64,000 bases of DNA from Chlorobium sp. GTDB lineage: Bacteria; Bacteroidota; Chlorobiia; Chlorobiales; Chlorobiaceae. The position numbers were made by a program, and so were the translations under genes. How positions within the stretch are numbered: the first letter of the stretch is position 1; every line of letters starts with the position of its first letter. Shown here piece by piece: positions 1 through 64,000 of the stretch. The DNA is taken from contig SZXW01000010.1 in the NCBI GenBank assembly GCA_005862285.1, positions 744,001-808,000 on the forward strand, written 5' to 3'. The notes under the pieces are model-generated. The model saw nothing but the letters and a program-made list of their open reading frames with translations, was not told the origin of the DNA and made no database searches.

Positions 1-414
1 CTCGCTGTTTCGATGCTGCTCAAATGGATAGCTGTGCTGAAGCTTGTCCAGACCGGTTCCTTCGCGATTATTGCCGCCGGTGTGCTGCTTGCCCGCTTGG
101 TGCAGGTGATGCTTGCCTCGTCGTTGCCCTACGCGAGAAGCGAAGGCGGAACGGCGGGCGCTTTTGTGCAGGGCGCAGGCAAAGCTCACCTGCTGATCTC
201 TTCATTGCTGACCCTTCTGTTTCTTTTCCTTCTTTTTCATGACAATCCGTTCATGCTTGCCGTGGTCGTGCCCGCTGCTCTTGCAGCCGTGCTGCTCGCC
301 GGAGTATCGGCTTTCAGTAAAATCGGCGGTGTGACCGGAGATGTGCTCGGTGCGGGCAGCGAGCTCACCGAAATGTTTGTCTGGATTGCCGGTGCTCTCT
401 TTGCTCTGTTATGA
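1..414 (+). CDS. cobS: Adenosylcobinamide-GDP ribazoletransferase (cobalamin synthase), 3' part
   Basis: This is the C-terminal part of CobS, the integral membrane enzyme that joins adenosylcobinamide-GDP to alpha-ribazole in the last stage of cobalamin assembly. The frame is open from base 1, so the gene starts outside the window. About 137 of the usual roughly 250 residues are present. The visible part is strongly hydrophobic (several membrane segments) and ends with the family signature GGVTGDVLGAGSELTE, followed by a last membrane helix. Family identification rests on that signature. No downstream cob gene follows; the next gene is an alcohol dehydrogenase after about 200 bases. Confidence 0.85.
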   Translation, partial: LAVSMLLKWIAVLKLVQTGSFAIIAAGVLLARLVQVMLASSLPYARSEGGTAGAFVQGAGKAHLLISSLLTLLFLFLLFHDNPFMLAVVVPAALAAVLLAGVSAFSKIGGVTGDVLGAGSELTEMFVWIAGALFALL

Positions 415-610
415 CCCTTTCTTTTCCTGATTGGCTGCCAGTTTGATATGGTTGTCCGGAATGCGGGAACGAGGCCTCCCGTATAAAAGGCAAGTCCTGC
501 AGAGAAACGGAGTGCCGGTTTTGTGGTGCTTCCATGAAGCGCAAAGGCAGATGCCTTCCTGAGCAAAACCCGCAACTTGTTGCTGAAGAGGAAAGTTTTC
601 TGTAAACTCG

Positions 611-1816
611 ATGCAGAACCAATATTCAGCAGCAATGTCCGTTTCCGATTTTTCCCTTCTTCCTCTCCCCGTCATTCATTTTGGAGCAGGCCGTTTTTCA
701 GGTCTTGCCGGCCTTGCAGCCGGTTTCGGCAGAAACGTTCTCCTGATAACCGGCGGCAGCGCCCTTCAACATTCGGGCAGGCTCTCGCCGCTTCTCGATT
801 CCCTTGAAGAGAGGGGGATGCGGCATTATCATGTCGTAGTGCATCGGGAACCTTCGCCTGATCTTGTTGACGAGGCGGTCGGCCTTTATCGGGACAAATC
901 GATCGACGTCGTGCTTGCTGCTGGCGGTGGAAGCGTGCTCGATGCCGGCAAGGCGGTTTCGGCGATGTTGCTGCAGGACCATCCGGTCGAGCGGTTTATC
1001 GAGGGACAGCCGGGCTTTATGCTGCATGACGGCCGAAAGGTGCCGTTCATAGCCGTGCCGACCACCTCGGGAACTGGCAGCGAGGTAACGAACAATGCCG
1101 TCATAAGCAGTGTCGGCGTAAGCGGGTACAAACGTTCTCTCAGGCATGCCGCATTCGTTCCCGATATCGCGCTTCTGGATCCCGAGCTCATGGTGACAGT
1201 GCCGCCGGAGCTCACTGCCGCCGCGGGTATGGATGCATGTACCCAGCTTCTCGAAGCCTATCTCTCTCCTTTTTCGAATTCCTATACCGACGCTGTCGCT
1301 TTCAGCGGTCTCGAGCATTTCACCCGCTCGTTCATGCCGGTATGCACCGATCGTGCCGGGGACATTTCGGCACGTGGAGATATTGCATATGCGGCTCTTA
1401 TGTCCGGGATCGCACTTACTAACGCCGGTTTGGGGATCGTTCACGGTTTCGCATCGTCGGTAGGAGGATTGTTCGAAATACCGCACGGAACACTCTGTGC
1501 GACATTGCTTGCCGAAGCGACACGGGAAAACATCGAGCAGCTTCGGATAGCCGATCCCGGTCATCCGGCGCTTGTGAAGTATGCAAGGGCGGGGGAGCTG
1601 CTTTCGGGCATACCTGTCGGAGATGTGCATGCCGGATGTGACCGTCTTGTCATGCTGCTGGAAGAGTGGCAGGAGGTGCTGCGTTTTCCGAGGCTTGGAG
1701 CATTCGGGATCACTGCCTCGGATATCGGCCGTATCGCAAGCCTGACAAGAAGCAAAAGCAACCCGGTGCAGCTCGATGATTCCTCTATGCGCCGTATACT
1801 CGCTTCAAGGCTCTGA
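611..1816 (+). CDS. Iron-type (group III) alcohol dehydrogenase
   Basis: A 401-residue member of the Fe-ADH superfamily, cytosolic NAD(P)-dependent dehydrogenases acting on alcohols, glycerol-like polyols or maleylacetate. The nucleotide-binding motif GGGSVLDAGK lies near residues 105-114 and PTTSGTGSEVT near 150-160. Metal ligands expected from FucO-type enzymes align as Asp208, position 212, His278 and His292. Position 212 is Gln instead of His, so one of the four ligands is changed. An A/G-rich ribosome site lies about 15 bases before the ATG at 611, and an alternative ATG lies eight codons later. The substrate cannot be named. It converges on the SET gene with an 8-base gap. Confidence 0.85.
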   Translation: MQNQYSAAMSVSDFSLLPLPVIHFGAGRFSGLAGLAAGFGRNVLLITGGSALQHSGRLSPLLDSLEERGMRHYHVVVHREPSPDLVDEAVGLYRDKSIDVVLAAGGGSVLDAGKAVSAMLLQDHPVERFIEGQPGFMLHDGRKVPFIAVPTTSGTGSEVTNNAVISSVGVSGYKRSLRHAAFVPDIALLDPELMVTVPPELTAAAGMDACTQLLEAYLSPFSNSYTDAVAFSGLEHFTRSFMPVCTDRAGDISARGDIAYAALMSGIALTNAGLGIVHGFASSVGGLFEIPHGTLCATLLAEATRENIEQLRIADPGHPALVKYARAGELLSGIPVGDVHAGCDRLVMLLEEWQEVLRFPRLGAFGITASDIGRIASLTRSKSNPVQLDDSSMRRILASRL

Positions 1817-1824
1817 ACGCGGGT

Positions 1825-2277
1825 TTATCTGGTTTTCCACCAGTCCTCTCCGTAATTGTAGAACATTTCCTCGCCTCTTTTTATTTCGCGGAGGGCATAC
1901 AGGACCAGTTCCGGGCCAAGCTTCGTTTCTTCACGGTAATATGCGACGTTGGGTTCCGGCGAGTGGTTGAAAAGCATGCCGTATCCCATGGCCACAAGCC
2001 GTGATGATTCATATTTGCCGTAGAATACGTAATTAACAAGCTCACCTCCGATATCCTTGTCGGTGACTTCGATGGCCGGGCAGCGTTCGATTATGGTACC
2101 TTCACTGATATTTTTTATTGCAAAAGCTCCCCGTCCGCTCACCCTCGAAGCGCCTATTTTTACCAGGCCGTTCATGACATCGGGATTTTTTCGTCCGAAA
2201 AACATGCCGACAGGAATTCCTGCGATCAGGCCGCAGAAGAACATGACGGGAATGACGATAAAAAGCTGTGTTTCCAT
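1825..2277 (-). CDS. Membrane-anchored SET-domain protein
   Basis: About 150 residues. An N-terminal hydrophobic helix (about residues 4-25) is followed by a compact SET domain, the fold of S-adenosylmethionine-dependent protein lysine methyltransferases. Visible SET motifs are the early GRGAFA segment, the central NHSPEPN (the NHS core) and the C-terminal E-x-FYNYG. The post-SET cysteines are absent, as in other short bacterial SET proteins. A start at 2277 (ATG) is preferred; a GTG two codons earlier is possible. It lies just downstream of the epimerase gene on the same strand. Bacterial SET proteins are uncommon and the target here is unknown. Confidence 0.75.
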   Translation of the reverse strand: METQLFIVIPVMFFCGLIAGIPVGMFFGRKNPDVMNGLVKIGASRVSGRGAFAIKNISEGTIIERCPAIEVTDKDIGGELVNYVFYGKYESSRLVAMGYGMLFNHSPEPNVAYYREETKLGPELVLYALREIKRGEEMFYNYGEDWWKTR

Positions 2278-2312
2278 AATCACTCAAGCTGTAAATCGTT
2301 ACAGGACGGATT

Positions 2313-3317
2313 TTATTTTATGTTCCATTCGGAAGGATCGATGGTCTTGAGCCATTCGAGTGTTCTCCGGAAACCCTCTTCCTGTGAAACGGCTGGTGAC
2401 CAGCCGAGGACCCTTCGCGCTTTTGAAGCGTCCACAACAGCTCTCGATGCAAGCAGGTTTACAGCCTGACGGGTCAGGAGAGGTCTTTTCGGCATATTCA
2501 GAATGCCGTAAACCGTTTCGAGGATCCCCGCAAGCATGTAGACAAGGTCGTAGGGCAGGTAAATGAAAGGCGGATTTGCATTGACCGCTCTTGCGAGGCG
2601 TTCGCAAAACTCCTCGAACGTCATGTCCACACCGTCAAAGGCGAGAAATTCCTCCCCGGCGGCCTGAGGAAGTGTTGCGGCCAGCACCAGGAGATCGACG
2701 AGGTTATCGATATAGGTCATGCTCATGCGGGCATGGCGTTTCCAGTAAAAGAACAGACTGTTGCGCAGAATATCGGCCATGATCGGAAAAAGGGTCCGGT
2801 CACCAGGCCCGTATACCCAGACAGGATAAACGACCGATGCGGTGATGCCTTTTGCGATATATTCCCTGACCGTTTCTGTTCCGCCGATTTTTGTATCGGA
2901 ATACGGATGGTTTTTTACTGAGAAAGCGGTCCGTTCATCGATTCGTTCGAGTTCCGAATGATTGAATGATTCGAAGGAACTGACATAGACAAGACGTTCC
3001 GTTTTGCATTCGAGTACCGCTTCGCAGATATTTCGGGTTCCGCCGATATTGATGTCGTTGAAATCTTTCATGGTGCCCCAGTCCGATGTAAGCGCTGCGG
3101 CATGAAAGACAATGTTGCATCCGCTGACCGCTCTTCTGACATCCTCGAAATTGCGGATATCACCTTCTATGACCTCGATGCCTTGTTTCCTGAATCTGTC
3201 AATGGTGGGATTTCCCTTGCGGATCAATACCTTGACCTTGTATTTTTCAAGCAGGCAGCGGGAGACAAGATGTGACCCGATGAATCCGGATGCTCCCGTA
3301 ACAAGTACTGTTGTCAT
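2313..3317 (-). CDS. NAD(P)-dependent epimerase/dehydratase (extended SDR)
   Basis: A 334-residue extended short-chain dehydrogenase of the NAD-dependent epimerase / 3-beta-hydroxysteroid dehydrogenase / dihydroflavonol reductase group. The N-terminal Rossmann motif is TGASGFIGSHL (residues 7-17). The catalytic YxxxK appears as YSDTK near residue 139, preceded by the VSSFES serine region. The C-terminal half carries the substrate domain, ending in VLGWSP. Sugar nucleotide, terpenoid or other substrate cannot be decided from sequence alone. It precedes the SET gene by about 35 bases on the same strand and may be co-transcribed with it. A palindromic dispersed repeat lies just upstream. Confidence 0.8.
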   Translation of the reverse strand: MTTVLVTGASGFIGSHLVSRCLLEKYKVKVLIRKGNPTIDRFRKQGIEVIEGDIRNFEDVRRAVSGCNIVFHAAALTSDWGTMKDFNDINIGGTRNICEAVLECKTERLVYVSSFESFNHSELERIDERTAFSVKNHPYSDTKIGGTETVREYIAKGITASVVYPVWVYGPGDRTLFPIMADILRNSLFFYWKRHARMSMTYIDNLVDLLVLAATLPQAAGEEFLAFDGVDMTFEEFCERLARAVNANPPFIYLPYDLVYMLAGILETVYGILNMPKRPLLTRQAVNLLASRAVVDASKARRVLGWSPAVSQEEGFRRTLEWLKTIDPSEWNIK

Positions 3318-3340
3318 GATATTAACAATAGCTTCGATCT

Positions 3341-3430
3341 TGTCATTCCGAGCAAAGCGAAGAATCCATAACTTATTGTATAGTAATAAAATGGATTTTT
3401 CATTACGCTACGCTTCATTCAGAATGACAG
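3341..3430. repeat. Palindromic dispersed repeat, copy 1
   Basis: This is a 90-base imperfect palindrome. It begins TGTCATTCCGAGCAAAGCGA and ends with a sequence whose reverse complement begins TGTCATTCTGAATGAAGCG. Two more copies lie at 33001-33090 and 35890-35987. It fills part of the gap 3318-3758, whose remaining bases hold the start region of the exporter operon; no gene is visible there. Confidence 0.85.
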
Positions 3431-3758
3431 ACCCGTTGTATGGATTTTCTTGAGACTTGTTTCCGGACTGATAACCGGACGCAGCAAAGTTAACAATATT
3501 CCTTAAAATATTTTATATGTGTTCGATCTGTGATTGATTGACGATTGCTCTGAATGTTTTGGTGTATTTTTTTCATTCGGGTCATAAGCAGCCATCCCGT
3601 TGTTTCTGATCGGAATGAAAAACTCCCGATAGCGGGGAAATTGGAATGAACAGAGCTTCTTTCCGGTTTATGATGAAAGAAAGTATATACTTAAGCCATA
3701 AGGCAGAGAATGCCTGTACAGACGGCTTCTCTGCCGGATAAAAGGAGGCTTTCAATCG

Positions 3759-4493
3759 ATGCATGACGATCATGAAGGAACCACGCAGCATGAGGCCGTA
3801 CTGAGGATCAGCGACCTCTCGAAATCCTATATCATGGGTGAAGTGAAGGTTGAAGCCCTCAGGCAAGTTTCGATCTCATTTTATGCAGGGGAACTTGCGG
3901 TGCTTCTTGGCGCTTCCGGAAGCGGCAAATCGACATTGCTCAATATTATCGGCGGTCTCGATGTTCCAACGTCCGGCAAACTGTATTTTCATGAAAAAGA
4001 GATCACTGCGGCAACCGAAGCGGAGCTTACCGAATACCGCCGCCGTTCGATAGGATTTGTCTTTCAGTTCTACAATCTTATATCCAGCCTTACGGCCCTT
4101 GAAAACGTTCAGCTTGTCACCGAGATTTCCCTGAACCCGATGCCGGCCGGAGAAGCCCTCAGTCTTGTCGGTCTCGGCAACCGTCTGAACCATTTTCCGG
4201 CACAGCTTTCCGGTGGTGAGCAGCAGCGTGTCGCCATAGCGAGGGCGGTCGCCAAGCGTCCTGAACTGCTGCTGTGTGATGAACCGACCGGAGCGCTCGA
4301 TTACCAGACCGGCAAGCTTGTGCTCGATGTGATCGAGAAAGTGAACCGTGAGCTCGGAACGACGACGCTGGTCATTACCCATAATGTATCCATTGCCGGT
4401 ATGGCTGACCGGGTCGTCCGCCTCGGCAGCGGTGAGGTTACCGAAGACCGCCGGAACCTTGTGCGCGTGTCTCCATCCGAACTTGTCTGGTAG
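3759..4493 (+). CDS. ABC transporter ATP-binding protein (MacB/LolD type)
   Basis: A 244-residue ATPase of the LolD/MacB/FtsE branch. Walker A is GASGSGKST (51-59), the ABC signature is [14 protein letters not shown], and Walker B is [12 protein letters not shown], whose DEPTGALD form is typical of this branch. A clear ribosome site (AAAGGAGG) precedes the ATG. It is the first gene of a three-gene operon with an FtsX-type permease (6-base gap) and a HlyD-type adaptor. Together they should form an inner-membrane exporter that extrudes a substrate through a periplasmic adaptor, as MacAB or DevBCA do. The substrate is unknown. Confidence 0.92.
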
Positions 4494-4499
4494 CCGACC

Positions 4500-6866
4500 A
4501 TGCCGATGCTCCGGAAAAAGTTGCTGCGGGACCTCCTGCACATGAAAGGCCAGATGCTTGCCGTCGCTGCCGTGGTGGCGTGCGGGATTTCGGTTTTCGT
4601 CTCCATGAGCAGCGTGAAATATTCCCTCGAAGCGTCCCGTCAGCGCTACTACAGCCGTTACCGGTTTGCGGATGTTTTTCTTCAGGTGAAACGCGCCCCC
4701 GAGTTTTACCGTGAAACCGTAAGCCATATTCCCGGTGTCGCATCGGTTACAACCCGTGTTACAGCCGATGTAACCCTCGATGTTCCGGGGCTCGACGAGC
4801 CGGCCACCGGCAGGATCGTTTCAGTCCCCGAATACCGGAACATATCGTCGCTGAACGATGTGTTCATAAAAAGCGGGCGGTTTGTCGAGCCGGGCAAAAC
4901 CGAAGAGGTTATCGCCAGCAAGCCTTTCATGGAGGCCAACAGGCTGGTGCCGGGCGACCGGATCGGAGCGGTTATCAACGGACGAAAAAAAGAGCTCGTC
5001 ATAACTGGGATGGGGCTGTCACCTGAATATATCTATGAAGTACAGCCGGGCTCGTTTTTTCCTGACAACCGCCGTTTCGGCATTTTATGGATGAGCCGTA
5101 GATCGCTCGAGTCCGCTCTCGATATGAGCGGTTCGTTCAACGACCTTTCCCTCACCCTTACCCACGGAGCATCGGAAAAAGATGTGATCATGCAGCTCGA
5201 CAACATGTTCCGGCGATACGGCTCACTCGGCGCCTACGGCAGGAGCGAGCAGCTTTCCGACCGGTTCATTTCCGACGAGATCAAGCAGGTCGGCATGCAG
5301 ATTACCGTGCTTCCATCGATTTTCCTCGGTGTGGCGGTTTTTCTTCTCAATATCGTGCTCCGCCGTATCGTCACTACACAGCGTGACCAGATTGCGGTCC
5401 TCAAGGCTATGGGGTATTCGGATGAGGATGTGGGGCTACACTATCTCGGTTTCGCCATGGTCCCGACCGCCCTGGGCTCGGTTGCAGGAACCCTGCTGGG
5501 CGCATGGATCGGAAAAGGCTTGATGAACCTCTACGGAGATTTCTACAATTTTGCCGAGCTCGTCTACTACTTCAGGTTCGAAGATGTGGCTTTTTCAGTT
5601 CTCCTGAGCTTCATCGCGGCTTTTTTCGGAGCTTACGGGGCGGTGCGCAAAGCCGTGAAACTGCCTCCCGCCGAAGCCATGCGCCCGGATTCGCCGGTAG
5701 TCTACAAACCCGGTATTTTCGATACCGAAAGATTGCGCAAGAAAATACCGGTGCCGCTGAGGATCATCATCCGTAACCTCGAACGGCATCCCTGGAAAGC
5801 GGCACTTTCCGTTTTCATGATCGCCCTTGCCGTGGCTATTCTCATCGCAGGCCGCTATACGTATGATGTCACCGATCTCATGGTCCAGATCGAGTTCAAC
5901 GAGAAACACCGTGAAGATGTTACCGTGATTTTCAAGGATCCAATGCCTCCATCGGTCGCATACAATCTTGCCTCCCTCGATGGAGTGCTCGAGCACGAAT
6001 ATTACCGGGAAGAGCCGGTCAGGATGAGTTTCGGCCATCGATCACGCCGGCAGTCGATCAAGGGAGTGCAGTCGACGACTGGACTGCAGCGGCTTGTCGA
6101 CAAGTCGAACAGGCAGATCGGGCTTCCATCAGGAGGTATCGTGATAACCTCGACCTTTGCAGACATCCTTGGCGTAAAACCCGGCGACATGCTTTCAATC
6201 GATTTTCTGCAGGGCAGACAGCTGCACAGGGAAGTGATGGTCAGCGGAACCATCGATGAAATTCTTGGCCTGTCGGCCTATATGAACCTCGATGACCTGA
6301 ACCATCTTGCAGGGGATGGCGGAGCGCTGAATGCGGCTTACCTCAGAATTGACCGGACGAAGACCGAAAAGATTTTTTCGGAATTTAAAAAAATGCCGGG
6401 AATCTCCGGTCTGATGATGCTTAAAGCGCTCAAAAAGAGCTTCGACGACCTGATTGCGAGAAGCATGACCACCTCGACTGTGATCCTGACCTCGTTTGCC
6501 TGTGTGCTCGCTTTTGCCGTTGTCTACAACGGAGCGCGTATCTCGCTGTCGGAAAGGGCGCGAGAGCTTTCAAGCCTTCGGGTACTTGGCATGACCAATG
6601 CGGAAATCTCATTTATTCTTCTGGGAGAACAGGCATTGCTGACGATGCTTGCCATTCCTCTCGGATTTCTCATAGGGATAGGGCTTTCAGCATGGCTTGC
6701 GGTCGCCCTGAGCTCCGAGCTTTACCGTATGCCGCTGGTCTTCAGCTCGTTTAACTTTCTTTTCGCCTTTATGGTTATTATAATTGTAGCAACAGTTTCC
6801 GGTCTTGCCGTACGCAAGCGGCTTGTCAGCCTCGATCTTGTAGAGGTACTTAAAACCAGGGGGTAA
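4500..6866 (+). CDS. FtsX-family ABC transporter permease, double domain
   Basis: A 788-residue permease built as two tandem FtsX/MacB-like halves. An N-terminal membrane helix (about 18-40) and a periplasmic domain lead to a membrane block around residues 265-400. A second extracytoplasmic region starts near 425 with a helix at about 435-455, and a final three-helix block spans about 660-780. This layout is typical of the long ABC3-type permeases. It follows the ATPase by 6 bases and precedes the adaptor by 3 bases, so the three are translated together. Unlike MacB, the ATPase is a separate polypeptide. Confidence 0.88.
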   Translation: MPMLRKKLLRDLLHMKGQMLAVAAVVACGISVFVSMSSVKYSLEASRQRYYSRYRFADVFLQVKRAPEFYRETVSHIPGVASVTTRVTADVTLDVPGLDEPATGRIVSVPEYRNISSLNDVFIKSGRFVEPGKTEEVIASKPFMEANRLVPGDRIGAVINGRKKELVITGMGLSPEYIYEVQPGSFFPDNRRFGILWMSRRSLESALDMSGSFNDLSLTLTHGASEKDVIMQLDNMFRRYGSLGAYGRSEQLSDRFISDEIKQVGMQITVLPSIFLGVAVFLLNIVLRRIVTTQRDQIAVLKAMGYSDEDVGLHYLGFAMVPTALGSVAGTLLGAWIGKGLMNLYGDFYNFAELVYYFRFEDVAFSVLLSFIAAFFGAYGAVRKAVKLPPAEAMRPDSPVVYKPGIFDTERLRKKIPVPLRIIIRNLERHPWKAALSVFMIALAVAILIAGRYTYDVTDLMVQIEFNEKHREDVTVIFKDPMPPSVAYNLASLDGVLEHEYYREEPVRMSFGHRSRRQSIKGVQSTTGLQRLVDKSNRQIGLPSGGIVITSTFADILGVKPGDMLSIDFLQGRQLHREVMVSGTIDEILGLSAYMNLDDLNHLAGDGGALNAAYLRIDRTKTEKIFSEFKKMPGISGLMMLKALKKSFDDLIARSMTTSTVILTSFACVLAFAVVYNGARISLSERARELSSLRVLGMTNAEISFILLGEQALLTMLAIPLGFLIGIGLSAWLAVALSSELYRMPLVFSSFNFLFAFMVIIIVATVSGLAVRKRLVSLDLVEVLKTRG

Positions 6867-6869
6867 GCG

Positions 6870-8039
6870 GTGAAGATAAGATTAACCAAAACACAGAGGA
6901 TTGCAACTGTTGCCCTGGTTTTTGCCGGCATCGTGCTTTTTCTTGTCTTCAGACCTTCTCCGCTTCCGGTTGATTCAGGTGTGGTAACGAGAGGATCTTT
7001 GCAGGTTGTTCTCGAAGAAGAGGGCGTTACGCGTGTGCTTGACCGTTATGTGCTTGCTGCGCCGGTAACCGGCAGGCTGATGAGGGTGACCCTCGCAGAG
7101 GGTGACAGTGTCCGGAAAGGTTCGGTTGTCGCTTCGCTGCTTCCGGCTGAATTCGATGCCCGCGAGATGCGTGAAGCGACGGCCCGGGCAGGCTCGGGCC
7201 GGGCCGCCCTCGATGAAGCCATTGCACGTGAACGGAGCGTCATGCTGAATCTTGATCAGGCTCGAAAACGTTCGGCACGATACAGGAATCTCTACGGTGA
7301 GGGAGCCATTTCGAAGGAAAGCTATGAAATAGCGGAAAAAGAAGCCGGGGTTCTGCAGAAAGAGGCTGAGGCAGCCCGCTCGAACGTTGCCTCTTCCCGT
7401 TACAGCTATGAAGCGCTTCAGTCACACATAGACCGGAAGGTTTCAGGCAGGGCGGTCAATGTTCTTTCTCCGGTAGACGGGAAAGTGCTGAAGATCCATG
7501 AAAAGAGCGAGCGTGTCATGAATGCAGGCGCCCCTCTTGCAGATGTCGGTGACCCTTCGGCAATCGAGATCGTCATCGATGTGCTCTCTTCAGATGCTGT
7601 CCGGGCAAGGGAAGGGTGCAGGGTGATCATCACCGACTGGGGAGGAGGCAGGGATCTGGAAGGAGTTGTCAAAACCATAGAGCCTGCGGCTTTTACGAAA
7701 ACCTCGGCTCTTGGTATCGAGGAAAAACGGGTAAACATCATCGCGGTTCTGAAAAACTATGATCCGGCGCTCGGAGATAATTTCCGCGTCCAGGCAAAGA
7801 TCGTGCTCACAGAGGCGCCGAGTGTGCTTCAGGTCCCGGTCAGCAGCCTTTTCAGGGGCAAGTCTGACTGGAACGTCTTTGTGATAGAAAATGGAAAGGC
7901 CGTCCGGAAACCTGTCACGATCGGCATGCGGGGCACCTGGCAGGCAGAGGTAGTGAAAGGGCTCAGGGTGGGAGAGCGGGTAGTCGTTCATCCGACCAAC
8001 GATCTGCAGGATGGCATGAGGGTAAAGACCAGCGATTGA
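6870..8039 (+). CDS. HlyD/MacA-type periplasmic adaptor subunit
   Basis: A 389-residue membrane-fusion protein. An N-terminal membrane anchor (about 10-30) is followed by a lipoyl/barrel-sandwich half, an Ala/Glu/Arg-rich coiled-coil hairpin (about 95-180), the second lipoyl half (VLSPVDGKVLKIHEKSE) and a beta-barrel region. Translation starts at GTG 6870, 3 bases after the permease stop. It should bridge the FtsX-type permease to an outer-membrane channel. No TolC-like gene is in the window, so the outer component would come from elsewhere. Confidence 0.88.
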   Translation: MKIRLTKTQRIATVALVFAGIVLFLVFRPSPLPVDSGVVTRGSLQVVLEEEGVTRVLDRYVLAAPVTGRLMRVTLAEGDSVRKGSVVASLLPAEFDAREMREATARAGSGRAALDEAIARERSVMLNLDQARKRSARYRNLYGEGAISKESYEIAEKEAGVLQKEAEAARSNVASSRYSYEALQSHIDRKVSGRAVNVLSPVDGKVLKIHEKSERVMNAGAPLADVGDPSAIEIVIDVLSSDAVRAREGCRVIITDWGGGRDLEGVVKTIEPAAFTKTSALGIEEKRVNIIAVLKNYDPALGDNFRVQAKIVLTEAPSVLQVPVSSLFRGKSDWNVFVIENGKAVRKPVTIGMRGTWQAEVVKGLRVGERVVVHPTNDLQDGMRVKTSD

Positions 8040-8076
8040 TACATGCATGACATAAGGGAGGAATAAGCACAACATC

Positions 8077-9420
8077 TTGGATAACAATACAAGTTTACAA
8101 TCGAGCATACTTGTAATCGGCGGCGGCGCGGCAGGTATCCTTGCTGCAATCACGGCAAGCAGGAGAGCGGGGAAGCAGGGAGGAAGATGTGCTGTAACGC
8201 TTCTCGAACGCAACACGCAGATCGGGGCCAAGATCAGCATATCGGGAGGAGGGAAATGCAATATTACCCATTCGGGGGCTCCTGATGAACTCCTTGAAAA
8301 AGGGTTCCTGCGAAAAAATGAACAACGGTTCCTGCGCAGTGCCTTATACAATTTTTCAAATACCGATCTTCTCGACCTGCTGCAGCATCAGGGTGTTCCT
8401 GCGGAAGAAAGGCCTGACGGCAAGGTATTTCCCGTCAGCGGAAGCTCTCTTTCGGTTGTCAGGGCTTTCGGGCAGTTACTGAAGGAATCATCGATACAGA
8501 TACATTTTTCCTGCAGGGTCAATAGTATCCGGAAACAGGGCAATGTGTTTCATGTAAGGACCGATGAAGAAACGTTTACAGCAAATACGGTTATCATTGC
8601 AACGGGCGGCGTTTCATATTCACGGACCGGTACTACGGGTGACGGGATTTCGATTGCTCGAAAATTTGGCCACACGATTATCGATCCAGCCCCTGCACTT
8701 GCACCGGTTTATACCGTAAAGCCTTTTCCTGCAGAGTTATCGGGCCTCTCCTTCCGGAATGTCTCTTTTATCGCTTCTTCGGGAAAGCGGACTCTTTCGC
8801 GGAGAGGGGATGTCCTTTTTACACACCGGGGGTTCAGCGGTCCGGCAGTGCTTTCGCTTTCCCGGGATATTGCCGAACTTTCAACCGAAACGAAGGAGGT
8901 ATTTCTGTTCGCTGATTTTTTCCCCGAACAGACCTCCGCGGAACTTGAGAAATTTCTCCTGGAGCAGGCAAAGAAAAACGGTTCGCAAACGGTGCGCAAG
9001 TTCCTGCAGACAAGCCCAATCGCACCACCGGCAGGCTCGATATCTTCCGTGACCGCCGGAACGATCCCGACCGCGATCGTTCCTTATATCATGCGGAATG
9101 CCGGATTGGACAGCGATGTGAGCTGGGCCGGGCTCAGCAGGGAAAAAAGGCAATCGCTGCTCGGCCTGCTCAAGCGGTTTCCTCTCGGAAAAGTCCGTGA
9201 TGTACCGCTCGATCAGGGCGAAATTTCAGCAGGAGGCGTGTCGCTATCCGAGGTTAACCCGAAAACCATGCAGTCAAGAATCGTTCCGGGACTCTTTCTT
9301 TGCGGTGAACTGCTCGACTATGCAGGTGAGATCGGGGGTTTCAACCTGCAGGCGGCATTTTCCACCGGCTGGACAGCCGGACATAACGCTGCAAAGCTGA
9401 CCTATCCTGCGCAGGAATAG
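8077..9420 (+). CDS. FAD-dependent oxidoreductase, HI0933/BaiN-like
   Basis: A 447-residue flavoprotein of the HI0933 (YhiN/BaiN/RdsA-like) family. The FAD-binding dinucleotide fold begins VIGGGAAGILAA near residue 13. The family hallmark SGGGKCNIT follows near residue 57, and the C-terminal motif CGELLDYAGEIGGFNLQAAF near 408-427. It starts at TTG 8077, with an AGGGAGGA ribosome site about 13 bases before. The cellular substrate of the family is mostly unsettled, so only the cofactor is inferred. Its 3' end overlaps the convergent neighbour by 19 bases. Confidence 0.88.
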   Translation: MDNNTSLQSSILVIGGGAAGILAAITASRRAGKQGGRCAVTLLERNTQIGAKISISGGGKCNITHSGAPDELLEKGFLRKNEQRFLRSALYNFSNTDLLDLLQHQGVPAEERPDGKVFPVSGSSLSVVRAFGQLLKESSIQIHFSCRVNSIRKQGNVFHVRTDEETFTANTVIIATGGVSYSRTGTTGDGISIARKFGHTIIDPAPALAPVYTVKPFPAELSGLSFRNVSFIASSGKRTLSRRGDVLFTHRGFSGPAVLSLSRDIAELSTETKEVFLFADFFPEQTSAELEKFLLEQAKKNGSQTVRKFLQTSPIAPPAGSISSVTAGTIPTAIVPYIMRNAGLDSDVSWAGLSREKRQSLLGLLKRFPLGKVRDVPLDQGEISAGGVSLSEVNPKTMQSRIVPGLFLCGELLDYAGEIGGFNLQAAFSTGWTAGHNAAKLTYPAQE

Positions 9421-10337
9421 GTCGGTTCCTCGGTTTCTGGAGACCACCGCCTTACATCAAACCTGCATGACTGCAGATCGAAATAGTATTCGGGGTTTTC
9501 ATGGAATATCACCCGTGACTTTTCAAAGCGGACTTTCATCGGGACGCTTATCTTTCGTTCGTCACCGCACACATTGTTTTTTATGCCCGGCCTGAATCGC
9601 CGGATACTTCCTTCAGGCGTTGAAACTTCGACCTCATGGTCCACCGTACAGAGTGCCTCTACACTTCCTTCGGTTGTCAGCTGCACGGAGTTGACATCCC
9701 CGTGTATGCCGTTCGGTTCGTTATCGTATGCCGACATCACTCCTATCGGGGTCGTAATGTCGATTTTCCGCAGAGGCTCGAATGAGCGGATTTCACCGGT
9801 TTCATAGAACGCGATTCCTTTTCTTGCCGTGATCGTTCCGACAGGTGTTTCAATCGTGACGGATTCTCCCGGCCAGAGGGTCAGGCTTTTCAACGCGCCG
9901 TTTTCATAAAACTGAATACCGATGAATTTCGCTGTCAGTAATCCTGCCGGTGTATCGAGCGTGATTGGTTCGGTCAGAGCAAGTTCGTTTTTCCATGACC
10001 AGAACCCGCTCAGTTTGCCGTCGAGCGGAAATATGCGCTTCAGGCTGCCGTTTTTGTAAAATGTTACCAGTTCAGCCGGAATTTTTCCTGCGGGGGTATC
10101 GAGTATCGTCTGTGACTGCAGGGAGATCGATTTCAGCGATCCGTCCTTGTTGAAATAAACCGGCTTGAGGTTTCTTCTGCCGAGGTCTTCACTTTCGTAG
10201 ATAGGAACAAGAGAGCCATACGGTGTCTCGAGTATATTTTCCTGCGTTACAACGCATCCGTCAATTTTTTTATTTGAAAAGAGGCTGCGGAATTCCACGC
10301 CTTTCAGTTCTCCATACTTTGTAGCGACATTTGTCAT
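9402..10337 (-). CDS. Protein with YNG-type beta repeats, unknown function
   Basis: A 311-residue protein that I do not recognise as a named family. It contains at least four repeats in the pattern F/Y-x-N-G-x-L-K-S/R, a variable stretch, then I-x-L/I-x-TP-x-G-x-I/L, spaced about 35-45 residues apart from residue 30 to 205. The pattern resembles MORN-variant (YwqK-like) repeats, predicting a repetitive beta structure. No signal peptide or membrane helix is visible. An AAGGATGA ribosome site precedes the ATG. The 3' end overlaps the convergent flavoprotein gene by 19 bases. Confidence 0.7.
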   Translation of the reverse strand: MTNVATKYGELKGVEFRSLFSNKKIDGCVVTQENILETPYGSLVPIYESEDLGRRNLKPVYFNKDGSLKSISLQSQTILDTPAGKIPAELVTFYKNGSLKRIFPLDGKLSGFWSWKNELALTEPITLDTPAGLLTAKFIGIQFYENGALKSLTLWPGESVTIETPVGTITARKGIAFYETGEIRSFEPLRKIDITTPIGVMSAYDNEPNGIHGDVNSVQLTTEGSVEALCTVDHEVEVSTPEGSIRRFRPGIKNNVCGDERKISVPMKVRFEKSRVIFHENPEYYFDLQSCRFDVRRWSPETEEPTYSCAG

Positions 10338-10576
10338 TGCTCATCCTTGATCTGTAGTTCCTGAATAGTGATTCAAAGATTACAACTACAATAAGCGTGC
10401 CAGCAAGATAGACGTGGAGATAACAGATTTCATAATAATCGGATAGGCGGATTACTGAAGGAGTGCGATCGGGATAAAAAGTATACAGAAATGTAGGAAG
10501 AAGGGCGGCTGGTACGAAAAAGTAGGAAATTATGTAAACAGAAGGAGACGATAAATTTTCAGCATCAGCATGGCGG

Positions 10577-10741
10577 TCAATGCTGCTTTCGGGACCGGCG
10601 GGATTTTATTGCAACGACAGCATATGAGATACCGACAAAGGCAAGCCAGCCTGTCAGCAGATGCATATCGTCAATATGCAGAAACCCCAGAATAGCCGAA
10701 CAGGGGATTGAAAGAAGGTAAAATACGATCGTAAGTAGCAT
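10577..10741 (-). CDS. Small membrane protein, 54 residues
   Basis: A 54-codon frame that reads like a compact membrane protein. It has a hydrophobic helix (residues 2-20), a short polar turn with HIDDMH (22-27), a second hydrophobic helix (28-45) and a strongly basic tail ending KSRRSRKQH. The two-helix design with a positive C-terminus is typical of genuine small membrane proteins. No clear ribosome site is visible, so this is a prediction. I do not recognise the family. Confidence 0.45.
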   Translation of the reverse strand: MLLTIVFYLLSIPCSAILGFLHIDDMHLLTGWLAFVGISYAVVAIKSRRSRKQH

Positions 10742-10919
10742 TTTTTGCTGATATTTATAACATCGTAATTTATAAAAAAAATGCGATTACTGAAATCCTG
10801 CAATAGATTGGCAGGTTATTTTGTCGTCAACTGCTTCAGACTTTTAAATTGTAACACGTTTATTTTTCGGAATAGTGATTATCATGCCCGAGCATTTGCA
10901 TTTATATTGTACAAGAAAT

Positions 10920-10947
10920 AAAAAAAGGGCTGCAAAACTGACAGCCC
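10920..10947 (-). terminator. Rho-independent terminator (minus strand)
   Basis: Read on the minus strand, GGGCTG and CAGCCC form a perfect 6-bp stem with a 9-base loop, followed directly by seven T. It lies 25 bases after the stop codon of the 42-codon ORF at 10972-11100. Confidence 0.8.
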
Positions 10948-10971
10948 CTCTTTTTCTCTTATCATGAAAAA

Positions 10972-11100
10972 TCACTTCACCAGCTTTCCTTCCTTCCTTT
11001 TTTCCATCATCTTTCGGGTCGTTCTTCCGGTTCGACCCGATGTTTGTTGTTGATCATCATTTAACTTTGTTGGAGACCAGTTCTTATCAACATTAAACAT
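10972..11100 (-). CDS. Small basic protein, 42 residues, unknown
   Basis: This 42-codon frame begins MFNVDKNWSPTKL. The middle is rich in Gln, Thr and Arg (QQQTSGRTGRTTRK), and the end is Lys-rich (KRKEGKLVK). It would be soluble, basic and probably disordered at the N-terminus. The main support is its fit to a strong terminator 25 bases after the stop on the same strand. No convincing ribosome site is seen. It could instead be a remnant or a dual-function RNA. I do not recognise a family. Confidence 0.45.
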   Translation of the reverse strand: MFNVDKNWSPTKLNDDQQQTSGRTGRTTRKMMEKRKEGKLVK

Positions 11101-11660
11101 TATTTAGTAGCTTCACTATGTTTGACGTTAAGCATTTTTTATTCTTGCACAGAAATTCGCAAAAAAAATAAAAAAAAAGCAGAACAGTCTTTCGATACTC
11201 CTCAGCAAGTCGGTAGTGAGGATCACAGGTGTCGAACCGATGTCAAAACAAATCTCTTCTTTGACGGTCCGAAATGTCAGCGATTCAGATCATGGCTGAA
11301 GAATGGCAGGCTTATTCTGCCTACTTCAAAGTTTCAGTGACTGGCTTGGTCATAAGTTGTATGGGGCAGACAGAGGTTTATGCCCCATCTGCCGGCGGAT
11401 GAAGGGGGACTGGTATGTTGGTGAGGTATCTCTGGTGAAACCTGTGAGTTAATGCGTTGATATCCGTATATTGCCCTAAGTAGCATCCGAGTCTTCCCTT
11501 AAACAATGCATTCCGGATATACTTGTTCCCCACGTACCTGACATTCCAGTACACCAGGCTGTAACCTATCATCGCAAACCCTGAGCATTTGGCGATTTTC
11601 AATAAGGGATTGGTGGTCTGGTGTCGGTGGAAAAAAACATCCCGTTGATATTATTTTTTT
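11101..11660. other. Gene-poor stretch
   Basis: Two frames of 72 and 74 codons exist (11122-11340 plus, 11378-11602 minus). Neither has a ribosome site, a recognisable motif or a hydrophobicity pattern that supports a real protein. The stretch may hold decayed coding sequence. Confidence 0.4.
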
Positions 11661-11732
11661 TTAACTCTGTTTTGATCCGAGAAACAGATAAGCTGCGCTC
11701 ATGATGAATATCCATGCTGTGAGTAAATACAT
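11661..11732 (-). CDS. Possible single-helix membrane peptide, 23 residues
   Basis: A 23-codon frame encodes one hydrophobic helix (MYLLTAWIFIMSAAYLFLG) followed by a short polar end. Its form resembles tiny membrane subunits such as those of respiratory or photosynthetic complexes, but no ribosome site precedes it and chance is possible. It is listed as a weak prediction. Confidence 0.22.
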   Translation of the reverse strand: MYLLTAWIFIMSAAYLFLGSKQS

Positions 11733-12123
11733 TTCATTGAACTAAAAAAAACTTTAAAAGTTTTATTTATCAAGGCTATTTAAGTTCAATGTATTAAACA
11801 ACTTTCAAACAATAAAAATTTCATTATTATCTTTGCTAAGAGCAGAATCGACTGTGATCAGCTAATTGACCGTCAGGAATAAATATGCTAAGTTGCAATA
11901 ATAAATTCGTTTATAAGGCTGGTGATTATTTTGTGTTTTGTTTGTGAACAAATCTTTTACGGTTTAAGTATAAAATCACAAGAAAAATGTGATAGAAATA
12001 AACATTATATTTCCTAATGTTATGTATTGTATGAGGATAATAGATTTAAGACCATTGCTTGATCAATAAAATAGAAATATATCCTTGTTTATTAAGTTAT
12101 TGTCATTATATTAAAAAACAGAA
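11733..12123. other. AT-rich intergenic region
   Basis: No open frame with protein-like character is visible. Composition is much richer in A and T than the first 10 kb, in keeping with the accessory nature of 10.4-17.4 kb. Confidence 0.5.
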
Positions 12124-12337
12124 GCATGTAAATCGCACATGCATTTACTTTATCTTGTTGCTTAGGAATCAAGGCAAGACCGACGCAATATATTCAAGAT
12201 CTGGTTCAAATATCTTGAATTGAAGCGCTGAAGAAATATCGGGAAAGCAAGAGTCGGATGTGGCGACCGGCCTGTACTCTATAGTGGATCAGGTCTTTCT
12301 GGTCTTTTTAAGGCTTCGGGTTATCGGAGCCTTTTTG
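12124..12337 (+). ncRNA. Candidate structured RNA ending in a terminator
   Basis: Four successive hairpins occupy about 210 bases without an ORF. They are GCATGT/ACATGC (12124-12142), a perfect 9-bp ATTCAAGAT/ATCTTGAAT (12192-12220), AGAGT/ACTCT enclosing CGG/CCG (12250-12280), and a terminator hairpin (12310-12333) followed by T. The layout suits an independent small RNA or a long leader ending ahead of the endolysin gene. No known RNA family is recognised and no promoter was established. Confidence 0.35.
12310..12337 (+). terminator. Rho-independent terminator
   Basis: AAGGCT and AGCCTT pair around a loop that can add two more pairs, followed by five T. It ends whatever transcript crosses 12.1-12.3 kb and lies 50 bases before the endolysin start. 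Confidence 0.7.
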
Positions 12338-12387
12338 TTTGAAATGGATAGTTTCTGTTGTGATAAGTGTAATAATTTAAGGAGTTT

Positions 12388-12945
12388 ATGGATATAAATA
12401 AATACAGGTTTTTCGTTATAGTTCAAAAAAATATAGCTGAAAAGACTTTGGATCAGAAACAAAAGGACGGTTTTAAATATTTACTTGCGAAGATAGAGGG
12501 GCTTGATTTAGATAAGCGATGGGCCGCATATATAATTGCAACAGTGTGGCATGATACATTGTGTGCAATGCAACCAATATCGGAGAAGGGTAGTCTGCGT
12601 CACTTTAATAATTACGAGAATTGTAATGGAAATATTTTTCTTGGCGATGGGTTTTTATACAGAGGGCGTGGATATGTTCCTCTTGTCTGGAAAGATAATT
12701 ATCAGAAATTTGGAAGGCTCCTTGGTATAGATCTTCTTGGAGACCCCGAAGTTGTATTAAATCCTGAAATAGCCTGGAAAATATTGATTGCCGGAATGAC
12801 AGGTGGGTTATTTACTGGAGATAATCTTTTAAAATACTTCAATGATGTAAATACAGACTGGATTGAAGCAAGAAAGATTATCAATAATTCTGATGATGGA
12901 GAACAAATTGCTGAGCACGCAATAAAATTTTATGAGGCCCTTTGA
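12388..12945 (+). CDS. GH19-type chitinase/phage endolysin-like protein
   Basis: A 185-residue protein with the glycoside hydrolase 19 fold pattern used by phage lysozymes and chitinases to cut peptidoglycan or chitin. The substrate-groove motif YRGRGYVPLVWKDNYQKFG lies at about residues 91-109 and is followed by GIDLLGDPEVVLNPEIAWKI, both highly typical. A candidate catalytic Glu sits in PISEKG near residue 68. There is no signal peptide, as expected for a phage enzyme released through a holin; no holin is seen nearby. A GGAG ribosome site is visible. Isolated in an AT-rich region, it is probably a prophage remnant or a domesticated lysin. Confidence 0.78.
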   Translation: MDINKYRFFVIVQKNIAEKTLDQKQKDGFKYLLAKIEGLDLDKRWAAYIIATVWHDTLCAMQPISEKGSLRHFNNYENCNGNIFLGDGFLYRGRGYVPLVWKDNYQKFGRLLGIDLLGDPEVVLNPEIAWKILIAGMTGGLFTGDNLLKYFNDVNTDWIEARKIINNSDDGEQIAEHAIKFYEAL

Positions 12946-12982
12946 GGAATAATATTATTTTTTTATTTGAAATAAATGTATT

Positions 12983-13001
12983 AAGGCTAAAAGTTAGCCT
13001 T
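12983..13001 (+). terminator. Hairpin after the endolysin gene
   Basis: A perfect 8-bp stem AAGGCTAA/TTAGCCTT with a 3-base loop lies 38 bases after the endolysin stop. No T run follows, so termination would be weak or need a factor. The stem resembles the terminator stem at 12310. Confidence 0.5.
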
Positions 13002-13018
13002 GAAAGCTTTCAAGTGAT

Positions 13019-13062
13019 TTGTGCTTTTGGTTATTTGACAGTTTTTTTTGATAAAAGCACAA
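13019..13062 (+). promoter_or_regulatory. Leader hairpin ahead of the RRM gene
   Basis: A perfect 10-bp inverted repeat, TTGTGCTTTT at 13019-13028 and AAAAGCACAA at 13053-13062, ends 18 bases before the RRM start codon and just ahead of its ribosome site. Such a leader could modulate translation, for example with temperature. This function is inferred. Confidence 0.45.
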
Positions 13063-13080
13063 TTTATTTATAAGGACGCT

Positions 13081-13368
13081 ATGAATATCTACATAGGCAA
13101 TATTGATTACGCTGTAAATGATGCAACCCTTCAAACTATGTTCGAAAAATTTGGTGAAGTATCAAAAGCATCTATCATTTTCGACCAGTACACTGATCGT
13201 TCCAAGGGATTCGGATTTGTTGAAATGCCTAACAAATCTGAAGCTGAACAAGCTATTTCATCCATGAACAATTCAGAGATCAACGGAAGGACTCTCATGG
13301 TTAACGAAGCCCGTCCTAAAGAATCACGACCATCAAGGGGAGGAAACTCACACACGACAGGGTATTGA
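13081..13368 (+). CDS. RRM-type RNA-binding protein
   Basis: A 95-residue single RNA recognition motif protein, like the cold-inducible Rbp proteins of cyanobacteria and other bacteria. RNP2 is IYIGNI at residues 3-8 and RNP1 is KGFGFVEM near 41-48. The C-terminus is short and rich in Arg, Ser and Gly. The ATG at 13081 is chosen because it follows an AAGGA ribosome site and because the family starts M-N-I-Y-I-G-N; an upstream in-frame start would add 11 unrelated residues. Probable roles are RNA chaperoning or mRNA stabilisation. A strong terminator follows. Confidence 0.9.
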   Translation: MNIYIGNIDYAVNDATLQTMFEKFGEVSKASIIFDQYTDRSKGFGFVEMPNKSEAEQAISSMNNSEINGRTLMVNEARPKESRPSRGGNSHTTGY

Positions 13369-13393
13369 TCTTGAAACGATCAATACTGAATCG

Positions 13394-13423
13394 AAGCCGC
13401 TGTAAAATAGCGGCTTTTTTTTT
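13394..13423 (+). terminator. Rho-independent terminator of the RRM gene
   Basis: A perfect 8-bp stem AAGCCGCT/AGCGGCTT with a 7-base loop and a run of nine T, 26 bases after the RRM stop codon. Confidence 0.9.
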
Positions 13424-13451
13424 GAATGAAGACATAGGGGGATGTTCATAA

Positions 13452-13476
13452 ATAAAGCAAAAAGTATTTTCAGTTT
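13452..13476. repeat. 25-bp direct repeat, copy 1
   Basis: ATAAAGCAAAAAGTATTTTC followed by AGTTT, identical over 25 bases to 16869-16893. It lies exactly where the receiver-domain remnant of the neighbouring kinase breaks off. Confidence 0.9.
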
Positions 13477-13595
13477 TCATAATGCCAGCAGCAATTAAAT
13501 TCGCCTTTCAGGTTCTTGTTCAGCAGGAAAGAGCTTGTCTCGTCATCTTCTGCTATGAGAATGGTTGTGCTGGACAAAGGATTTATCGGCTCCTG
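13470..13595 (-). pseudogene. Receiver-domain remnant of the adjacent kinase
   Basis: Directly after the TAG stop of the kinase the same frame stays open for 41 codons. It encodes TTILIAEDDETSSFLLNKNL, the first strand and acidic patch of a response-regulator receiver domain. Coding similarity ends after about 30 codons, close to the 25-bp repeat. The kinase was therefore probably a hybrid kinase whose receiver was cut off and separated by an in-frame stop. Confidence 0.7.
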
Positions 13596-15866
13596 CTAGA
13601 CAGGAGGCAAGGGGTTTGCTGTTTTACTGACATTAAGAGTGTTATAGGGAATGGTGAAGATGAAGGTGCATCCCTTACCTTTTTCCGATTCGACACTTAT
13701 GTTCCCGCCAAGCATTTCAACGTATGCTTTGGAAATGCATAATCCAAGCCCGGATCCTTCGTGAGCTCGGGTGAGTGTATTATCCACCTGAAGGAAACGA
13801 TCAAAAATTCTGTTTTTCATGTCATCGGGAATGCCGATTCCGGTATCACTGACCGAAAAGACAAGCATGGAAGCGTTTCTGGTATAGCTTACAGTAATAC
13901 TTCCGGTACGAGTGAATTTGATGGCATTCTGGACAAGGTTGATGAGTATTTGGTGGATTTTTTTTTTGTCGCTGATGATGACACTTTCGCTGTCAGACAA
14001 CCCAGCCTTACAGTTCAAATGTAACCCTTTCGCTTTGGTTTGTAGCTTGAAAAAGGAGCAGACATTGTGCAAGATTTCGTTTACCTGAGTTTCTGCGACC
14101 TGCACCATGGTTTCACCGGCTTCAATGCGTGAAATATCAATGAGATCATTGATAAGATTAAGCATACGCTGGCCACTTTGCTGCATGAGGTCGATATATT
14201 CGGCTTGTTTCTCGCCGGATAACTGAGGTTCCTTCAGCAGCTCGGAAAACCCGAGGATGCCATTCATGGGAGTACGTATCTCATGGCTGATATTAGCCAG
14301 AAATGCTGATTTCAAGCGGTCGTTTTCTTCGGCTTTTTCTTTGGCGGCGATCAGGGCGTCCATCATTTTTTTCTGTTCGGTGATTTCTTCCTTGACTGCC
14401 ACAAAATTGATTATCACTCCCTCTGTATTCCGAATGGCGGAGATAACGGCACGTTCCCAGAAGAGTTCACCGTTTTTCTTTTTGTTCTGCAGTTCACCAC
14501 GCCAGATCTTGCCGTCTAAAATTGTTTTCCAGAGATCCTCATAGACCGATTTCGGCATCAGGCCTGACTGTAAGATTCGGGGATTTTTCCCTTTTGCCTC
14601 TTCGGCCGTATACCCTGTGAGATCGGTGAACATAGGGTTGACGTATTCAATGTTGCCCTCAAGATCAGTTATGACCACCATGGAGGGACTTTGCTCAACG
14701 GCCACACTCATTTTTTTAAGTGCCATTTCCGCCTTATTGCGATCGGTGACATCATGAATAATCCCATAGAACAGGTCTTTGCCTTCTATATTGATATTTG
14801 TATCGTAGACTTCAACATCCCGAAGAGTACCGTCTGCCAGGCGATGCCGGAAAATTGCAGGACGGGCTCCCGGCAACCTGCTTTTTTCGATTGCTAACAA
14901 GGCCTCTTCAAGAGGGGTAATATTAATATCCCCCATATTCATGGTGCGGAGCTCTTCAATCGGCCAGCCATAAAAATCAGCCGCAGCCTGATTGGCGTCA
15001 ATGATTTTTGCTGTATCAGGATCGATGATCAATTGTACGGCGGCATGCCCCTCAAACAGCTTCCTGAAACGATCTTCGCTCCGATGCAGTGTAGCGATAT
15101 CAGCTTTTTTGCGCTCGGTGATATCGATATCGGTTCCAATGATATAGGGCTGGTTTTCAATTATTATTCTTTTTCCTGAGAGTTGATGCCATCGGATTTC
15201 AGGGCCACCGTGAAGAAGAACTCTGCTTACCTCTGATTCTTCAGTACCGTTGTTCAGGATCCTCATCATTTTCTGTTCGATCACCGGCCTGTCATCAGGA
15301 TGAATGTTGTCTATTGCAAAGGTGTTCCGCATTTCACTATCCGTTTTGCCAACGACGACATCCCGCTCGTAGGCGTTCCATTGAACGAACCGACCTTCGG
15401 CATCAAGCATATAGAACCCGCCCGGAATGGCATCGATCAATGCGCTGCTGAACATCTGCTGGTTTTGTGACTCCTTTTGAGCAAGCTTAATATCAGTAAT
15501 ATCCCGCCCGGAAATAGAGAGCGCTATAATTTTGTTTTTCTTGGATGTAATGGGGGTAATGGTACTGAGAATAAACCGCCCTTCGAGTTCATCAACCAAA
15601 GTGATGATTTTACCGGTTCGAAAAGCTTCGTCAGTTTTTTCTTTTCTGAATGCTGCCATTTCATGAGGCATCAAATCAAAAACGTTGATATTGATGCAAT
15701 CCTGAACCTGCTTACCTATCTTTGTGGCGAAAGCTTTGTTGGCCTCAAGAATGATCCCATTGCGATCCATAACAAATGATCTATCGTTGGTATCAAAGGC
15801 CGCTTGAAGCGTGTGATAGCGCTCTTCAAAAGAGCGTTTCGTGCTGTAATTATTCTCGCCACTCAT
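13596..15866 (-). CDS. Multi-PAS sensor histidine kinase (truncated hybrid)
   Basis: A 756-residue cytosolic kinase without membrane helices. Four PAS/PAC units span about residues 15-130, 140-255, 265-385 and 385-510. A HisKA domain follows with the phospho-accepting His in NISHEIRTPMNG near residue 527, then an HATPase domain with DTGIGIPDD and GSGLGL motifs. It should sense an intracellular signal (redox, light or ligand; unknown) and autophosphorylate. The end is unusual: the frame stops with TAG just before a broken receiver domain at 13470-13595. No response regulator is adjacent. Confidence 0.88.
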   Translation of the reverse strand: MSGENNYSTKRSFEERYHTLQAAFDTNDRSFVMDRNGIILEANKAFATKIGKQVQDCININVFDLMPHEMAAFRKEKTDEAFRTGKIITLVDELEGRFILSTITPITSKKNKIIALSISGRDITDIKLAQKESQNQQMFSSALIDAIPGGFYMLDAEGRFVQWNAYERDVVVGKTDSEMRNTFAIDNIHPDDRPVIEQKMMRILNNGTEESEVSRVLLHGGPEIRWHQLSGKRIIIENQPYIIGTDIDITERKKADIATLHRSEDRFRKLFEGHAAVQLIIDPDTAKIIDANQAAADFYGWPIEELRTMNMGDINITPLEEALLAIEKSRLPGARPAIFRHRLADGTLRDVEVYDTNINIEGKDLFYGIIHDVTDRNKAEMALKKMSVAVEQSPSMVVITDLEGNIEYVNPMFTDLTGYTAEEAKGKNPRILQSGLMPKSVYEDLWKTILDGKIWRGELQNKKKNGELFWERAVISAIRNTEGVIINFVAVKEEITEQKKMMDALIAAKEKAEENDRLKSAFLANISHEIRTPMNGILGFSELLKEPQLSGEKQAEYIDLMQQSGQRMLNLINDLIDISRIEAGETMVQVAETQVNEILHNVCSFFKLQTKAKGLHLNCKAGLSDSESVIISDKKKIHQILINLVQNAIKFTRTGSITVSYTRNASMLVFSVSDTGIGIPDDMKNRIFDRFLQVDNTLTRAHEGSGLGLCISKAYVEMLGGNISVESEKGKGCTFIFTIPYNTLNVSKTANPLPPV

Positions 15867-16052
15867 AAGTATGGGGGGTTCCTTTTTGAGGTAGGTGCGA
15901 AATGGAATTTAATCAATATACCAACAGGAAATCTATTCTTGTTGGCCGATCGTTAATAATATAGTAATAATACTGATCACTCACGTCGCAACGTCGAGCT
16001 CCCGGAAATCCATCTATGGAGTTCCTCCATTACCCTCTACTACTTGCTCTGT

Positions 16053-16077
16053 AATATTGCAGTGTCGCCAGCGTTTG
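16053..16077. repeat. Imperfect direct repeat, copy 1
   Basis: AATATTGCAGTGTCGCCAGC followed by GTTTG. A near copy, with two substitutions and one base missing, lies at 16822-16845. The pair flanks the secreted-protein gene. Confidence 0.5.
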
Positions 16078-16150
16078 CGTACATTGTTCAGTGTTTGTGC
16101 GGTGTTGTGCATGCTACGGAATTCTTCCAGAGTCTAAAAAATGGCGAAAA

Positions 16151-16759
16151 ATGAAGAAATCATTAAAGATCATACCGGCGATGCTATTGGTGCTGTTGAT
16201 GACAATGGTGTCAAATATGACACTCGCATCTGACGGTATTGTCAGATACAAGGTGACAGCTGTAGAGGACAAGGCAAGAGTAAGAGATTTTGAATATTTA
16301 TCATACGATCAGGTATATCGTAATGATCAGGAACAAGCAAAGAATGAGCTGCTTCCTGCTGATAAAGAGTCAGAACTGCTTTCACATGTTCCTGTAGGCG
16401 GCATGATTATAGTTGAATTGCTTGGCGCTAATTGGGATATGGCAAATGGTACGAATTGGACATATGTGATACATGATGATAATGGGAATGAATTATTTCG
16501 ATCAAAAGGATTTGATCACGCGCAACCGCCACCCGCTTATATATCACACGGTATGGCATATAAAACAATATTTGGTGTTGTTGCTACAAAGAAAGAAGTT
16601 CAGGCAGCTCCCGAAGAAACGCCATGGGGAGATCGTGTCTATGTTGTTCGTGAGCAAATCGAAATACCGGTAGCTCTTCCTGATTCATTTAAAGTTTATG
16701 TGATCGACAAGCTGAATAAAAATCGCTGTTGTTATGCTCTTACGAAAAAGGTTGATTGA
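16151..16759 (+). CDS. Secreted protein of unknown function
   Basis: About 202 residues beginning MKKSLKIIPAML. A clear Sec signal peptide has two lysines, a hydrophobic core and a probable cleavage after TLAS near residue 27. The mature protein is polar and mixed, has two adjacent cysteines near its end, and resembles no family I know. The ATG at 16151 is chosen because it places the signal peptide at the N-terminus; an upstream in-frame ATG at 16091 adds 20 residues that do not fit. It is flanked by two kinds of direct repeats. Confidence 0.6.
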   Translation: MKKSLKIIPAMLLVLLMTMVSNMTLASDGIVRYKVTAVEDKARVRDFEYLSYDQVYRNDQEQAKNELLPADKESELLSHVPVGGMIIVELLGANWDMANGTNWTYVIHDDNGNELFRSKGFDHAQPPPAYISHGMAYKTIFGVVATKKEVQAAPEETPWGDRVYVVREQIEIPVALPDSFKVYVIDKLNKNRCCYALTKKVD

Positions 16760-16821
16760 GCCATAATGCTTACAGAAAAGGAGAAGTCCGATTCATCATC
16801 GAGGTCTCATCAACATTCCCC

Positions 16822-16845
16822 AATATTGCAATGTTGCCGCGTTTG
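16822..16845. repeat. Imperfect direct repeat, copy 2
   Basis: AATATTGCAATGTTGCCGCG followed by TTTG, similar to 16053-16077. Confidence 0.5.
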
Positions 16846-16868
16846 AGAAAAATTAGGGACAACCAGAG

Positions 16869-16893
16869 ATAAAGCAAAAAGTATTTTCAGTTT
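16869..16893. repeat. 25-bp direct repeat, copy 2
   Basis: Identical to 13452-13476. It lies 51 bases before the broken REP-type transposase gene. The two copies bracket the truncated kinase and the secreted-protein gene (3.4 kb). Confidence 0.9.
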
Positions 16894-16944
16894 GTTACCT
16901 TGCCGAAAGAGATTGAATGATTACATCATCAACTCTAATGCACT

Positions 16945-17140
16945 ATGCCGAGAGGTCTGCGACTTGACGCACCGGGAACCCTGCATCATGTGATCGTGCG
17001 GGGGGATCGAGCAGGGAAGTATTGTCAGCCTCAATACGGACAGGAAAACGTTTCTCGACCGTTTGGTCATGTTGGCAAAAGGATCTGGGACGGGTATCTA
17101 CGAATTCGCCCTGATGACGGACCATACTGTTTTTTATCCC
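16945..17140 (+). pseudogene. REP-associated (Y1) transposase, broken
   Basis: The start MPRGLRLDAPGTLHHVIVRG is the classic N-terminus of REP-associated tyrosine (RAYT, IS200/IS605-like) transposases. The frame then slips. A second frame gives GIEQGSIV, and a third gives DRKTFLDRLVMLAKGSGTGI followed by FALMTDHT, which continue the family in order. The H-x-H catalytic region (normally MTNHAHFL) is altered to MTDHT and coding stops soon after. At least two frameshifts and loss of the C-terminal half make it nonfunctional. Confidence 0.8.
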
Positions 17141-17446
17141 CTATGACATAGCTATGATTCCCGGTTATCCGGGAAGATGGGGGGCACCGGCGTTTATCGG
17201 TCTCAGTGCTTCCGGAAAATTATCTGGCGGTATTTGCGAAAGCCGGGGATTATTTGGCTGGTAAAAGACTATCTTTGATTATACCATCCAATAGGGGAAA
17301 GTTACTGCCTTTTGTTTAACAGGAACCGATGCTATATTCAAGAGCAGGATGGATTTTGCCGGTTTCATTGCTTTTTGACACATATTTTCCTGATTGGAAA
17401 AAACAACGAGATGGGCGGATAGTGTAAGTGTATAAAAAAAAGGGAG

Positions 17447-17520
17447 TGGACAATAAAGGACTCGAACCTTTGACCTCTCGCGTGTGAAGCGAACGCTCTA
17501 ACCAACTGAGCTAATTGTCC
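17447..17520 (-). tRNA. tRNA-Val (anticodon CAC)
   Basis: On the minus strand the acceptor GGACAAT pairs with ATTGTCC. The D arm AGCTCAGTTGGTTAGAGC, an anticodon loop TTCACAC giving anticodon CAC (codon GUG, valine) and a T arm GGTTCGAGTCC are all standard. The discriminator is A and the CCA end is not encoded. tRNA genes often serve as integration sites. No partial duplicate of its 3' end was noticed in the window. Confidence 0.95.
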
Positions 17521-17655
17521 TTGAAATCTGGTATAAGTATAGGACTTGGCGATCTTTTTACAAAGCCCTGATTACAATTTCTTTCATCAGGGGACCATTC
17601 CGCGCTGTGCCGGATTTTTCCGAAACTAGCCCATGGCGGCAGGGAACTGGAATAC

Positions 17656-17724
17656 ATGCTTTCCCAGGCCTTGGCGGAAAAAGAATTTTTCATCAATCAA
17701 CTCATTCAACAATGGAAGATATAA
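17656..17724 (+). other. Possible 3' end of a decayed gene overlapping the next ORF
   Basis: The frame MLSQALAEKEFFINQLIQQW plus two residues reads like the helical end of a real protein, and the open frame extends further upstream without a good start. Its stop overlaps the ATG at 17712, as in coupled genes. It may be the remnant of an upstream partner lost at the tRNA-side breakpoint. Confidence 0.3.
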
Positions 17725-17987
17725 ACGAACAAGGTGGAGAACAGCAGGTCGATACCGGCAAGATGTTCAAGAACATGGTTGGAGCTTCCAGCCCGCTTGC
17801 GCTTCTTCCCACGTTGGCCCCATTGGCTCCGTTAGCTCCGTTAGCGATGCCGATTATTCATGGCATTTCAGGAATAGCTGTACTGGGGCTTGGAGCTATG
17901 GCTATAGGAACAACAGCATTCAAAACGATAAGTGCGCTGTCGAGGCATCCTTCACCAGGCGACATCGAAAACGATCCGTTTTTGTGA
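17712..17987 (+). CDS. Small protein with LAPLAP repeat and hydrophobic segment
   Basis: A 91-residue frame. It has a polar, Glu/Gln-rich start (MEDINEQGGEQQ), a Leu-Ala-Pro repeat (LAPLAPLAPLA, about 48-58), then a long hydrophobic Gly/Ala-rich segment (about 60-80) that could span a membrane, and a polar tail ending DPFL. I do not recognise the family. The ATG at 17712 overlaps the end of the upstream frame; an in-frame GTG at 17607 would add 35 residues of unlikely composition. A 12-bp hairpin follows. Confidence 0.45.
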   Translation: MEDINEQGGEQQVDTGKMFKNMVGASSPLALLPTLAPLAPLAPLAMPIIHGISGIAVLGLGAMAIGTTAFKTISALSRHPSPGDIENDPFL

Positions 17988-18021
17988 TAACCGGACGCTT
18001 CGCGGTTTGAAATGTTGAGCT

Positions 18022-18058
18022 CCGATATCATGCAATTTCCTCTAACGCATGATATCGG
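18022..18058. terminator. 12-bp hairpin downstream of 17987
   Basis: A perfect inverted repeat CCGATATCATGC/GCATGATATCGG with a 13-base loop, 34 bases after the small ORF. No T run follows, so it may be a weak terminator or an operator. The rest of 18059-18305 shows no gene. Confidence 0.5.
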
Positions 18059-18305
18059 GGCAAACGGAACATAGAGCTTCCATATGTTCCTGTAAGAAAT
18101 TTCGTTTTGACTTTTTTCGAATTATTGCTCTGTTTGAGGGAACCACAGGCCATAACGCCGAAAGGTTTGTTATCAGCCGCACCTTCGTTCACCCGGTTTT
18201 AACCATATCCAGCTTTTTTCTCCGCAGATCTTCGAGTTGCAGCTGTACAATATTTTCCGGTCACAGATCAAGTCATTGAAACCTTCTAAGGGTCAGGAGG
18301 GTTTT

Positions 18306-18374
18306 ATGAATGATTTACCTGAAAGGAGAGAGCCGGTCATACTGCCGAACCTCCTGCAACAGCAACAGTTCTAA
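18306..18374 (+). CDS. Possible 22-codon leader peptide before msrBA
   Basis: A very good ribosome site (TCAGGAGG) precedes ATG 18306, which opens a 22-codon frame ending QQQQF. The frame stops 11 bases before the msrBA start, which itself lacks a good ribosome site. This suggests translational coupling through a leader peptide. The peptide has no recognised function. Confidence 0.35.
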   Translation: MNDLPERREPVILPNLLQQQQF

Positions 18375-18385
18375 ATGAAAATAAT

Positions 18386-19240
18386 ATGCATTACAACGAC
18401 TTGACACCCGAAGAGGAACGGGTGATTGTCCATAAAGGAACGGAAAGACCTTTCACCGGCAAATTTTACCTGAACAAGGAAAAAGGTACCTATTTCTGCC
18501 GGCGCTGCGATACCCCGCTGTTCCGTTCAAACGACAAATTCGAATCCGGAACGGGCTGGCCGAGCTTCGACGATGCGCTTGAGGGAGCGGTAAAGCAGGT
18601 GCCCGATGCCGACGGCCGGAGGACGGAAATCGTCTGTGCGACATGTGGAGCACATCTCGGGCATGTATTCTTCAATGAAGGATTGACGGCGAAAAATGTC
18701 CGTCATTGCGTCAATTCAGTTTCACTCGCTTTCTTTCCGGAGGCAAACGCCGCAGCCCTTGCCAAAAAGGCAATCTTCGCGGGAGGGTGTTTCTGGGGCG
18801 TAGAATATCATTTCAGTAAAGTGAAAGGTGTGCTTTCCGTTACGTCGGGATATACAGGCGGTAAAACCGATCAACCGTCCTACAAGGAAGTTTGTTCCGG
18901 GAAAACCGGCCATGCCGAAGCCGTGGAAATTGAATATGACCCGGCACTCGTCAGTTACGAGACCCTTGCAAAGCTGTTTTTCGAAATTCACGATCCGACG
19001 CAGCTCAACCGCCAGGGCCCCGATATAGGTACACAGTACCGGACGGCTGTTTTCTATACCGACGAGGAGCAGAAACATACCGCTGAAAAGCTGATCGGTA
19101 TTCTGAAGGAGAAAGGATATCGTGTGGTTACCAGCGTTGAAAAAGCCGGTACTTTCTGGAAGGCAGAGGATTACCATCAGGATTATTATGAGAAAACCGG
19201 ACATCAGCCTTACTGCCATATTTATCAGAAACGGTTTTAG
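18386..19240 (+). CDS. msrAB: Peptide methionine sulfoxide reductase, MsrB-MsrA fusion
   Basis: A 284-residue fusion that repairs both epimers of oxidised methionine in proteins. The N-terminal MsrB domain (1-120) has zinc-binding CRRC and CATC pairs, GTGWPSF, and the catalytic cysteine in RHCVNSVSL. The C-terminal MsrA domain (about 128-284) has the catalytic GGCFWGVE motif, and the family-typical GYTGG and QDYYEK-like HQDYYEKTGHQ. The B-A order is the less common arrangement of the fusion. No signal peptide is seen, so it acts in the cytoplasm. The start lacks a strong ribosome site and may depend on the leader ORF upstream. Confidence 0.95.
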   Translation: MHYNDLTPEEERVIVHKGTERPFTGKFYLNKEKGTYFCRRCDTPLFRSNDKFESGTGWPSFDDALEGAVKQVPDADGRRTEIVCATCGAHLGHVFFNEGLTAKNVRHCVNSVSLAFFPEANAAALAKKAIFAGGCFWGVEYHFSKVKGVLSVTSGYTGGKTDQPSYKEVCSGKTGHAEAVEIEYDPALVSYETLAKLFFEIHDPTQLNRQGPDIGTQYRTAVFYTDEEQKHTAEKLIGILKEKGYRVVTSVEKAGTFWKAEDYHQDYYEKTGHQPYCHIYQKRF

Positions 19241-19275
19241 GTATCTAATTCCAAGTTGACACACAGGGGGCTACC

Positions 19276-20310
19276 GTGAAAGCGATGATTCTCGACAGAA
19301 TTGCTGATCTTTCATCGGAATCGGAACCGTTGAGGCTTGTGGAGCTCCCCGTGCCGGTTCCGTCGCGCAATGAAGTGCTTCTGCGGGTGCTGACCTGCGG
19401 TGTCTGCCATACGGAGCTTGACGAGATCGAAGGTCGTACCCCGCCTTCATTTTTTCCGGTTATACCAGGCCATCAGGTTGTCGGCGAAGTGGTTGATTTT
19501 GGAAATGATGTGACGGGGATTGAAAAAGGAAGCCGGAGAGGAGTTGCCTGGATATTTTCCTCCTGCGGCAGCTGTTCATTCTGCATGCAGGGGCTCGAGA
19601 ATCTCTGCATGAATTTTCGTGCCACCGGACGTGACGCTCATGGGGGGTATGCGGAATACATGGCAGCTCCTGCTGCGTTTACCTGTCATATTCCGGAGGT
19701 TTTTTCAGATGCCGAGGCGGCACCTCTTCTGTGTGCCGGGGCGATCGGGTACCGCTCCCTTAAGCTTGTGAACCTGCAGAACGGTCTTGCGCTTGGCCTC
19801 ACCGGTTTTGGTGCATCAGGTCATCTGGTGCTCAGACTTGCCCGATTTCTCTATCCGGACTCTCCTGTTTTCGTGTTCGCCCGAAGCGAGGAAGAGCAGG
19901 CTTTTGCCCGGAAGCTAGGCGCTGACTGGGCAGGGGATACATCAGCAGCTTCTCCGGAACTATGTGCTTCAATCATCGATACCACACCGGCATGGAAACC
20001 TGTTCTTTCGGCCCTCGAACATTTGAAGCCGGGAGGAAGGCTTGTGATCAATGCTATACGGAAGGAACCCGGTGACAGGCCGGTTCTGTCAGAAATGCAT
20101 TATGAGCGGCACCTCTGGATGGAGAAGGAAATTAAAAGTGTCGCAAATATCACTCGTGCAGATGTCGCTGAGTTCCTCGAAATCGCGGCAGCTATCTCAA
20201 TGAAACCCGAAGTCCAGTGTTATACCCTTCAGCAGGCCAACCAGGCGATTATTGATATAAAAAGAAGAAGCATCAGTGGGGCAAAAGTTCTTCAGATTTT
20301 TACCTCTTAA
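19276..20310 (+). CDS. Zinc-dependent alcohol dehydrogenase (MDR family)
   Basis: A 344-residue medium-chain dehydrogenase starting at GTG 19276. Catalytic zinc ligands lie in CGVCHTE and GHQVVGE. The structural zinc lobe is CGSCSFCMQGLENLC (four cysteines). The coenzyme fold is unusual: the Gly-rich turn reads GLTGFGASGHL. It follows msrBA by 35 bases and may share its transcript. The overall form is close to the zinc-binding alcohol dehydrogenase family that runs NAD(P)H-linked aldehyde/alcohol interconversion; the substrate is not predictable. Confidence 0.9.
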   Translation: MKAMILDRIADLSSESEPLRLVELPVPVPSRNEVLLRVLTCGVCHTELDEIEGRTPPSFFPVIPGHQVVGEVVDFGNDVTGIEKGSRRGVAWIFSSCGSCSFCMQGLENLCMNFRATGRDAHGGYAEYMAAPAAFTCHIPEVFSDAEAAPLLCAGAIGYRSLKLVNLQNGLALGLTGFGASGHLVLRLARFLYPDSPVFVFARSEEEQAFARKLGADWAGDTSAASPELCASIIDTTPAWKPVLSALEHLKPGGRLVINAIRKEPGDRPVLSEMHYERHLWMEKEIKSVANITRADVAEFLEIAAAISMKPEVQCYTLQQANQAIIDIKRRSISGAKVLQIFTS

Positions 20311-20620
20311 CGATAACAGTCATTTTGCGAAAACGTATAAAAAAAGTAAAAAGAATTTTTTTTAACGACATTGAGTTTTTACCCGTCTTTCTTTTTCCAT
20401 TCTTTATTGAAATATATCGTACGGCGTATTATATGAGTATTAAGCTATATTTATCTTATTACTGACTCTTTGCATTGTAACTTATTATGTTGCTTTCCAT
20501 TATTTCAGGCTGGCAATGTTCAATCGTAATGATTCCGGAAAGGTTCGGTATTTTATCATGTAACTTTCCTGATGAAAATGGTGCTGTTGTATCTGAACCC
20601 AATTTTATAGGTAAAAAAGT
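20311..20620. other. AT-rich intergenic region
   Basis: No ORF or clear hairpin. It presumably contains the promoter of the pentapeptide-channel gene. Confidence 0.5.
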
Positions 20621-21616
20621 ATGACTATAGAAGAGTATCTGTCAATTCTTCGTCAGGGCGCTGAAGTCTGGAACTCCTGGAGGGAGGAAGTTCCTGAATT
20701 GCAGATAGATTTGTCGGGCGTGGATTTCACTAACATTTCCCCTCACATAAACTTTGAAGGGATCAATTTTTCTCACGCATGCCTTAAATACACTAATTTT
20801 TCTCTTCTTCACCTGAAAAAAACGAATTTTGCTTTTGCCAACCTTGAAGGCGCCCATTTTCTTTTTTCCAATCTCGAGCATGCAGACTTGCGCGGGACAA
20901 ATCTCAAGAGTGCTTCCTTTGAAGATGCAAATATCCAGCATGCACTTTTAACTCATGCTGACCTTTATGATACGCTACTTTCCAATGCCAACTGTAAGGG
21001 GGCCGACTTTTCATACGCTTTTTTAAAAGGGACAGACCTTTCGGGTGCGAATCTCGAAAATGCCAAGGTTACCTCTGTAAAATTTGAAAAACAGATATTT
21101 TTCAAACTGTTACTTGATTCTCGGTTTGTTCCATCCGAAATCTGGAAACGAAGGCTTGATTTTTTTCTCGATACACGGATCAGGTGCATGGGAGTGCATA
21201 CCGCCTCCTGTTACGGAAGTCAGGGGTTCATTCAATTCCTGCGGGATGTGGATTATCTCGAAGAGATATACGGTAAAGGAAGGGGATCGTTTTTGATTTT
21301 TATCTGGTGGGTTTTTGCTGACTGCGGACGTTCTCTGGGGAGGTGGGCGTTTTGGACGCTCATCATTATTCTGCTTTTTGCACTGTTATTTTTATCACTC
21401 GGCGAGGAGCATTTTGCCCTGATGCATTTTCCTTTCGCTTTGCCGACAATGTTGTACTTCAGCATCATAAATTTTACTACCTATGGATCGAGCGATATCA
21501 CTCCCATTACATGGATTTCAGCATTGCTCTCTTCGATCGAAGTAATTTTCGGCTATATGATGTTTGGTGGGCTTATCTCTATATTTTCAAGCAAAATAGC
21601 AAGGCGGGCCGGTTGA
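20621..21616 (+). CDS. Pentapeptide-repeat protein fused to a two-helix ion-channel domain
   Basis: A 331-residue protein. Residues 27-150 are pentapeptide repeats of the A(D/N)Lxx type (for example ADLRGTNLKSASFEDANIQH), predicting a right-handed beta helix. After a polar linker, a helix near 243-268, a pore-like segment (YFSIINFTTYGSSDITP, about 285-302) and a second helix (about 305-325) match the M1-P-M2 plan of bacterial potassium-channel pores. The filter region reads TTYGSSD instead of the canonical TTVGYGD, so ion selectivity is uncertain. The soluble repeat domain would sit on the cytoplasmic side and may gate the pore. Confidence 0.8.
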   Translation: MTIEEYLSILRQGAEVWNSWREEVPELQIDLSGVDFTNISPHINFEGINFSHACLKYTNFSLLHLKKTNFAFANLEGAHFLFSNLEHADLRGTNLKSASFEDANIQHALLTHADLYDTLLSNANCKGADFSYAFLKGTDLSGANLENAKVTSVKFEKQIFFKLLLDSRFVPSEIWKRRLDFFLDTRIRCMGVHTASCYGSQGFIQFLRDVDYLEEIYGKGRGSFLIFIWWVFADCGRSLGRWAFWTLIIILLFALLFLSLGEEHFALMHFPFALPTMLYFSIINFTTYGSSDITPITWISALLSSIEVIFGYMMFGGLISIFSSKIARRAG

Positions 21617-21874
21617 AGGAATGTCAGAAAGGAAAATATTCCGCAGAAAAAACAGTATAAATGCAACGCCCTTATTCTCTTTTTCTTGAAGTGATAGTGA
21701 TGTATTATTAAAAGATAATAGCGAATTAGCAGCTTTAATCTGATGTAATTATGTCAAATACCTAAGCTGAATACTTGAATAATTCCGAACCATTTTGTAT
21801 TATCATTGTTGTAAAAAATACCGTCTTCAGGCAGGACATGTGGATGTTCCGATAAATAAGCGTTTTTACACCCC

Positions 21875-22159
21875 ATGATTAAAACTGCTTTCTTGTTCTT
21901 CTTTGCAGTATCCCGAGTAGTTTCGTTTGCATTATTTTCTGTCAGCATGCAGGCAGGGCATGCGGCTGATGAAACAAAAGCTTTTTACCCCCCCCATCGA
22001 AGGGCTTTTTTTTATGATAAAACTGTGCTGTCACCTAAATTACTGATTCCTGTTCCAGTCTTTGCCGCAGTATCTTGCTACTTGGGTTATAGTCATTGTA
22101 ATGAATCTCTTCATCAGTCTACCATTCCTGCAGTTGTTTCATCGTCGGTTTTTCCTTTT
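21875..22159 (+). other. In-frame 5' extension with signal peptide and C8 tract
   Basis: The frame of the following gene is open back to ATG 21875. The extension encodes a signal-peptide-like start and a possible AGHA cleavage site. It then crosses eight C at 21988-21995. The extra 95 residues are absent from the WecA family, so this may be a separate small secreted peptide, a leader or a real extension. Confidence 0.35.
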
Positions 22160-23230
22160 ATGGAATACAGCAAGGTCTATTTCATTTCCCTTGTATTTTC
22201 TTTCGTGACTATTTTACTGCTCCAGCCCTATGCGGAAAAGCTCGGTCTGATTGACAGGCCTGATGGTGTTCGTAAAATTCATTTACATGACAAACCAGTA
22301 ATCGGGGGTCTTGGCATTGTTTGTGGTGTATTGGCTTCTATAGTGCTTTTGCTGCCATTCAGCCCGTTGGCCGGCTTTTTTATGGGTATTCTGATGATTG
22401 CCGTTGTAGGCTTTTTTGACGATCTATACGGCGTCAATTTCAAAATCCGGTTTGCTGTTCAGGCTATGTCTATAGTATCCATCATGTATTTCGGGGGAAC
22501 AGTCCTTCATTCTTTCGGTAACATTTTCGGGATCGGATCTTTGCAAACAGGCTTTCTAGCTCCTGTTGTTACCATTTTCTGTGTAGTCGGGGTTATCAAC
22601 GCAATGAACATGGTCGACGGTCTTGACGGACTTGCCGGTTCGGTGTCTATTGTCGCGTTCATAGCTTTCGGGATTTTCGCCGGTCTCAATGGACAGAACG
22701 AGCTTGTTTATCTCAGTATTGCTTTTATTGGAGCAATTGCGGCATTTCTCCGGTTCAACTGGTATCCTTCAAAGTTGTTCATGGGCGATACCGGCAGTAT
22801 GACGCTTGGATTTTCACTTGCTTTTTTTGCTATTCAGACCACTCAGGGTTCGGCAGTTGTTTCACCATCAGCCGCCTTGCTCGTACTTTCACTTCCCGTA
22901 TCCGATACCATTGTGGTCATGATCAAGCGCCTGATGAACGGAAAACACCCTTTTCATGCCGACAAGACCCATCTGCATCATATTCTGAAAGACCTGGGAC
23001 TTAGTCATAAGGCAGCGGTCATCATCATGGCATCAGCATCAGCAGTTTCGTCATCAATAGCGATTATCGGCACCATGCTGCATTTGCCGGATTATTTCTT
23101 TTTTACAATTTACTGCTGCTGTTTAACCGCTTATTTTATCGCATCCTACAAGCTTAAAATAATTTATCGCTTGATTTTGCAGCTTCGACGAAACTTTCCA
23201 TCATTTGGTCCCGGAAGGATATCTTCTTAA
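22160..23230 (+). CDS. WecA/TagO-like undecaprenyl-phosphate sugar-1-phosphate transferase
   Basis: A polytopic phosphoglycosyltransferase of the MraY/WecA family. These enzymes attach an N-acetylhexosamine phosphate to undecaprenyl phosphate as the first step of O-antigen or other surface glycans. Typical motifs are DRPDGVRKIH near the start, VVGFFDDLYG (paired Asp), NAMNMVDGLDGL, GDTGSM and the HLHHILKDLGL histidine motif. Counting from MEYSKVYF (22160) gives 356 residues, the usual family length. A longer start at 21875 is possible. It stands far from the main polysaccharide locus but probably supplies its lipid-linked primer. Confidence 0.85.
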   Translation: MEYSKVYFISLVFSFVTILLLQPYAEKLGLIDRPDGVRKIHLHDKPVIGGLGIVCGVLASIVLLLPFSPLAGFFMGILMIAVVGFFDDLYGVNFKIRFAVQAMSIVSIMYFGGTVLHSFGNIFGIGSLQTGFLAPVVTIFCVVGVINAMNMVDGLDGLAGSVSIVAFIAFGIFAGLNGQNELVYLSIAFIGAIAAFLRFNWYPSKLFMGDTGSMTLGFSLAFFAIQTTQGSAVVSPSAALLVLSLPVSDTIVVMIKRLMNGKHPFHADKTHLHHILKDLGLSHKAAVIIMASASAVSSSIAIIGTMLHLPDYFFFTIYCCCLTAYFIASYKLKIIYRLILQLRRNFPSFGPGRISS

Positions 23231-23241
23231 GATAAAGCCTG

Positions 23242-23775
23242 TTACAACAGTTTCAGTACTTCATCTGTCGTATCACATACCGTATAGTAGCTGGCGTGAT
23301 CGGCATTAGCCATGTTTTCATCGGCAATCCGGTCAAAAAACCGGAGCAGCGGGTTCCAGAATCCGTTGAGATTGAGCAGGATAATCGGTTTTCTGTGGTG
23401 CCCAAGATGTTTCCAGGTCATGACTTCCATAAACTCGTCGATCGTTCCGAAACCGCCGGGCATCACAAGGTAGGCATCCCCCCATTCTGCAAGCTTCATT
23501 TTGCGTTCATGCATGGTTTCGACCACATGCAGTTCGCTCAGCCCGTAATGGGCCAGCTCCCGCTCCTCGAGGAAGCGGGGAATGATCCCTTTCACCTTTC
23601 CACCGTTCTGCATCACGGCATCAGCTATGCAGCCCATCAGTCCCACATGGCCGCCTCCGTATACAAGCGTGATTTTTCTTTCCGCGAATTCCCGGCCAAG
23701 TTCCGAGGCTGCGTTGAAATAATCGCGAGGTGCCTTGTTGCTCGAACTGCAGTAAACGGTGACAGAGGAGATCAT
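23242..23775 (-). CDS. LOG-family nucleoside monophosphate phosphoribohydrolase
   Basis: A 177-residue Rossmann-fold protein of the LOG/TIGR00730 group (lysine-decarboxylase-like), which cleaves cytokinin riboside or other nucleoside 5'-monophosphates. The key motif PGGFGTIDEFMEVMTWKHLG is complete, and the N-terminal GGGHVGLMG loop is present. It is the last gene of the three-gene operon chlG-like, GT2, LOG, starting 7 bases after the GT2 stop. The cytosolic role in bacteria is mostly unsettled. Confidence 0.92.
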   Translation of the reverse strand: MISSVTVYCSSSNKAPRDYFNAASELGREFAERKITLVYGGGHVGLMGCIADAVMQNGGKVKGIIPRFLEERELAHYGLSELHVVETMHERKMKLAEWGDAYLVMPGGFGTIDEFMEVMTWKHLGHHRKPIILLNLNGFWNPLLRFFDRIADENMANADHASYYTVCDTTDEVLKLL

Positions 23776-23781
23776 GGAGTG

Positions 23782-24411
23782 TCAGTAATTTAGCGTGATG
23801 CTGTCTTCAGCTCTTCGGTATACATAGGTTTTAGGATTTTCTATTTTTTTTAGGGAGAACCATTCCGATGCCCTGTCCCAGAGATCGGGATCCTCGCCGT
23901 AATCGATCTCCCTGAACCCTTCGAGGGCCTGAAATACCTCCCGTTTTCCGAAAAGGGTGCCTGCGAGAATGCATTCGTTGATATCGATAAGCTTTTCAGG
24001 ATTGTCCCGGTCTTTTACCATGATCTTTTCATCCGAGAGAAAACCGCCGCAGAGAAGCGACAGGTCCGGAAATTCCTGCATAATTGCCAGCCTCGATTCA
24101 AGATGATCGGCAAGGTAGTGATCGTCGCTGTCGAGGAAGGTGATATATCTGCCGAAGGATGCCTGTATACCCGCATTTCTCGACAGAGCGACTTTCCGGT
24201 TGTTGTGCTTCATATACCGGATATTGTGGAATCTGCGGATGTAGGGATCGAGTATGTCGAACGTGCTGTCCGAACTGCCGTCATCGACAATGATGAGCTC
24301 CCAGTTGCCGAAAGTCTGGGAAAGGACACTTTCAACCGCGTTTTCAAGGTGGCGGGCACGGTTGAATGTCGGCAGGATAATTGATATCTCTGGCTTCCAG
24401 TTGAATCTCAT
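23782..24411 (-). CDS. Family 2 glycosyltransferase
   Basis: A 209-residue GT-A enzyme. ISIILPTFNRARHLENAVES opens the nucleotide-sugar fold, VDDGSSDST follows, and the catalytic metal motif is FLDSDDHY. No membrane helix is visible. The ATG at 24411 overlaps the stop of the pigment synthase gene (ATGA), so translation is coupled. The position beside a chlorophyll synthase suggests a link to pigments or carotenoid glycosides, but the acceptor is not shown. An upstream in-frame start would extend into the synthase gene and is unlikely. Confidence 0.88.
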   Translation of the reverse strand: MRFNWKPEISIILPTFNRARHLENAVESVLSQTFGNWELIIVDDGSSDSTFDILDPYIRRFHNIRYMKHNNRKVALSRNAGIQASFGRYITFLDSDDHYLADHLESRLAIMQEFPDLSLLCGGFLSDEKIMVKDRDNPEKLIDINECILAGTLFGKREVFQALEGFREIDYGEDPDLWDRASEWFSLKKIENPKTYVYRRAEDSITLNY

Positions 24412-25346
24412 GGTTTTGCATTTCTTATTGCGAATGCACATACCAGCATGCCGGCAACGAGAAAATTCTGGGCGATAGCGTTATAACGCACATCCATTGT
24501 GCCCGGTGATCGGACCAGGGAGAACTGCAGCAGGAACTGCGGGACAACCAGCAATCCGGTAATCATGCCGAAAGTTGTCTGCCCGATCATGACAAGATAG
24601 ATGCCTGCAAGAATCTGGCCGATATTGATCAGTACCGAGGCGATGAGTGCGGCATTGGTTTCCCCGAATACGGCAGGCAGGGTTCTGATGCCGACCTGGC
24701 GGTCGCCTTCGATCGATTTGAAATCGTTGATCGTCATGGTGCCGGTGCTCGACAGGGTATAAAAACCTGCCACGATGAGCGATGGCTGCAGAGATGAAAG
24801 CGTTACATCCGTGGTGTAGGCGATCTGGCCCGCGATCCACGGGATGATGAGATAGGATAAGGCTACGATGATATTACCGACCCAGAGACGTTTTTTCAGC
24901 TTGATGGGATTGGCGCTGTAGAGATGCGCATTGATAATGCCGATAATGACATAGAACCCGATCAGCGGGTGAATGAGATAACCGGTGATAACAGAAAAAA
25001 CCGACCAGACAGCGATAAGAATTGTTGCGTTTTTCAGAGAGATAGCCCCGCCGGGAATCGGACGGCCGGGCTCATTGATGACATCGAGATCACGGTCGAA
25101 ATAATCGTTCAGCATCTGGCATGTCCCTGTTGCCAGCGGTCCGGTCAGGAGCATGCCAAGCAGAAATTTCATGCCGGTCATGTCCTGCCATCCGAAAGAG
25201 GCGCTCGACACCGCTCCGCAGAGAAAACTCCACATCACCGGGATCCATGTGACCGGTTTGAGAAAGCGGATAAACAGTGCAAGCTTTGAAAGTTTTTCTG
25301 CAGGTCTCGGCAGCCAGTGAACGGTTTTGCGGATGTTCAATGGCAT
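24408..25346 (-). CDS. (Bacterio)chlorophyll synthase, BchG/ChlG/BchK family
   Basis: A 312-residue UbiA-superfamily membrane prenyltransferase that esterifies chlorophyllides with geranylgeranyl, phytyl or farnesyl diphosphate. The hallmark aspartate motif NDYFDRDLDVINEPGRPIPGG lies near residues 82-102 and the second motif NDFKSIEGDRQVGIRTLP near 203-220. About eight hydrophobic helices are present. The start at 25346 has an AAAGGAAA ribosome site; a longer ATG start at 25373 would place that site inside the gene. Green sulfur bacteria carry three paralogs (for BChl a, Chl a and BChl c), and which one this is cannot be settled by eye. Confidence 0.92.
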   Translation of the reverse strand: MPLNIRKTVHWLPRPAEKLSKLALFIRFLKPVTWIPVMWSFLCGAVSSASFGWQDMTGMKFLLGMLLTGPLATGTCQMLNDYFDRDLDVINEPGRPIPGGAISLKNATILIAVWSVFSVITGYLIHPLIGFYVIIGIINAHLYSANPIKLKKRLWVGNIIVALSYLIIPWIAGQIAYTTDVTLSSLQPSLIVAGFYTLSSTGTMTINDFKSIEGDRQVGIRTLPAVFGETNAALIASVLINIGQILAGIYLVMIGQTTFGMITGLLVVPQFLLQFSLVRSPGTMDVRYNAIAQNFLVAGMLVCAFAIRNAKP

Positions 25347-25575
25347 TTTGAAGTTTCCTTTGTCCAAAATCAATCGCCTTTACAGATTTTTATTTGAGAA
25401 CTGCCAAAATATCAAGATAAGATGTAAAAGAAAAGAACGGAACCACATACTGTGAAAGGGAACTGATTATTACACAATATCCGAGGATTTTATTAAAATC
25501 ATATAAAGATGCCCATAAGGTTTTCCTTTAACTTTTTCAGGATACAACCAATACCTTAAATCAGGAGATATGCCC

Positions 25576-26049
25576 ATGGCCAGACAGAGCTTGTGGAAGG
25601 ATATGAAAAAGACCTTTCTGTTTCATGCCATTGCCGCTCATTTCAGCAATGGATTGATTCCGGTTGCTGCGCTTTATCTGATGCTTGCGATTCCCACCGG
25701 GAATACTTTTTTTGAACATACAGTCGAGCATCTGATCGTCATAGTTCTGATGGCTGTTCCTGTTTCATTTTTCTCGGGCATTCATGACTGGAAAAAAAAA
25801 TACAATGCCGCAAAAGCTCCGATTTTCATGAATAAAATCAAGCTCTCGGTCATTCTCTTTTCTCTCTGCCTGATCACAGTGTCGATACGGCTTACCGTTC
25901 CTGATGTTATGAGTACCAATACGGTTCTTCACTGGCTGTATATCGTCCTGCTGTTTTCCATGCTGCCAGTAGTAACGCTGCTTGGACATTATGGTGGCAA
26001 ACTCTCGGCACAATCGAGACAAAGCGCAAAACCGCCAGAAAAAAAATGA
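25576..26049 (+). CDS. Four-helix membrane protein (DUF2231-like)
   Basis: A 157-residue inner-membrane protein with four hydrophobic helices. Conserved-looking features are HFSNGLIPVAALY in helix 1, SGIHDWKKKYN between helices 2 and 3, and the end LLGHYGGKL. The pattern of histidines in helix ends recalls DUF2231-type membrane proteins, some of which are thought to bind haem. This is a weak family call. The ATG at 25576 is nine bases after GGAG; the ATG at 25570 is too close to it. The GNAT gene follows after 3 bases. Confidence 0.7.
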   Translation: MARQSLWKDMKKTFLFHAIAAHFSNGLIPVAALYLMLAIPTGNTFFEHTVEHLIVIVLMAVPVSFFSGIHDWKKKYNAAKAPIFMNKIKLSVILFSLCLITVSIRLTVPDVMSTNTVLHWLYIVLLFSMLPVVTLLGHYGGKLSAQSRQSAKPPEKK

Positions 26050-26052
26050 GCC

Positions 26053-26544
26053 ATGCAAATCACGCTTGACCCGATACTTGCCTCGGATGCTGAGGAGATC
26101 GTCGATATTTTCAATTACTATACCGAAAACAGCTTTGCTGCATATACCGAAAGACCGATATCCTACGATATGTTCGAGGCTTTCTTTTATTCGACAAGAG
26201 GATATCCGTCGGTCACGGCAAGGGATGACAGCGAAACAATGATCGGGTTCGGACTTCTTCGCCCCTTCAGTTCAATTTCAACTTTTTCACATACAGCGGA
26301 GCTTACCCTGTTCCTGAAGGAAGGGTATACAGGGCAGGGGATCGGCAGGCTCATTCTTTCGTATCTCGAAGAAAAAGGTCGTGAAGCCGGGATTACCTCG
26401 ATCCTTGCCAGTATTTCTTCACTCAATGAAAGAAGCATTCGTTTCCATCTCCATAACGGATTTACAGAATGCGGATGCTTCAGGGGTATCGGCCGAAAAA
26501 GAGGGGCAACGTTCGATGTGATCTATTGTCAGAAAACGATCTGA
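26053..26544 (+). CDS. GNAT N-acetyltransferase (phosphinothricin acetyltransferase-like)
   Basis: A 163-residue GNAT enzyme that moves an acetyl group from acetyl-CoA to an amine. The CoA-binding motif A reads GYTGQGIGRLILSYLEEKGR (about 95-114), with preceding beta strand ELTLFLK and the following SILASISSLNERSIRFHLHNGF typical of PAT/YncA-like members. The acceptor is unknown. It is probably co-transcribed with the membrane protein 3 bases upstream. Confidence 0.88.
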   Translation: MQITLDPILASDAEEIVDIFNYYTENSFAAYTERPISYDMFEAFFYSTRGYPSVTARDDSETMIGFGLLRPFSSISTFSHTAELTLFLKEGYTGQGIGRLILSYLEEKGREAGITSILASISSLNERSIRFHLHNGFTECGCFRGIGRKRGATFDVIYCQKTI

Positions 26545-27191
26545 GCCGGTAGTGATTGAAAGAAGGGGTTTGGTGAATTGATAATGAGGCTCTGTCAACG
26601 ACAGAACATTTTTCCGGGCGGATGTAACGGAATAACCGAAAACGTGTATTGCTTAATGTTGCGGGATATCGATCCTTGTCGTTAGCGATAGAGCCACTAA
26701 CCCTGATCGGTGTATGCAATTAAATCTGTCGGCCCCTGGCCAGCAGGATTTAGTGCAAGAAGCGAAAAGTTCAGCAAATCGACGTGCTGATAGAATGACC
26801 TCCGAAAGTATCGGAAAAGAAGCGTATATGCTGCAACCGAATTAAGGAAAGTGAAAGAATTCTCAAGCAGAATCGCAGATGGTGGAGGAAAATTCAGAAC
26901 AGGAGGGAGGGATTTTGTGGGTTTAGCATCATTGAAGGATAGAATTGTTGAGATATTACAAGGTTTTTTTACTTTTTTTCGTTCAATAATATTCTACATA
27001 TTTCATCTAAGTTCAATTTAAAACAAAGGATCGTCAACCGGTTACGAGAGAGACTGACAGCGCCAAGACATTGGAATATACTGCTCATTCTGCGATGCCC
27101 AGGTGTATCGCCCAATGTAAAGATATCGTTGATAAACGAATTTTTTAACATGTCCTGTATAATTCAACATACCAAGCGGTAGACTTCATCA
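26545..27191. other. Intergenic region without recognised features
   Basis: About 650 bases with no convincing ORF. Short protein-like fragments occur in several frames, which may be decayed sequence, but none could be assigned. The 3' part is AT-rich and presumably holds the promoter of the polyprenyl-pentose operon. Confidence 0.5.
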
Positions 27192-27197
27192 GTGACA

Positions 27198-28631
27198 ATG
27201 TATTATTCAAAGCCTCTTGTTGTTGATCTGGATGGAACCTTGATCAGGGCAGACATTCTGGTCGAAGGGATGCTTGGGCAATTCAAAAAAAGCAAAACTG
27301 CTCTTTTTGAATTGCCATTTTGGCTTTTTATGGGGAAAACAGTTTTGAAGGCAAAGCTTGCCCGTCATGTTGAACTGGATATTGCGTCGCTTCCATACAA
27401 TAAAAAGCTGATCACTTTTCTGGAGCAGGAGAGGAAAAACAATCGACATATCGTTTTAGCCACTGCATCCCATAGATTTTATGCCGATCAGATAGCCAGC
27501 CATCTTGGAATATTCGATCGTGTCATTGCTACAGACGGGAATATCAATCTTTCTTCAAATGCAAAACGGGACAGGCTTGTAGCTGAATTCGGTCACAAAG
27601 GATTTGATTACATGGGTAATTCCCGTGAAGATCTCGCAGTTTGGTCTTCAGCAGACAAGGCCTATCTGGTGGATCCTGATCCCGGAGTCAGCAAACTTGC
27701 TGAAAAAAACGGGAATGTAGAGCGTATCATCATTTCTCGCACGAATCTGCTTCATGCATTTTTTCGGTCACTTCGCCCATACCAATGGCTGAAAAACCTG
27801 CTTATTTTCATTCCGTTGCTTGCAGCCCATCAGGTGATGAATGGCTTACTTTTCTTTCAGGCTTTGTTCGCTTTCATTTTTTTTTGTGCAACTGCTTCGA
27901 GCGGTTATCTGGTCAACGATTTGCTTGATCTGGAAAATGATCGATATCATCACAGGAAGAAGAACCGTCCTCTTGCCTCCGGGGATCTCCCGATACATAT
28001 TGGTCTTCTGACCGCTCCGATATTGTTTATTGCCGCTTTTGTATTTTCGCTTGTATTCCTGTCATGGCATTTCACTATTGCCCTCACACTATACTACGTT
28101 CTGTCTTTAGCTTATTCGCATTTCCTGAAAGGACTTATGGGTATCGATACTATTGTGCTCGCTTTTTTGTATACACTGCGTATCATTGCGGGTTCCTATG
28201 CATGTGGCCTTGTGCCTACGTTTTGGATTCTGGCGTTCTCCATGTTTATTTTCCTGAGCCTCGCGATGGTCAAACGATATTCAGAACTTTTCGATGTCCG
28301 GTCAAAAGGGGAGACTTCCCGGACGAAAGGCAGAGGTTACTTTCCTTCTGACATTGAAATCATTGCCAATCTCGGTATCAGTTCCGGCTATCTTTCAGTT
28401 CTGGTACTTGCTCTCTATATCCAGGACTCAAGGACTTTACTGATGTACAAGACGCATGAGCTAATCTGGCTTGCCTGCCCCATTCTGCTTTTCTGGATCA
28501 GCCGCGTCTGGATGATTGCAAATAGGGGCGAGATGGACGACGATCCTGTGCTTTTTGCCATCAAGGACAAAGTGAGCCTCATGACAGGAGCGTTGTTCGC
28601 CTTCGTTTTTGTGCTCGCGATGATTGTTTAA
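27198..28631 (+). CDS. HAD phosphatase-UbiA prenyltransferase fusion (DPPR-synthase-like)
   Basis: A 477-residue fusion. Residues 1-190 form a HAD hydrolase with VVDLDGTLI, LATASH and the late acidic motif. The remainder is a UbiA membrane domain beginning RPYQWLKN, with NDLLDLENDRYHHRKKNRPL as its aspartate motif. UbiA proteins that begin RPxQWxKN are 5-phosphoribosyl diphosphate:polyprenyl-phosphate phosphoribosyltransferases (Rv3806c type). The HAD part would then remove the 5-phosphate, a job done by a separate protein in mycobacteria. It is first in an operon with GtrA, DprE1-like and DprE2-like genes, which supports the assignment. The start is ATG 27198 or GTG 27192. Confidence 0.85.
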   Translation: MYYSKPLVVDLDGTLIRADILVEGMLGQFKKSKTALFELPFWLFMGKTVLKAKLARHVELDIASLPYNKKLITFLEQERKNNRHIVLATASHRFYADQIASHLGIFDRVIATDGNINLSSNAKRDRLVAEFGHKGFDYMGNSREDLAVWSSADKAYLVDPDPGVSKLAEKNGNVERIIISRTNLLHAFFRSLRPYQWLKNLLIFIPLLAAHQVMNGLLFFQALFAFIFFCATASSGYLVNDLLDLENDRYHHRKKNRPLASGDLPIHIGLLTAPILFIAAFVFSLVFLSWHFTIALTLYYVLSLAYSHFLKGLMGIDTIVLAFLYTLRIIAGSYACGLVPTFWILAFSMFIFLSLAMVKRYSELFDVRSKGETSRTKGRGYFPSDIEIIANLGISSGYLSVLVLALYIQDSRTLLMYKTHELIWLACPILLFWISRVWMIANRGEMDDDPVLFAIKDKVSLMTGALFAFVFVLAMIV

Positions 28632-28635
28632 AAGT

Positions 28636-29049
28636 ATGAAGAACATGAAAATCGTTACGGCATATACTCTTTTTGCCTGTTTTGCAACAGTGATCAATAT
28701 CGGTGTCCAGGATGTGGCTGGACGAATGTATTGCGGAGCAAATGCAATCATCGTTTCAGTCGCGGCAGGAACAATTGCGGGCCTGTTCGTTAAATATCTG
28801 CTTGACAAGCGCTATATCTTCCTTTTTCGTCCCAACGATGCTCTACATGATGGACGTACCTTTTTGCTATACTCCGCCATGGGTATTGTAACGACAGTCA
28901 TATTCTGGGTTTTTGAACTTGGGTTCAACTTTCTTTTCCATACGAAAGAACTCCGATATCTCGGAGGAGTAATTGGATTGGCTATCGGTTACTTTTCGAA
29001 ATATCAGCTGGACAAGCGCTTCGTTTTTCGACAGGGGAGCACCGCATGA
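28636..29049 (+). CDS. GtrA-family membrane protein, probable lipid-linked pentose flippase
   Basis: A 137-residue GtrA-like protein with four membrane helices, the family signature ASKYxxDKRYIF seen twice in part (KYLLDKRYIF near 55 and KYQLDKRFVF near 125). GtrA proteins act with polyprenyl-phosphate sugars, and Rv3789, the mycobacterial GtrA-like protein, is encoded next to dprE1 just as here. The ATG at 28636 follows the upstream stop by 4 bases, and its own stop overlaps the next start (ATGA). It probably moves the lipid-linked pentose across the membrane or anchors partners. Confidence 0.85.
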   Translation: MKNMKIVTAYTLFACFATVINIGVQDVAGRMYCGANAIIVSVAAGTIAGLFVKYLLDKRYIFLFRPNDALHDGRTFLLYSAMGIVTTVIFWVFELGFNFLFHTKELRYLGGVIGLAIGYFSKYQLDKRFVFRQGSTA

Positions 29050-30350
29050 TTTTGCATGGTTGGGGTCGTTACCCGACGGTGGATGGCAAAGTTTATCATC
29101 CTGCTTCTCCGGACGAAGTTCGTCATCTTTTGCATTCACACAGTGATGGGGTAACTCCGAGAGGTTTAGGACGAAGCTACGGGGACAGTTCTCTCGGCGG
29201 ACATATGCTTGACTGTCGCAGGCTTGACCACCTGCTCGCTTTCGATGCCCGGAAAGGATTACTGTACTGTGAAGCCGGAGTCTCGCTGAATGACATCCTC
29301 GAGGTTTTTGTGCCCAAGGGATGGTTTCTTCCCGTCACGCCCGGGACACGGTTCGTAACAGTCGGCGGAGCCATTGCCAGCGATGTTCATGGAAAAAACC
29401 ATCATGTGAACGGCTGCTTCAGCGAACATATCGAGTTCATCGAACTTTGCCTCGATGAAGAGCGGATTCTACGCTGCTCCAGAGATGAGCATCCTGATCT
29501 TTTCCGTGCCACCTGCGGCGGTATGGGGCTGTCGGGCATGATTCTGTCGGCCGCGATCCAATTGAAGCAGATCAAAAGTTCATTTATTGACCAGACAACT
29601 TATAAGGCTAACAATCTGGAAGAAAGTCTGGAACTGTTTGAAATACATGAAGACAAACCGTATTCCGTTGCCTGGATTGATTGTATCGCTCAGGGCCGAT
29701 CCTTGGGACGATCGCTGCTGATGACCGGCGACCATGCGGAGAATGGAGGTCTGGTTCCCGGCAAAGGAGAACGGTTCACCCTTCCGGTGGATATGCCGTC
29801 GATGCTCCTGAACAAGCATTCTATAAAGTTGTTCAATACGCTTTACTACCACAGAGTCTCCGGTACGTCGGTCAGCCATCGTGTCCACTACGAACCGTTT
29901 TTCTATCCACTCGACAGTATTTCCGATTGGAACAGGATGTATGGAAAGAACGGCTTCACCCAATATCAGTTCGTCATTCCGAAAGCGGCAGGTAAAAAAG
30001 CCCTGTCCGATATTCTGAAAACTATCGCTGCATCCGGAAAAGGATCATTTCTGGCAGTGCTGAAAGCGTTCGGGAAACGGAACGAAAACCTGCTTAGCTT
30101 TCCGATGGAAGGTTATACCCTTGCGCTCGACTTCAAGATCGAAAAGAATTTATTTCCACTGCTCGACAGCCTTGATGCGATGGTGCTCGATCATGGAGGT
30201 AGACTTTATCTGACCAAGGATGCGCGTATGTGCCAGGAAACTTTCAGACTTGGTTATCCTGAATGGACAAAGTTTCAGAATGTGAGAGAACGATATGGGG
30301 TGAGAAGGGGATTTCAATCATTGCAATCTAAACGACTTGGACTTGACTGA
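29046..30350 (+). CDS. dprE1: DprE1-like decaprenylphosphoryl-ribose 2'-oxidase
   Basis: A 434-residue FAD enzyme of the VAO/ALO group. The FAD-binding motifs GLGRSYGDSSLGG (near 39-51), VTPGTRFVTVGGAIASDVHG (about 97-116) and GKNHH match DprE1, which oxidises polyprenylphosphoryl-ribose at C2 as the first half of epimerisation to arabinose. The position of mycobacterial Cys387, attacked by benzothiazinones (GWNICVDF), reads GYTLALDF here, so it is Ala by my alignment from memory. It overlaps gtrA by 4 bases and dprE2 by 1 base. Confidence 0.9.
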   Translation: MILHGWGRYPTVDGKVYHPASPDEVRHLLHSHSDGVTPRGLGRSYGDSSLGGHMLDCRRLDHLLAFDARKGLLYCEAGVSLNDILEVFVPKGWFLPVTPGTRFVTVGGAIASDVHGKNHHVNGCFSEHIEFIELCLDEERILRCSRDEHPDLFRATCGGMGLSGMILSAAIQLKQIKSSFIDQTTYKANNLEESLELFEIHEDKPYSVAWIDCIAQGRSLGRSLLMTGDHAENGGLVPGKGERFTLPVDMPSMLLNKHSIKLFNTLYYHRVSGTSVSHRVHYEPFFYPLDSISDWNRMYGKNGFTQYQFVIPKAAGKKALSDILKTIAASGKGSFLAVLKAFGKRNENLLSFPMEGYTLALDFKIEKNLFPLLDSLDAMVLDHGGRLYLTKDARMCQETFRLGYPEWTKFQNVRERYGVRRGFQSLQSKRLGLD

Positions 30351-31090
30351 TGCTTAATATTCTGATCATTGGAGCAACGTCTGCTATTGCCGGCGAGGTC
30401 GCGAAACGCTTTGCAGCTGAAGGCGCGAGATTGTATTTACTGGGACGAAATACTGAACGACTCGGGCGTATCGCTGCCGATTTGCGGATCAGGGGAGCTG
30501 AATCTGTGCAGACAACCGGATTTGATGCAAAAGACATTGAATCCTATGAACAAATACTGGAAAAAGCACATGCTTCACTGGAAAGGTTCGATGTCGTACT
30601 GGTAGCTCATGGCACTCTTGGAGATCAGAAAAAATGCGAAACGAGTGTTGAAAAGACACTGCATGAAATCCAGATAAATGCAGTGAGTACAATAGCAATG
30701 CTCACCATCATTGCCAACATGATGGTGAAGCAGAAATGCGGCACCCTTGCAATTATCAGTTCGGTTGCCGGTGACAGGGGCAGACCGTCAAACTATGTCT
30801 ATGGTTCCGCAAAAGCTGCCGTTACAACCTTTTGCGAGGGTTTGAGAGGAAGGCTATTTAAAAGCGGAGTACATGTTCTGACTATAAAACCGGGTATGGT
30901 CGATACCCCCATGACAGAAGGAATGGAGTTGCCCCCAATGCTTATGGCCAAACCGGAACAGGTTGCCAGAGATATTGTCTGTGCGATCAGGAAAAAGTCA
31001 GATATCATCTATACACCCTGGTATTGGCGATATGTGATGTCCGGTATTGTACACATACCAGAAAAATTTTTTAAAAAGATGTCACTGTAA
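30350..31090 (+). CDS. dprE2: DprE2-like short-chain reductase
   Basis: A 246-residue classical SDR. The cofactor motif is GATSAIAGEVA near residue 8, a VAHGTLGD segment replaces NAG, and the catalytic set has Ser in IISSVAGDRGR and Tyr/Lys in YGSAK. DprE2 reduces the 2'-keto intermediate from DprE1 with NADH to give polyprenylphosphoryl-arabinose. Identification rests on both sequence form and the TGATG overlap with dprE1. It closes the operon. Confidence 0.88.
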   Translation: MLNILIIGATSAIAGEVAKRFAAEGARLYLLGRNTERLGRIAADLRIRGAESVQTTGFDAKDIESYEQILEKAHASLERFDVVLVAHGTLGDQKKCETSVEKTLHEIQINAVSTIAMLTIIANMMVKQKCGTLAIISSVAGDRGRPSNYVYGSAKAAVTTFCEGLRGRLFKSGVHVLTIKPGMVDTPMTEGMELPPMLMAKPEQVARDIVCAIRKKSDIIYTPWYWRYVMSGIVHIPEKFFKKMSL

Positions 31091-31166
31091 ATTTGTTAAA
31101 GAATGAAGATTATTTGACCAGATATTGGAATATTGCAAAACTCAATTAATCGAGGTGCCCTGTAAT

Positions 31167-31793
31167 ATGATCGAACTGCATGTACTGGTTGTGTTTTTCA
31201 CTACTTCTGTTCTTCTTGCCCTCTCTCCGGGACCGGACAATCTGTTTGTCCTTGCCCAGTCGGCCCGGAACGGACGCGCTGCAGGATTCTTTGTCACTCT
31301 CGGTCTCTGTACCGGTCTTGTCGGTCATACAACTGCCGTGGCTTTCGGCCTTGCCGCTTTAGTGAGGGCTTCTGCGCTGGCGTTCACTGTCCTGAAATTC
31401 ATCGGTGCGGCCTACCTCCTCTATCTTGCATGGGGGGCCTTCAGGGCGGGTGTTTCTGCAGCTGAAGAGGCAACGGGGCCCTCCTTGTCAAAAGGGACGC
31501 TGTTTCGCCGGGGTATTCTCATGAACCTGTCCAATCCGAAAGTATCGCTCTTTTTTCTTGCTTTTCTCCCCCAGTTTGCCGATCCATCCCGGGGTTCAAT
31601 GATTCTGCAGTTTTTTCTGCTGGGAGGGGTCTTTATCCTCGCAACGGTCCTTGTATTCAGCCTGATAAGTATCCTTGCCGGGGGATTGGGGGACAAGTTC
31701 CGCGAATCTGTTTTTGCACAGAAAGCAGTAAACAGGCTTGCAGGTACTATATTTGTAGGGTTGGCCCTTAAACTGGCTTTTTCGGAACGTTGA
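31167..31793 (+). CDS. LysE/RhtB-family amino-acid exporter
   Basis: A 208-residue membrane exporter with six hydrophobic helices. The family motif LALSPGPDNLFVLAQSARNG lies near residues 16-35 and NLSNPKVSLFFLAFLPQF near 119-136. Members export amino acids such as homoserine, threonine or lysine. The ATG at 31167 follows a GAGGTG ribosome site; an upstream in-frame start adds residues that do not match the family. It lies 77 bases after the dprE2-like gene and may be in the same transcript. Confidence 0.9.
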   Translation: MIELHVLVVFFTTSVLLALSPGPDNLFVLAQSARNGRAAGFFVTLGLCTGLVGHTTAVAFGLAALVRASALAFTVLKFIGAAYLLYLAWGAFRAGVSAAEEATGPSLSKGTLFRRGILMNLSNPKVSLFFLAFLPQFADPSRGSMILQFFLLGGVFILATVLVFSLISILAGGLGDKFRESVFAQKAVNRLAGTIFVGLALKLAFSER

Positions 31794-31806
31794 TATACTC
31801 TAACTT

Positions 31807-32919
31807 ATGCAATACATTCCGCTCATACCGCTGTCCGAGCTTCCGGACAACACCCATAAAACGGTAAAGACCGCAGGGCGGTCCGTTGCTTTGTTTCATT
31901 ACGATGGTATCATAACAGCTCTTGATCATGCCTGCCTGCATAAAGGCGGTGATCTCGGTCAGGGATTTATACAGACACTTGAAGATGGGGAACGCTATGT
32001 GGCCTGTCCCTGGCACGGCTGGCAATATAACCTGAGAACAGGAAAGGCCCCTTTCGACTACCTTGACCGTCAGGCCGTTTATGATGTCAGGATTGAAAAC
32101 GGCATGATCTGCATATCCGACGAGCCCCTCCAAAAGGCTTTCAGGGCTGAGCATCAGGATAATCTGATAGCTGACCTCGGGAATCTCGACTACCAGACGA
32201 CCCCGAAATCCCTCAATGTGCTCGGTATTTCTGCAACGAACATGAACCCCGATCTGCCGAGACCTTCCACATCGGAAACCGCATTGCAGAATGCTCTCGA
32301 TTATGCGGCCTCCGAGTATGGAGCGGCTACGAAAATGATCAGGATCCGTGACCTGAAATTCAGGCACTGCGAAGGGTATTACAGCCGTCATGAAGAGGCT
32401 TGCATATGGCCTTGTTCAATCACGGAGATGGATCCTTCGGATGGTATGACGGAAATATACCGTGCAATGGTACTATGGGCCGATGCAGTTATTCTCGCAA
32501 CGCCGATCCGCTGGGGAAATGCTTCGTCACTTTATTACAAAATGGCCGAACGGCTCAATACTGTCCAGAACCAGATCACCATCCATGACAAGGTACTGAT
32601 CCGCAACAAGGCTGCTGCATTTATCATTACCGGCGGACAGGATAACGTTCAGGGGGTCGCCGGACAGCTCAACTCCTTTTTCACCGATCTCGGTTTTACT
32701 CTTCCTCCATTCAATTTTATCGGCTGGAGCCGGGGATGGATAGCGGAAGATACGGAGAACAACTACAACCGTTTTTTCAGGAGCCGCTATGTCAAGCGCT
32801 CCGTCAGGGAACTTGTGACAAATCTTCTGAAGCTTGTCATGCAGATCAAGAATATTGACGCTTCACATCTCCAGACCCCGAAACCGAAAATTTCAGAAGC
32901 AGGAAGCCTCACCGAATAG
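31807..32919 (+). CDS. Rieske [2Fe-2S] - NAD(P)H:FMN reductase fusion
   Basis: A 370-residue two-domain protein. Residues 1-110 form a nitrite-reductase-small-subunit-type Rieske domain with ligands C43-x-H45 and C67-x-x-H70 (CPWHGW). After a linker, residues 135-300 form a flavodoxin-like FMN reductase domain starting KSLNVLGISAT, with ATPIRWGNASSLYYKMAER as a typical FMN-binding and dimer segment, and a C-x4-C segment between the two parts. Electrons could pass from flavin to the iron-sulfur centre, or the reverse. I know the separate families but not a described function for the fusion. Confidence 0.85.
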   Translation: MQYIPLIPLSELPDNTHKTVKTAGRSVALFHYDGIITALDHACLHKGGDLGQGFIQTLEDGERYVACPWHGWQYNLRTGKAPFDYLDRQAVYDVRIENGMICISDEPLQKAFRAEHQDNLIADLGNLDYQTTPKSLNVLGISATNMNPDLPRPSTSETALQNALDYAASEYGAATKMIRIRDLKFRHCEGYYSRHEEACIWPCSITEMDPSDGMTEIYRAMVLWADAVILATPIRWGNASSLYYKMAERLNTVQNQITIHDKVLIRNKAAAFIITGGQDNVQGVAGQLNSFFTDLGFTLPPFNFIGWSRGWIAEDTENNYNRFFRSRYVKRSVRELVTNLLKLVMQIKNIDASHLQTPKPKISEAGSLTE

Positions 32920-33000
32920 TTGCAGGCGGACGGATACAGGCTTGTTACTACTCCGGCGATTAAAGGTGTCAACTGTCTTTTGGAACCTACTCCGTGTTAT

Positions 33001-33090
33001 TGTCATTCTGAGCGAAGCGAAGAATCCATAACACTTTTTTTAAAAACAAGATGGATCCTTCACTACGCTATCCTTCGTTCAGGATGACAG
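33001..33090. repeat. Palindromic dispersed repeat, copy 2
   Basis: TGTCATTCTGAGCGAAGCGA at the left end, with the inverted counterpart CTTCGTTCAGGATGACA on the right. It is the same size (90 bases) and orientation as copy 1 at 3341-3430. Confidence 0.88.
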
Positions 33091-33158
33091 GATCTCTGCC
33101 CACCAATTCCGGGGCAGAAGCCATTTTTTTTCATTCCTTTTCCAGAGGCTTCACCCCT

Positions 33159-33188
33159 GGCTACCACTATCCTGCCCCTCCGGGGCTC
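33159..33188. repeat. GGCTAC-GCCCC-GGGGC short repeat, copy 1
   Basis: GGCTACCACTATCCTGCCCC followed by TCCGGGGCTC. It contains a small GCCCC/GGGGC palindrome and is similar to 33249-33276. Confidence 0.6.
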
Positions 33189-33248
33189 AACTCAGTCATC
33201 TTACCTCCCACACCTCATTCTCCACACCTCCCGTCGCTCACGCATCCG

Positions 33249-33276
33249 GCTACCGATATGCCGCCCCTTCGGGGCT
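33249..33276. repeat. GGCTAC-GCCCC-GGGGC short repeat, copy 2
   Basis: GGCTACCGATATGCCGCCCC followed by TTCGGGGC. A C-rich low-complexity tract of CCCAGTACCCAATCCCCAGT type follows at 33283-33312. No gene lies in 32920-33404. Confidence 0.6.
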
Positions 33277-33404
33277 CCCCATTCCCCAGTACCCAATCCC
33301 CAGTCCCCATTACCTTTTTTTAATTCCGCAGTAATAAGTGTTTTTGTTTTTTGTACATATTTCCGTACAATTAAAGGTATGGAATAAAATACAAAATCAG
33401 CGTT

Positions 33405-33647
33405 ATGGGCGGGATCAATTTTGAGGAAGATATAAGGCCGTTATCGGAATTTCGCGCCAATACAGCGTCTTTGGTTAAACAGGTTAAAACGTCAGGTCGG
33501 CCTCTTATCCTGACCCAGCACGGAAAAAGCACCGTCGTATTGCTCGATGTCAGTCACTACCAGTCGATGGTTTCGAGAATAGAGCTATGTCCCGGAGGAG
33601 ATGCCTGCCTGTCGAGTACTGCCTTTACAAGAGGAAGGGAGCTGTAG
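33405..33647 (+). CDS. Phd/YefM-family antitoxin, orphan
   Basis: An 80-residue Phd/YefM antitoxin. The DNA-binding part is typical: RPLSEFRANTASLVKQVKTS then GRPLILTQHGKSTVVLLDV. The toxin-neutralising C-terminus is short and unusual, ending GGDACLSSTAFTRGREL. No RelE/ParE/Doc toxin gene follows; the next gene is a carboxypeptidase. It may be a solitary regulator or the relic of a pair. Confidence 0.82.
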   Translation: MGGINFEEDIRPLSEFRANTASLVKQVKTSGRPLILTQHGKSTVVLLDVSHYQSMVSRIELCPGGDACLSSTAFTRGREL

Positions 33648-33689
33648 ATCAGCGTGATTTCATAATAAGAGATTATTTTTTTATGATAA

Positions 33690-34988
33690 ATGTTAAGATC
33701 TTTTCGCCTTATGCTCAATCATCATCAGTCTTGCCCCTTGAGAACCTTTAATCCTTTTCATATGCCGGATAACATGTTGCACTCTGTTATGCCTGGTAAA
33801 CAGAAGCAGGCATATCGTAACTCCAGACGTTTTTTTGAGGGGTTCCTGCGTTCTGTCATCCTTTCAGCACTTGTTGCCTGTATCTCTTTACTGGCTTATA
33901 CATTCGGCCTTAGAGCGGAGGGGTTTGGGGATCAGGAGCAGCTCAATATTCCGATAGCATCCTTCATCATCAAGGAGAAGGGGAGTCCGAAGGTGCTTCT
34001 TGAAAAGGATGTTGACCGGCCCGTATCTCCGGCAAGCCTTACCAAGGTAATGACCTGCATCATGGCCATCGAAAGCGGTCGGCTCGATGAAGATGTGGTT
34101 ATTCCAAAGGAAGCGACGCTTGTTGAGCCATCAAAAGCCGGGTTCACGCCCGGAGAGAGAATAAAGCTTGTCGATCTGGTGAAAGCCGCGATGGTGAGTT
34201 CGAGCAATGATGCTGCTTTTGCAATTGCCATTCATCTTGCCGGTAACGTCGATACGTTCGTAGCTTTCATGAACCGGAAAGCAAAAGTGCTTGGCATGAA
34301 CAACTCGAGGTTTACCAATCCGGCCGGTTTCGATAAAGGCATCTATCTCGGCAATCATTCCTCGGCGGGAGATCTCATGCGCCTTACAGAATATGCCGTT
34401 AAAAACCCTGTTTTCAATTCGATTGCACGCCTTGAAACAGCGGTATTCATTGAACAGTCGACGCACAAACTCTACAGCCTCAGGACCCACAACAAACTTC
34501 TCGATAAATATCCTTATACCGTGGGTATCAAGACCGGCTTTACCGCACGAGCAGGCAAATGTCTTATAGCGAGGGCTGTAAAAGATAACAAGGATGTTCT
34601 TCTGGTGATGCTTAACGCAAAAACTGATCGATGGGGTGTTGCCGCTGAAATGTTTGACAGTGTTTTTACTGCGGGTTCGATAAACCCGGCCATGTTTGCT
34701 TCATTGAAGCATGGCGATTCTGTAGATACGAGACCGTTTGTCGCATATTCCCGTAGCAGGTTTCACAGATATCCCGCTGTTACTCATCGGGCCGGCCCGA
34801 TGAGAAGATCACACATGTACTCGAGATCGGGAAGGATATCGTCGAAGCATGAGGTTCTTGTATCGAGAAAAAACGGCAAGCATGCAAAACACGATACTCT
34901 GGCTTTGAGAAAAAACGGCAAACACTCGAAACATAGCAATGCCGTTGCTTTTGCCAGGAACGGAAGAAGATCGAAAAGCAATACATAA
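33690..34988 (+). CDS. D-alanyl-D-alanine carboxypeptidase (PBP5/DacA-like, S11)
   Basis: A 432-residue penicillin-binding protein that trims the terminal D-Ala of peptidoglycan stem peptides. The active-site motifs are SLTK (116-119), SSND near 170 and KTGFT near 277. A hydrophobic helix at about 53-75 serves as signal or anchor. The C-terminus (about 385-432) is an unusual basic low-complexity tail made of repeats like RKNGKHSKH, perhaps binding wall polymers. The usual PBP5 C-terminal domain is absent. Several ATG codons precede the helix, so the exact start is uncertain. Confidence 0.88.
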   Translation: MLRSFRLMLNHHQSCPLRTFNPFHMPDNMLHSVMPGKQKQAYRNSRRFFEGFLRSVILSALVACISLLAYTFGLRAEGFGDQEQLNIPIASFIIKEKGSPKVLLEKDVDRPVSPASLTKVMTCIMAIESGRLDEDVVIPKEATLVEPSKAGFTPGERIKLVDLVKAAMVSSSNDAAFAIAIHLAGNVDTFVAFMNRKAKVLGMNNSRFTNPAGFDKGIYLGNHSSAGDLMRLTEYAVKNPVFNSIARLETAVFIEQSTHKLYSLRTHNKLLDKYPYTVGIKTGFTARAGKCLIARAVKDNKDVLLVMLNAKTDRWGVAAEMFDSVFTAGSINPAMFASLKHGDSVDTRPFVAYSRSRFHRYPAVTHRAGPMRRSHMYSRSGRISSKHEVLVSRKNGKHAKHDTLALRKNGKHSKHSNAVAFARNGRRSKSNT

Positions 34989-35047
34989 TATGGCTGCTGC
35001 CCTGAGAAACTTGCCGGGCAATCATTGCGTAATCTGATATCGGAAAT

Positions 35048-35353
35048 ATGGTCAGGCATATCGTGATATGGCAGCTTAAGGAGTTTGCGGAAGGCAATAG
35101 CCGTGAAACCAACGCTGTGATCATCAAGGAAAAGCTTGAAGCCCTCCAGGGAAAGATTCCCGGTCTCCTGGGCATTCAGGTGGGGATAGATTTCAGTCGT
35201 ACCGGCAATTCGGGAGATATTGTCCTGTACAGCGAATTTGCAGACCGCGATGCGCTCGATGTCTATCAGGAAAACCCGGAACATCTTGCTTTAAAGCCAT
35301 TTATAGGTCTTGTTACTTCGGAACGAAGGCTTGTGGATTACGAAGAGGAATGA
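35048..35353 (+). CDS. Dabb (stress-responsive alpha/beta-barrel) protein
   Basis: A 101-residue ferredoxin-like dimeric alpha/beta barrel protein of the Dabb family. Its pattern is MVRHIVIWQLK at the start, IPGLLGIQVGID in the middle, DIVLYSEFADRDALDVYQEN and the closing HLALKPFI. The function in bacteria is poorly defined. It is a single gene ended by a bidirectional terminator. Confidence 0.88.
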   Translation: MVRHIVIWQLKEFAEGNSRETNAVIIKEKLEALQGKIPGLLGIQVGIDFSRTGNSGDIVLYSEFADRDALDVYQENPEHLALKPFIGLVTSERRLVDYEEE

Positions 35354-35372
35354 TGGCTGTGTGTTAAAAAAT

Positions 35373-35406
35373 AAAAAAAGCGGAAGATCGATCATCCGCT
35401 TTTTTT
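35373..35406. terminator. Bidirectional terminator
   Basis: AAAAAAGCGGA and TCCGCTTTTTT flank a 10-base loop. The A and T runs let it work on both strands. It separates the Dabb gene (plus) and the ferredoxin gene (minus). Confidence 0.85.
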
Positions 35407-35432
35407 ATATACAGCCTCGGTAATCAGCCAGT

Positions 35433-35621
35433 TTATCCCTGAACGATGCACTCGGCAGGGCATACGGCAACGCATGCCGGAGCGTCTGCATAGCCTACGC
35501 ATTCGGTGCAGGTACCGGCATCGATGATATAAATATCGTCACCGGCTGAAATTGCAGTTACTGGACATTCCGGTTCACAGGCTCCGCAGTAGGTGCATTC
35601 TTCAGTAATGTAAAGTGCCAT
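35433..35621 (-). CDS. 2[4Fe-4S] ferredoxin, chlorobial type
   Basis: A 62-residue ferredoxin. The first cluster motif is CTYCGACEPECP and the second CTECVGYADAPACVAVCP, with the eight-residue insert between cysteines that is typical of green sulfur bacterial and Allochromatium ferredoxins. In green sulfur bacteria such proteins take electrons from the type I reaction centre and feed the reductive TCA cycle. The ATG at 35621 has a GAGGAAA ribosome site; longer in-frame starts are not plausible. A paralog lies 430 bases upstream on the same strand. Confidence 0.95.
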   Translation of the reverse strand: MALYITEECTYCGACEPECPVTAISAGDDIYIIDAGTCTECVGYADAPACVAVCPAECIVQG

Positions 35622-35889
35622 ATTAATTTCCTCGCTTGATTGTTTTAAAAAAAGAAAGAACGATTTTAGGGATTTTAGCCAATATAAAATTTTTTTCAGC
35701 TCAAAAACAAGCGCTGCCGTAATGATCGAAAAATTATGGGCAAGCTGTTTCATCAAACAGATATTTCATGCCACAAGCAGCTTCACCGCTGGCAAGCTCC
35801 TGCAGGCAGAGGTCATTGTGGCGCCCCTGGGTGATTTTATTTTATTACTGCGGTAACTATAGGTCGCAGACAGGTATGAAATTTTTTAC

Positions 35890-35987
35890 TGTCATCTTGA
35901 ACGAAGCATAGCGTAGTGAAAGACCCATTTTATTGTTCAGAAAAGGGTTATGGATTCTTCGTCCACCAGCATCGGCCTCAAAATGAC
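35890..35987. repeat. Palindromic dispersed repeat, copy 3 (opposite orientation)
   Basis: CTGTCATCTTGAACGAAGCA at the left and CCTCAAAATGACA at the right. It is a diverged copy of 3341-3430, inverted, and lies in the 430-base gap between the two ferredoxin genes. Confidence 0.75.
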
Positions 35988-36050
35988 AATTTGCACCAAT
36001 CCGGATTAACTACCCTTAATCGCCGGAGAAATATTACCGGGAATGATTTC

Positions 36051-36239
36051 TCAGACCTTCATGATGCAGTCTACCGGACATACCGCGACACATGCCGCTT
36101 CGTCGTGAAAGCCAACACAGTCGGTGCAGACCGCTTCATCGATGACATAAATGTCTTCTCCTGGAGAGATTGCGGTTACAGGGCATTCGGGTTCGCAAGC
36201 TCCGCAGTAAGTGCACGTATCGAGAATTCTGTGTGCCAT
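36051..36239 (-). CDS. 2[4Fe-4S] ferredoxin, second paralog
   Basis: A 62-residue ferredoxin with CTYCGACEPECP and CTDCVGFHDEAACVAVCP. It is very close to the paralog at 35433-35621, so the two arose by tandem duplication and probably differ in redox potential or expression. The likely role is as soluble acceptor of the photosynthetic reaction centre, which is family knowledge and not shown here. Each copy has its own upstream region; a dispersed repeat lies between them. Confidence 0.95.
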   Translation of the reverse strand: MAHRILDTCTYCGACEPECPVTAISPGEDIYVIDEAVCTDCVGFHDEAACVAVCPVDCIMKV

Positions 36240-36350
36240 GCTTGTTGTTTCTTTAAGGATTGATCGGGTTTGAAATAGATCAGAAGACCTCTAAAAAAAC
36301 TCTTCGACTATTGATAAAGTTCCTCAGGCACGGGTCGGCACAAAAAAGCT

Positions 36351-37754
36351 TTAAAATATCTTTTTGGAGATAGTCAATGCTCCTCCGATGGATTCATGTG
36401 CATTTTTTCCGGTATCAAACCCGAATTCCTGTTTCAGTATCCAGCCGTTCGACAGGAAGCTGGTATTGATGATATCGAATGAAAATGTTTTTATCCTCTC
36501 TTCAGGCAGCAGAAGGTCATTGATGTAACCGTAATTTTCAATATAAGCCAGACGGACATAGGGGTTGAAAATCCTGCTGAAATGAAAAAGGGCGCCAGTG
36601 TTGATCGCTCTGATTTTATTCTGGGCTGTATACTGATAATTGTCGCCGGCGGTAAACCGTATGAACGGATGTCCTATACCGAATCCTTCATACGTCCAGC
36701 CGCTGAGGTACATATAGTTATTGAAATAGTTATCGGGTTCAGACGGATTCGGTCCCTGATTTCGTGTGTCGAAGTATTCGACGTTTACCCGTTTCAGAAC
36801 ACCTGAAGTGCCTTTGTTTATGTACGATACTCCGGCAAAATAGTCGTTCCATCGTAACAGGTTCAAACCGCTCTGGTCTTCAAACAGTGTGCTTGCATAA
36901 ATGAGCCAGTCATGCTGTTTCCCTTTCAGTTGCAGCATATATTCGATGGATCCCCGGTGATCACCGATGGTGTTCTGTTCTGTTCCATGTGAGCCACCGC
37001 TTTGGGTTTGCCACCAAAACACTCGCCAGAAATCACTGAAACTTGAAGGGTATTGTTCCCCGGTTACCCGGTTTCTGCCACCCCAGACGGCAAGATCATG
37101 CATACCCGCGAAAATGTTGAAACCGCTGTCGGGATTGGTGTCACCGTACCTCAAATAGAGAAATTTCTGGTGCAGGTAGGCGTCTTTCACATAGTTTTCA
37201 TCCCCGAACCAGCCATGTGCCAGATAGGCATTGAAGGCCAGCCAGTCATTGAGCTCGATGTACCCGTCGGTCGACAGTGCAATTTTCGGGATAGTGGGCG
37301 CATTCCTGCTGTATACCACAGGTCCGGCCGTGAGCAGGGTATCTGCCAGACCGAAAAATTCCGCTTTTTTACCGGCATGGAGCTGCAGACCGCCATAACT
37401 TATCCCGGCGTATGCATCGGTGAGTATAATGTTGTTGCCTGGATCATGGTTCAGGGTTGCATCGAGACCGTAAAACACAACAGGGGAATCGCTGTTTTTC
37501 CGCTTTTTTCCAGTTTTTAGCCTGCCGAATACGCTGCTCTTTTCCATTGAAACCCTTCCATTCTGGTTTGCCCACATCCAAAATGGAATATTATCTCCTG
37601 ATGACCAGATGAAACCTTCAGAAATCTGAATATAGTCAAGCAACGCAGATTGTTCTTCGGCGTTTCCTGCAACACTGGAAAATATCAGGTACAGCAGGCA
37701 TAAAACAACAAAGTGAAAGTGCTTATAAACGGTATGTCTGAAAAAATGCAACAT
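36351..37754 (-). CDS. Wzi-like capsule-assembly outer-membrane protein
   Basis: A 467-residue protein with an N-terminal signal peptide (helix about 13-30) and a long series of alternating aromatic beta strands ending in Phe, as outer-membrane barrels do. NIPFWMWANQNGRV near residue 57 and the region DHRGSIEYMLQLKGKQHDWL are typical of the capsule-assembly Wzi family, which anchors surface polysaccharide. It stands at the edge of the polysaccharide locus, divergent from the SLBB and Wzc genes, which fits this role. Confidence 0.82.
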   Translation of the reverse strand: MLHFFRHTVYKHFHFVVLCLLYLIFSSVAGNAEEQSALLDYIQISEGFIWSSGDNIPFWMWANQNGRVSMEKSSVFGRLKTGKKRKNSDSPVVFYGLDATLNHDPGNNIILTDAYAGISYGGLQLHAGKKAEFFGLADTLLTAGPVVYSRNAPTIPKIALSTDGYIELNDWLAFNAYLAHGWFGDENYVKDAYLHQKFLYLRYGDTNPDSGFNIFAGMHDLAVWGGRNRVTGEQYPSSFSDFWRVFWWQTQSGGSHGTEQNTIGDHRGSIEYMLQLKGKQHDWLIYASTLFEDQSGLNLLRWNDYFAGVSYINKGTSGVLKRVNVEYFDTRNQGPNPSEPDNYFNNYMYLSGWTYEGFGIGHPFIRFTAGDNYQYTAQNKIRAINTGALFHFSRIFNPYVRLAYIENYGYINDLLLPEERIKTFSFDIINTSFLSNGWILKQEFGFDTGKNAHESIGGALTISKKIF

Positions 37755-37912
37755 TTATGCAATCCTGATTTAGCGATGATAACGGGCAGGGTGGGGAAAC
37801 CTGCGGTGATTTCTTCAATGCCGGATTATAAAGTAAAGTTATTTTTTCATGAAAGTAAAAAAAGATAAAAAATAATTACATCATCAAAGTAATAATGCTG
37901 AAATATTTATTT

Positions 37913-37955
37913 TAAAATGCTCTATATTATTATAATTAATACATATAGCATTTTA
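37913..37955. promoter_or_regulatory. Imperfect inverted repeat upstream of the export operon
   Basis: TAAAATGCTCTATAT at 37913-37927 is mirrored by ATATAGCATTTTA at 37943-37955 in the 424-base AT-rich gap between the divergent Wzi and SLBB genes. It could be an operator. The rest of the gap holds no ORF. Confidence 0.35.
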
Positions 37956-38178
37956 TGAGAATTACTTGATGAATTTGAATTCCTTTTTTTTTTTGTTAAT
38001 ATATATGCTTTGATTTGAGTTATACTTCTGATTTTATACGCTTGCAGTACAACTTGAACAATGCTTCCAGTTAAAAGCACCTATAGGTTCAGACAGGAAT
38101 TGATGAAAATCCGTTAGTCTGGCTTGAAAGGTATTATCAATAATCATTTCAGGTTTTTAACTTTATTATCGTTCAGCA

Positions 38179-38733
38179 ATGAAAATCTTTCTGAGAAAAC
38201 TCGTCGTATTTTTCATGCTGGTCTCGGGCATATCCACTTCGATGCTTTCAGCTACCGCATATGCTGCTACTCGGGGGGGGGGCTCGCCGGAACAGGCGCT
38301 GGCGGTTCCTGACGGATCATCGGTGAGCGGGCAGCCCGCACCCGGATACACCCTCAGTGAAAAAAGCTATTTCACCGACAACTACGGCAACGTGCTCATG
38401 TATATCAATGTCTGGGGAGCGTTTGGCAAGACCGGAAGGTTTGCGGTTCCACAGGACACCGATATCACCACAATGCTGTCGATTGTAGGGGGGCCGAACG
38501 ATAAAGCCAGTCTCAAGAAAATGATTGTATATCGTCATGAGCCCGATGAGTTCGGCAAGCAGCTCTATGTGATCAATCTTGACAAAATGCTGAAAGACGG
38601 GGATACGACAGATTTCATTGAACTTCGTCCAAACGATACCATTATCATGCCTTCAAAATCGACTGCTAATCTGGCATCATTAATCGGTACGGCATCGTCA
38701 ATAGGGTCGCTGATATATATTTTATCGCATTGA
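38179..38733 (+). CDS. SLBB-domain polysaccharide export protein with G10 tract
   Basis: A 184-residue secreted protein. The signal peptide ends at AYA-A near residue 33. After a short Gly/Pro region, an SLBB (soluble ligand-binding beta-grasp) domain reads GNVLMYINVWGAFGKTGRFA, then DTDITTMLSIVGGP, like the ligand domains of Wza-type export proteins. A C-terminal hydrophobic stretch follows. The Poly_export N-domain of full Wza is missing, so it is an accessory or reduced form. Codons 32-36 cross ten consecutive G. The wzc gene follows after 35 bases. Confidence 0.8.
   Translation: MKIFLRKLVVFFMLVSGISTSMLSATAYAATRGGGSPEQALAVPDGSSVSGQPAPGYTLSEKSYFTDNYGNVLMYINVWGAFGKTGRFAVPQDTDITTMLSIVGGPNDKASLKKMIVYRHEPDEFGKQLYVINLDKMLKDGDTTDFIELRPNDTIIMPSKSTANLASLIGTASSIGSLIYILSH
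38273..38282 (+). repeat. Homopolymer G10 tract
   Basis: Ten consecutive G just after the predicted signal-peptide cleavage site of the SLBB protein. Addition or loss of one base would shift the frame and remove the mature protein. Such tracts are typical substrates for slipped-strand mispairing. Confidence 0.9.
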
Positions 38734-38768
38734 TTATTATATTCTACGTTTAAAATTTCATAAAAGTT

Positions 38769-41078
38769 ATGCAACAAGATTTTGCATTTAGCACAAAAAT
38801 AAATTATAGACAACTATTCAGAGTTCTCTGGAACTTCAAATATTTTATTGCCGTTGTTTTTTTTGTAACTCTATTTGATGCATATCTAAAAACCATATCT
38901 ACTCCTCCGAGCTATAGAGCAACATCAACTGTGGTTATAGCATTTCCAGAAAAAAAATATTTAGATTTTGGGAATGAAGGAAATGATTATAACAGTAATA
39001 GATTAACAAATGAAATACAGATTATTCAGTCAAGATCTCTTGCAGAGGAAGTTATAAAAACTTTGAGCGTCAATGCAAAAAATAATACACTGGAACTCTT
39101 TGGCAAAAGAAGATACAGGACTACTCTCGAAAAATTGTTACATTCCGAGGTTATTGGAAATCCTTTAGATACTCTTCGTCTAACTGACACTCAGGTGCAG
39201 GAATATGCTGAATCATTGAGGGGCAGGATCAGTGTGAAAAAAATACCTGATACGGATTTTCTTGAAATATCGGTATCGAGCCCTTTTGCTGACGAAGCCG
39301 CGTATCTTGCCAATACGGTGTGCAATGTTTACAAAAAACGCGATATCCAGAAGAGCGCAAACCAGGCTATTTCGGCACAGCAGTATATCAAGCAGGAACT
39401 CGACCAGCAGCGAAGCGAGCTCGCTAAAAGCGAGGAAAATGTCATAGCTTATGCCCGTGCCAATAAAATCTACGGGGTTGACAGTACGGCTTCCGGTGTA
39501 TTGTCCAAGCTGATCGATGCCGAATCGCAATACCTCAATACCAAAACCGAATATAATATAGCTAAGAGTCGGCAGGACTATCTTCTGAACAAGCTTTCTT
39601 CATCGGATCAGGCTGTGAGCTCACGCATTTCGGATAACATGAAAAGCCGTTCGTCCCAGCTTCAGGCTCAACTGCGCAATGATGAGCGCGATCTTGTTTC
39701 CCTGACTTCCCAGCTTGGTGCTGACGATCCGCAAGTTATTGAGAAAAAGAAAGAAATTGTCCAATTGAAGCAGCAGATGGCGGACCTGTCACGCCGTGAC
39801 ATTGCAGCCGGGATGTCCATTGCGAACAGGACAAAGCAGTATCAGTTCGGTTATATCGGCCAGCAACTCCAGAACGATGCGAAACTTGCCGATCTCGAAT
39901 ATACGGCGGCTCAATATCAACAACTGAAAAACACATATGAGAAACAGTTGAGCCAGCTTCCCGAAAAGCAGCTTGGATATGCGCGTCTATTGAGGGATCA
40001 GGCTGTTCTGAACAGAAATTATACCTTCCTGAAGCAGAAATATCAGGAGGCAGGTATGGCTGTTGCATCACAGGTCGGAAAAGTAACAATTATAGATCCA
40101 GCAAGCATTCCTGGAGGTTCAGAATCACCAAATATGTTGAACAATCTCATAAGGGGAGCGCTTACCGGTCTTTTATCCGGAATTGTCTTATCCTTTGTTA
40201 TTAACTTGCTTGACACGGCTATTCATGAAAGTGACTATATCACTGATAAAGGTTTTGTAATTTTATCGAGAATCCCTTGGATCGGTAAAGACAAGATTAA
40301 TTTTGTCCCTGATATTATAAAAAATATTTTCAGTTCGGTTCTCAATAATCATAATTTAATTAAATCGAAACAAAGTAATGACGCACTGTGGATAAGCGAT
40401 AGGCTTTCTTCTACGTTTGCGGAATCTTTCCGTGACCTGCGCACTGCAATTACATTTTCTCAGTCTGATAAAGTAATTCGGTCTTTGCTTATAACAAGCA
40501 GTGAACCAGGTGATGGTAAAACAACAACATGCAGCAACCTCGCTTATGCTTATGCATTGATCGGAAAAAAAGTACTTGTTGTAGATTGTGATCTTCGTCG
40601 CCCTTCTCAACATATTATGTTTTCTATAAAAAGGTCTCCTGGACTAAGCGACTATCTTGCCGGTCAGGTACAGAGTTTAAATTCAATCATTAATAAATCA
40701 TCAAAAATTGAGAATCTTTTCGTTTTACCATCAGGGCAGATAACTTTGCACCCTCAAGAACTTCTTGAATCAAAGAAAATGGCTGATCTAGTGTTGGAAC
40801 TTGAAAATTCTTTTGATATTGTTTTGCTTGACAGTCCTCCTTTTGAATTTATAAGTGATGCATTATTGCTTTCGCAATCGGTTGATGGTGTGATTATTGT
40901 AGCTAAAACAGGAAAAACATCAAAATCCGCTTTAAAGAAACTTGAATCTCTTGATTACATTAAACCCGCTATTCTGGGTTTTGCCTTGATCGAAAAAAGT
41001 ACTTCTTTACATTATGGTTTATATGGTAAATACGGAAAAAATGGCTTATATTATGATAACCTGTCAGACATTGGGTAA
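38769..41078 (+). CDS. wzc: Wzc-type polysaccharide co-polymerase and tyrosine autokinase
   Basis: A 769-residue inner-membrane protein controlling length and export of surface polysaccharide. An N-terminal Wzz domain with a helix at about 22-40 is followed by a long coiled coil (about 190-430) and a second helix near 460-480. The BY-kinase domain has Walker A SSEPGDGKTTT (near 577), Walker A' VLVVDCDLRRPSQ and Walker B VLLDSPP. The C-terminus has a tyrosine cluster (YGLYGKYGKNGLYYDN), the usual autophosphorylation site. It forms an operon with the SLBB protein. Confidence 0.93.
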   Translation: MQQDFAFSTKINYRQLFRVLWNFKYFIAVVFFVTLFDAYLKTISTPPSYRATSTVVIAFPEKKYLDFGNEGNDYNSNRLTNEIQIIQSRSLAEEVIKTLSVNAKNNTLELFGKRRYRTTLEKLLHSEVIGNPLDTLRLTDTQVQEYAESLRGRISVKKIPDTDFLEISVSSPFADEAAYLANTVCNVYKKRDIQKSANQAISAQQYIKQELDQQRSELAKSEENVIAYARANKIYGVDSTASGVLSKLIDAESQYLNTKTEYNIAKSRQDYLLNKLSSSDQAVSSRISDNMKSRSSQLQAQLRNDERDLVSLTSQLGADDPQVIEKKKEIVQLKQQMADLSRRDIAAGMSIANRTKQYQFGYIGQQLQNDAKLADLEYTAAQYQQLKNTYEKQLSQLPEKQLGYARLLRDQAVLNRNYTFLKQKYQEAGMAVASQVGKVTIIDPASIPGGSESPNMLNNLIRGALTGLLSGIVLSFVINLLDTAIHESDYITDKGFVILSRIPWIGKDKINFVPDIIKNIFSSVLNNHNLIKSKQSNDALWISDRLSSTFAESFRDLRTAITFSQSDKVIRSLLITSSEPGDGKTTTCSNLAYAYALIGKKVLVVDCDLRRPSQHIMFSIKRSPGLSDYLAGQVQSLNSIINKSSKIENLFVLPSGQITLHPQELLESKKMADLVLELENSFDIVLLDSPPFEFISDALLLSQSVDGVIIVAKTGKTSKSALKKLESLDYIKPAILGFALIEKSTSLHYGLYGKYGKNGLYYDNLSDIG

Positions 41079-41182
41079 TAATTATAGAGTCATGATGTAT
41101 GAACATGAAAGAATATAGCTTTAATCGTTATGGGTAAATTTCCCGAAACTTTGCTTTGCAAAAATTCTATATAATGAACTCA

Positions 41183-41207
41183 TACCCCGTAGCTTTGCTG
41201 CGGGGTA
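41183..41207 (+). terminator. Hairpin between wzc and the ABC exporter gene
   Basis: TACCCCG and CGGGGTA pair, enclosing AGC/GCT around a TTT loop. It lies 104 bases after wzc and 23 bases before the exporter start. No long T run follows at once, so it may be an attenuator or a repeat. Confidence 0.55.
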
Positions 41208-41230
41208 ATTGATTTTAGAACGTTTTTTTG

Positions 41231-43069
41231 ATGATAAAAACGGTAAGAATACTGTTTAAAAAAATAGCTGAAAAAGGACGTGTTCTTTCAAGCCTTGACA
41301 AAGCAGTTATGCTGGTCTGGCAAAGCAGCCGACTATGGATGCCTGCAGGTATTCTTCTAACAATTATTCAGGGAGCTTTGCCGCTTGCTCAGCTTTATCT
41401 GATAAAAAAAATATTTGACTTTCTATCTGTAACAGGCTTTCAGGGAACTGCGGCTGAAAAATGGGCGTATATTATTCAATATATTGCCTTATCAGCGTTT
41501 ATCGCTCTTATAGAAATTCTACTCAGGACAATAACATCAATAGTTGAGAATCATCAAGCGGAAGAGGTCTCAGCTTATGTGACGGAGATTCTCCATGCAA
41601 AATCGATCGAAGCCGATCTGGAGTATTACGAAAATCCCTCCTTTTTTAATGCGCTCCATCGTGCACAGCAATCGGCGCCATATCGCCCGATGATCATTGT
41701 TCGTGGGATTATGGGGATATCTCAAAATATCATTACCCTTTTTGCGCTTGGCGGATTGTTTATCATGTTTCATTGGGCGCTTGTTCTGGGACTCTTTCTG
41801 TCAGTAATTCCCGGTTTTCTGGTAAGGATGTTTTTTTCTGAAAAACTTTTTCAGCAGTACCAACGACTAACTGAGGAGGAACGGAAAATGAGCTATCTGA
41901 ACTGGTTGTTGACAGGAGACTTGCATGCCAAAGAACTTCGGTTGTTGAATACGGGAAGTTATTTTAAAAAAAGATATGCTTCGCTTAGAGCCAGTATAAA
42001 AAAAGAGAAGCTCACTTTTTCTGTCAGACAATCATGGGGTGATTTTACAGGCCAGGTACCTGCAGTTATGGCTGTTTTTATTTTTCTTTCATTTATGATA
42101 CGGTATGCCATACAGGGTTTGCTGACAATAGGATCGGTTGTTATGTATTATCAAGCATTCCAGAGGAGTCAGGCTGCAATGAAGGATCTGCTCAGTTCCT
42201 TTGCTGTTTTGTATGAAAATACTCTATTTCTTTCAGATTTTTATTCGTTTCTTGAGATGAAATCTGGTATAAGCGAACCGGAAGATCCAGTACCATTCCC
42301 TTCACCTATAAATACAGGCATTTCTTTCGAGAATGTAAGTTTTTCTTATCCCGGCATAAAAAAGCCTGTACTTGAGAACATCACCTTCAGCATAAGACCA
42401 GGAGAACATATTGCTCTTGTGGGCGATAACGGGGCAGGTAAGACAACTCTGATAAAGCTGCTTTGTCGTCTCTATGATCCCGTTGCAGGAAGCATCAGTA
42501 TTGACGGGTTTAATATCCGCTCTTTCACTATTGCTGTTTTAAGACGAAATATCAGTGTGTTGTTTCAGGATTATATGAAATACAATGCAACAGTGCGTGA
42601 AAATATATGGTTTGGCAATATAGACTTTCCGCAAAACCATGACTGTCTTGAACAAGCAGCTTCACTTTCAGGAGCTGACAAAGTCGTTGAAACTCTTTCC
42701 GAAGGCTATGAGACGCAACTTGGAAAGATGTTTAATGAAGGGCAGGAACTAAGTATTGGCCAGTGGCAGAAAATATCACTCGCAAGGACTTTTTTCAGGG
42801 ATGCCCCCATTGTTATTCTTGATGAACCTACCAGTTCGCTCGATGTTAAAACTGAATATGAAATTGTTCAGCGTTTTCATCAACTGATGAAAGGTAAAAT
42901 GGCTGTGATTATCAGCCACAGGTTCTCAACTGTGAAAATGGCAGACCGGATTATGGTACTTGAAGGAGGAAAGATTGTTGAAAGCGGATCACATGATGAA
43001 CTCATGAAAATTGATGGTGTTTATGCTAAAATGTTTTCAATGCAGTCAGAAAACTATATCACAACTTAG
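41231..43069 (+). CDS. Peptide-type ABC exporter (fused permease and ATPase)
   Basis: A 612-residue half-transporter with an N-terminal six-helix domain (about 30-330) and an ATPase domain. Walker A is GDNGAGKTT near 397, the signature is in SIGQWQKISLARTFFRDAP (the consensus LSGGQ is changed to LSIGQ), and Walker B is IVILDEPTSSLD. No C39 leader peptidase is present. Similar exporters accompany lantibiotic and lasso peptide clusters. It converges on the Scm cassette across a shared terminator, so it is a good candidate exporter for the modified peptide, with leader removal left to another protease. The ATG at 41231 is preferred over TTG 41228. Confidence 0.9.
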   Translation: MIKTVRILFKKIAEKGRVLSSLDKAVMLVWQSSRLWMPAGILLTIIQGALPLAQLYLIKKIFDFLSVTGFQGTAAEKWAYIIQYIALSAFIALIEILLRTITSIVENHQAEEVSAYVTEILHAKSIEADLEYYENPSFFNALHRAQQSAPYRPMIIVRGIMGISQNIITLFALGGLFIMFHWALVLGLFLSVIPGFLVRMFFSEKLFQQYQRLTEEERKMSYLNWLLTGDLHAKELRLLNTGSYFKKRYASLRASIKKEKLTFSVRQSWGDFTGQVPAVMAVFIFLSFMIRYAIQGLLTIGSVVMYYQAFQRSQAAMKDLLSSFAVLYENTLFLSDFYSFLEMKSGISEPEDPVPFPSPINTGISFENVSFSYPGIKKPVLENITFSIRPGEHIALVGDNGAGKTTLIKLLCRLYDPVAGSISIDGFNIRSFTIAVLRRNISVLFQDYMKYNATVRENIWFGNIDFPQNHDCLEQAASLSGADKVVETLSEGYETQLGKMFNEGQELSIGQWQKISLARTFFRDAPIVILDEPTSSLDVKTEYEIVQRFHQLMKGKMAVIISHRFSTVKMADRIMVLEGGKIVESGSHDELMKIDGVYAKMFSMQSENYITT

Positions 43070-43092
43070 CTGTTGAGCTGTGATATAGTTTT
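43050..43092. terminator. Bidirectional 14-bp hairpin terminator
   Basis: AAAACTATATCACA and TGTGATATAGTTTT pair perfectly over 14 bp, with a 15-base loop that includes the exporter stop codon. It serves both the exporter (plus) and the peptidase-ended Scm operon (minus). Confidence 0.85.
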
Positions 43093-43190
43093 GAAAAATC
43101 AGCATGAGGTACAATATGATGTTATGGATTCTCAGAAACAATTCATGATAGTGATGTTTTAATCTTTTTTTAAATACAGCCAATTTTCCG

Positions 43191-43772
43191 TTAAATGATT
43201 TCAGGATCGATGAATAGTTTATAAGGTCTGATAATCTGCCATTCATCCATTCCCGGCCTTAACCTGCCAATAATACGGGAGCCAAAATGTATCTGATATT
43301 CAACTCCTCCTCCTTTGTTAAAGGAATATACACGAGGTTTTAGCCTTTCCGGTAAAAGGCTGTGAATCAAGCCATTAGCGGAGAGTAAGCGATATGGCCA
43401 GCCGAAGAATCTGGATAGCCAAATCCAAAAATTTTTGCGTATATGCATGGTACGATGTAATACCATACCTCTGATACCCCCATAAACCTTTCTTTTCCGC
43501 TTCACACGACAAGCGGAAACAACTTTTCCAATGACCATTTCAGGAGTTACAGATATATCATCAGGATAGCTGCTATTGTCTCCCTGAGTGATATAACCTT
43601 CAGATACTAAACCTACAATCCGGTGAACGACATGAGTGCCACTGTTGTTGAGAAAGACAATTACATCTCCTTCTTTGAGATGTTGACTAGCATTTGTCTC
43701 AACCAGCAGTCGATCAGGTACTCGGAATAATGGGAGCATACTTGTCCCGTGATAATCATACCACTGCTGCAT
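43191..43772 (-). CDS. S24/S26-type signal-peptidase-like protein of the Scm cassette
   Basis: A 193-residue protein whose first half is an S26/S24 peptidase core. It has GTSMLPLFRVPDRLLVE with the catalytic Ser, GDVIVFLNNSGTHVVHRIVG and the ITQGDNSSYPDD segment typical of type I signal peptidases. The expected Lys position is not clear from sequence. No strong N-terminal anchor is seen. The start at 43772 overlaps the ScmC-like gene by 17 bases; a longer start at 43844 would overlap more. Such proteins accompany lasso and Scm clusters and may cut the precursor leader. Confidence 0.82.
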   Translation of the reverse strand: MQQWYDYHGTSMLPLFRVPDRLLVETNASQHLKEGDVIVFLNNSGTHVVHRIVGLVSEGYITQGDNSSYPDDISVTPEMVIGKVVSACRVKRKRKVYGGIRGMVLHRTMHIRKNFWIWLSRFFGWPYRLLSANGLIHSLLPERLKPRVYSFNKGGGVEYQIHFGSRIIGRLRPGMDEWQIIRPYKLFIDPEII

Positions 43773-44673
43773 CTGCACTAACCTCTTTTGTTGCAATGTC
43801 CATATATTTCCAGAATTGGCCATGTAAAGATACTGAAAGTTCATAAAATGGCACTATTCGAGCAAGTCGTTGTGCATTGTTGAACACAAATGTATTCAAC
43901 AGACGCGTTTTTACAGTACTTTTACTGAAGGCAAACATAAGATTTTTCCAGTGTTCACCAGCTGACTTGTTCAACATGATTGTTTTTTCTGCATAGCCCT
44001 CGACAGATTTTAATCGGTTTTCAGATGCCTGCTTTAGAAAAAAAATTCCCTGAAGCGGTATCCCTGTCGAACATGACCAGGACTTTGCTTTTTTATGGTT
44101 TTCAATTATTTGGCTCCATGTCGGCATTGGATACACAAAATACTGGTTTTTATCAAATACTATCAGGCACATATCATCGCAAAGGCTGGTCCATCCATCT
44201 TGCAAATTTCTGCTGCAGGTAGACTTGCCAGCACCGCTACTGCCCGCAAGCAGCCAAGCCTTTCCGTATTTCATTGCAGCAGCGGCATGTAATACAAGTC
44301 CCCCATTTTCTACAATCGCAATATAAATTGGAAAAAGTATATACGATATATTGTAAATATCGATAACATAATCGATGTTGTGAAGAACTTCAGCAAATAC
44401 CCGGCCATCCTGCCTAAACGTAAGCGCTACGGTACCATAATCTATGCGCCATCCACCGTCAGATAAAACCTGCATACAACCGATAGCTTCATTATCGATG
44501 ATGGGCAAGGTTCTTTTTGTACAGTGAATGGTTCTTGCATTTATGATACTGTTATGATGTACAGGCAATTCCATGATATTGGCAATGAAGTCAAGCCATT
44601 CCTGTAGTTCTGGAACGCATGACAATATCCAGCTCTGGCTCTTTCCAAAAGAAAGAAAATATGAACTACGCAT
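43756..44673 (-). CDS. scmC: HPr-kinase-like protein, ScmC paralog 2
   Basis: A 305-residue protein whose core resembles HPr kinase/phosphorylase. The P-loop is GSSGAGKST near residue 142, preceded by LHAAAAMKYGKAWLLA and followed by the conserved SLCDDMCLIV acidic motif. The N-terminal 130 residues are unlike HPr kinase, and the protein matches the arrangement of ScmC of the SynChlorMet cassette as I remember it. Its paralog lies directly upstream on the same strand (153-base gap). HPr-kinase-like proteins in RiPP clusters may phosphorylate the precursor or a partner, which is not established here. Confidence 0.8.
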   Translation of the reverse strand: MRSSYFLSFGKSQSWILSCVPELQEWLDFIANIMELPVHHNSIINARTIHCTKRTLPIIDNEAIGCMQVLSDGGWRIDYGTVALTFRQDGRVFAEVLHNIDYVIDIYNISYILFPIYIAIVENGGLVLHAAAAMKYGKAWLLAGSSGAGKSTCSRNLQDGWTSLCDDMCLIVFDKNQYFVYPMPTWSQIIENHKKAKSWSCSTGIPLQGIFFLKQASENRLKSVEGYAEKTIMLNKSAGEHWKNLMFAFSKSTVKTRLLNTFVFNNAQRLARIVPFYELSVSLHGQFWKYMDIATKEVSADAAVV

Positions 44674-44826
44674 GTATAAGTGCTTAAAGAGCTTGGATGA
44701 TATTATTGCAAACCGTCACAAAAAAAATATAGGTATTCTGAATTAATAAATAGACTTTACGATGATTAATAAAAAAGTTACCCGGAGATATTGAAATAAA
44801 CTGCTAAAAAATATTCTGATTTTATG

Positions 44827-45738
44827 TTAAATTATTCCAGCTATTTTTTCCAGAAGTTCTTGTATATTGTTGCAATAAGATGGATTAATCCGGTATACCG
44901 GAATTTGACGGGCGAGATAATCTGTGTTGTTTAGCATTATCCCGTTTATATTTTTTCTTGCTATACCATCATAAATTTGGTAATACCGAATACATTTTGC
45001 TAAAGCGGCATAATACAGGGAAAGCGTCGAAAGGGCGCTATTCATACTGCTAATATTACTGTCATTCCCTTTTTCGAGGTACAAAATGCCGCAAAGAGGA
45101 AAACCATGTGTTGTAGTACAGGCTCGAATCGAATTGCCGTTATTGATGAATTCATTCCAGCTCGGCAGAGGCCAGGCAGAGAAGCCATCTGAGGAGTTCT
45201 TTACAATCAGGCATTCGTCATCGCATAAACTTTTCCATTTGCCATGCAGTTGATTGCTGCAAGTAGTCTTTCCACTGCCGCTTTTGCCTGCGATCAGCCA
45301 GGCTTTTCCTTCATGTTCGGCAAGGGCGGCATGCATCAGTAAACCTCCTTCCGAAATGATCTGGTTGTGTAAAGGATAAAGCAGGTAAGGCATCGCTTCG
45401 ATGCTGAATCCTTGTGTTTTGGAGCCGATACCTTCCTTGCAGATAATCGCATCGATGTCTCTGTTGTTGTAAAAGATCAGTTTTACAGCAGGAAATTGTA
45501 TTATACTATGAATGTTATGAGTGCCAACGTTTGTTGAAAGTGTTTTTCTGTCATATCCATATCTGTCTTCCGTCAGGCATCGTAACAATGGCAACTTTTG
45601 ATCATTGGATTTCTGAAGCTCCATGATTCGGCAGAACTGCTGAAGCCACGATTCAAGTTCTGGTACTGCTTGCAGCTGCCATCCGCAACTGCCGGACAAT
45701 GAAAGGCGATAAGAGTTTTCAACCGCAAGCTGTTTCAT
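44827..45738 (-). CDS. scmC: HPr-kinase-like protein, ScmC paralog 1
   Basis: A 303-residue protein. The P-loop GKSGSGKTT lies near residue 149, preceded by GGLLMHAALAEHEGKAWLIA, with the acidic motif SLCDDECLIV following. It shares the layout of the downstream paralog (N-terminal LSCVPELQEWL-like segment, here LQAVPELESWLQQF, then the kinase core). The pair arose by duplication, and both retain the nucleotide-binding residues. It starts 8 bases after the PqqD-like gene, so it belongs to the same operon. Role as for the paralog; two copies could act on different targets or as a heterodimer. Confidence 0.82.
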   Translation of the reverse strand: MKQLAVENSYRLSLSGSCGWQLQAVPELESWLQQFCRIMELQKSNDQKLPLLRCLTEDRYGYDRKTLSTNVGTHNIHSIIQFPAVKLIFYNNRDIDAIICKEGIGSKTQGFSIEAMPYLLYPLHNQIISEGGLLMHAALAEHEGKAWLIAGKSGSGKTTCSNQLHGKWKSLCDDECLIVKNSSDGFSAWPLPSWNEFINNGNSIRACTTTHGFPLCGILYLEKGNDSNISSMNSALSTLSLYYAALAKCIRYYQIYDGIARKNINGIMLNNTDYLARQIPVYRINPSYCNNIQELLEKIAGII

Positions 45739-45746
45739 TTTTTAAA

Positions 45747-46019
45747 CTAAACCGGGTAACCGGCGTAGCCCTTTTCAATCAGCGAATCGATAAAAGTGTT
45801 GATAAAGGTTTCAGCATCAGGAGGCATATTTACACATACAGGTGCAAGTTCTTCGGCAATTTCTGCTGTTGAATGTTTGCCATCGAGTCGTTTGACTATA
45901 AATACGCCAACAGGGTTCAGAGCGAATGCATCTCCTGAATCAGGATCGAACAGAACTGCCCAGTCGTCAAACTCCTCACGGAGAACAAGATCCGGGTTCA
46001 ATATGGATGTGTATTTCAT
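45747..46019 (-). CDS. scmD: PqqD-like peptide chaperone (ScmD)
   Basis: A 90-residue PqqD-family protein, the recognition element that binds the leader of a ribosomally made peptide and hands it to a radical SAM enzyme. Its pattern is REEFDDWAVLFDPDSGDAFALNPVGVFIVKRLDG, followed by two helices and an end of SLIEKGY. It lies directly between the precursor gene (53-base gap) and the first ScmC paralog (8-base gap). ScmD is the name used for the PqqD-like member of the SynChlorMet cassette. Confidence 0.85.
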   Translation of the reverse strand: MKYTSILNPDLVLREEFDDWAVLFDPDSGDAFALNPVGVFIVKRLDGKHSTAEIAEELAPVCVNMPPDAETFINTFIDSLIEKGYAGYPV

Positions 46020-46072
46020 TTTAAATTTATGATCGATTGCATTTTACAAAGTTCCGGACATATTTATCTGTA

Positions 46073-46354
46073 TCAAGTAGGTATTGAGCCAGAGATGCAT
46101 GATCCTGGATGTGCACCATTGGTACAGGTATTCCCTCCGGCACGTGTTCCTGTTTGACAACCATCAGAATTTGCATTTGTTGCATTGATGCCTGGATTAC
46201 ATAGTTTACCATTTTTTCCGCCCCATGTTGCATATCCGCCCTCTCCGCAAGTGGACGCTGCAGTGGTGCCCTTAGCGCAGTTTGCTCCTTTGGTACTTTT
46301 CCGGTCGATTGTGATTAATTCGGGTTTTTCCCAACTTATGGTATTTGATTGCAT
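46073..46354 (-). CDS. Candidate RiPP precursor with six C-x-x-G units
   Basis: A 93-residue peptide with an AAGGAG ribosome site. The leader (1-23) contains WEKPELITIDR, the KPEL form common in precursors handled by PqqD-like domains. The rest is Gly/Asn/Thr-rich with cysteines at 26, 36, 52, 66, 77 and 86. Each of the six is in the pattern C-x-x-G (CAKG, CGEG, CNPG, CQTG, CTNG, CISG). No hydrophobic segment is present. Gene order (two radical SAM enzymes before it, PqqD after it) supports a substrate role. Thioether or ether-type crosslinks at the cysteines are likely but inferred. Confidence 0.8.
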   Translation of the reverse strand: MQSNTISWEKPELITIDRKSTKGANCAKGTTAASTCGEGGYATWGGKNGKLCNPGINATNANSDGCQTGTRAGGNTCTNGAHPGSCISGSIPT

Positions 46355-46369
46355 GTTTTATTCTCCTTG

Positions 46370-47581
46370 TTAAAAAGTTGAATTGATTGTTGATTCCAAC
46401 GGTGTAAGACGTGATTCAGGAAAAAGACCCGCCTCGAACGCGCTCTTGCAGAACCAGAAAGGAGCCCAGAGATTTCTGGTGGCATAATAATTCTGAGCGA
46501 TACAGCTTCCAAGGCAGTGGGATTTGAATATACAACGTTCACAGACACCTTCAAGCTTTACCGGCATACCTTCCCTTATATTCTTCAAAACGGGATTGTT
46601 CTGCCAGACGTCTGAAAATCGGTTGGTAGCGGCATGACCAAACACAAATTCTTTAATATTGTCACCTATACCGCATAACGCATAGGAGCCATCAGCAAGA
46701 ACTCCAAGAATAGACATGATGCCACAAGTTGAAATACCTTCTTTTTTACCGAATATTCTGCCAAGTGGACGGAAAGCGACTGGGTGATCGTAATAGAGTT
46801 TAATACTGGTTGAAGGGGCTATGTTGTTTTCCACTACTGCCCCAAGTTCGATAAGTTCCCTCACATTGAGACTCTCACCGTTTTCATGAATTGCTTTACC
46901 TCGTTCTGTAGGCTGCAGCATATTGAATTTTACCGATCCGGCGCCCAGTTCCTCTGCGAGTCTTACGAGGGATTCGATCTGTGATACATTCCGGCGCATG
47001 ACGGTCATAATGATTTGGGGGTTTATGCCGGATTGTACAAGGTTACGGATACCTCGTACAGCTTTTGGAAAAGCTCCCTTTACCCCTCGGATCGTTTCAT
47101 GGGTTAGGGCATCTGCGCCGTCGAGGCTCACTGCGATAGAGAGTTGGTTACTGCACTCTTTGAGCTTAAGAGCTAATTCAGGTGTGCACAGAACACCATT
47201 GGTTTCAACCGTCAATTCGAGACATTCTTCTCTGATATAGTCGAGTATGGTATTGATTTCAGGGTGAAGAAACGGTTCCCCGCCGGTAAGCTTTACTCCT
47301 TTTAGTCCGAATTCTTTGGCTTGCCGAACAATTGAACGGAATAGTTCAGGATCGAGCACAGGCTGTGTCTTTCCGTTTTCATCATGAGGAGGAGCAAGCC
47401 AGCAATGGCTGCAACGCATATTGCATCCTCTTGTAAGATAAAAATAAATTTTCCTTATAGGGTAACGATCTATCGTATCTGAGTGTGTCAATGGTTTGTA
47501 TGGTTGTTTATTGCCGTAAGCAAATGATCTGTTTGTGTTTTGGAAAACGAACCACCGTTTGCCAGAAAGCGCTTTATGCAA
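46370..47581 (-). CDS. scmF: Radical SAM/SPASM peptide maturase (ScmF-like)
   Basis: A 403-residue radical SAM enzyme. IYFYLTRGCNMRCSHCW gives the iron-sulfur ligands at 53, 57 and 60, and GVKLTGGEPFLHP follows as the SAM-binding GGE. The C-terminal SPASM region has CGIMSILGVLADGSYALCG, CERCIFKSHCLGSC and a last Cys in WFCKSAF for auxiliary clusters. It would modify the precursor encoded 15 bases downstream. The annotated ATG overlaps the upstream gene by 94 bases; a TTG at about 47491, overlapping the upstream stop, is an alternative start. ScmE/ScmF naming is from memory. Confidence 0.85.
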   Translation of the reverse strand: MHKALSGKRWFVFQNTNRSFAYGNKQPYKPLTHSDTIDRYPIRKIYFYLTRGCNMRCSHCWLAPPHDENGKTQPVLDPELFRSIVRQAKEFGLKGVKLTGGEPFLHPEINTILDYIREECLELTVETNGVLCTPELALKLKECSNQLSIAVSLDGADALTHETIRGVKGAFPKAVRGIRNLVQSGINPQIIMTVMRRNVSQIESLVRLAEELGAGSVKFNMLQPTERGKAIHENGESLNVRELIELGAVVENNIAPSTSIKLYYDHPVAFRPLGRIFGKKEGISTCGIMSILGVLADGSYALCGIGDNIKEFVFGHAATNRFSDVWQNNPVLKNIREGMPVKLEGVCERCIFKSHCLGSCIAQNYYATRNLWAPFWFCKSAFEAGLFPESRLTPLESTINSTF

Positions 47582-48621
47582 CCACTCGGGCTTGGATGAT
47601 CGATAACACCGAAAGAAGTAAAAGCGAGTGCAGGACAGTTACCCGTACAGAAATTGATGTATTCGCAACCTTCACACCAAGAGAAATTGGACAGAGGTAT
47701 CCTGTTTCTTTTCCTCATTGCCTCCATTGTTGGATGGGTCTGCCAGATTTCTGTAAGGTCATCGAGGTTGATCCTTCCAAGCTCGATCTGGCTCAGCATG
47801 GTGCATGGTACAATGGTGCCATCTGCCCGTACGGCAATTTTATTGAAAATACAGCCACAGGCGGTCAGGTAGCCCCCGCCAGGCAGAGATGTTTCTCCGA
47901 GAAGCCTTGCTGATTCTATTTTTGCAAATCTGTCAGCTTCAGCAAGGGGACCGGCCTGTGCAGTAATTCTTCCCGGGTATTTTTGCTGGAGAGATAATAT
48001 AACAGCGATGGCTTTTGTTCGATTTTCCGTTGAAAGTTGAATATCCTCGGTATGGCTTCTGCAGAGCCCCATATAACTCGCATCGTTTGTGGAGAATGAA
48101 GGAAGGCCCAGATCTTCAAGCAGGTATGTTGCAATTTTTTCAAGGTCGTCAACATTGCCTCTGAATATAGTAACACGAACCGATACCGGCACCCCATGAT
48201 TTTGAAGGTTTTGAATTCCTTCTACAGCTTTGAAAAAATTACCCTCTCCTCGCAAAAGTTTGTGTGTATGATCACCGGAGCCGTCAATGGAAACCTGAAC
48301 ATAATCACACCGTTTGGTATTTTTGAGGAAAGACGCATAATCAGGAGTGATCAGAGTTCCGTTACTTAGTATTGAAAACCGCATTCGGTTAAGCACTATT
48401 CCATTTATGATATCTCTGAAATCCTCCCGGATAAAAGGTTCTCCTCCGGCAATGTTAATGCTCATTACAGCGCACCGGTTCAATTCTTCAAAAAATTTTA
48501 ACCACTCTTCGGTGCCTAATTCATAAGCTGTTTCGGCCGTGCTTGTATAATAATAGCAATGTTTACACCGAAGGTTACACCGGTTGGTGATGTCGATATC
48601 GACGCTTTTTGGTGTTTTCAT
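47488..48621 (-). CDS. scmE: Radical SAM/SPASM peptide maturase (ScmE-like)
   Basis: About 377 residues beginning MKTPKSVDIDITNRCNLRCK, with the iron-sulfur cysteines at 15, 19 and 22 and SAM-binding NIAGGEPF. The SPASM part has CGCIFNKIAVRADGTIVPC, CEGCEYINFCTGNC and a final Cys near IKRF. It is the first gene of the minus-strand Scm operon. Starts at ATG 48630 and TTG 48642 are also possible. Two distinct SPASM enzymes acting on one precursor suggests two kinds of modification or an enzyme pair. Confidence 0.85.
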   Translation of the reverse strand: MKTPKSVDIDITNRCNLRCKHCYYYTSTAETAYELGTEEWLKFFEELNRCAVMSINIAGGEPFIREDFRDIINGIVLNRMRFSILSNGTLITPDYASFLKNTKRCDYVQVSIDGSGDHTHKLLRGEGNFFKAVEGIQNLQNHGVPVSVRVTIFRGNVDDLEKIATYLLEDLGLPSFSTNDASYMGLCRSHTEDIQLSTENRTKAIAVILSLQQKYPGRITAQAGPLAEADRFAKIESARLLGETSLPGGGYLTACGCIFNKIAVRADGTIVPCTMLSQIELGRINLDDLTEIWQTHPTMEAMRKRNRIPLSNFSWCEGCEYINFCTGNCPALAFTSFGVIDHPSPSGCIKRFLANGGSFSKTQTDHLLTAINNHTNH

Positions 48622-48642
48622 GATGAGCATAACCGCAGACAA

Positions 48643-49416
48643 ACTTTTAAATACAAGAGTATTATTTGAATAATATAAGACGAAAAAGACGTCGTTTCAA
48701 AAAACCGATATCCTTCTTTATATTAAGCACTTAAAAAAGAAATGAAGTTTTATTTAAATGTAATCGTGTTATAATGAGCGTAATATTGTTTTGAAATAGT
48801 CGATATACTGGACGTGCCATTGTTGGCAGTTGCAAAAAAAAGTGTTTTTATTTCAAAAATAAAAAGTTGTGAATCAATTCCAGAAGTCTTTATTGATACG
48901 CTATTAACACTTTACCCTTGCATTCTATCATCATCAGAAGTACCTTATGCTTGAAAATATTATTAAATTTACGCTTATTATTACAAATAGTTCAAAGATT
49001 GTGAATTATTTTCATAAAATGTCAAGTGATAATGCCACTGATTAAGTTCAAGAATGGGCTGATATACCAAGAAAAACAAGGAACCATTTCTGTTACCGAC
49101 CAAAAGTAGTCGAAGAGTTAGAATTACTTATGGTAAGTATTATCCAAGATGACAATATACTTTTCTGAAATTATTTTTTGACATACCGTTTTACATTACT
49201 TCATGACAAGGTATGTAAAAATACTAATATAATACGCTTTTAGAGCTTTGTTAAATCCTGTAATTTCTTTTTTCTGTTTGATTCAGACATACATTTATAG
49301 AGAGTATCAGGATATATGGTTTTAAAAAAAAGGTTGCCTTTTTTGAAATAGATGTTTTTTCGGTTGGCTATATTATATGTGTCCTTTTTACCTGTAACAA
49401 TTAAAAAGTAATTATT
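48643..49416. other. 774-base AT-rich divergent intergenic region
   Basis: It separates the minus-strand Scm operon from the plus-strand secreted-protein genes. No protein-like ORF and no strong hairpin were seen. It must carry promoters for both directions. Part around 49040-49110 looks like decayed coding sequence but could not be assigned. Confidence 0.5.
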
Positions 49417-50199
49417 ATGAAAAAATTTAAAAAAGTATGTTCATTCCTTGGAACTGCGGGATTACTGATAGCAGGCAGCCTTGATGCAAAAGCATCCGAC
49501 TCTTTTTTTCCTAATATACATGGAAAATCGTTGACAACCCCGGTGGCTTGGGGCAATGCCTATGGAACCATCTACGCCGGCGCTTCATTAACGACACCTT
49601 CACCTTACCTTGACAACGAGACTGATGGAGCTTATGCGGTTGGACTTGGTATTGGTAACCCTCATGAAAATCTGGGATTGCAAGCTACGGTTTTAGTTCT
49701 TAATATTGATCAGTTCAACCGTTTTGCCATGAATGTTCATGCTTTTCGTTGTTTTGGAGACGCCTCCGCGATTGGTGTAGGTGTTGAAAATATACGCCTT
49801 GATAATGCAACGAATGATTCTGATAAAAGTTATTACGTTGTGTACAGCCATTGCGTCGATGGTGATTCATTAGTCAACCCGGCAACAGGACGGTCGAAAC
49901 TGCATTTCAGTATCGGAGCTGGGTCAGGAAGGTTCGGAGATAAAAGCGAATTTGATATCGCCAGTGGGAAGGGAGAGCATGGTACATATGTTTTTGGTAA
50001 CGTGGCATATGAACTTTTCAACGAGTTTAATATTATTTCTGACTGGAACGGCTTAAACCTCAATGCAGGCATTTCGAAAACATTTCTGCTTGGCAATAAC
50101 GTGCCTTTTGTTGTTACTCTTGGTGCAGCTGATCTAACCAGAAATTCGGGAGATGGCGTACGGTTTATTGCAAGTATTGGAACAGGATTTACGCTTTAA
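49417..50199 (+). CDS. Predicted outer-membrane beta-barrel protein
   Basis: A 260-residue secreted protein. The signal peptide starts MKKFKK and is probably cleaved after DAKA near residue 26. The mature part is a series of amphipathic strands rich in Gly, Asn and Phe (for example YGTIYAGASLTTPSPYL and GTYVFGNVAYELFNEF) and ends GTGFTL, as small barrels do. I do not recognise a named family. It starts the plus-strand unit opposite the Scm operon, with a Pro-rich secreted protein 29 bases after it. Confidence 0.65.
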   Translation: MKKFKKVCSFLGTAGLLIAGSLDAKASDSFFPNIHGKSLTTPVAWGNAYGTIYAGASLTTPSPYLDNETDGAYAVGLGIGNPHENLGLQATVLVLNIDQFNRFAMNVHAFRCFGDASAIGVGVENIRLDNATNDSDKSYYVVYSHCVDGDSLVNPATGRSKLHFSIGAGSGRFGDKSEFDIASGKGEHGTYVFGNVAYELFNEFNIISDWNGLNLNAGISKTFLLGNNVPFVVTLGAADLTRNSGDGVRFIASIGTGFTL

Positions 50200-50228
50200 T
50201 TTGATAAAAATTTAAATATTATATGGTT

Positions 50229-50516
50229 ATGAAAAAGCAATACATTTTTCTGACATTGACTATTGGAGCTTTGGTACCTTTCTTGTCAACATCAGTATTT
50301 GCTGCAATGAATGGCAATATGTCAGATGCTACACAAGCCGGTCAAATCAATGTTTCAACTATTAATATTACTAATTTTCAACAGGCAACTACACCAACTC
50401 CAGTAACAGTTCCTGAACAAGCACCTGCGCCTCCACCGGCTGTCCAAGTCCAAGAACCTCAGACTCCTGCACCCATACAAGAGCCAAAGCTTGAGCCAAA
50501 AAATGCGAGACATTAA
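50229..50516 (+). CDS. Small secreted Pro/Gln-rich protein
   Basis: A 95-residue protein. The signal peptide (MKKQYIFLTLTIGALVPF) is cleaved probably after VFA near residue 26. A short Asn/Thr-rich part follows, then a long Pro/Ala/Gln/Glu-rich tail ending KPNARH-like (EPKNARH). No fold is expected for the tail, which could span the periplasm or bind the wall. No family is recognised. It is probably co-transcribed with the barrel protein upstream. Confidence 0.6.
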   Translation: MKKQYIFLTLTIGALVPFLSTSVFAAMNGNMSDATQAGQINVSTINITNFQQATTPTPVTVPEQAPAPPPAVQVQEPQTPAPIQEPKLEPKNARH

Positions 50517-50526
50517 TGGTTATTAT

Positions 50527-50566
50527 TATGCAGTACTGCAAATTCCTTTTTTTGTGGTACTGCATA
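50527..50566 (+). terminator. 10-bp hairpin after the Pro-rich protein gene
   Basis: TATGCAGTAC and GTACTGCATA pair perfectly, with a 20-base T-rich loop, 11 bases after the stop. AGTTTT follows. It may be a terminator or a processing site. Confidence 0.5.
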
Positions 50567-50682
50567 GTTTTATAAATTGGATGATTATCAATTTCTTGTG
50601 AAATAGCTTTTCTATTATTGAAAATTATGTTTATGATTCAAATAGTATTTACCGGAAATTAAGTACAATATTTTCGTCCATT

Positions 50683-51399
50683 ATGAATATTAGCAGCGGA
50701 TTATATTTATGTTACAGAGCCAAAAACATACTTTTAGTGTTTTTGTTTCTTTTTTGCAGCACTTATGCATTCGGCTCAGAAATATCCTCTTTTGATTATT
50801 TGTCTTCAAAATCAGATGCATCTGAAGAAGTCCGATATACATTATCGTGGATATTGGATTCCGCTGATAATGATAATTTGCCATTTGCCGTTATAGACAA
50901 GAAAAATGCTGAAATATTTGTTTTCAACAACGACGGAAAATTTTTAGTATCAGAACCTGTTTTAATAGGTATTTCAAAATCTGACATAATTGATCCAAAA
51001 ACTCTTAATGCGAGCTTGTCAGCTATTTCAGAAGCAAAAAGAGTTACACCTGCAGGTCGATTTATTTCAATGATAGGTTCAGATAAGCATGGTAAACAGC
51101 TTCTCTGGGTTGATTATGAGTTTGCTATAGCACTTCATCCTGTTATAGATGTGCCAGGACAGGACAGAAGAAGGAGGTTAATCACTAAAACGTGTCAGGA
51201 CAAACGGATTACATGGGGATGTATCAATGTTTCACCTGCACTCTTTCAAAATGTTATCATTCCTTTATTTCAAAAAAAAGGAATTGTTTATATTCTTCCT
51301 GAAGAAATTTCAATTGAAAATTATATTCGAAAAGTATCTGAACCGAAAATCAGCAATCAGCAGGATACAGCTCGTGGTATAAGGAAAAATCCTGGATAA
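50683..51399 (+). CDS. L,D-transpeptidase-like (YkuD) secreted protein
   Basis: A 238-residue protein with a signal peptide (about 13-32, AFGS). The YkuD-type catalytic region has His near 152 in ALHPVID and Cys at 180 in ITWGCINVSPALF. The usual S/T-H-G-C is changed to T-W-G-C, so the His before Gly-Cys is lost. Such enzymes crosslink or anchor proteins to peptidoglycan. It lies between secreted proteins and the nucleotidyltransferase gene, near the Scm cassette. Activity is uncertain because of the substitution. Confidence 0.72.
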   Translation: MNISSGLYLCYRAKNILLVFLFLFCSTYAFGSEISSFDYLSSKSDASEEVRYTLSWILDSADNDNLPFAVIDKKNAEIFVFNNDGKFLVSEPVLIGISKSDIIDPKTLNASLSAISEAKRVTPAGRFISMIGSDKHGKQLLWVDYEFAIALHPVIDVPGQDRRRRLITKTCQDKRITWGCINVSPALFQNVIIPLFQKKGIVYILPEEISIENYIRKVSEPKISNQQDTARGIRKNPG

Positions 51400-51491
51400 G
51401 TTATTTACATTAGATTATAAAAAGTAACTTTTTTGTGTGAATATTTCTGAAAATTTTTGTGGTTATTTGAGATTTTGTGTTCTGTTTGATA

Positions 51492-52790
51492 ATGAATAGA
51501 ATGAAGATGAGTGAAGATTTTCAGGAAACCTTTCCTTTAAAAGAGCCTTCCCTTTCCATAAATCTGCTGCTTTTGTTGCTTCGTGATAATCTTGACGTTT
51601 CGGAAACTGCTTTTATATGTAAATCTACTTCTTCAAATGAACTTGAGGAGGTTGTTACGTTTGCATTTAATCAGGGAGTGCCGACACTATTTTATAGCAT
51701 TCTCAAAGAGAAAGGGCTTCTTGGGTTTTTCCCCGCTTGTTCAATTAGTGAATTGCAAGCACGTTATATCAATTATACAATATTATATACCCGTTTATAC
51801 TACGATTTTGGACGCGTTGTCAGAATACTTCAGGAAGATGGGATAGACGTGCTTGTATTAAAGGGACTTCATCTGGTACCGGTCCTTTTTAAGAATCCAG
51901 CAAGAAGGGAAATAGGAGATATCGATCTGCTCATACGCAGGAAAGATATTGTTCGTGCTTGTTCATTGTTAATCAAGGAAGGATTCGGCTCACCTGACTA
52001 TTATCCAAGTGACGAAACTTGCGACTGGGTTCATCAGCTAAAGCCACTTGTTAACTCAAGAGGTAGTGTAGTAGAACTGCATTGGACATTATCAATGTAT
52101 GGTCCAGGAAAACCGATGTCTATTGATCTTGATGAATTATGGAACAGATCCGAAAAATTTCAGTTCAACAATTTTACAGCTCGTGTTTTAAGTCCTGAAG
52201 ATTTGCTGCTACATCTGGTTGTTCATGTCACGATTGTTCATCATTTTGATGTCCGAATTAAAGGATTATATGATATTCATGCAGTTGTAGTTCATTATAG
52301 TTCAAAAATAAACTGGTCAGAACTACTGGTGCGTGCTGAAGAATGGAACGTTCAAAAATGCATTATCCTTACTTTGGGACTTGCAAATAAACTTTTTAAA
52401 ACCCCGGTACCTGAATCGATACTATTACGTACGGAAAAACCGGAATTTAGTGAAATGATGAAGCTGGCTTTTAAGATTATTGACTCTGAATGTTATGGAG
52501 ATAATTTGAAATCAATGCCATTGATGCAAATATTGAAAACAAAAAGCATTATTTCTGCTTTATCATTGATTTCGAAGAAATTATTTTATCCGACAGCCTT
52601 TATAGCTTCAATGTACGATCTATCACCCAATACCCCTATTCTGAAACTTTATGCGTTCAGAGCTAAAAATATGATATCAATTTTTATAAATAATATAAGG
52701 CAAATGGCTGTTGCAAAAAAGTCTGGCAAAAAAGAAGTATTCGAATATGAGCGTCAAGTCGATCATATAATGGATTTTTTAAAAAAATGA
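51492..52790 (+). CDS. NTP_transf_5-type nucleotidyltransferase family protein
   Basis: About 432 residues. The nucleotidyltransferase signature appears as DVLVLKGLHL, then NPARREIGDIDLLIRR (paired acidic residues of the active site, near 143-150), then a third acidic strand in VVELHWTL. The long C-terminal half is helical, with a polybasic end. This family often lies beside HPr-kinase-like, PqqD-like and ABC genes in lasso and other RiPP clusters, and in exopolysaccharide/exosortase loci. That makes a link to the Scm cassette likely. The substrate is unknown. Starts at GTG 51477, ATG 51501 or 51507 are alternatives. Confidence 0.8.
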   Translation: MNRMKMSEDFQETFPLKEPSLSINLLLLLLRDNLDVSETAFICKSTSSNELEEVVTFAFNQGVPTLFYSILKEKGLLGFFPACSISELQARYINYTILYTRLYYDFGRVVRILQEDGIDVLVLKGLHLVPVLFKNPARREIGDIDLLIRRKDIVRACSLLIKEGFGSPDYYPSDETCDWVHQLKPLVNSRGSVVELHWTLSMYGPGKPMSIDLDELWNRSEKFQFNNFTARVLSPEDLLLHLVVHVTIVHHFDVRIKGLYDIHAVVVHYSSKINWSELLVRAEEWNVQKCIILTLGLANKLFKTPVPESILLRTEKPEFSEMMKLAFKIIDSECYGDNLKSMPLMQILKTKSIISALSLISKKLFYPTAFIASMYDLSPNTPILKLYAFRAKNMISIFINNIRQMAVAKKSGKKEVFEYERQVDHIMDFLKK

Positions 52791-53130
52791 TACGCAAAAT
52801 ACGCGTCATTCGAGTGAAGTGGTAAAACAGTATAAATTTGAAAAGCAATTAACTGTAATATATATTAAGGATAATATTCATCGTTTGTATTAGATATACA
52901 TAGCGTATAATAGACGTATATATATTGTTTTTACTGTAATTAGGTGTTTGTGAATATTGATGTGTATGTAAGCGGATCCATTCATATACAGTTATTTCTT
53001 TTTCGTCATATAATAATGTGACTGAAAGTAGCGGAGCTTTTTTTATGGGAATGGGAGGCTTGACGGCTAAGCAGCTATATGGCCAACCAGCCACCTCACT
53101 CTTTTAACATTTAATTACAAACACGACGAA
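52791..53130. other. AT-rich intergenic region
   Basis: 340 bases with no convincing ORF. It precedes the Wzm/Wzt operon and presumably holds its promoter. Confidence 0.5.
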
Positions 53131-53985
53131 GTGAGTTCTGAAAAATGGGATGTTATTATTGAGCCGCAGAGCTCTCTTTTCATGCTTGATCTAAAAGAGG
53201 TGTGGCGGTACCGTGATCTGCTTGAAATGTTTGTCAGAAGGGATATTGTCACTTTTTACAAACAGACTATACTCGGCCCGCTATGGTACTTCATTCAGCC
53301 TCTCTTTACCACTGTTATGTTCATGTTCATTTTTGGCGGCCTGGCCGGAATTTCGACAGACGGCTTGCCTCAGGCACTTTTTTACATGTCCGGAGTGTTA
53401 TGCTGGAATTACTTTGCAGATTGTCTGAACAGAACATCAGAAACCTTCACGGCTAACCAGCATATATTCGGCAAGGTGTACTTTCCCCGGCTTGTTGTGC
53501 CCCTGTCTATTACCGTTTCAAATCTTGTTAAAATGTGTATACAGGCGCTTTTGTTTATAGCTATATACCTCTATTTTGTTGTCAAAGGATCGAATGCTTC
53601 ACCGAACTTACATGCTCTGCTTTTTCCAGTCCTCCTATTTATTCTTGCCGGCTTGGGGCTTGGCTTTGGCCTTTTGATCTCGGCAATGACAACCAAGTAC
53701 CGCGATTTGAAATTTCTGGTCCAGTTCGGTGTTCAGCTCTGGATGTATGCTACACCGGTGATCTATCCGCTTTCGATCATGAAGCGGAACTACCCGCAAT
53801 ATCTTTTTCTGTTGGTGCTGAATCCAATGACTGCCGTTATCGAAACTTTCAGGTACGGTTTTCTCGGACAAGGTACGTTCAGCTGGGCATATCTTTTTTA
53901 CAGTTTTGCATTTACTGTTGTGCTTCTTCTTGCTGGAACGGCTACGTTCAACAAGGTTGAAAAGAGCGTGATGGACGTCGTGTGA
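53131..53985 (+). CDS. wzm: ABC-2 polysaccharide export permease (Wzm-like)
   Basis: A 284-residue permease of the ABC-2 type used to export O-antigen or capsule. After a cytosolic start comes RDLLEMFVRRDIVTFYKQT (the conserved amphipathic segment), then TILGPLWYFIQPLF, six hydrophobic helices and the late LNPMTAVIETFRYGFLG. Translation starts at GTG 53131. The cognate ATPase Wzt follows after 41 bases. The base composition is like the host genome, unlike the genes from 54.7 kb on. Confidence 0.92.
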   Translation: MSSEKWDVIIEPQSSLFMLDLKEVWRYRDLLEMFVRRDIVTFYKQTILGPLWYFIQPLFTTVMFMFIFGGLAGISTDGLPQALFYMSGVLCWNYFADCLNRTSETFTANQHIFGKVYFPRLVVPLSITVSNLVKMCIQALLFIAIYLYFVVKGSNASPNLHALLFPVLLFILAGLGLGFGLLISAMTTKYRDLKFLVQFGVQLWMYATPVIYPLSIMKRNYPQYLFLLVLNPMTAVIETFRYGFLGQGTFSWAYLFYSFAFTVVLLLAGTATFNKVEKSVMDVV

Positions 53986-54026
53986 AGTGATGGGTTGACA
54001 TATTCAAAGTTTGTTAGAGCATTACC

Positions 54027-55283
54027 ATGAGTGACATCGCAATACGGTTTGAGAACATTTCGAAGCAGTACGAACTCGGAACTATCGGGACAGGAACCCT
54101 TAGTCACGATGTCAATCGCTGGCTTGCCAAAATACGCGGAAAGGAGGACCCATACCTGAAAATAGGTCAGGTCAATGACCGTTCTATCAAAGCTGACGGC
54201 GATTTTGTCTGGGCATTGAAGGACATCGATTTCGAGGTCAAGAAGGGGGAAGTGCTCGGTATTATCGGTAAAAATGGCGCAGGGAAGTCGACGCTTCTGA
54301 AAATTCTTTCAAGAGTCACGAAACCAACAACTGGTCGGATTACGGCTAAAGGCAGAATTGCTTCACTGCTTGAAGTAGGGACAGGTTTTCATCCTGAAAT
54401 GACAGGCCGAGAAAACATCCACATGAACGGTTCTATCATGGGGATGACAAAAAAGGAGATAACCAGCAAATTCGATGAGATCGTTGATTTTGCCGGTATT
54501 GAAAAGTTCATTGACACTCCCGTTAAACGCTACTCATCCGGAATGACTGTCCGTCTTGGTTTTGCTATCGCCGCTCATCTTGAACCGGAAATACTTGTAG
54601 TTGACGAAGTCCTTGCTGTAGGAGACGCCGAATTTCAGAAAAAGGCAATCGGGAAAATGCAAGAAGTTTCGAAAGGTCATGGAAGAACGGTTTTGTTTGT
54701 TAGTCATAATATGGGAGCTGTTAGACAATTATGCAATAAAGTTGCTGTGCTTAACAATGGTATGTTATGTTTTAATGGAGCGGTTGAGGTTGGTATTACT
54801 TCTTATGTCAAAAATAGTGATTTTACTTTAAATAAGATAATAGAAGGACTGAAATATAGCAATAATGATTTGGAATTACATGTTATTAGTATTAATGATT
54901 CTGAAGATAATATAGTTTATATAGATGATAATAATACAATTGACTTGGTGATTTCCGGATTTTTAAAAAAAAATAAAATAATAAATCTTGAGATTCGTTT
55001 TTTTGATGATAATCATTCATTGATTGGTATGTATTCTCCTGGGCATTTAAATGGAATATCACCAGAATATAAAAAAGGAGATTTTTATCTGAAGTATAAT
55101 TTTTCATTGCCTAAAGGACTGACAAAAGGTCAATTTTATTTAACAATTGATTTAACTCATCCAAATGTAGAAGGATACTGTTGTATTGATAAAGGAATAA
55201 TAATTGTATCAAAAGGCATTAGTTCTGTTACGGGACAGGAGTTTAAATATAAAGAATGTGGCTTGTTTGTAAGGGAGTCGTAA
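54027..55283 (+). CDS. wzt: Wzt-like ABC polysaccharide export ATPase with C-terminal binding domain
   Basis: A 418-residue ATPase. Walker A is GKNGAGKST near 83, the signature is KRYSSGMTVRLGFA, and Walker B is EILVVDEVLAVGD, all typical of the O-antigen export branch. Residues about 250-418 form a Wzt C-terminal beta-sandwich domain, which in known systems recognises the modified end of the exported glycan. The coding sequence changes character inside the gene. Codons up to about residue 230 are of normal composition, while the C-terminal part is very A/T-rich. This suggests the binding domain was exchanged together with the adjoining glycosyltransferases. Confidence 0.92.
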   Translation: MSDIAIRFENISKQYELGTIGTGTLSHDVNRWLAKIRGKEDPYLKIGQVNDRSIKADGDFVWALKDIDFEVKKGEVLGIIGKNGAGKSTLLKILSRVTKPTTGRITAKGRIASLLEVGTGFHPEMTGRENIHMNGSIMGMTKKEITSKFDEIVDFAGIEKFIDTPVKRYSSGMTVRLGFAIAAHLEPEILVVDEVLAVGDAEFQKKAIGKMQEVSKGHGRTVLFVSHNMGAVRQLCNKVAVLNNGMLCFNGAVEVGITSYVKNSDFTLNKIIEGLKYSNNDLELHVISINDSEDNIVYIDDNNTIDLVISGFLKKNKIINLEIRFFDDNHSLIGMYSPGHLNGISPEYKKGDFYLKYNFSLPKGLTKGQFYLTIDLTHPNVEGYCCIDKGIIIVSKGISSVTGQEFKYKECGLFVRES

Positions 55284-55285
55284 AT

Positions 55286-56227
55286 ATGAATTATGTTGAT
55301 AAATATAAAGAAATAAATTCAAGTTTTAAAAAAACTTTTGTTTTTAATTTTGGATCAGAAGCTGGATTTTTTTCTGAATATAATAATATGGTTCTTGCGA
55401 TATTATATTGTTTGGTTAATAAAATAAAATTTGTTTTATATTCTGATAACTCAAAATTTAAATATAATAAAGGCTGGACTGATTATTTTAAATCATTTTG
55501 TGATGAAGTCAATGATGGGTTTCATGAAAAATATAACTTAAGACAAGTTGAGCCTTATAATATCATGTCTTTAAAAGGAAAAATAAAAAAGGTTTTTATA
55601 GATGTATACAAGTATTTAAAAAAATATGATTATTTGACATATGATTTGTGGAATGAATTTCATAATAATAATATGAAAAATAATATTTATTCAATTCCTA
55701 ATTTATTTATAAATGATAATTTACAAAATGCTTGTTCAAAGTTAATTAAAATGACATGGAGATATAATGATGATGTTTTATTATTTATAAATAAAACGAA
55801 AAAAGAAATTAAATTACATGGGGATTATATAGGTTTTCATATTCGAACAGGTGATAAATATATGGAGTCAAATATTTTATTGGTTTCAGAGTATATAAAT
55901 AAGTCCGAGAAAATAAGTAATATTAAAAAGGCATTTGTTTTATGTGATGATTATAACGTTTTTATTGATTTAATAAATAGGCATAAAGAATGGAGTTTTT
56001 ATACTTTATGTCGTCTTAGTGAGGAAGGCTATGTCCATAATGATTTTGTTAAACTTGATAAAGAAATAAGAAAAGAAAGATTATTGAGACTTTTTGCATC
56101 AATGGATATTTTAAATGAAGCAAAATATTTTATAGGGACTTATAGTTCTAATCCCGGAATGTTTATGGGAATGAGAAGTCCAGAAAAAACATATGGAATT
56201 GATTATGATAAATGGCTTATATGGTAA
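55286..56227 (+). CDS. Putative fucosyltransferase-like glycosyltransferase
   Basis: A 313-residue protein from the AT-rich block. GFHIRTGDKY near residue 185 matches the H-x-R-x-G/T-D donor-binding motif of alpha-1,6/alpha-1,2 and protein-O-fucosyltransferase relatives. A second conserved region reads YFIGTYSSNPGMFMGM, typical of the C-terminal donor-site motif. The start at 55286 has an AAGGGAG ribosome site. The donor is probably GDP-linked, which is inference. It follows wzt by 2 bases. Confidence 0.68.
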   Translation: MNYVDKYKEINSSFKKTFVFNFGSEAGFFSEYNNMVLAILYCLVNKIKFVLYSDNSKFKYNKGWTDYFKSFCDEVNDGFHEKYNLRQVEPYNIMSLKGKIKKVFIDVYKYLKKYDYLTYDLWNEFHNNNMKNNIYSIPNLFINDNLQNACSKLIKMTWRYNDDVLLFINKTKKEIKLHGDYIGFHIRTGDKYMESNILLVSEYINKSEKISNIKKAFVLCDDYNVFIDLINRHKEWSFYTLCRLSEEGYVHNDFVKLDKEIRKERLLRLFASMDILNEAKYFIGTYSSNPGMFMGMRSPEKTYGIDYDKWLIW

Positions 56228-56243
56228 AATAAATAATAAAAAT

Positions 56244-57239
56244 ATGAGCCGAATAATAATTTGCCTTACTCCTGTAAAAAATGAATCATGGATATTAGAT
56301 AGATTTCTTTCTTTAACATCATTATGGGCAGATTATATTATTATAGCAAATCAGAATTCTACAGATAAATCAAAAGAAATTGCTAAAAAATATTCAAAAG
56401 TTATACTTATTGAAAATAATTCAAAATATTTTAATGAGCCAGAAAGGCAAAAAATGCTTTTGGATGAATCAAGAAAAATTGAAGGTGAAAAAATTATTTT
56501 TACACTTGATGCAGATGAAATATTAACATCAAATTATTTTAACTCACCAGAATGGGACACAGTTATTAATGCTAAAATAGGTACGGTCATTTATTTTGAG
56601 TGGATGAACATAAAACCGGATTTGAAAACAATGTGGTCTGGTGGATTTATGCCATTGGCTTTTATAGATGATGGTAGTGAGCATTGTGGTGAAATGATAC
56701 ATAGTCCTAGAATACCATTACCAAAAAATGCAAATTCTATAAGATTAAATGATATAAAGATAATGCATTTTCAGTATACGGATTGGAATCGAATGAAAAT
56801 GAAACAGCGTTGGTATCAGTGTTATGAAAAAATAAACAAAAAAAATATTAATAATATTGATATATATAGGATGTATCATCACATGGATGTAATTCCTAAA
56901 GATAAAATAAATAATATACCAAAAGAATGGTTTCAAGGATACATTGATATAAATATAGATTTAACTAGTGTTAATGTCGATAATTTATATTACTGGGAGC
57001 GAGATATATTGGATTACCTATTAAAATATGGTTTGGATTATTTTAAATATATTGATATATGGGATATAAAATGGGAGAAAATTGCGGAAAAATGGGGATT
57101 CGAAAATGTTGAATTATTTATTATGAAAAAAGATATATTTATGAAAATATTAAAAATATATCTTCAAAAAACACAAAAAATATATAATAATAAATTTATA
57201 AAAATAATAGATTATTTATTAAAAAATATTTTAACATAA
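56244..57239 (+). CDS. Family 2-like glycosyltransferase
   Basis: A 331-residue GT-A enzyme. It starts MSRIIICLTPVKNESWILDR and continues with IIANQNSTDKSKEIAKKY and the metal motif TLDADEIL near 97. The C-terminal half is Asn/Ile/Lys-rich because of the low GC content. The ATG at 56244 is chosen to place the GT start at the N-terminus. It probably adds a sugar to the exported polymer; donor and linkage are unknown. The gene after it is a transposase remnant on the other strand. Confidence 0.78.
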   Translation: MSRIIICLTPVKNESWILDRFLSLTSLWADYIIIANQNSTDKSKEIAKKYSKVILIENNSKYFNEPERQKMLLDESRKIEGEKIIFTLDADEILTSNYFNSPEWDTVINAKIGTVIYFEWMNIKPDLKTMWSGGFMPLAFIDDGSEHCGEMIHSPRIPLPKNANSIRLNDIKIMHFQYTDWNRMKMKQRWYQCYEKINKKNINNIDIYRMYHHMDVIPKDKINNIPKEWFQGYIDINIDLTSVNVDNLYYWERDILDYLLKYGLDYFKYIDIWDIKWEKIAEKWGFENVELFIMKKDIFMKILKIYLQKTQKIYNNKFIKIIDYLLKNILT

Positions 57240-57479
57240 ATTGATTGATCTTTTTTATGCTGTACATTTCAGCCGATAAAAAACGGCAATTACCCATGAT
57301 TTATTACCGATTTATAATCCCAATCGTACTATAGCCAGTAAAAAAGCCGACATGGCAGCTTTTTCAGTGTGTTCAGATGGCAGTATTACTCTCTTTGCCT
57401 AAGACAGGACGCATTGACCCCATAATTTTCGGCTGCATAAGAAGTACATTCATGCTTGCTAACAGAATTGAGGCAAACA

Positions 57480-57869
57480 TACAAGCATTTCTCAAAGAGC
57501 TTATCGAATCGTAACCGTTCATAGGTCACTTGTTGCACTTACATCATCACCATGTCAGCATGACGAACGATTTTCTCGGCGGTAACCGATGAACTGACGA
57601 TGAAAAGTATCATCATATACCGACACCGGAATAATTGGTTCCTTTATATCTTCCTTGAAGGATTCAAAGAGATTATTCCCCACGAGTATCATGTAGTACC
57701 AGGCTGCATTGCCAAAAAATCGTTTGATGGGCAATTGTTCATGATCAAAGGTTTTCAGCGAGCTGTTGGTCACTTCATCTGTTGGGTTGTGTGATCTTGA
57801 TTGGTAATTGTTATGTTTCCCATTACAAGGGAAAACTTTAATCACTCGGACAAGTGCTTTTTTATACAA
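57480..57869 (-). pseudogene. IS1380-like transposase C-terminal remnant
   Basis: On the minus strand one frame reads FFGNAAWYYMILVGNNLFES then FKEDIKEPIIPVSVYDDTFHRQFIGY, which matches the end of IS1380/IS4-group transposases. After a frame change, ADMVMM and VQQVTYERLRFDKLFEKC continue the family end. The N-terminal part with the DDE residues is gone. No terminal inverted repeats were found. The block 57240-57897 has a higher GC content than the genes on either side, so the element was inserted after or during import of the glycan genes. Confidence 0.6.
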
Positions 57870-57897
57870 AATCTATTTACTCATAGATAAATAAAAA

Positions 57898-58662
57898 ATG
57901 CTAAAGCTAAGTATAATAACAGTTAATCTAAATAACAGAAATGGATTAAAACGTACTCTTGATAGTATATTTTCTCAAGATTATAGAGATTATGAATCCA
58001 TTGTTATCGATGGTGGTAGTGCTGATGGAAGCGTTGACATTATAAAAGTATATGCTGATAAAATTACTTATTGGGTTTCAGAGGCAGACAGCGGCATTTA
58101 TAATGCAATGAATAAGGGCATTCTTCAGGCTAAAGGTGAATATTGTTTATTTTTAAATTCCGGAGATTGGATAATTGAGCGAAAGACTTTAAGAAGAATA
58201 TTTTCTAATGATTTTAATGAAGGGTTGGTTGCTTTTAAAATAAATAAAAAAAATAATGGTTTAATCCAGAAAAATAAAAGGCCAAAATTATATGATTTTT
58301 ATATGGCATCATTACCTCATCATAGTACTCTTATAAAAAAAGAACTTTTTTATCTTATTGGTTTATATAATGAGTCTTTTAAGATTGTTTCAGATTGGGA
58401 GTTTTTTATGTTAGCAATAATAAAGTACGGTATTTCTTATAGATATATAGATTTTGTTATTTGTGACAATGAACTATCAGGGATTAGTAAAACTTTATGG
58501 GATGTTCATGCACAGGAAAGGGAGTGGTGTTTTATAAATCATTTTGGGGAAGCTATTTATGATTATGAAGAAATGTCAAAATGGAAATCATCTCGTTTTT
58601 TAACTATTTTATATTTAATTAGAGGTTTTCTTATTTATATTAAAAGGTTATTTCAAAAATAG
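57898..58662 (+). CDS. Family 2 glycosyltransferase (WcaA-like)
   Basis: A 254-residue GT-A enzyme. The order LSIITVNLNNRNGLKRTLDS, DYESIVIDGGSADGSVDIIK, SGIYNAMNKGI and LFLNSGDWI is the usual one of WcaA-type transferases, with the D-x-D replaced by NSGD as in many of these. Phe/Tyr-rich C-terminal segments may associate with the membrane. It begins 28 bases after the transposase remnant. The low GC content fits the imported block. Confidence 0.88.
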   Translation: MLKLSIITVNLNNRNGLKRTLDSIFSQDYRDYESIVIDGGSADGSVDIIKVYADKITYWVSEADSGIYNAMNKGILQAKGEYCLFLNSGDWIIERKTLRRIFSNDFNEGLVAFKINKKNNGLIQKNKRPKLYDFYMASLPHHSTLIKKELFYLIGLYNESFKIVSDWEFFMLAIIKYGISYRYIDFVICDNELSGISKTLWDVHAQEREWCFINHFGEAIYDYEEMSKWKSSRFLTILYLIRGFLIYIKRLFQK

Positions 58663-58759
58663 CTATATAAATATTAGATAAGGATAATATTGATATGAAA
58701 TGTTAATATTATTAAATTAAAAAATTATAATAATTTAATGATTAAAGTTAATTAGTGTT

Positions 58760-59794
58760 TTGAAAAAACATTTTAATTATAAAATAGTTAGACATAGAAT
58801 ACGCAAATATTTGAATTACTTAATAAATATTTTTTATTTAGTGTTTTTGAGGATAAGGGTTTTTAAAAAGCGAAAGATTGTTTTAATTGTTTTAAATGAG
58901 CATATGGGGGATATTATAGCATGTGAGCCGATTGTTAGATCCCTAAGAAGAAATAATAAATATTCATCAGCATATATTATTTGGGCAGTAAAAAAAAGTT
59001 ATAAAGAATTATTGATGTATAATCCAAATATTGATAAAGTTATTTATATGCATTGTATTTCGGAACGATTTATGAGTTTATATAAAAAATTAGTTGATAA
59101 TACAGTTGATTTGCATTGTTTTGATAGATATTGTTCTTTATGCACAAATGAGAAAAATATTAAAGATGATAATACTGGGATAAGTTTGAAGAATTTTTAT
59201 GATTACGGTGGTATTTTAAATGCTGTTGCAATTAAAAATAAAATCTCATTAGATGATTATCAGCCAAAAATGTATTTAAACAAAAAACAAAAAAATATTA
59301 GTAATGATTTAAATGTTAAAAATAATTATATAATTGTCCATTGTTTATCAAATAATAAAATAAAGGATTGGGATCGAGAAAAATGGATTGAGCTTTGTGT
59401 ATTAATAAAAGAAAAATATAACTATACTATTGTCGAGGTTGGAATAAATCCATTAATAGAAAATGATAATATTGCTCTAAATTATTGTGGTAAATTATCT
59501 TTGTTAGAAACAGCATCAATTATAGAAAAATCTGAAATATTTATTGGAGTTGATTCTGGTCCTGCTCATATGGCAAATTCGTTTAAAATTCCGGGAATTA
59601 TTTTACTTGGAAAGTATATAGGGTTTGAGAAATATATTCCATATACAGGGTATTATTTAAACAATGGTGCTGAATTAATTCATGCAAATGGATTTGTATC
59701 AGAAATAAAGACAAAAAATGTATTCGATAAATTCGAAATAATGCATAGACGTATAAAGAATTGCTCTGATCGGAAAATTCAGGAATATTTATAA
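58760..59794 (+). CDS. Family 9 (heptosyltransferase-like) glycosyltransferase
   Basis: A 344-residue GT-B enzyme starting at TTG 58760. LIVLNEHMGDIIACEPIVRS resembles the N-terminal GDxxxxxPxxxxL motif of family 9. The C-terminal donor site reads FIGVDSGPAHMANSFKIPGIILLG, which is diagnostic. It probably transfers a heptose or a related sugar to the polymer or to a lipid acceptor. Very low GC content. Confidence 0.85.
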   Translation: MKKHFNYKIVRHRIRKYLNYLINIFYLVFLRIRVFKKRKIVLIVLNEHMGDIIACEPIVRSLRRNNKYSSAYIIWAVKKSYKELLMYNPNIDKVIYMHCISERFMSLYKKLVDNTVDLHCFDRYCSLCTNEKNIKDDNTGISLKNFYDYGGILNAVAIKNKISLDDYQPKMYLNKKQKNISNDLNVKNNYIIVHCLSNNKIKDWDREKWIELCVLIKEKYNYTIVEVGINPLIENDNIALNYCGKLSLLETASIIEKSEIFIGVDSGPAHMANSFKIPGIILLGKYIGFEKYIPYTGYYLNNGAELIHANGFVSEIKTKNVFDKFEIMHRRIKNCSDRKIQEYL

Positions 59795-59818
59795 TATAAT
59801 GCATTTATTTTATGAACA

Positions 59819-60799
59819 ATGTTGGTGTCTATTTATATAATAACATATAATCACTCAAGCTTCGTTACAGAGGCAATAGAAGGGGCGTTATCTCAAACTT
59901 ATTCTCCTCTCGAGATAATTATTTCAGATGATGCTTCAACAGATAATACATGCGAAAAGATTGAAAATATAATAAAAGATTATCATGGCAAACACAAAAT
60001 AAAATATTTAAGAAATAAAAAAAATCTTGGTATAGCAAAGCATATAACAAAAGTTCTCAAAGAATGCACTGGTGAGTGGATATTTGCATCAGCCGGTGAT
60101 GATATATCTGAAAAAAATCGTGTAGAATTAATGGTAGATCAATATAAAAAAAATCCTGATCTGCTTTTAATTCAAAGTTACTTGCGTGAAATAGATGTAG
60201 AAGGTAATGAGTTATATATCAATACATTAAATGATAACAAAAGAGATATACAGAATAGTCTCATAACATGGTCAGCAGAAGAGAGAGTAGAAAAAGGAAA
60301 TATTCCCCATACTCACGGTGCTGGCTTTGCATATTCAAGGAAAATACTTGAAATATTCGGTATTGAACTATCAGAAAAAATAATGTTTGAGGACAATGTA
60401 TTCGATTGGCGGGCAGAGCTTCTATCAGCTATTGGTATGATAAGAGTACCGCTTGTTCGACACCGTAATCATGACGGACAAACGACAAGATCCGTATCTT
60501 CTGACAAAAGGCAAAGGGTTGAATTGATGAGGCGGGTCGTTGCCAGTGATCTTGAAACAACGCTCCTGAATATCCAAGATCTTTCTTTACTGCATAAGCA
60601 GTCATACCTGTCCGATCAAACTTATTATTCCTGTATGCCATGGCTTCAGCGCAGGCTTTCTGCTATAAGAAAGAAATATGAGGTGCTGAATACTTGCTTG
60701 CCAATGAGATATCACTCGCTTCTTTGTTATCTGCTTTCCAATCATTCCAAAGAGTTTACGTTCAATCGGCGTGATATATATTCACTGTTATTTCCATGA
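59819..60799 (+). CDS. Family 2 glycosyltransferase
   Basis: A 326-residue GT-A enzyme with SIYIITYNHSSFVTEAIEGA, ISDDASTDNT and the metal motif in FASAGDDIS. The last third is a helical region. Composition shifts inside this gene: the first half is AT-rich like its upstream neighbours, and the second half (from about 60.4 kb) is closer to the host. This may mark the right edge of the imported block. Confidence 0.85.
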   Translation: MLVSIYIITYNHSSFVTEAIEGALSQTYSPLEIIISDDASTDNTCEKIENIIKDYHGKHKIKYLRNKKNLGIAKHITKVLKECTGEWIFASAGDDISEKNRVELMVDQYKKNPDLLLIQSYLREIDVEGNELYINTLNDNKRDIQNSLITWSAEERVEKGNIPHTHGAGFAYSRKILEIFGIELSEKIMFEDNVFDWRAELLSAIGMIRVPLVRHRNHDGQTTRSVSSDKRQRVELMRRVVASDLETTLLNIQDLSLLHKQSYLSDQTYYSCMPWLQRRLSAIRKKYEVLNTCLPMRYHSLLCYLLSNHSKEFTFNRRDIYSLLFP

Positions 60800-60861
60800 A
60801 ATCAGTATAAATAGGTTTTAGATTTATAATCACCAACAAAACCGGTATAAAATTTTGAGAT

Positions 60862-62163
60862 ATGAGACTTCTTCTTGTATCCGCGGGTGATTTTTTTTCT
60901 TCTTATGGAGGTGGTCAAATATATCTCAAAAATCTTGTCGATCGATTGATCGATGCGAAATTCGAATTGGTAATTCTTTCTCCAATCAACGTAGATCGTT
61001 CAACTGGCAGTTACCGCAATAAAAGGGTTATATATTACGCTCCAAATGATGATTTTTCGTGTAGAATACTTCGTGATATTTTTGTCGATGTAAAGCCCGA
61101 TGTTGTTCATGCACATGGTATGAAATCTAAAATGGCTGAATTCTGTCATGAATTGGGAATACCATGCCTTGTTACTGCTCATCACGGTGGAATTCTCTGT
61201 CCAGCCGGAGCACTGTTAAACAAAAATGATGCAATATGCAAAGTTAAAGCTTCCCATAATGCTTGTTTGCCATGTGTTCTGAACAATATACGGTGGGGCG
61301 GATATGCTCATTTCTTTCTAAAAATGTTTTCTGTACACCAACGTCTCAAATTAGCTTATTATTTGCAGCAATATCCGTTTTTTCCATATATATCGCCCGT
61401 TTGCACAGCAACGCTTACTATTGATGAAAAAATAAATGAATGGAGCAGGATATATCGTTATTCCAGCAAATTGATAGCTCCATCAAGAGCAATTGCTGAA
61501 AGCATGATGCTGAATGGCGCACCTGCTGAAAAAATTGCAATCGTGTCTCATGGAAGTGCGGTTCCTCAGGTTGTGCGTGGTAAAAAGAATGATGCTCCGG
61601 AATATAGTACGTCAAGCTTGAAATTCTTTTTTGTCGGGCGTATCAGCTATGAGAAAGGTTTGCATGTTCTGCTAAAAGCATTGTCCCGTATATCCGGAGA
61701 GAATCTTGTTGAACTGCATGTCGTTGGAGGAGCTGAAACAAAGAATGAAATACGTTATTTGCTGACGTTGAGAAAGATATATCGTCATGACGAGCGCATT
61801 GTATGGCATGGGAAAAAAAAATATGCCGATATGAATAAGCTCATCGAACCATTCGATGTTCTGGTGCATCCGGCAATATGTCTTGAAGTTTATGGCCTGA
61901 CCATAGCGGAAGCGCACATGATGCAGAAACCGGTAATTGCCACCCGCTGCGGAGGTCCGGAAGATCAGATACGGGACGGAGTGAACGGTTTGCTTGTAGA
62001 ACCAAACAATTCAGAAGAGTTGAGAAAAGCAATGGAAAAACTAATCAAAAACAGAGCACTTATTGCAATCATGAGTGAGCGGGCCTCTGAAGGTGTTGTT
62101 ACTATGGAAGAGCATGCTCAGAAGTTGATTAATCTATACCGGCAGTGTCTGGAACAATCTTGA
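60862..62163 (+). CDS. Family 4 glycosyltransferase
   Basis: A 433-residue GT-B enzyme. GDFFSSYGGGQIYLKNLVDR is the usual start with the acceptor-side Gly-rich loop. HAHGMKSKMAEFC and ITAHHGG-like VTAHHGGILC follow. The donor domain has FVGRISYEKGLHVLLKAL and the E-x7-E motif in CLEVYGLTIAEAHMMQKPVI. It is followed, with a 19-base overlap, by another GT4 gene, so both belong to one operon. An insertion with five cysteines near residues 110-145 is unusual for the family. Confidence 0.9.
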   Translation: MRLLLVSAGDFFSSYGGGQIYLKNLVDRLIDAKFELVILSPINVDRSTGSYRNKRVIYYAPNDDFSCRILRDIFVDVKPDVVHAHGMKSKMAEFCHELGIPCLVTAHHGGILCPAGALLNKNDAICKVKASHNACLPCVLNNIRWGGYAHFFLKMFSVHQRLKLAYYLQQYPFFPYISPVCTATLTIDEKINEWSRIYRYSSKLIAPSRAIAESMMLNGAPAEKIAIVSHGSAVPQVVRGKKNDAPEYSTSSLKFFFVGRISYEKGLHVLLKALSRISGENLVELHVVGGAETKNEIRYLLTLRKIYRHDERIVWHGKKKYADMNKLIEPFDVLVHPAICLEVYGLTIAEAHMMQKPVIATRCGGPEDQIRDGVNGLLVEPNNSEELRKAMEKLIKNRALIAIMSERASEGVVTMEEHAQKLINLYRQCLEQS

Positions 62164-63254
62164 TTGATGCCAACAGCATGGTCATGCGTTCAGGTATGAC
62201 TCACCTGCCAGGTATAGGCCGAACAACCATGCACCTTGTTGAAGCTTTTCAAAATCTCGATGATCTGCCGATTGACATCATACTTTTCACAAACACCATC
62301 AGAGGAAAGTTCTCTTTATCCAACCCATTATTCAAGCGGATAAATATACCGGTACGAACAGAAAAAATTAAAAAACTTCCTTTATTCGATTTCATCATAC
62401 CCCATAAGCTTCTGCATATACCTCATAACTACGCAGAAGTTAGCGATCCGGAAAAAACTGTGGTTACTATACATGATGCCATGTTTTTCAGTTATCCCGA
62501 AGAATTCCTTGGTCATGAGTATGCAAGAGAACACTATCCTGCATTGGCTAAATCAGCTAAAGCGATCATTACTTGTTCAAATAGCTCAAAAGAGGATATC
62601 GTTACCTATATAGGAATTCCACAGGAGAAAGTAACTGTTGCGTATTGGGGTATAAACAGAGATGTTTTTTATCCGGTTGATAAAATAGAAGCATTTGTTA
62701 CACTCGAAAGCAAAGGTCTGGTAAAAAGACAATACTTCATTTTTGTATCATGCGATATCGGACGGAAGAATACTGTTTCTGTTATGCATGCTTACCGTAA
62801 AGCTTTGAAGGCCAATATAAATCATGACCTTATTCTTGTATGGGGAAATCCTCCTCAAGAATACTTGAAAGAATTTTTTTCAGAGATAAATTCAGGACGA
62901 ATAAAAATTTTGCCCCATGTTGACGATACACAATTACGTTTGCTGTATGCCGCTGCAACATTGACATGGTTTCCATCGAAATATGAAGGGTTCGGACTTC
63001 CGGTTCTTGAATCGATGGCGTGCGGTACACCGGTTGTAACCTGCAGTAACAGTTCCCTGAAAGAGGTTGGCGGCGATGCGGCCCTTTATGTCGAGCCTGA
63101 TGATATCGACGTCATGACGGACATCATGATTTCATTCGATAAGGGCTGGAATTCCTATGACGATCTTGTAGAGAGTTCACTCAAGCACGCGGGTACATTT
63201 ACATGGGAAAAAACCGCAAAAAAATATGTTGATTTCTACCTGGCAAATTTGTGA
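62145..63254 (+). CDS. Family 4 glycosyltransferase (mannosyltransferase-like)
   Basis: A 369-residue GT-B enzyme, starting at GTG 62145 inside the previous gene. ILIDANSMVMRSGMTHLPGI and IHDAMFFSYPEEF are typical of the GT4 mannosyl/rhamnosyltransferase group. The donor domain has FIFVSCDIGRKNTVSVMHAYRK in place of the usual GRxxxxKN, then WFPSKYEGFGLPVLESMACG with the E-x7-E pair. It ends 3 bases before the deacetylase start. Confidence 0.9.
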   Translation: MSGTILIDANSMVMRSGMTHLPGIGRTTMHLVEAFQNLDDLPIDIILFTNTIRGKFSLSNPLFKRINIPVRTEKIKKLPLFDFIIPHKLLHIPHNYAEVSDPEKTVVTIHDAMFFSYPEEFLGHEYAREHYPALAKSAKAIITCSNSSKEDIVTYIGIPQEKVTVAYWGINRDVFYPVDKIEAFVTLESKGLVKRQYFIFVSCDIGRKNTVSVMHAYRKALKANINHDLILVWGNPPQEYLKEFFSEINSGRIKILPHVDDTQLRLLYAAATLTWFPSKYEGFGLPVLESMACGTPVVTCSNSSLKEVGGDAALYVEPDDIDVMTDIMISFDKGWNSYDDLVESSLKHAGTFTWEKTAKKYVDFYLANL

Positions 63255-63257
63255 TAG

Positions 63258-64000
63258 GTGTTGAAACACTCCCTCAAACATCTCTTTGTGCTCTTCAGAC
63301 AGCAACTGCTCAAATTCAGGTTGTTATTTGTTTCAACAATTGATTTCAATAATCATTCAACCATTCTGATTATTGCGCCTCATCCAGACGACGAGATATT
63401 TGGATGTGGTGGATTTCTTCCAGAATATCTATCAAGAGGTGGCGTGGCTTATGTAGTATATCTAACAGATGGGGAAAATAGTTTGTCTGATTTACAACCA
63501 GTAGTGGTGGGACGGGAGCGAATAAAGATCAATGAGCGAGTTCTTGATATGTTGGATATAAGGAATGATCGCAGGTATTATTTAAATCTTGCTGATGGAA
63601 AGTTGCCGCGCAAAGGAGAAAATGGTTTTATTGAAGTTGTAGATAGCCTGAAAAGGCTGCTTAAGGATATCAAGCCTGATGCTGTTTTCGTGACAGACAA
63701 AAATGAGACATGGCCTTTCGATCATGTTGCAGCGTTCGAAATGGCAGACGAGGCGATAAAAGACTCTGATATAGGGACCAGCCTTTATAGTTACTGGGTA
63801 TGGGTCTGGTACTCAATGCCAATAAAAAAATTCAGAGGGATCGATTGGCGCCATACTTACAGGATTCCAATTCATGCTGGAATTCAGAAAAAAAAGGAAT
63901 TTATTAATGCATATCTGCAACCTCTTGCGCCTGACGGGAGGCCATGGTGTGGTGTTTTGCCTGATGCACTGCTTAAGGCATTCGATTACCCTTATGAAAT
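63258..64000 (+). CDS. PIG-L/LmbE-family deacetylase, 5' part
   Basis: The frame stays open to the end of the window, so the gene is cut at base 64000 (247 codons visible). APHPDDEIFGCGG near residues 39-51 is the zinc-binding signature of PIG-L/LmbE N-acetylglucosaminyl deacetylases, and the third ligand lies in WPFDHVAAF near residue 155. The start is GTG 63258 or the next codon TTG 63261; an N-terminal amphipathic stretch of about 30 residues precedes the domain. It probably deacetylates an N-acetyl sugar of the polysaccharide or its lipid-linked precursor. Confidence 0.88.
   Translation, partial: MLKHSLKHLFVLFRQQLLKFRLLFVSTIDFNNHSTILIIAPHPDDEIFGCGGFLPEYLSRGGVAYVVYLTDGENSLSDLQPVVVGRERIKINERVLDMLDIRNDRRYYLNLADGKLPRKGENGFIEVVDSLKRLLKDIKPDAVFVTDKNETWPFDHVAAFEMADEAIKDSDIGTSLYSYWVWVWYSMPIKKFRGIDWRHTYRIPIHAGIQKKKEFINAYLQPLAPDGRPWCGVLPDALLKAFDYPYE

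Follow-up and report, generated by a model that had tools for sequence, protein, structure and literature searches.

The seven genes packed together on the minus strand at positions 43191-48642 of the DNA analysed here (the window, a stretch of 64,000 nucleotides from the green sulfur bacterium Chlorobium sp.) probably form, with two genes outside that block, a RiPP gene cluster of the SynChlorMet type. From its gene content we infer that the product would be a radical-SAM-modified, phosphorylated, probably sugar-decorated peptide that is exported. The cassette type is already known and was named from genome scans; in the literature searched, neither a mention of it nor a product was found. 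Added here are its likely exporter, an enzyme that would add a sugar or nucleotide, the repeat structure of the precursor and the likely cleavage site.

Gene content and conserved neighbourhood

All seven ORFs of the preliminary description were confirmed, in the order E-F-A-D-C-C-S26, and the SynChlorMet name and the ScmC to ScmF assignments given there were borne out on curated NCBIfam models, all above cut-off. Its claim that the block holds all core parts misses two genes on the other strand, one at either side of the block. These encode an MsbA-like ABC exporter (41228..43069, plus strand; Pfam ABC_tran and ABC_membrane) and a PF14907 nucleotidyltransferase (51477..52790, plus strand; 169 bits in Pfam), the latter lying 2.8 kb from the block beyond apparently unrelated genes. 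We extend the cassette past 43191-48642 because both genes are conserved in the neighbourhood elsewhere.

With one genome scanned for each prokaryotic species, 186 relatives were obtained, of which the best 80 were surveyed. These best 80 come from at least 17 named phyla and from unplaced candidate groups, bacterial and archaeal, the phyla being NCBI ranks of metagenome-assembled genomes, so that individual assignments could be mistaken. They include Thermodesulfobacteriota, Myxococcota, Omnitrophota, Nitrospirota, Lentisphaerota, Chloroflexota and methanogenic archaea, and most hosts belong to anaerobic lineages. Within the phylum of the window, ScmF exceeded its cut-off in 4 of 394 genomes, all four in the genus of the window. 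Acquisition of the window cassette separately from those of other Chlorobi was considered and rejected: a free ScmF tree set the window apart, and the likelihood was better with the Chlorobi together (AU p 0.849).

The neighbourhood of ScmF was searched with profiles built from the window proteins. Among 84 loci, ScmD was found in 71, ScmC in 67, the S26 peptidase in 60, the ABC protein in 48 and the nucleotidyltransferase in 45. For the 27 loci whose flanks reach 7 kb or more on each side, the counts were ScmE 27, ScmD 26, ScmC 25, S26 peptidase 23 and 19 each for the ABC protein and the nucleotidyltransferase, each of these two being absent from 8 loci. Many relatives are co-directional, the usual order being D-E-F-A-C-S26 with the exporter and nucleotidyltransferase genes behind, and fused genes combine S26 and ScmC in 8 loci, S26 and the nucleotidyltransferase in 2, and ScmD and ScmE in 2.

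Family membership, neighbourhood, fusions, intact active sites and the architecture of the precursor, all obtained directly, are best explained by the following pathway, which we regard as reasonably likely when taken as a whole; its chemical steps, their order and the cleavage site are predicted from sequence. ScmD, proposed to be a leader-binding protein (RRE), would bind the motif WEKPEL in the ScmA leader and present the peptide to ScmE and ScmF, which would act on the C-x-x-G core units by radical-SAM chemistry; a Cys-dependent thioether is our guess for their product. One or both ScmC kinases would phosphorylate Ser/Thr within these units, and the PF14907 enzyme, proposed as the second tailoring enzyme, would cap the phosphate with a sugar or nucleotide. 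A soluble S26 peptidase would cleave after a small-x-G motif just upstream of the first Cys, and the ABC exporter would release the product. Points that speak against this pathway are the sub-threshold score of the window ScmA, the loci without the ABC protein or the nucleotidyltransferase, the location of both genes on the other strand in the window, and the weak fold match of the nucleotidyltransferase.

The precursor and the radical SAM enzymes

The small Cys-rich ORF at 46073..46354 (minus strand) encodes a protein of 93 aa that scores 21.8 bits (E 1.7e-4) against the ScmA model TIGR04252, below the cut-off of 35. This score says little, because the model is short and narrow (49 positions) and matches few precursors, at E 0.01 only 14 of 49 ScmA-like ones. 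The precursor assignment made in the preliminary description is supported by the architecture: the leader WEKPELITID..TKG is followed by six C-x-x-G units, a number reached by 0 of 20,000 shuffles of the core. ORFs of this type are conserved beside the radical SAM genes of the relatives; their non-conservation had been named beforehand as one part of the grounds for rejecting the cassette. An AAGGAG ribosome-binding site lies upstream of ScmA, the one gene of the block with a strong site at its listed start. No second ScmA was found in the host genome by profile. The 153 bases that separate the two kinase genes were also considered as the site of a second precursor, and this was rejected; they hold no such reading frame, and their RNA structure does not go beyond that of shuffles.

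About 70 ScmA-like precursors share a [YW]xxPxL leader motif, and their leaders have no hydrophobic stretch. The core consists of C-x-x-G repeats of about ten residues, a 10-residue spacing being the most frequent in this set, in which the repeat is not independent for the 14 precursors collected via the repeat pattern itself. The small-x-G motif played no part in collecting the precursors; it stands no more than three residues from the first Cys in 53 of 68, compared with 9.6% at other leader positions. Ser/Thr occupies position +4 or +5 in 231 of 337 C-x-x-G units, and such a unit is present in 67 of 68 peptides. Since ScmA is without a conserved C-terminal Ser, the phosphate acceptor is probably a Ser/Thr inside the units.

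ScmE (47488..48642, minus strand) scores 599 bits against TIGR04250 (cut-off 400) in the NCBIfam profile search; its CX3CX2C motif (C22, C26 and C29) and SPASM cysteines are intact and kept in 99-100% of 72 relatives. ScmF (46370..47581, minus strand) scores 557.6 bits against the NCBIfam model TIGR04251 (cut-off 400), and its SPASM cysteines are 100% conserved in 83 relatives. ScmE has secondary similarity to PapB and AlbA, far under the NCBIfam cut-offs of those families, and for both radical SAM proteins the best match is something other than a sulfatase maturase, the outcome that formed the other part of the grounds set beforehand for rejecting the cassette. The 94-base overlap previously given for scmE and scmF rests on a far-upstream TTG and is probably a start-site artefact, because the alignment of relatives and the junction TTGA, at which scmF would share 4 bases with the end of scmE, both fit a start at TTG 47491, which is likely the true start rather than 47581. 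ScmD (45747..46019, minus strand) is a PqqD-like protein with 114.7 bits against the NCBIfam model TIGR04248 (cut-off 100) and a Pfam match to PF05402.

At the family level ScmD, ScmE and ScmF resemble PqqD, PqqE and the mycofactocin enzymes, which together with the largely anaerobic hosts would suit an intracellular peptide-derived redox cofactor, made as in the PQQ or mycofactocin pathways, instead of an exported peptide. We consider such a product quite improbable: the precursors differ widely in the sequence of the core and in the number of repeats (2 to 15 Cys), several loci encode multiple precursors (four in L070, three each in L056 and L046), and an exporter is usually present.

Putative tailoring, leader cleavage and export

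The exported peptide that we propose would be tailored by HPr-kinase-like proteins encoded by two genes, ScmC copy 1 (43756..44673, minus strand) and copy 2 (44827..45738, minus strand), which score 212.8 and 171.1 bits, respectively, against the NCBIfam model TIGR04249 (cut-off 125). HPr kinase is related to the PEPCK group of P-loop kinases, and the AlphaFold model of copy 2 (pLDDT 86.9) has PEPCK-type kinase folds as its top PDB matches; a sequence search of solved structures gave no useful match, nor did tblastn find ScmC on plasmids. Copy 1 is the more canonical, with the catalytic set H129, K150, D166 and D167 intact; copy 2 retains H136, K157, D173 and D174 and has lost the C-terminal G-x-F-W motif, which suggests divided roles for the two kinases. 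The His-Lys-Asp-Asp set is invariant in 55 relatives, and the same residues are reported to be essential in lasso-tailoring kinases (PMC9266682). The window copies are about 30% identical to each other, and the tree gave no firm placement for either. Duplication of the kinase, described earlier as an extra twist, is not unique to this cassette: L046 has three ScmC copies and L049 two, each with its own precursor, and the window has two copies for one precursor.

HPr-kinase-like proteins are regulatory elsewhere. This background and the strong difference between the window copies were counted for a role of ScmC and the PF14907 protein in regulation or immunity, with the product arising from the radical SAM steps and cleavage alone. 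We hold this to be unlikely, given the fusions of ScmC to S26 in 8 loci, the one-to-one matching of kinases and precursors in L046 and L049, and the precedent of lasso-peptide tailoring (PMC9266682).

That precedent extends to the nucleotidyltransferase: PsmK/PsmN of pseudomycoidin are reported to phosphorylate a Ser and to add hexoses (PMC9266682). Residues G130, R144, D148-x-D150 and D266 of the window enzyme are intact and invariant in the relatives. Four plasmid matches to it were found. Two of them, in Halopiger and Paenibacillus, lie in lasso clusters in which a lasso cyclase, PqqD, a ScmC-like kinase and PF14907 occur together; a third, in Deinococcus, lies within a gene annotated as B2, with PqqD and a kinase close by; and near the fourth no lasso cyclase, PqqD or kinase was detected. 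The earlier suggestion of a perhaps phosphorylated, exported peptide is strengthened by this lasso-like pairing, the kinase residues and the exporter that is commonly encoded nearby, the chemistry itself being a prediction.

The best fold matches of the nucleotidyltransferase model (pLDDT 87.2) are nucleotidyltransferases, at weak scores (best E 3e-3), and the model has a weak similarity to the sugar-phosphate transferase FKRP. Wzi-, Wzc- and Wzm/Wzt-type genes surround the cassette in the window. Both observations would fit decoration of a surface glycan, in which the phosphorylated peptide is joined to polysaccharide from the surrounding capsule genes. We give this little probability, because the flanks of other loci hold scattered glycan genes (four glycosyltransferase-1, three glycosyltransferase-2 and two export proteins among 105 flanking proteins) and do not support a conserved tie to polysaccharide genes. 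Orthology of the capsule locus within the genus was uninformative, the window Wzc sharing no more than 37% identity with the others in full-length matches.

For release of the tailored peptide we propose the S26-type peptidase (43191..43844, minus strand; start possibly at ATG 43772) and the MsbA-like ABC protein, in which a Pfam scan found no C39 peptidase domain. The S26 protein scores 53.3 bits against the archaeal-type signal peptidase I model TIGR02228 (cut-off 51.85), and S35, H74 and D95 are invariant in 46 relatives. Its conserved Ser/His and the small residues at -3/-1 of the precursor site are those expected of a leader peptidase of this family. Because the precursor leaders lack a hydrophobic stretch and hydropathy gives no clear transmembrane helix in the window S26 and most of its relatives, a soluble leader peptidase cutting after small-x-G is proposed rather than ordinary Sec signal-peptide cleavage. 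To our knowledge, no characterised RiPP has its leader removed by an S26 enzyme.

Comparison with known systems

With the SynChlorMet models TIGR04248-TIGR04252 the window shares ScmC, ScmD, ScmE and ScmF above cut-off, a ScmA-like precursor and a single packed block. It differs from the common form in having two ScmC for one precursor, in the order E-F-A-D-C-C-S26 rather than D-E-F-A-C-S26, and in the strand of the exporter and nucleotidyltransferase genes, which is opposite to that of the block. A Cys-rich precursor and a radical SAM/SPASM maturase are likewise found in sactipeptide and ranthipeptide systems (AlbA, PapB); in the window there are two maturases of different kinds, and a kinase and a nucleotidyltransferase are present as well. 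The HprK-related A/B families TIGR04352 and TIGR04355 share the HPr-like P-loop kinase type; ScmC is far below their cut-off of 200 bits (31.9 and 24.9 bits).

A [YW]xxPxL-type leader motif belongs to lasso peptides, and the ScmA leader resembles it. The lasso systems (paeninodin PadeK, pseudomycoidin PsmK/PsmN) further share with the window a PqqD-type leader binder, a His-Lys-Asp-Asp kinase, a PF14907-type nucleotidyltransferase and an ABC exporter; both ScmC catalytic sets and the PF14907 active site are intact, consistent with tailoring of the lasso type. No lasso cyclase (asparagine-synthetase-like) or B2 protease was found among the cassette genes scanned (41228-52790); in their place the window has an S26 peptidase and the radical SAM pair ScmE and ScmF. 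The ScmA core consists of Cys-rich repeats and, unlike lasso precursors, has no C-terminal Ser, the residue on which lasso kinases act, so that a different acceptor would be needed for the same reaction. With the repeat, the cleavage motif, the two extra genes and the lasso parallel, the cassette, present in at least 17 named phyla, becomes a defined pathway that can be tested. We tentatively suggest, as a possibility short of an even chance, that C-x-x-G repeats, two radical SAM enzymes, the kinase and nucleotidyltransferase shared with lasso peptides and an S26 peptidase mark a distinct RiPP class of mostly anaerobic lineages; if the tailoring is as we propose, one phosphate/sugar module would serve two unrelated peptide classes.

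Precursor number and type in relatives

Multiple ScmA-like precursors, the Cys-rich peptides with C-x-x-G units, are encoded in three of the relatives' loci that carry an Scm-type neighbourhood (three each in L056 and L046, four in L070), which suggests a peptide family served by one maturation set. Long ScmA-like precursors of about a dozen C-x-x-G-like units, each adjoined by a divergent ScmC/ScmD pair, are found in three loci (L042, 4320-4649; L089, 2515-2988; and L102, 6324-7269, in locus coordinates); this long-precursor type is possibly a sister subtype.

Genes between ScmE and the nucleotidyltransferase

This interval encodes a pair of proteins (window 49417-50199 and 50223-50516) that appear to be exported and are of unrecognised family; no match to the first was found in the relatives' loci. 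The ORF at 50683-51399, without a family match in Pfam or NCBIfam, contains a WGCINVS stretch whose residues are reminiscent of an L,D-transpeptidase active site.

Polysaccharide genes around the cassette

The genes for a Wzi-like capsule assembly protein, an export protein and a Wzc-type tyrosine autokinase (window 36351-41078), together with the Wzm/Wzt-type ABC genes on the far side of the cassette (53131-55283), constitute a capsule or O-antigen locus. The glycosyltransferase stretch (54000-60000) has a low G+C content, 25-31%, compared with 47-56% over the window's first 10 kb. The window Wzc shows at most 37% identity, over full-length matches, to the other Wzc proteins found in the genus.
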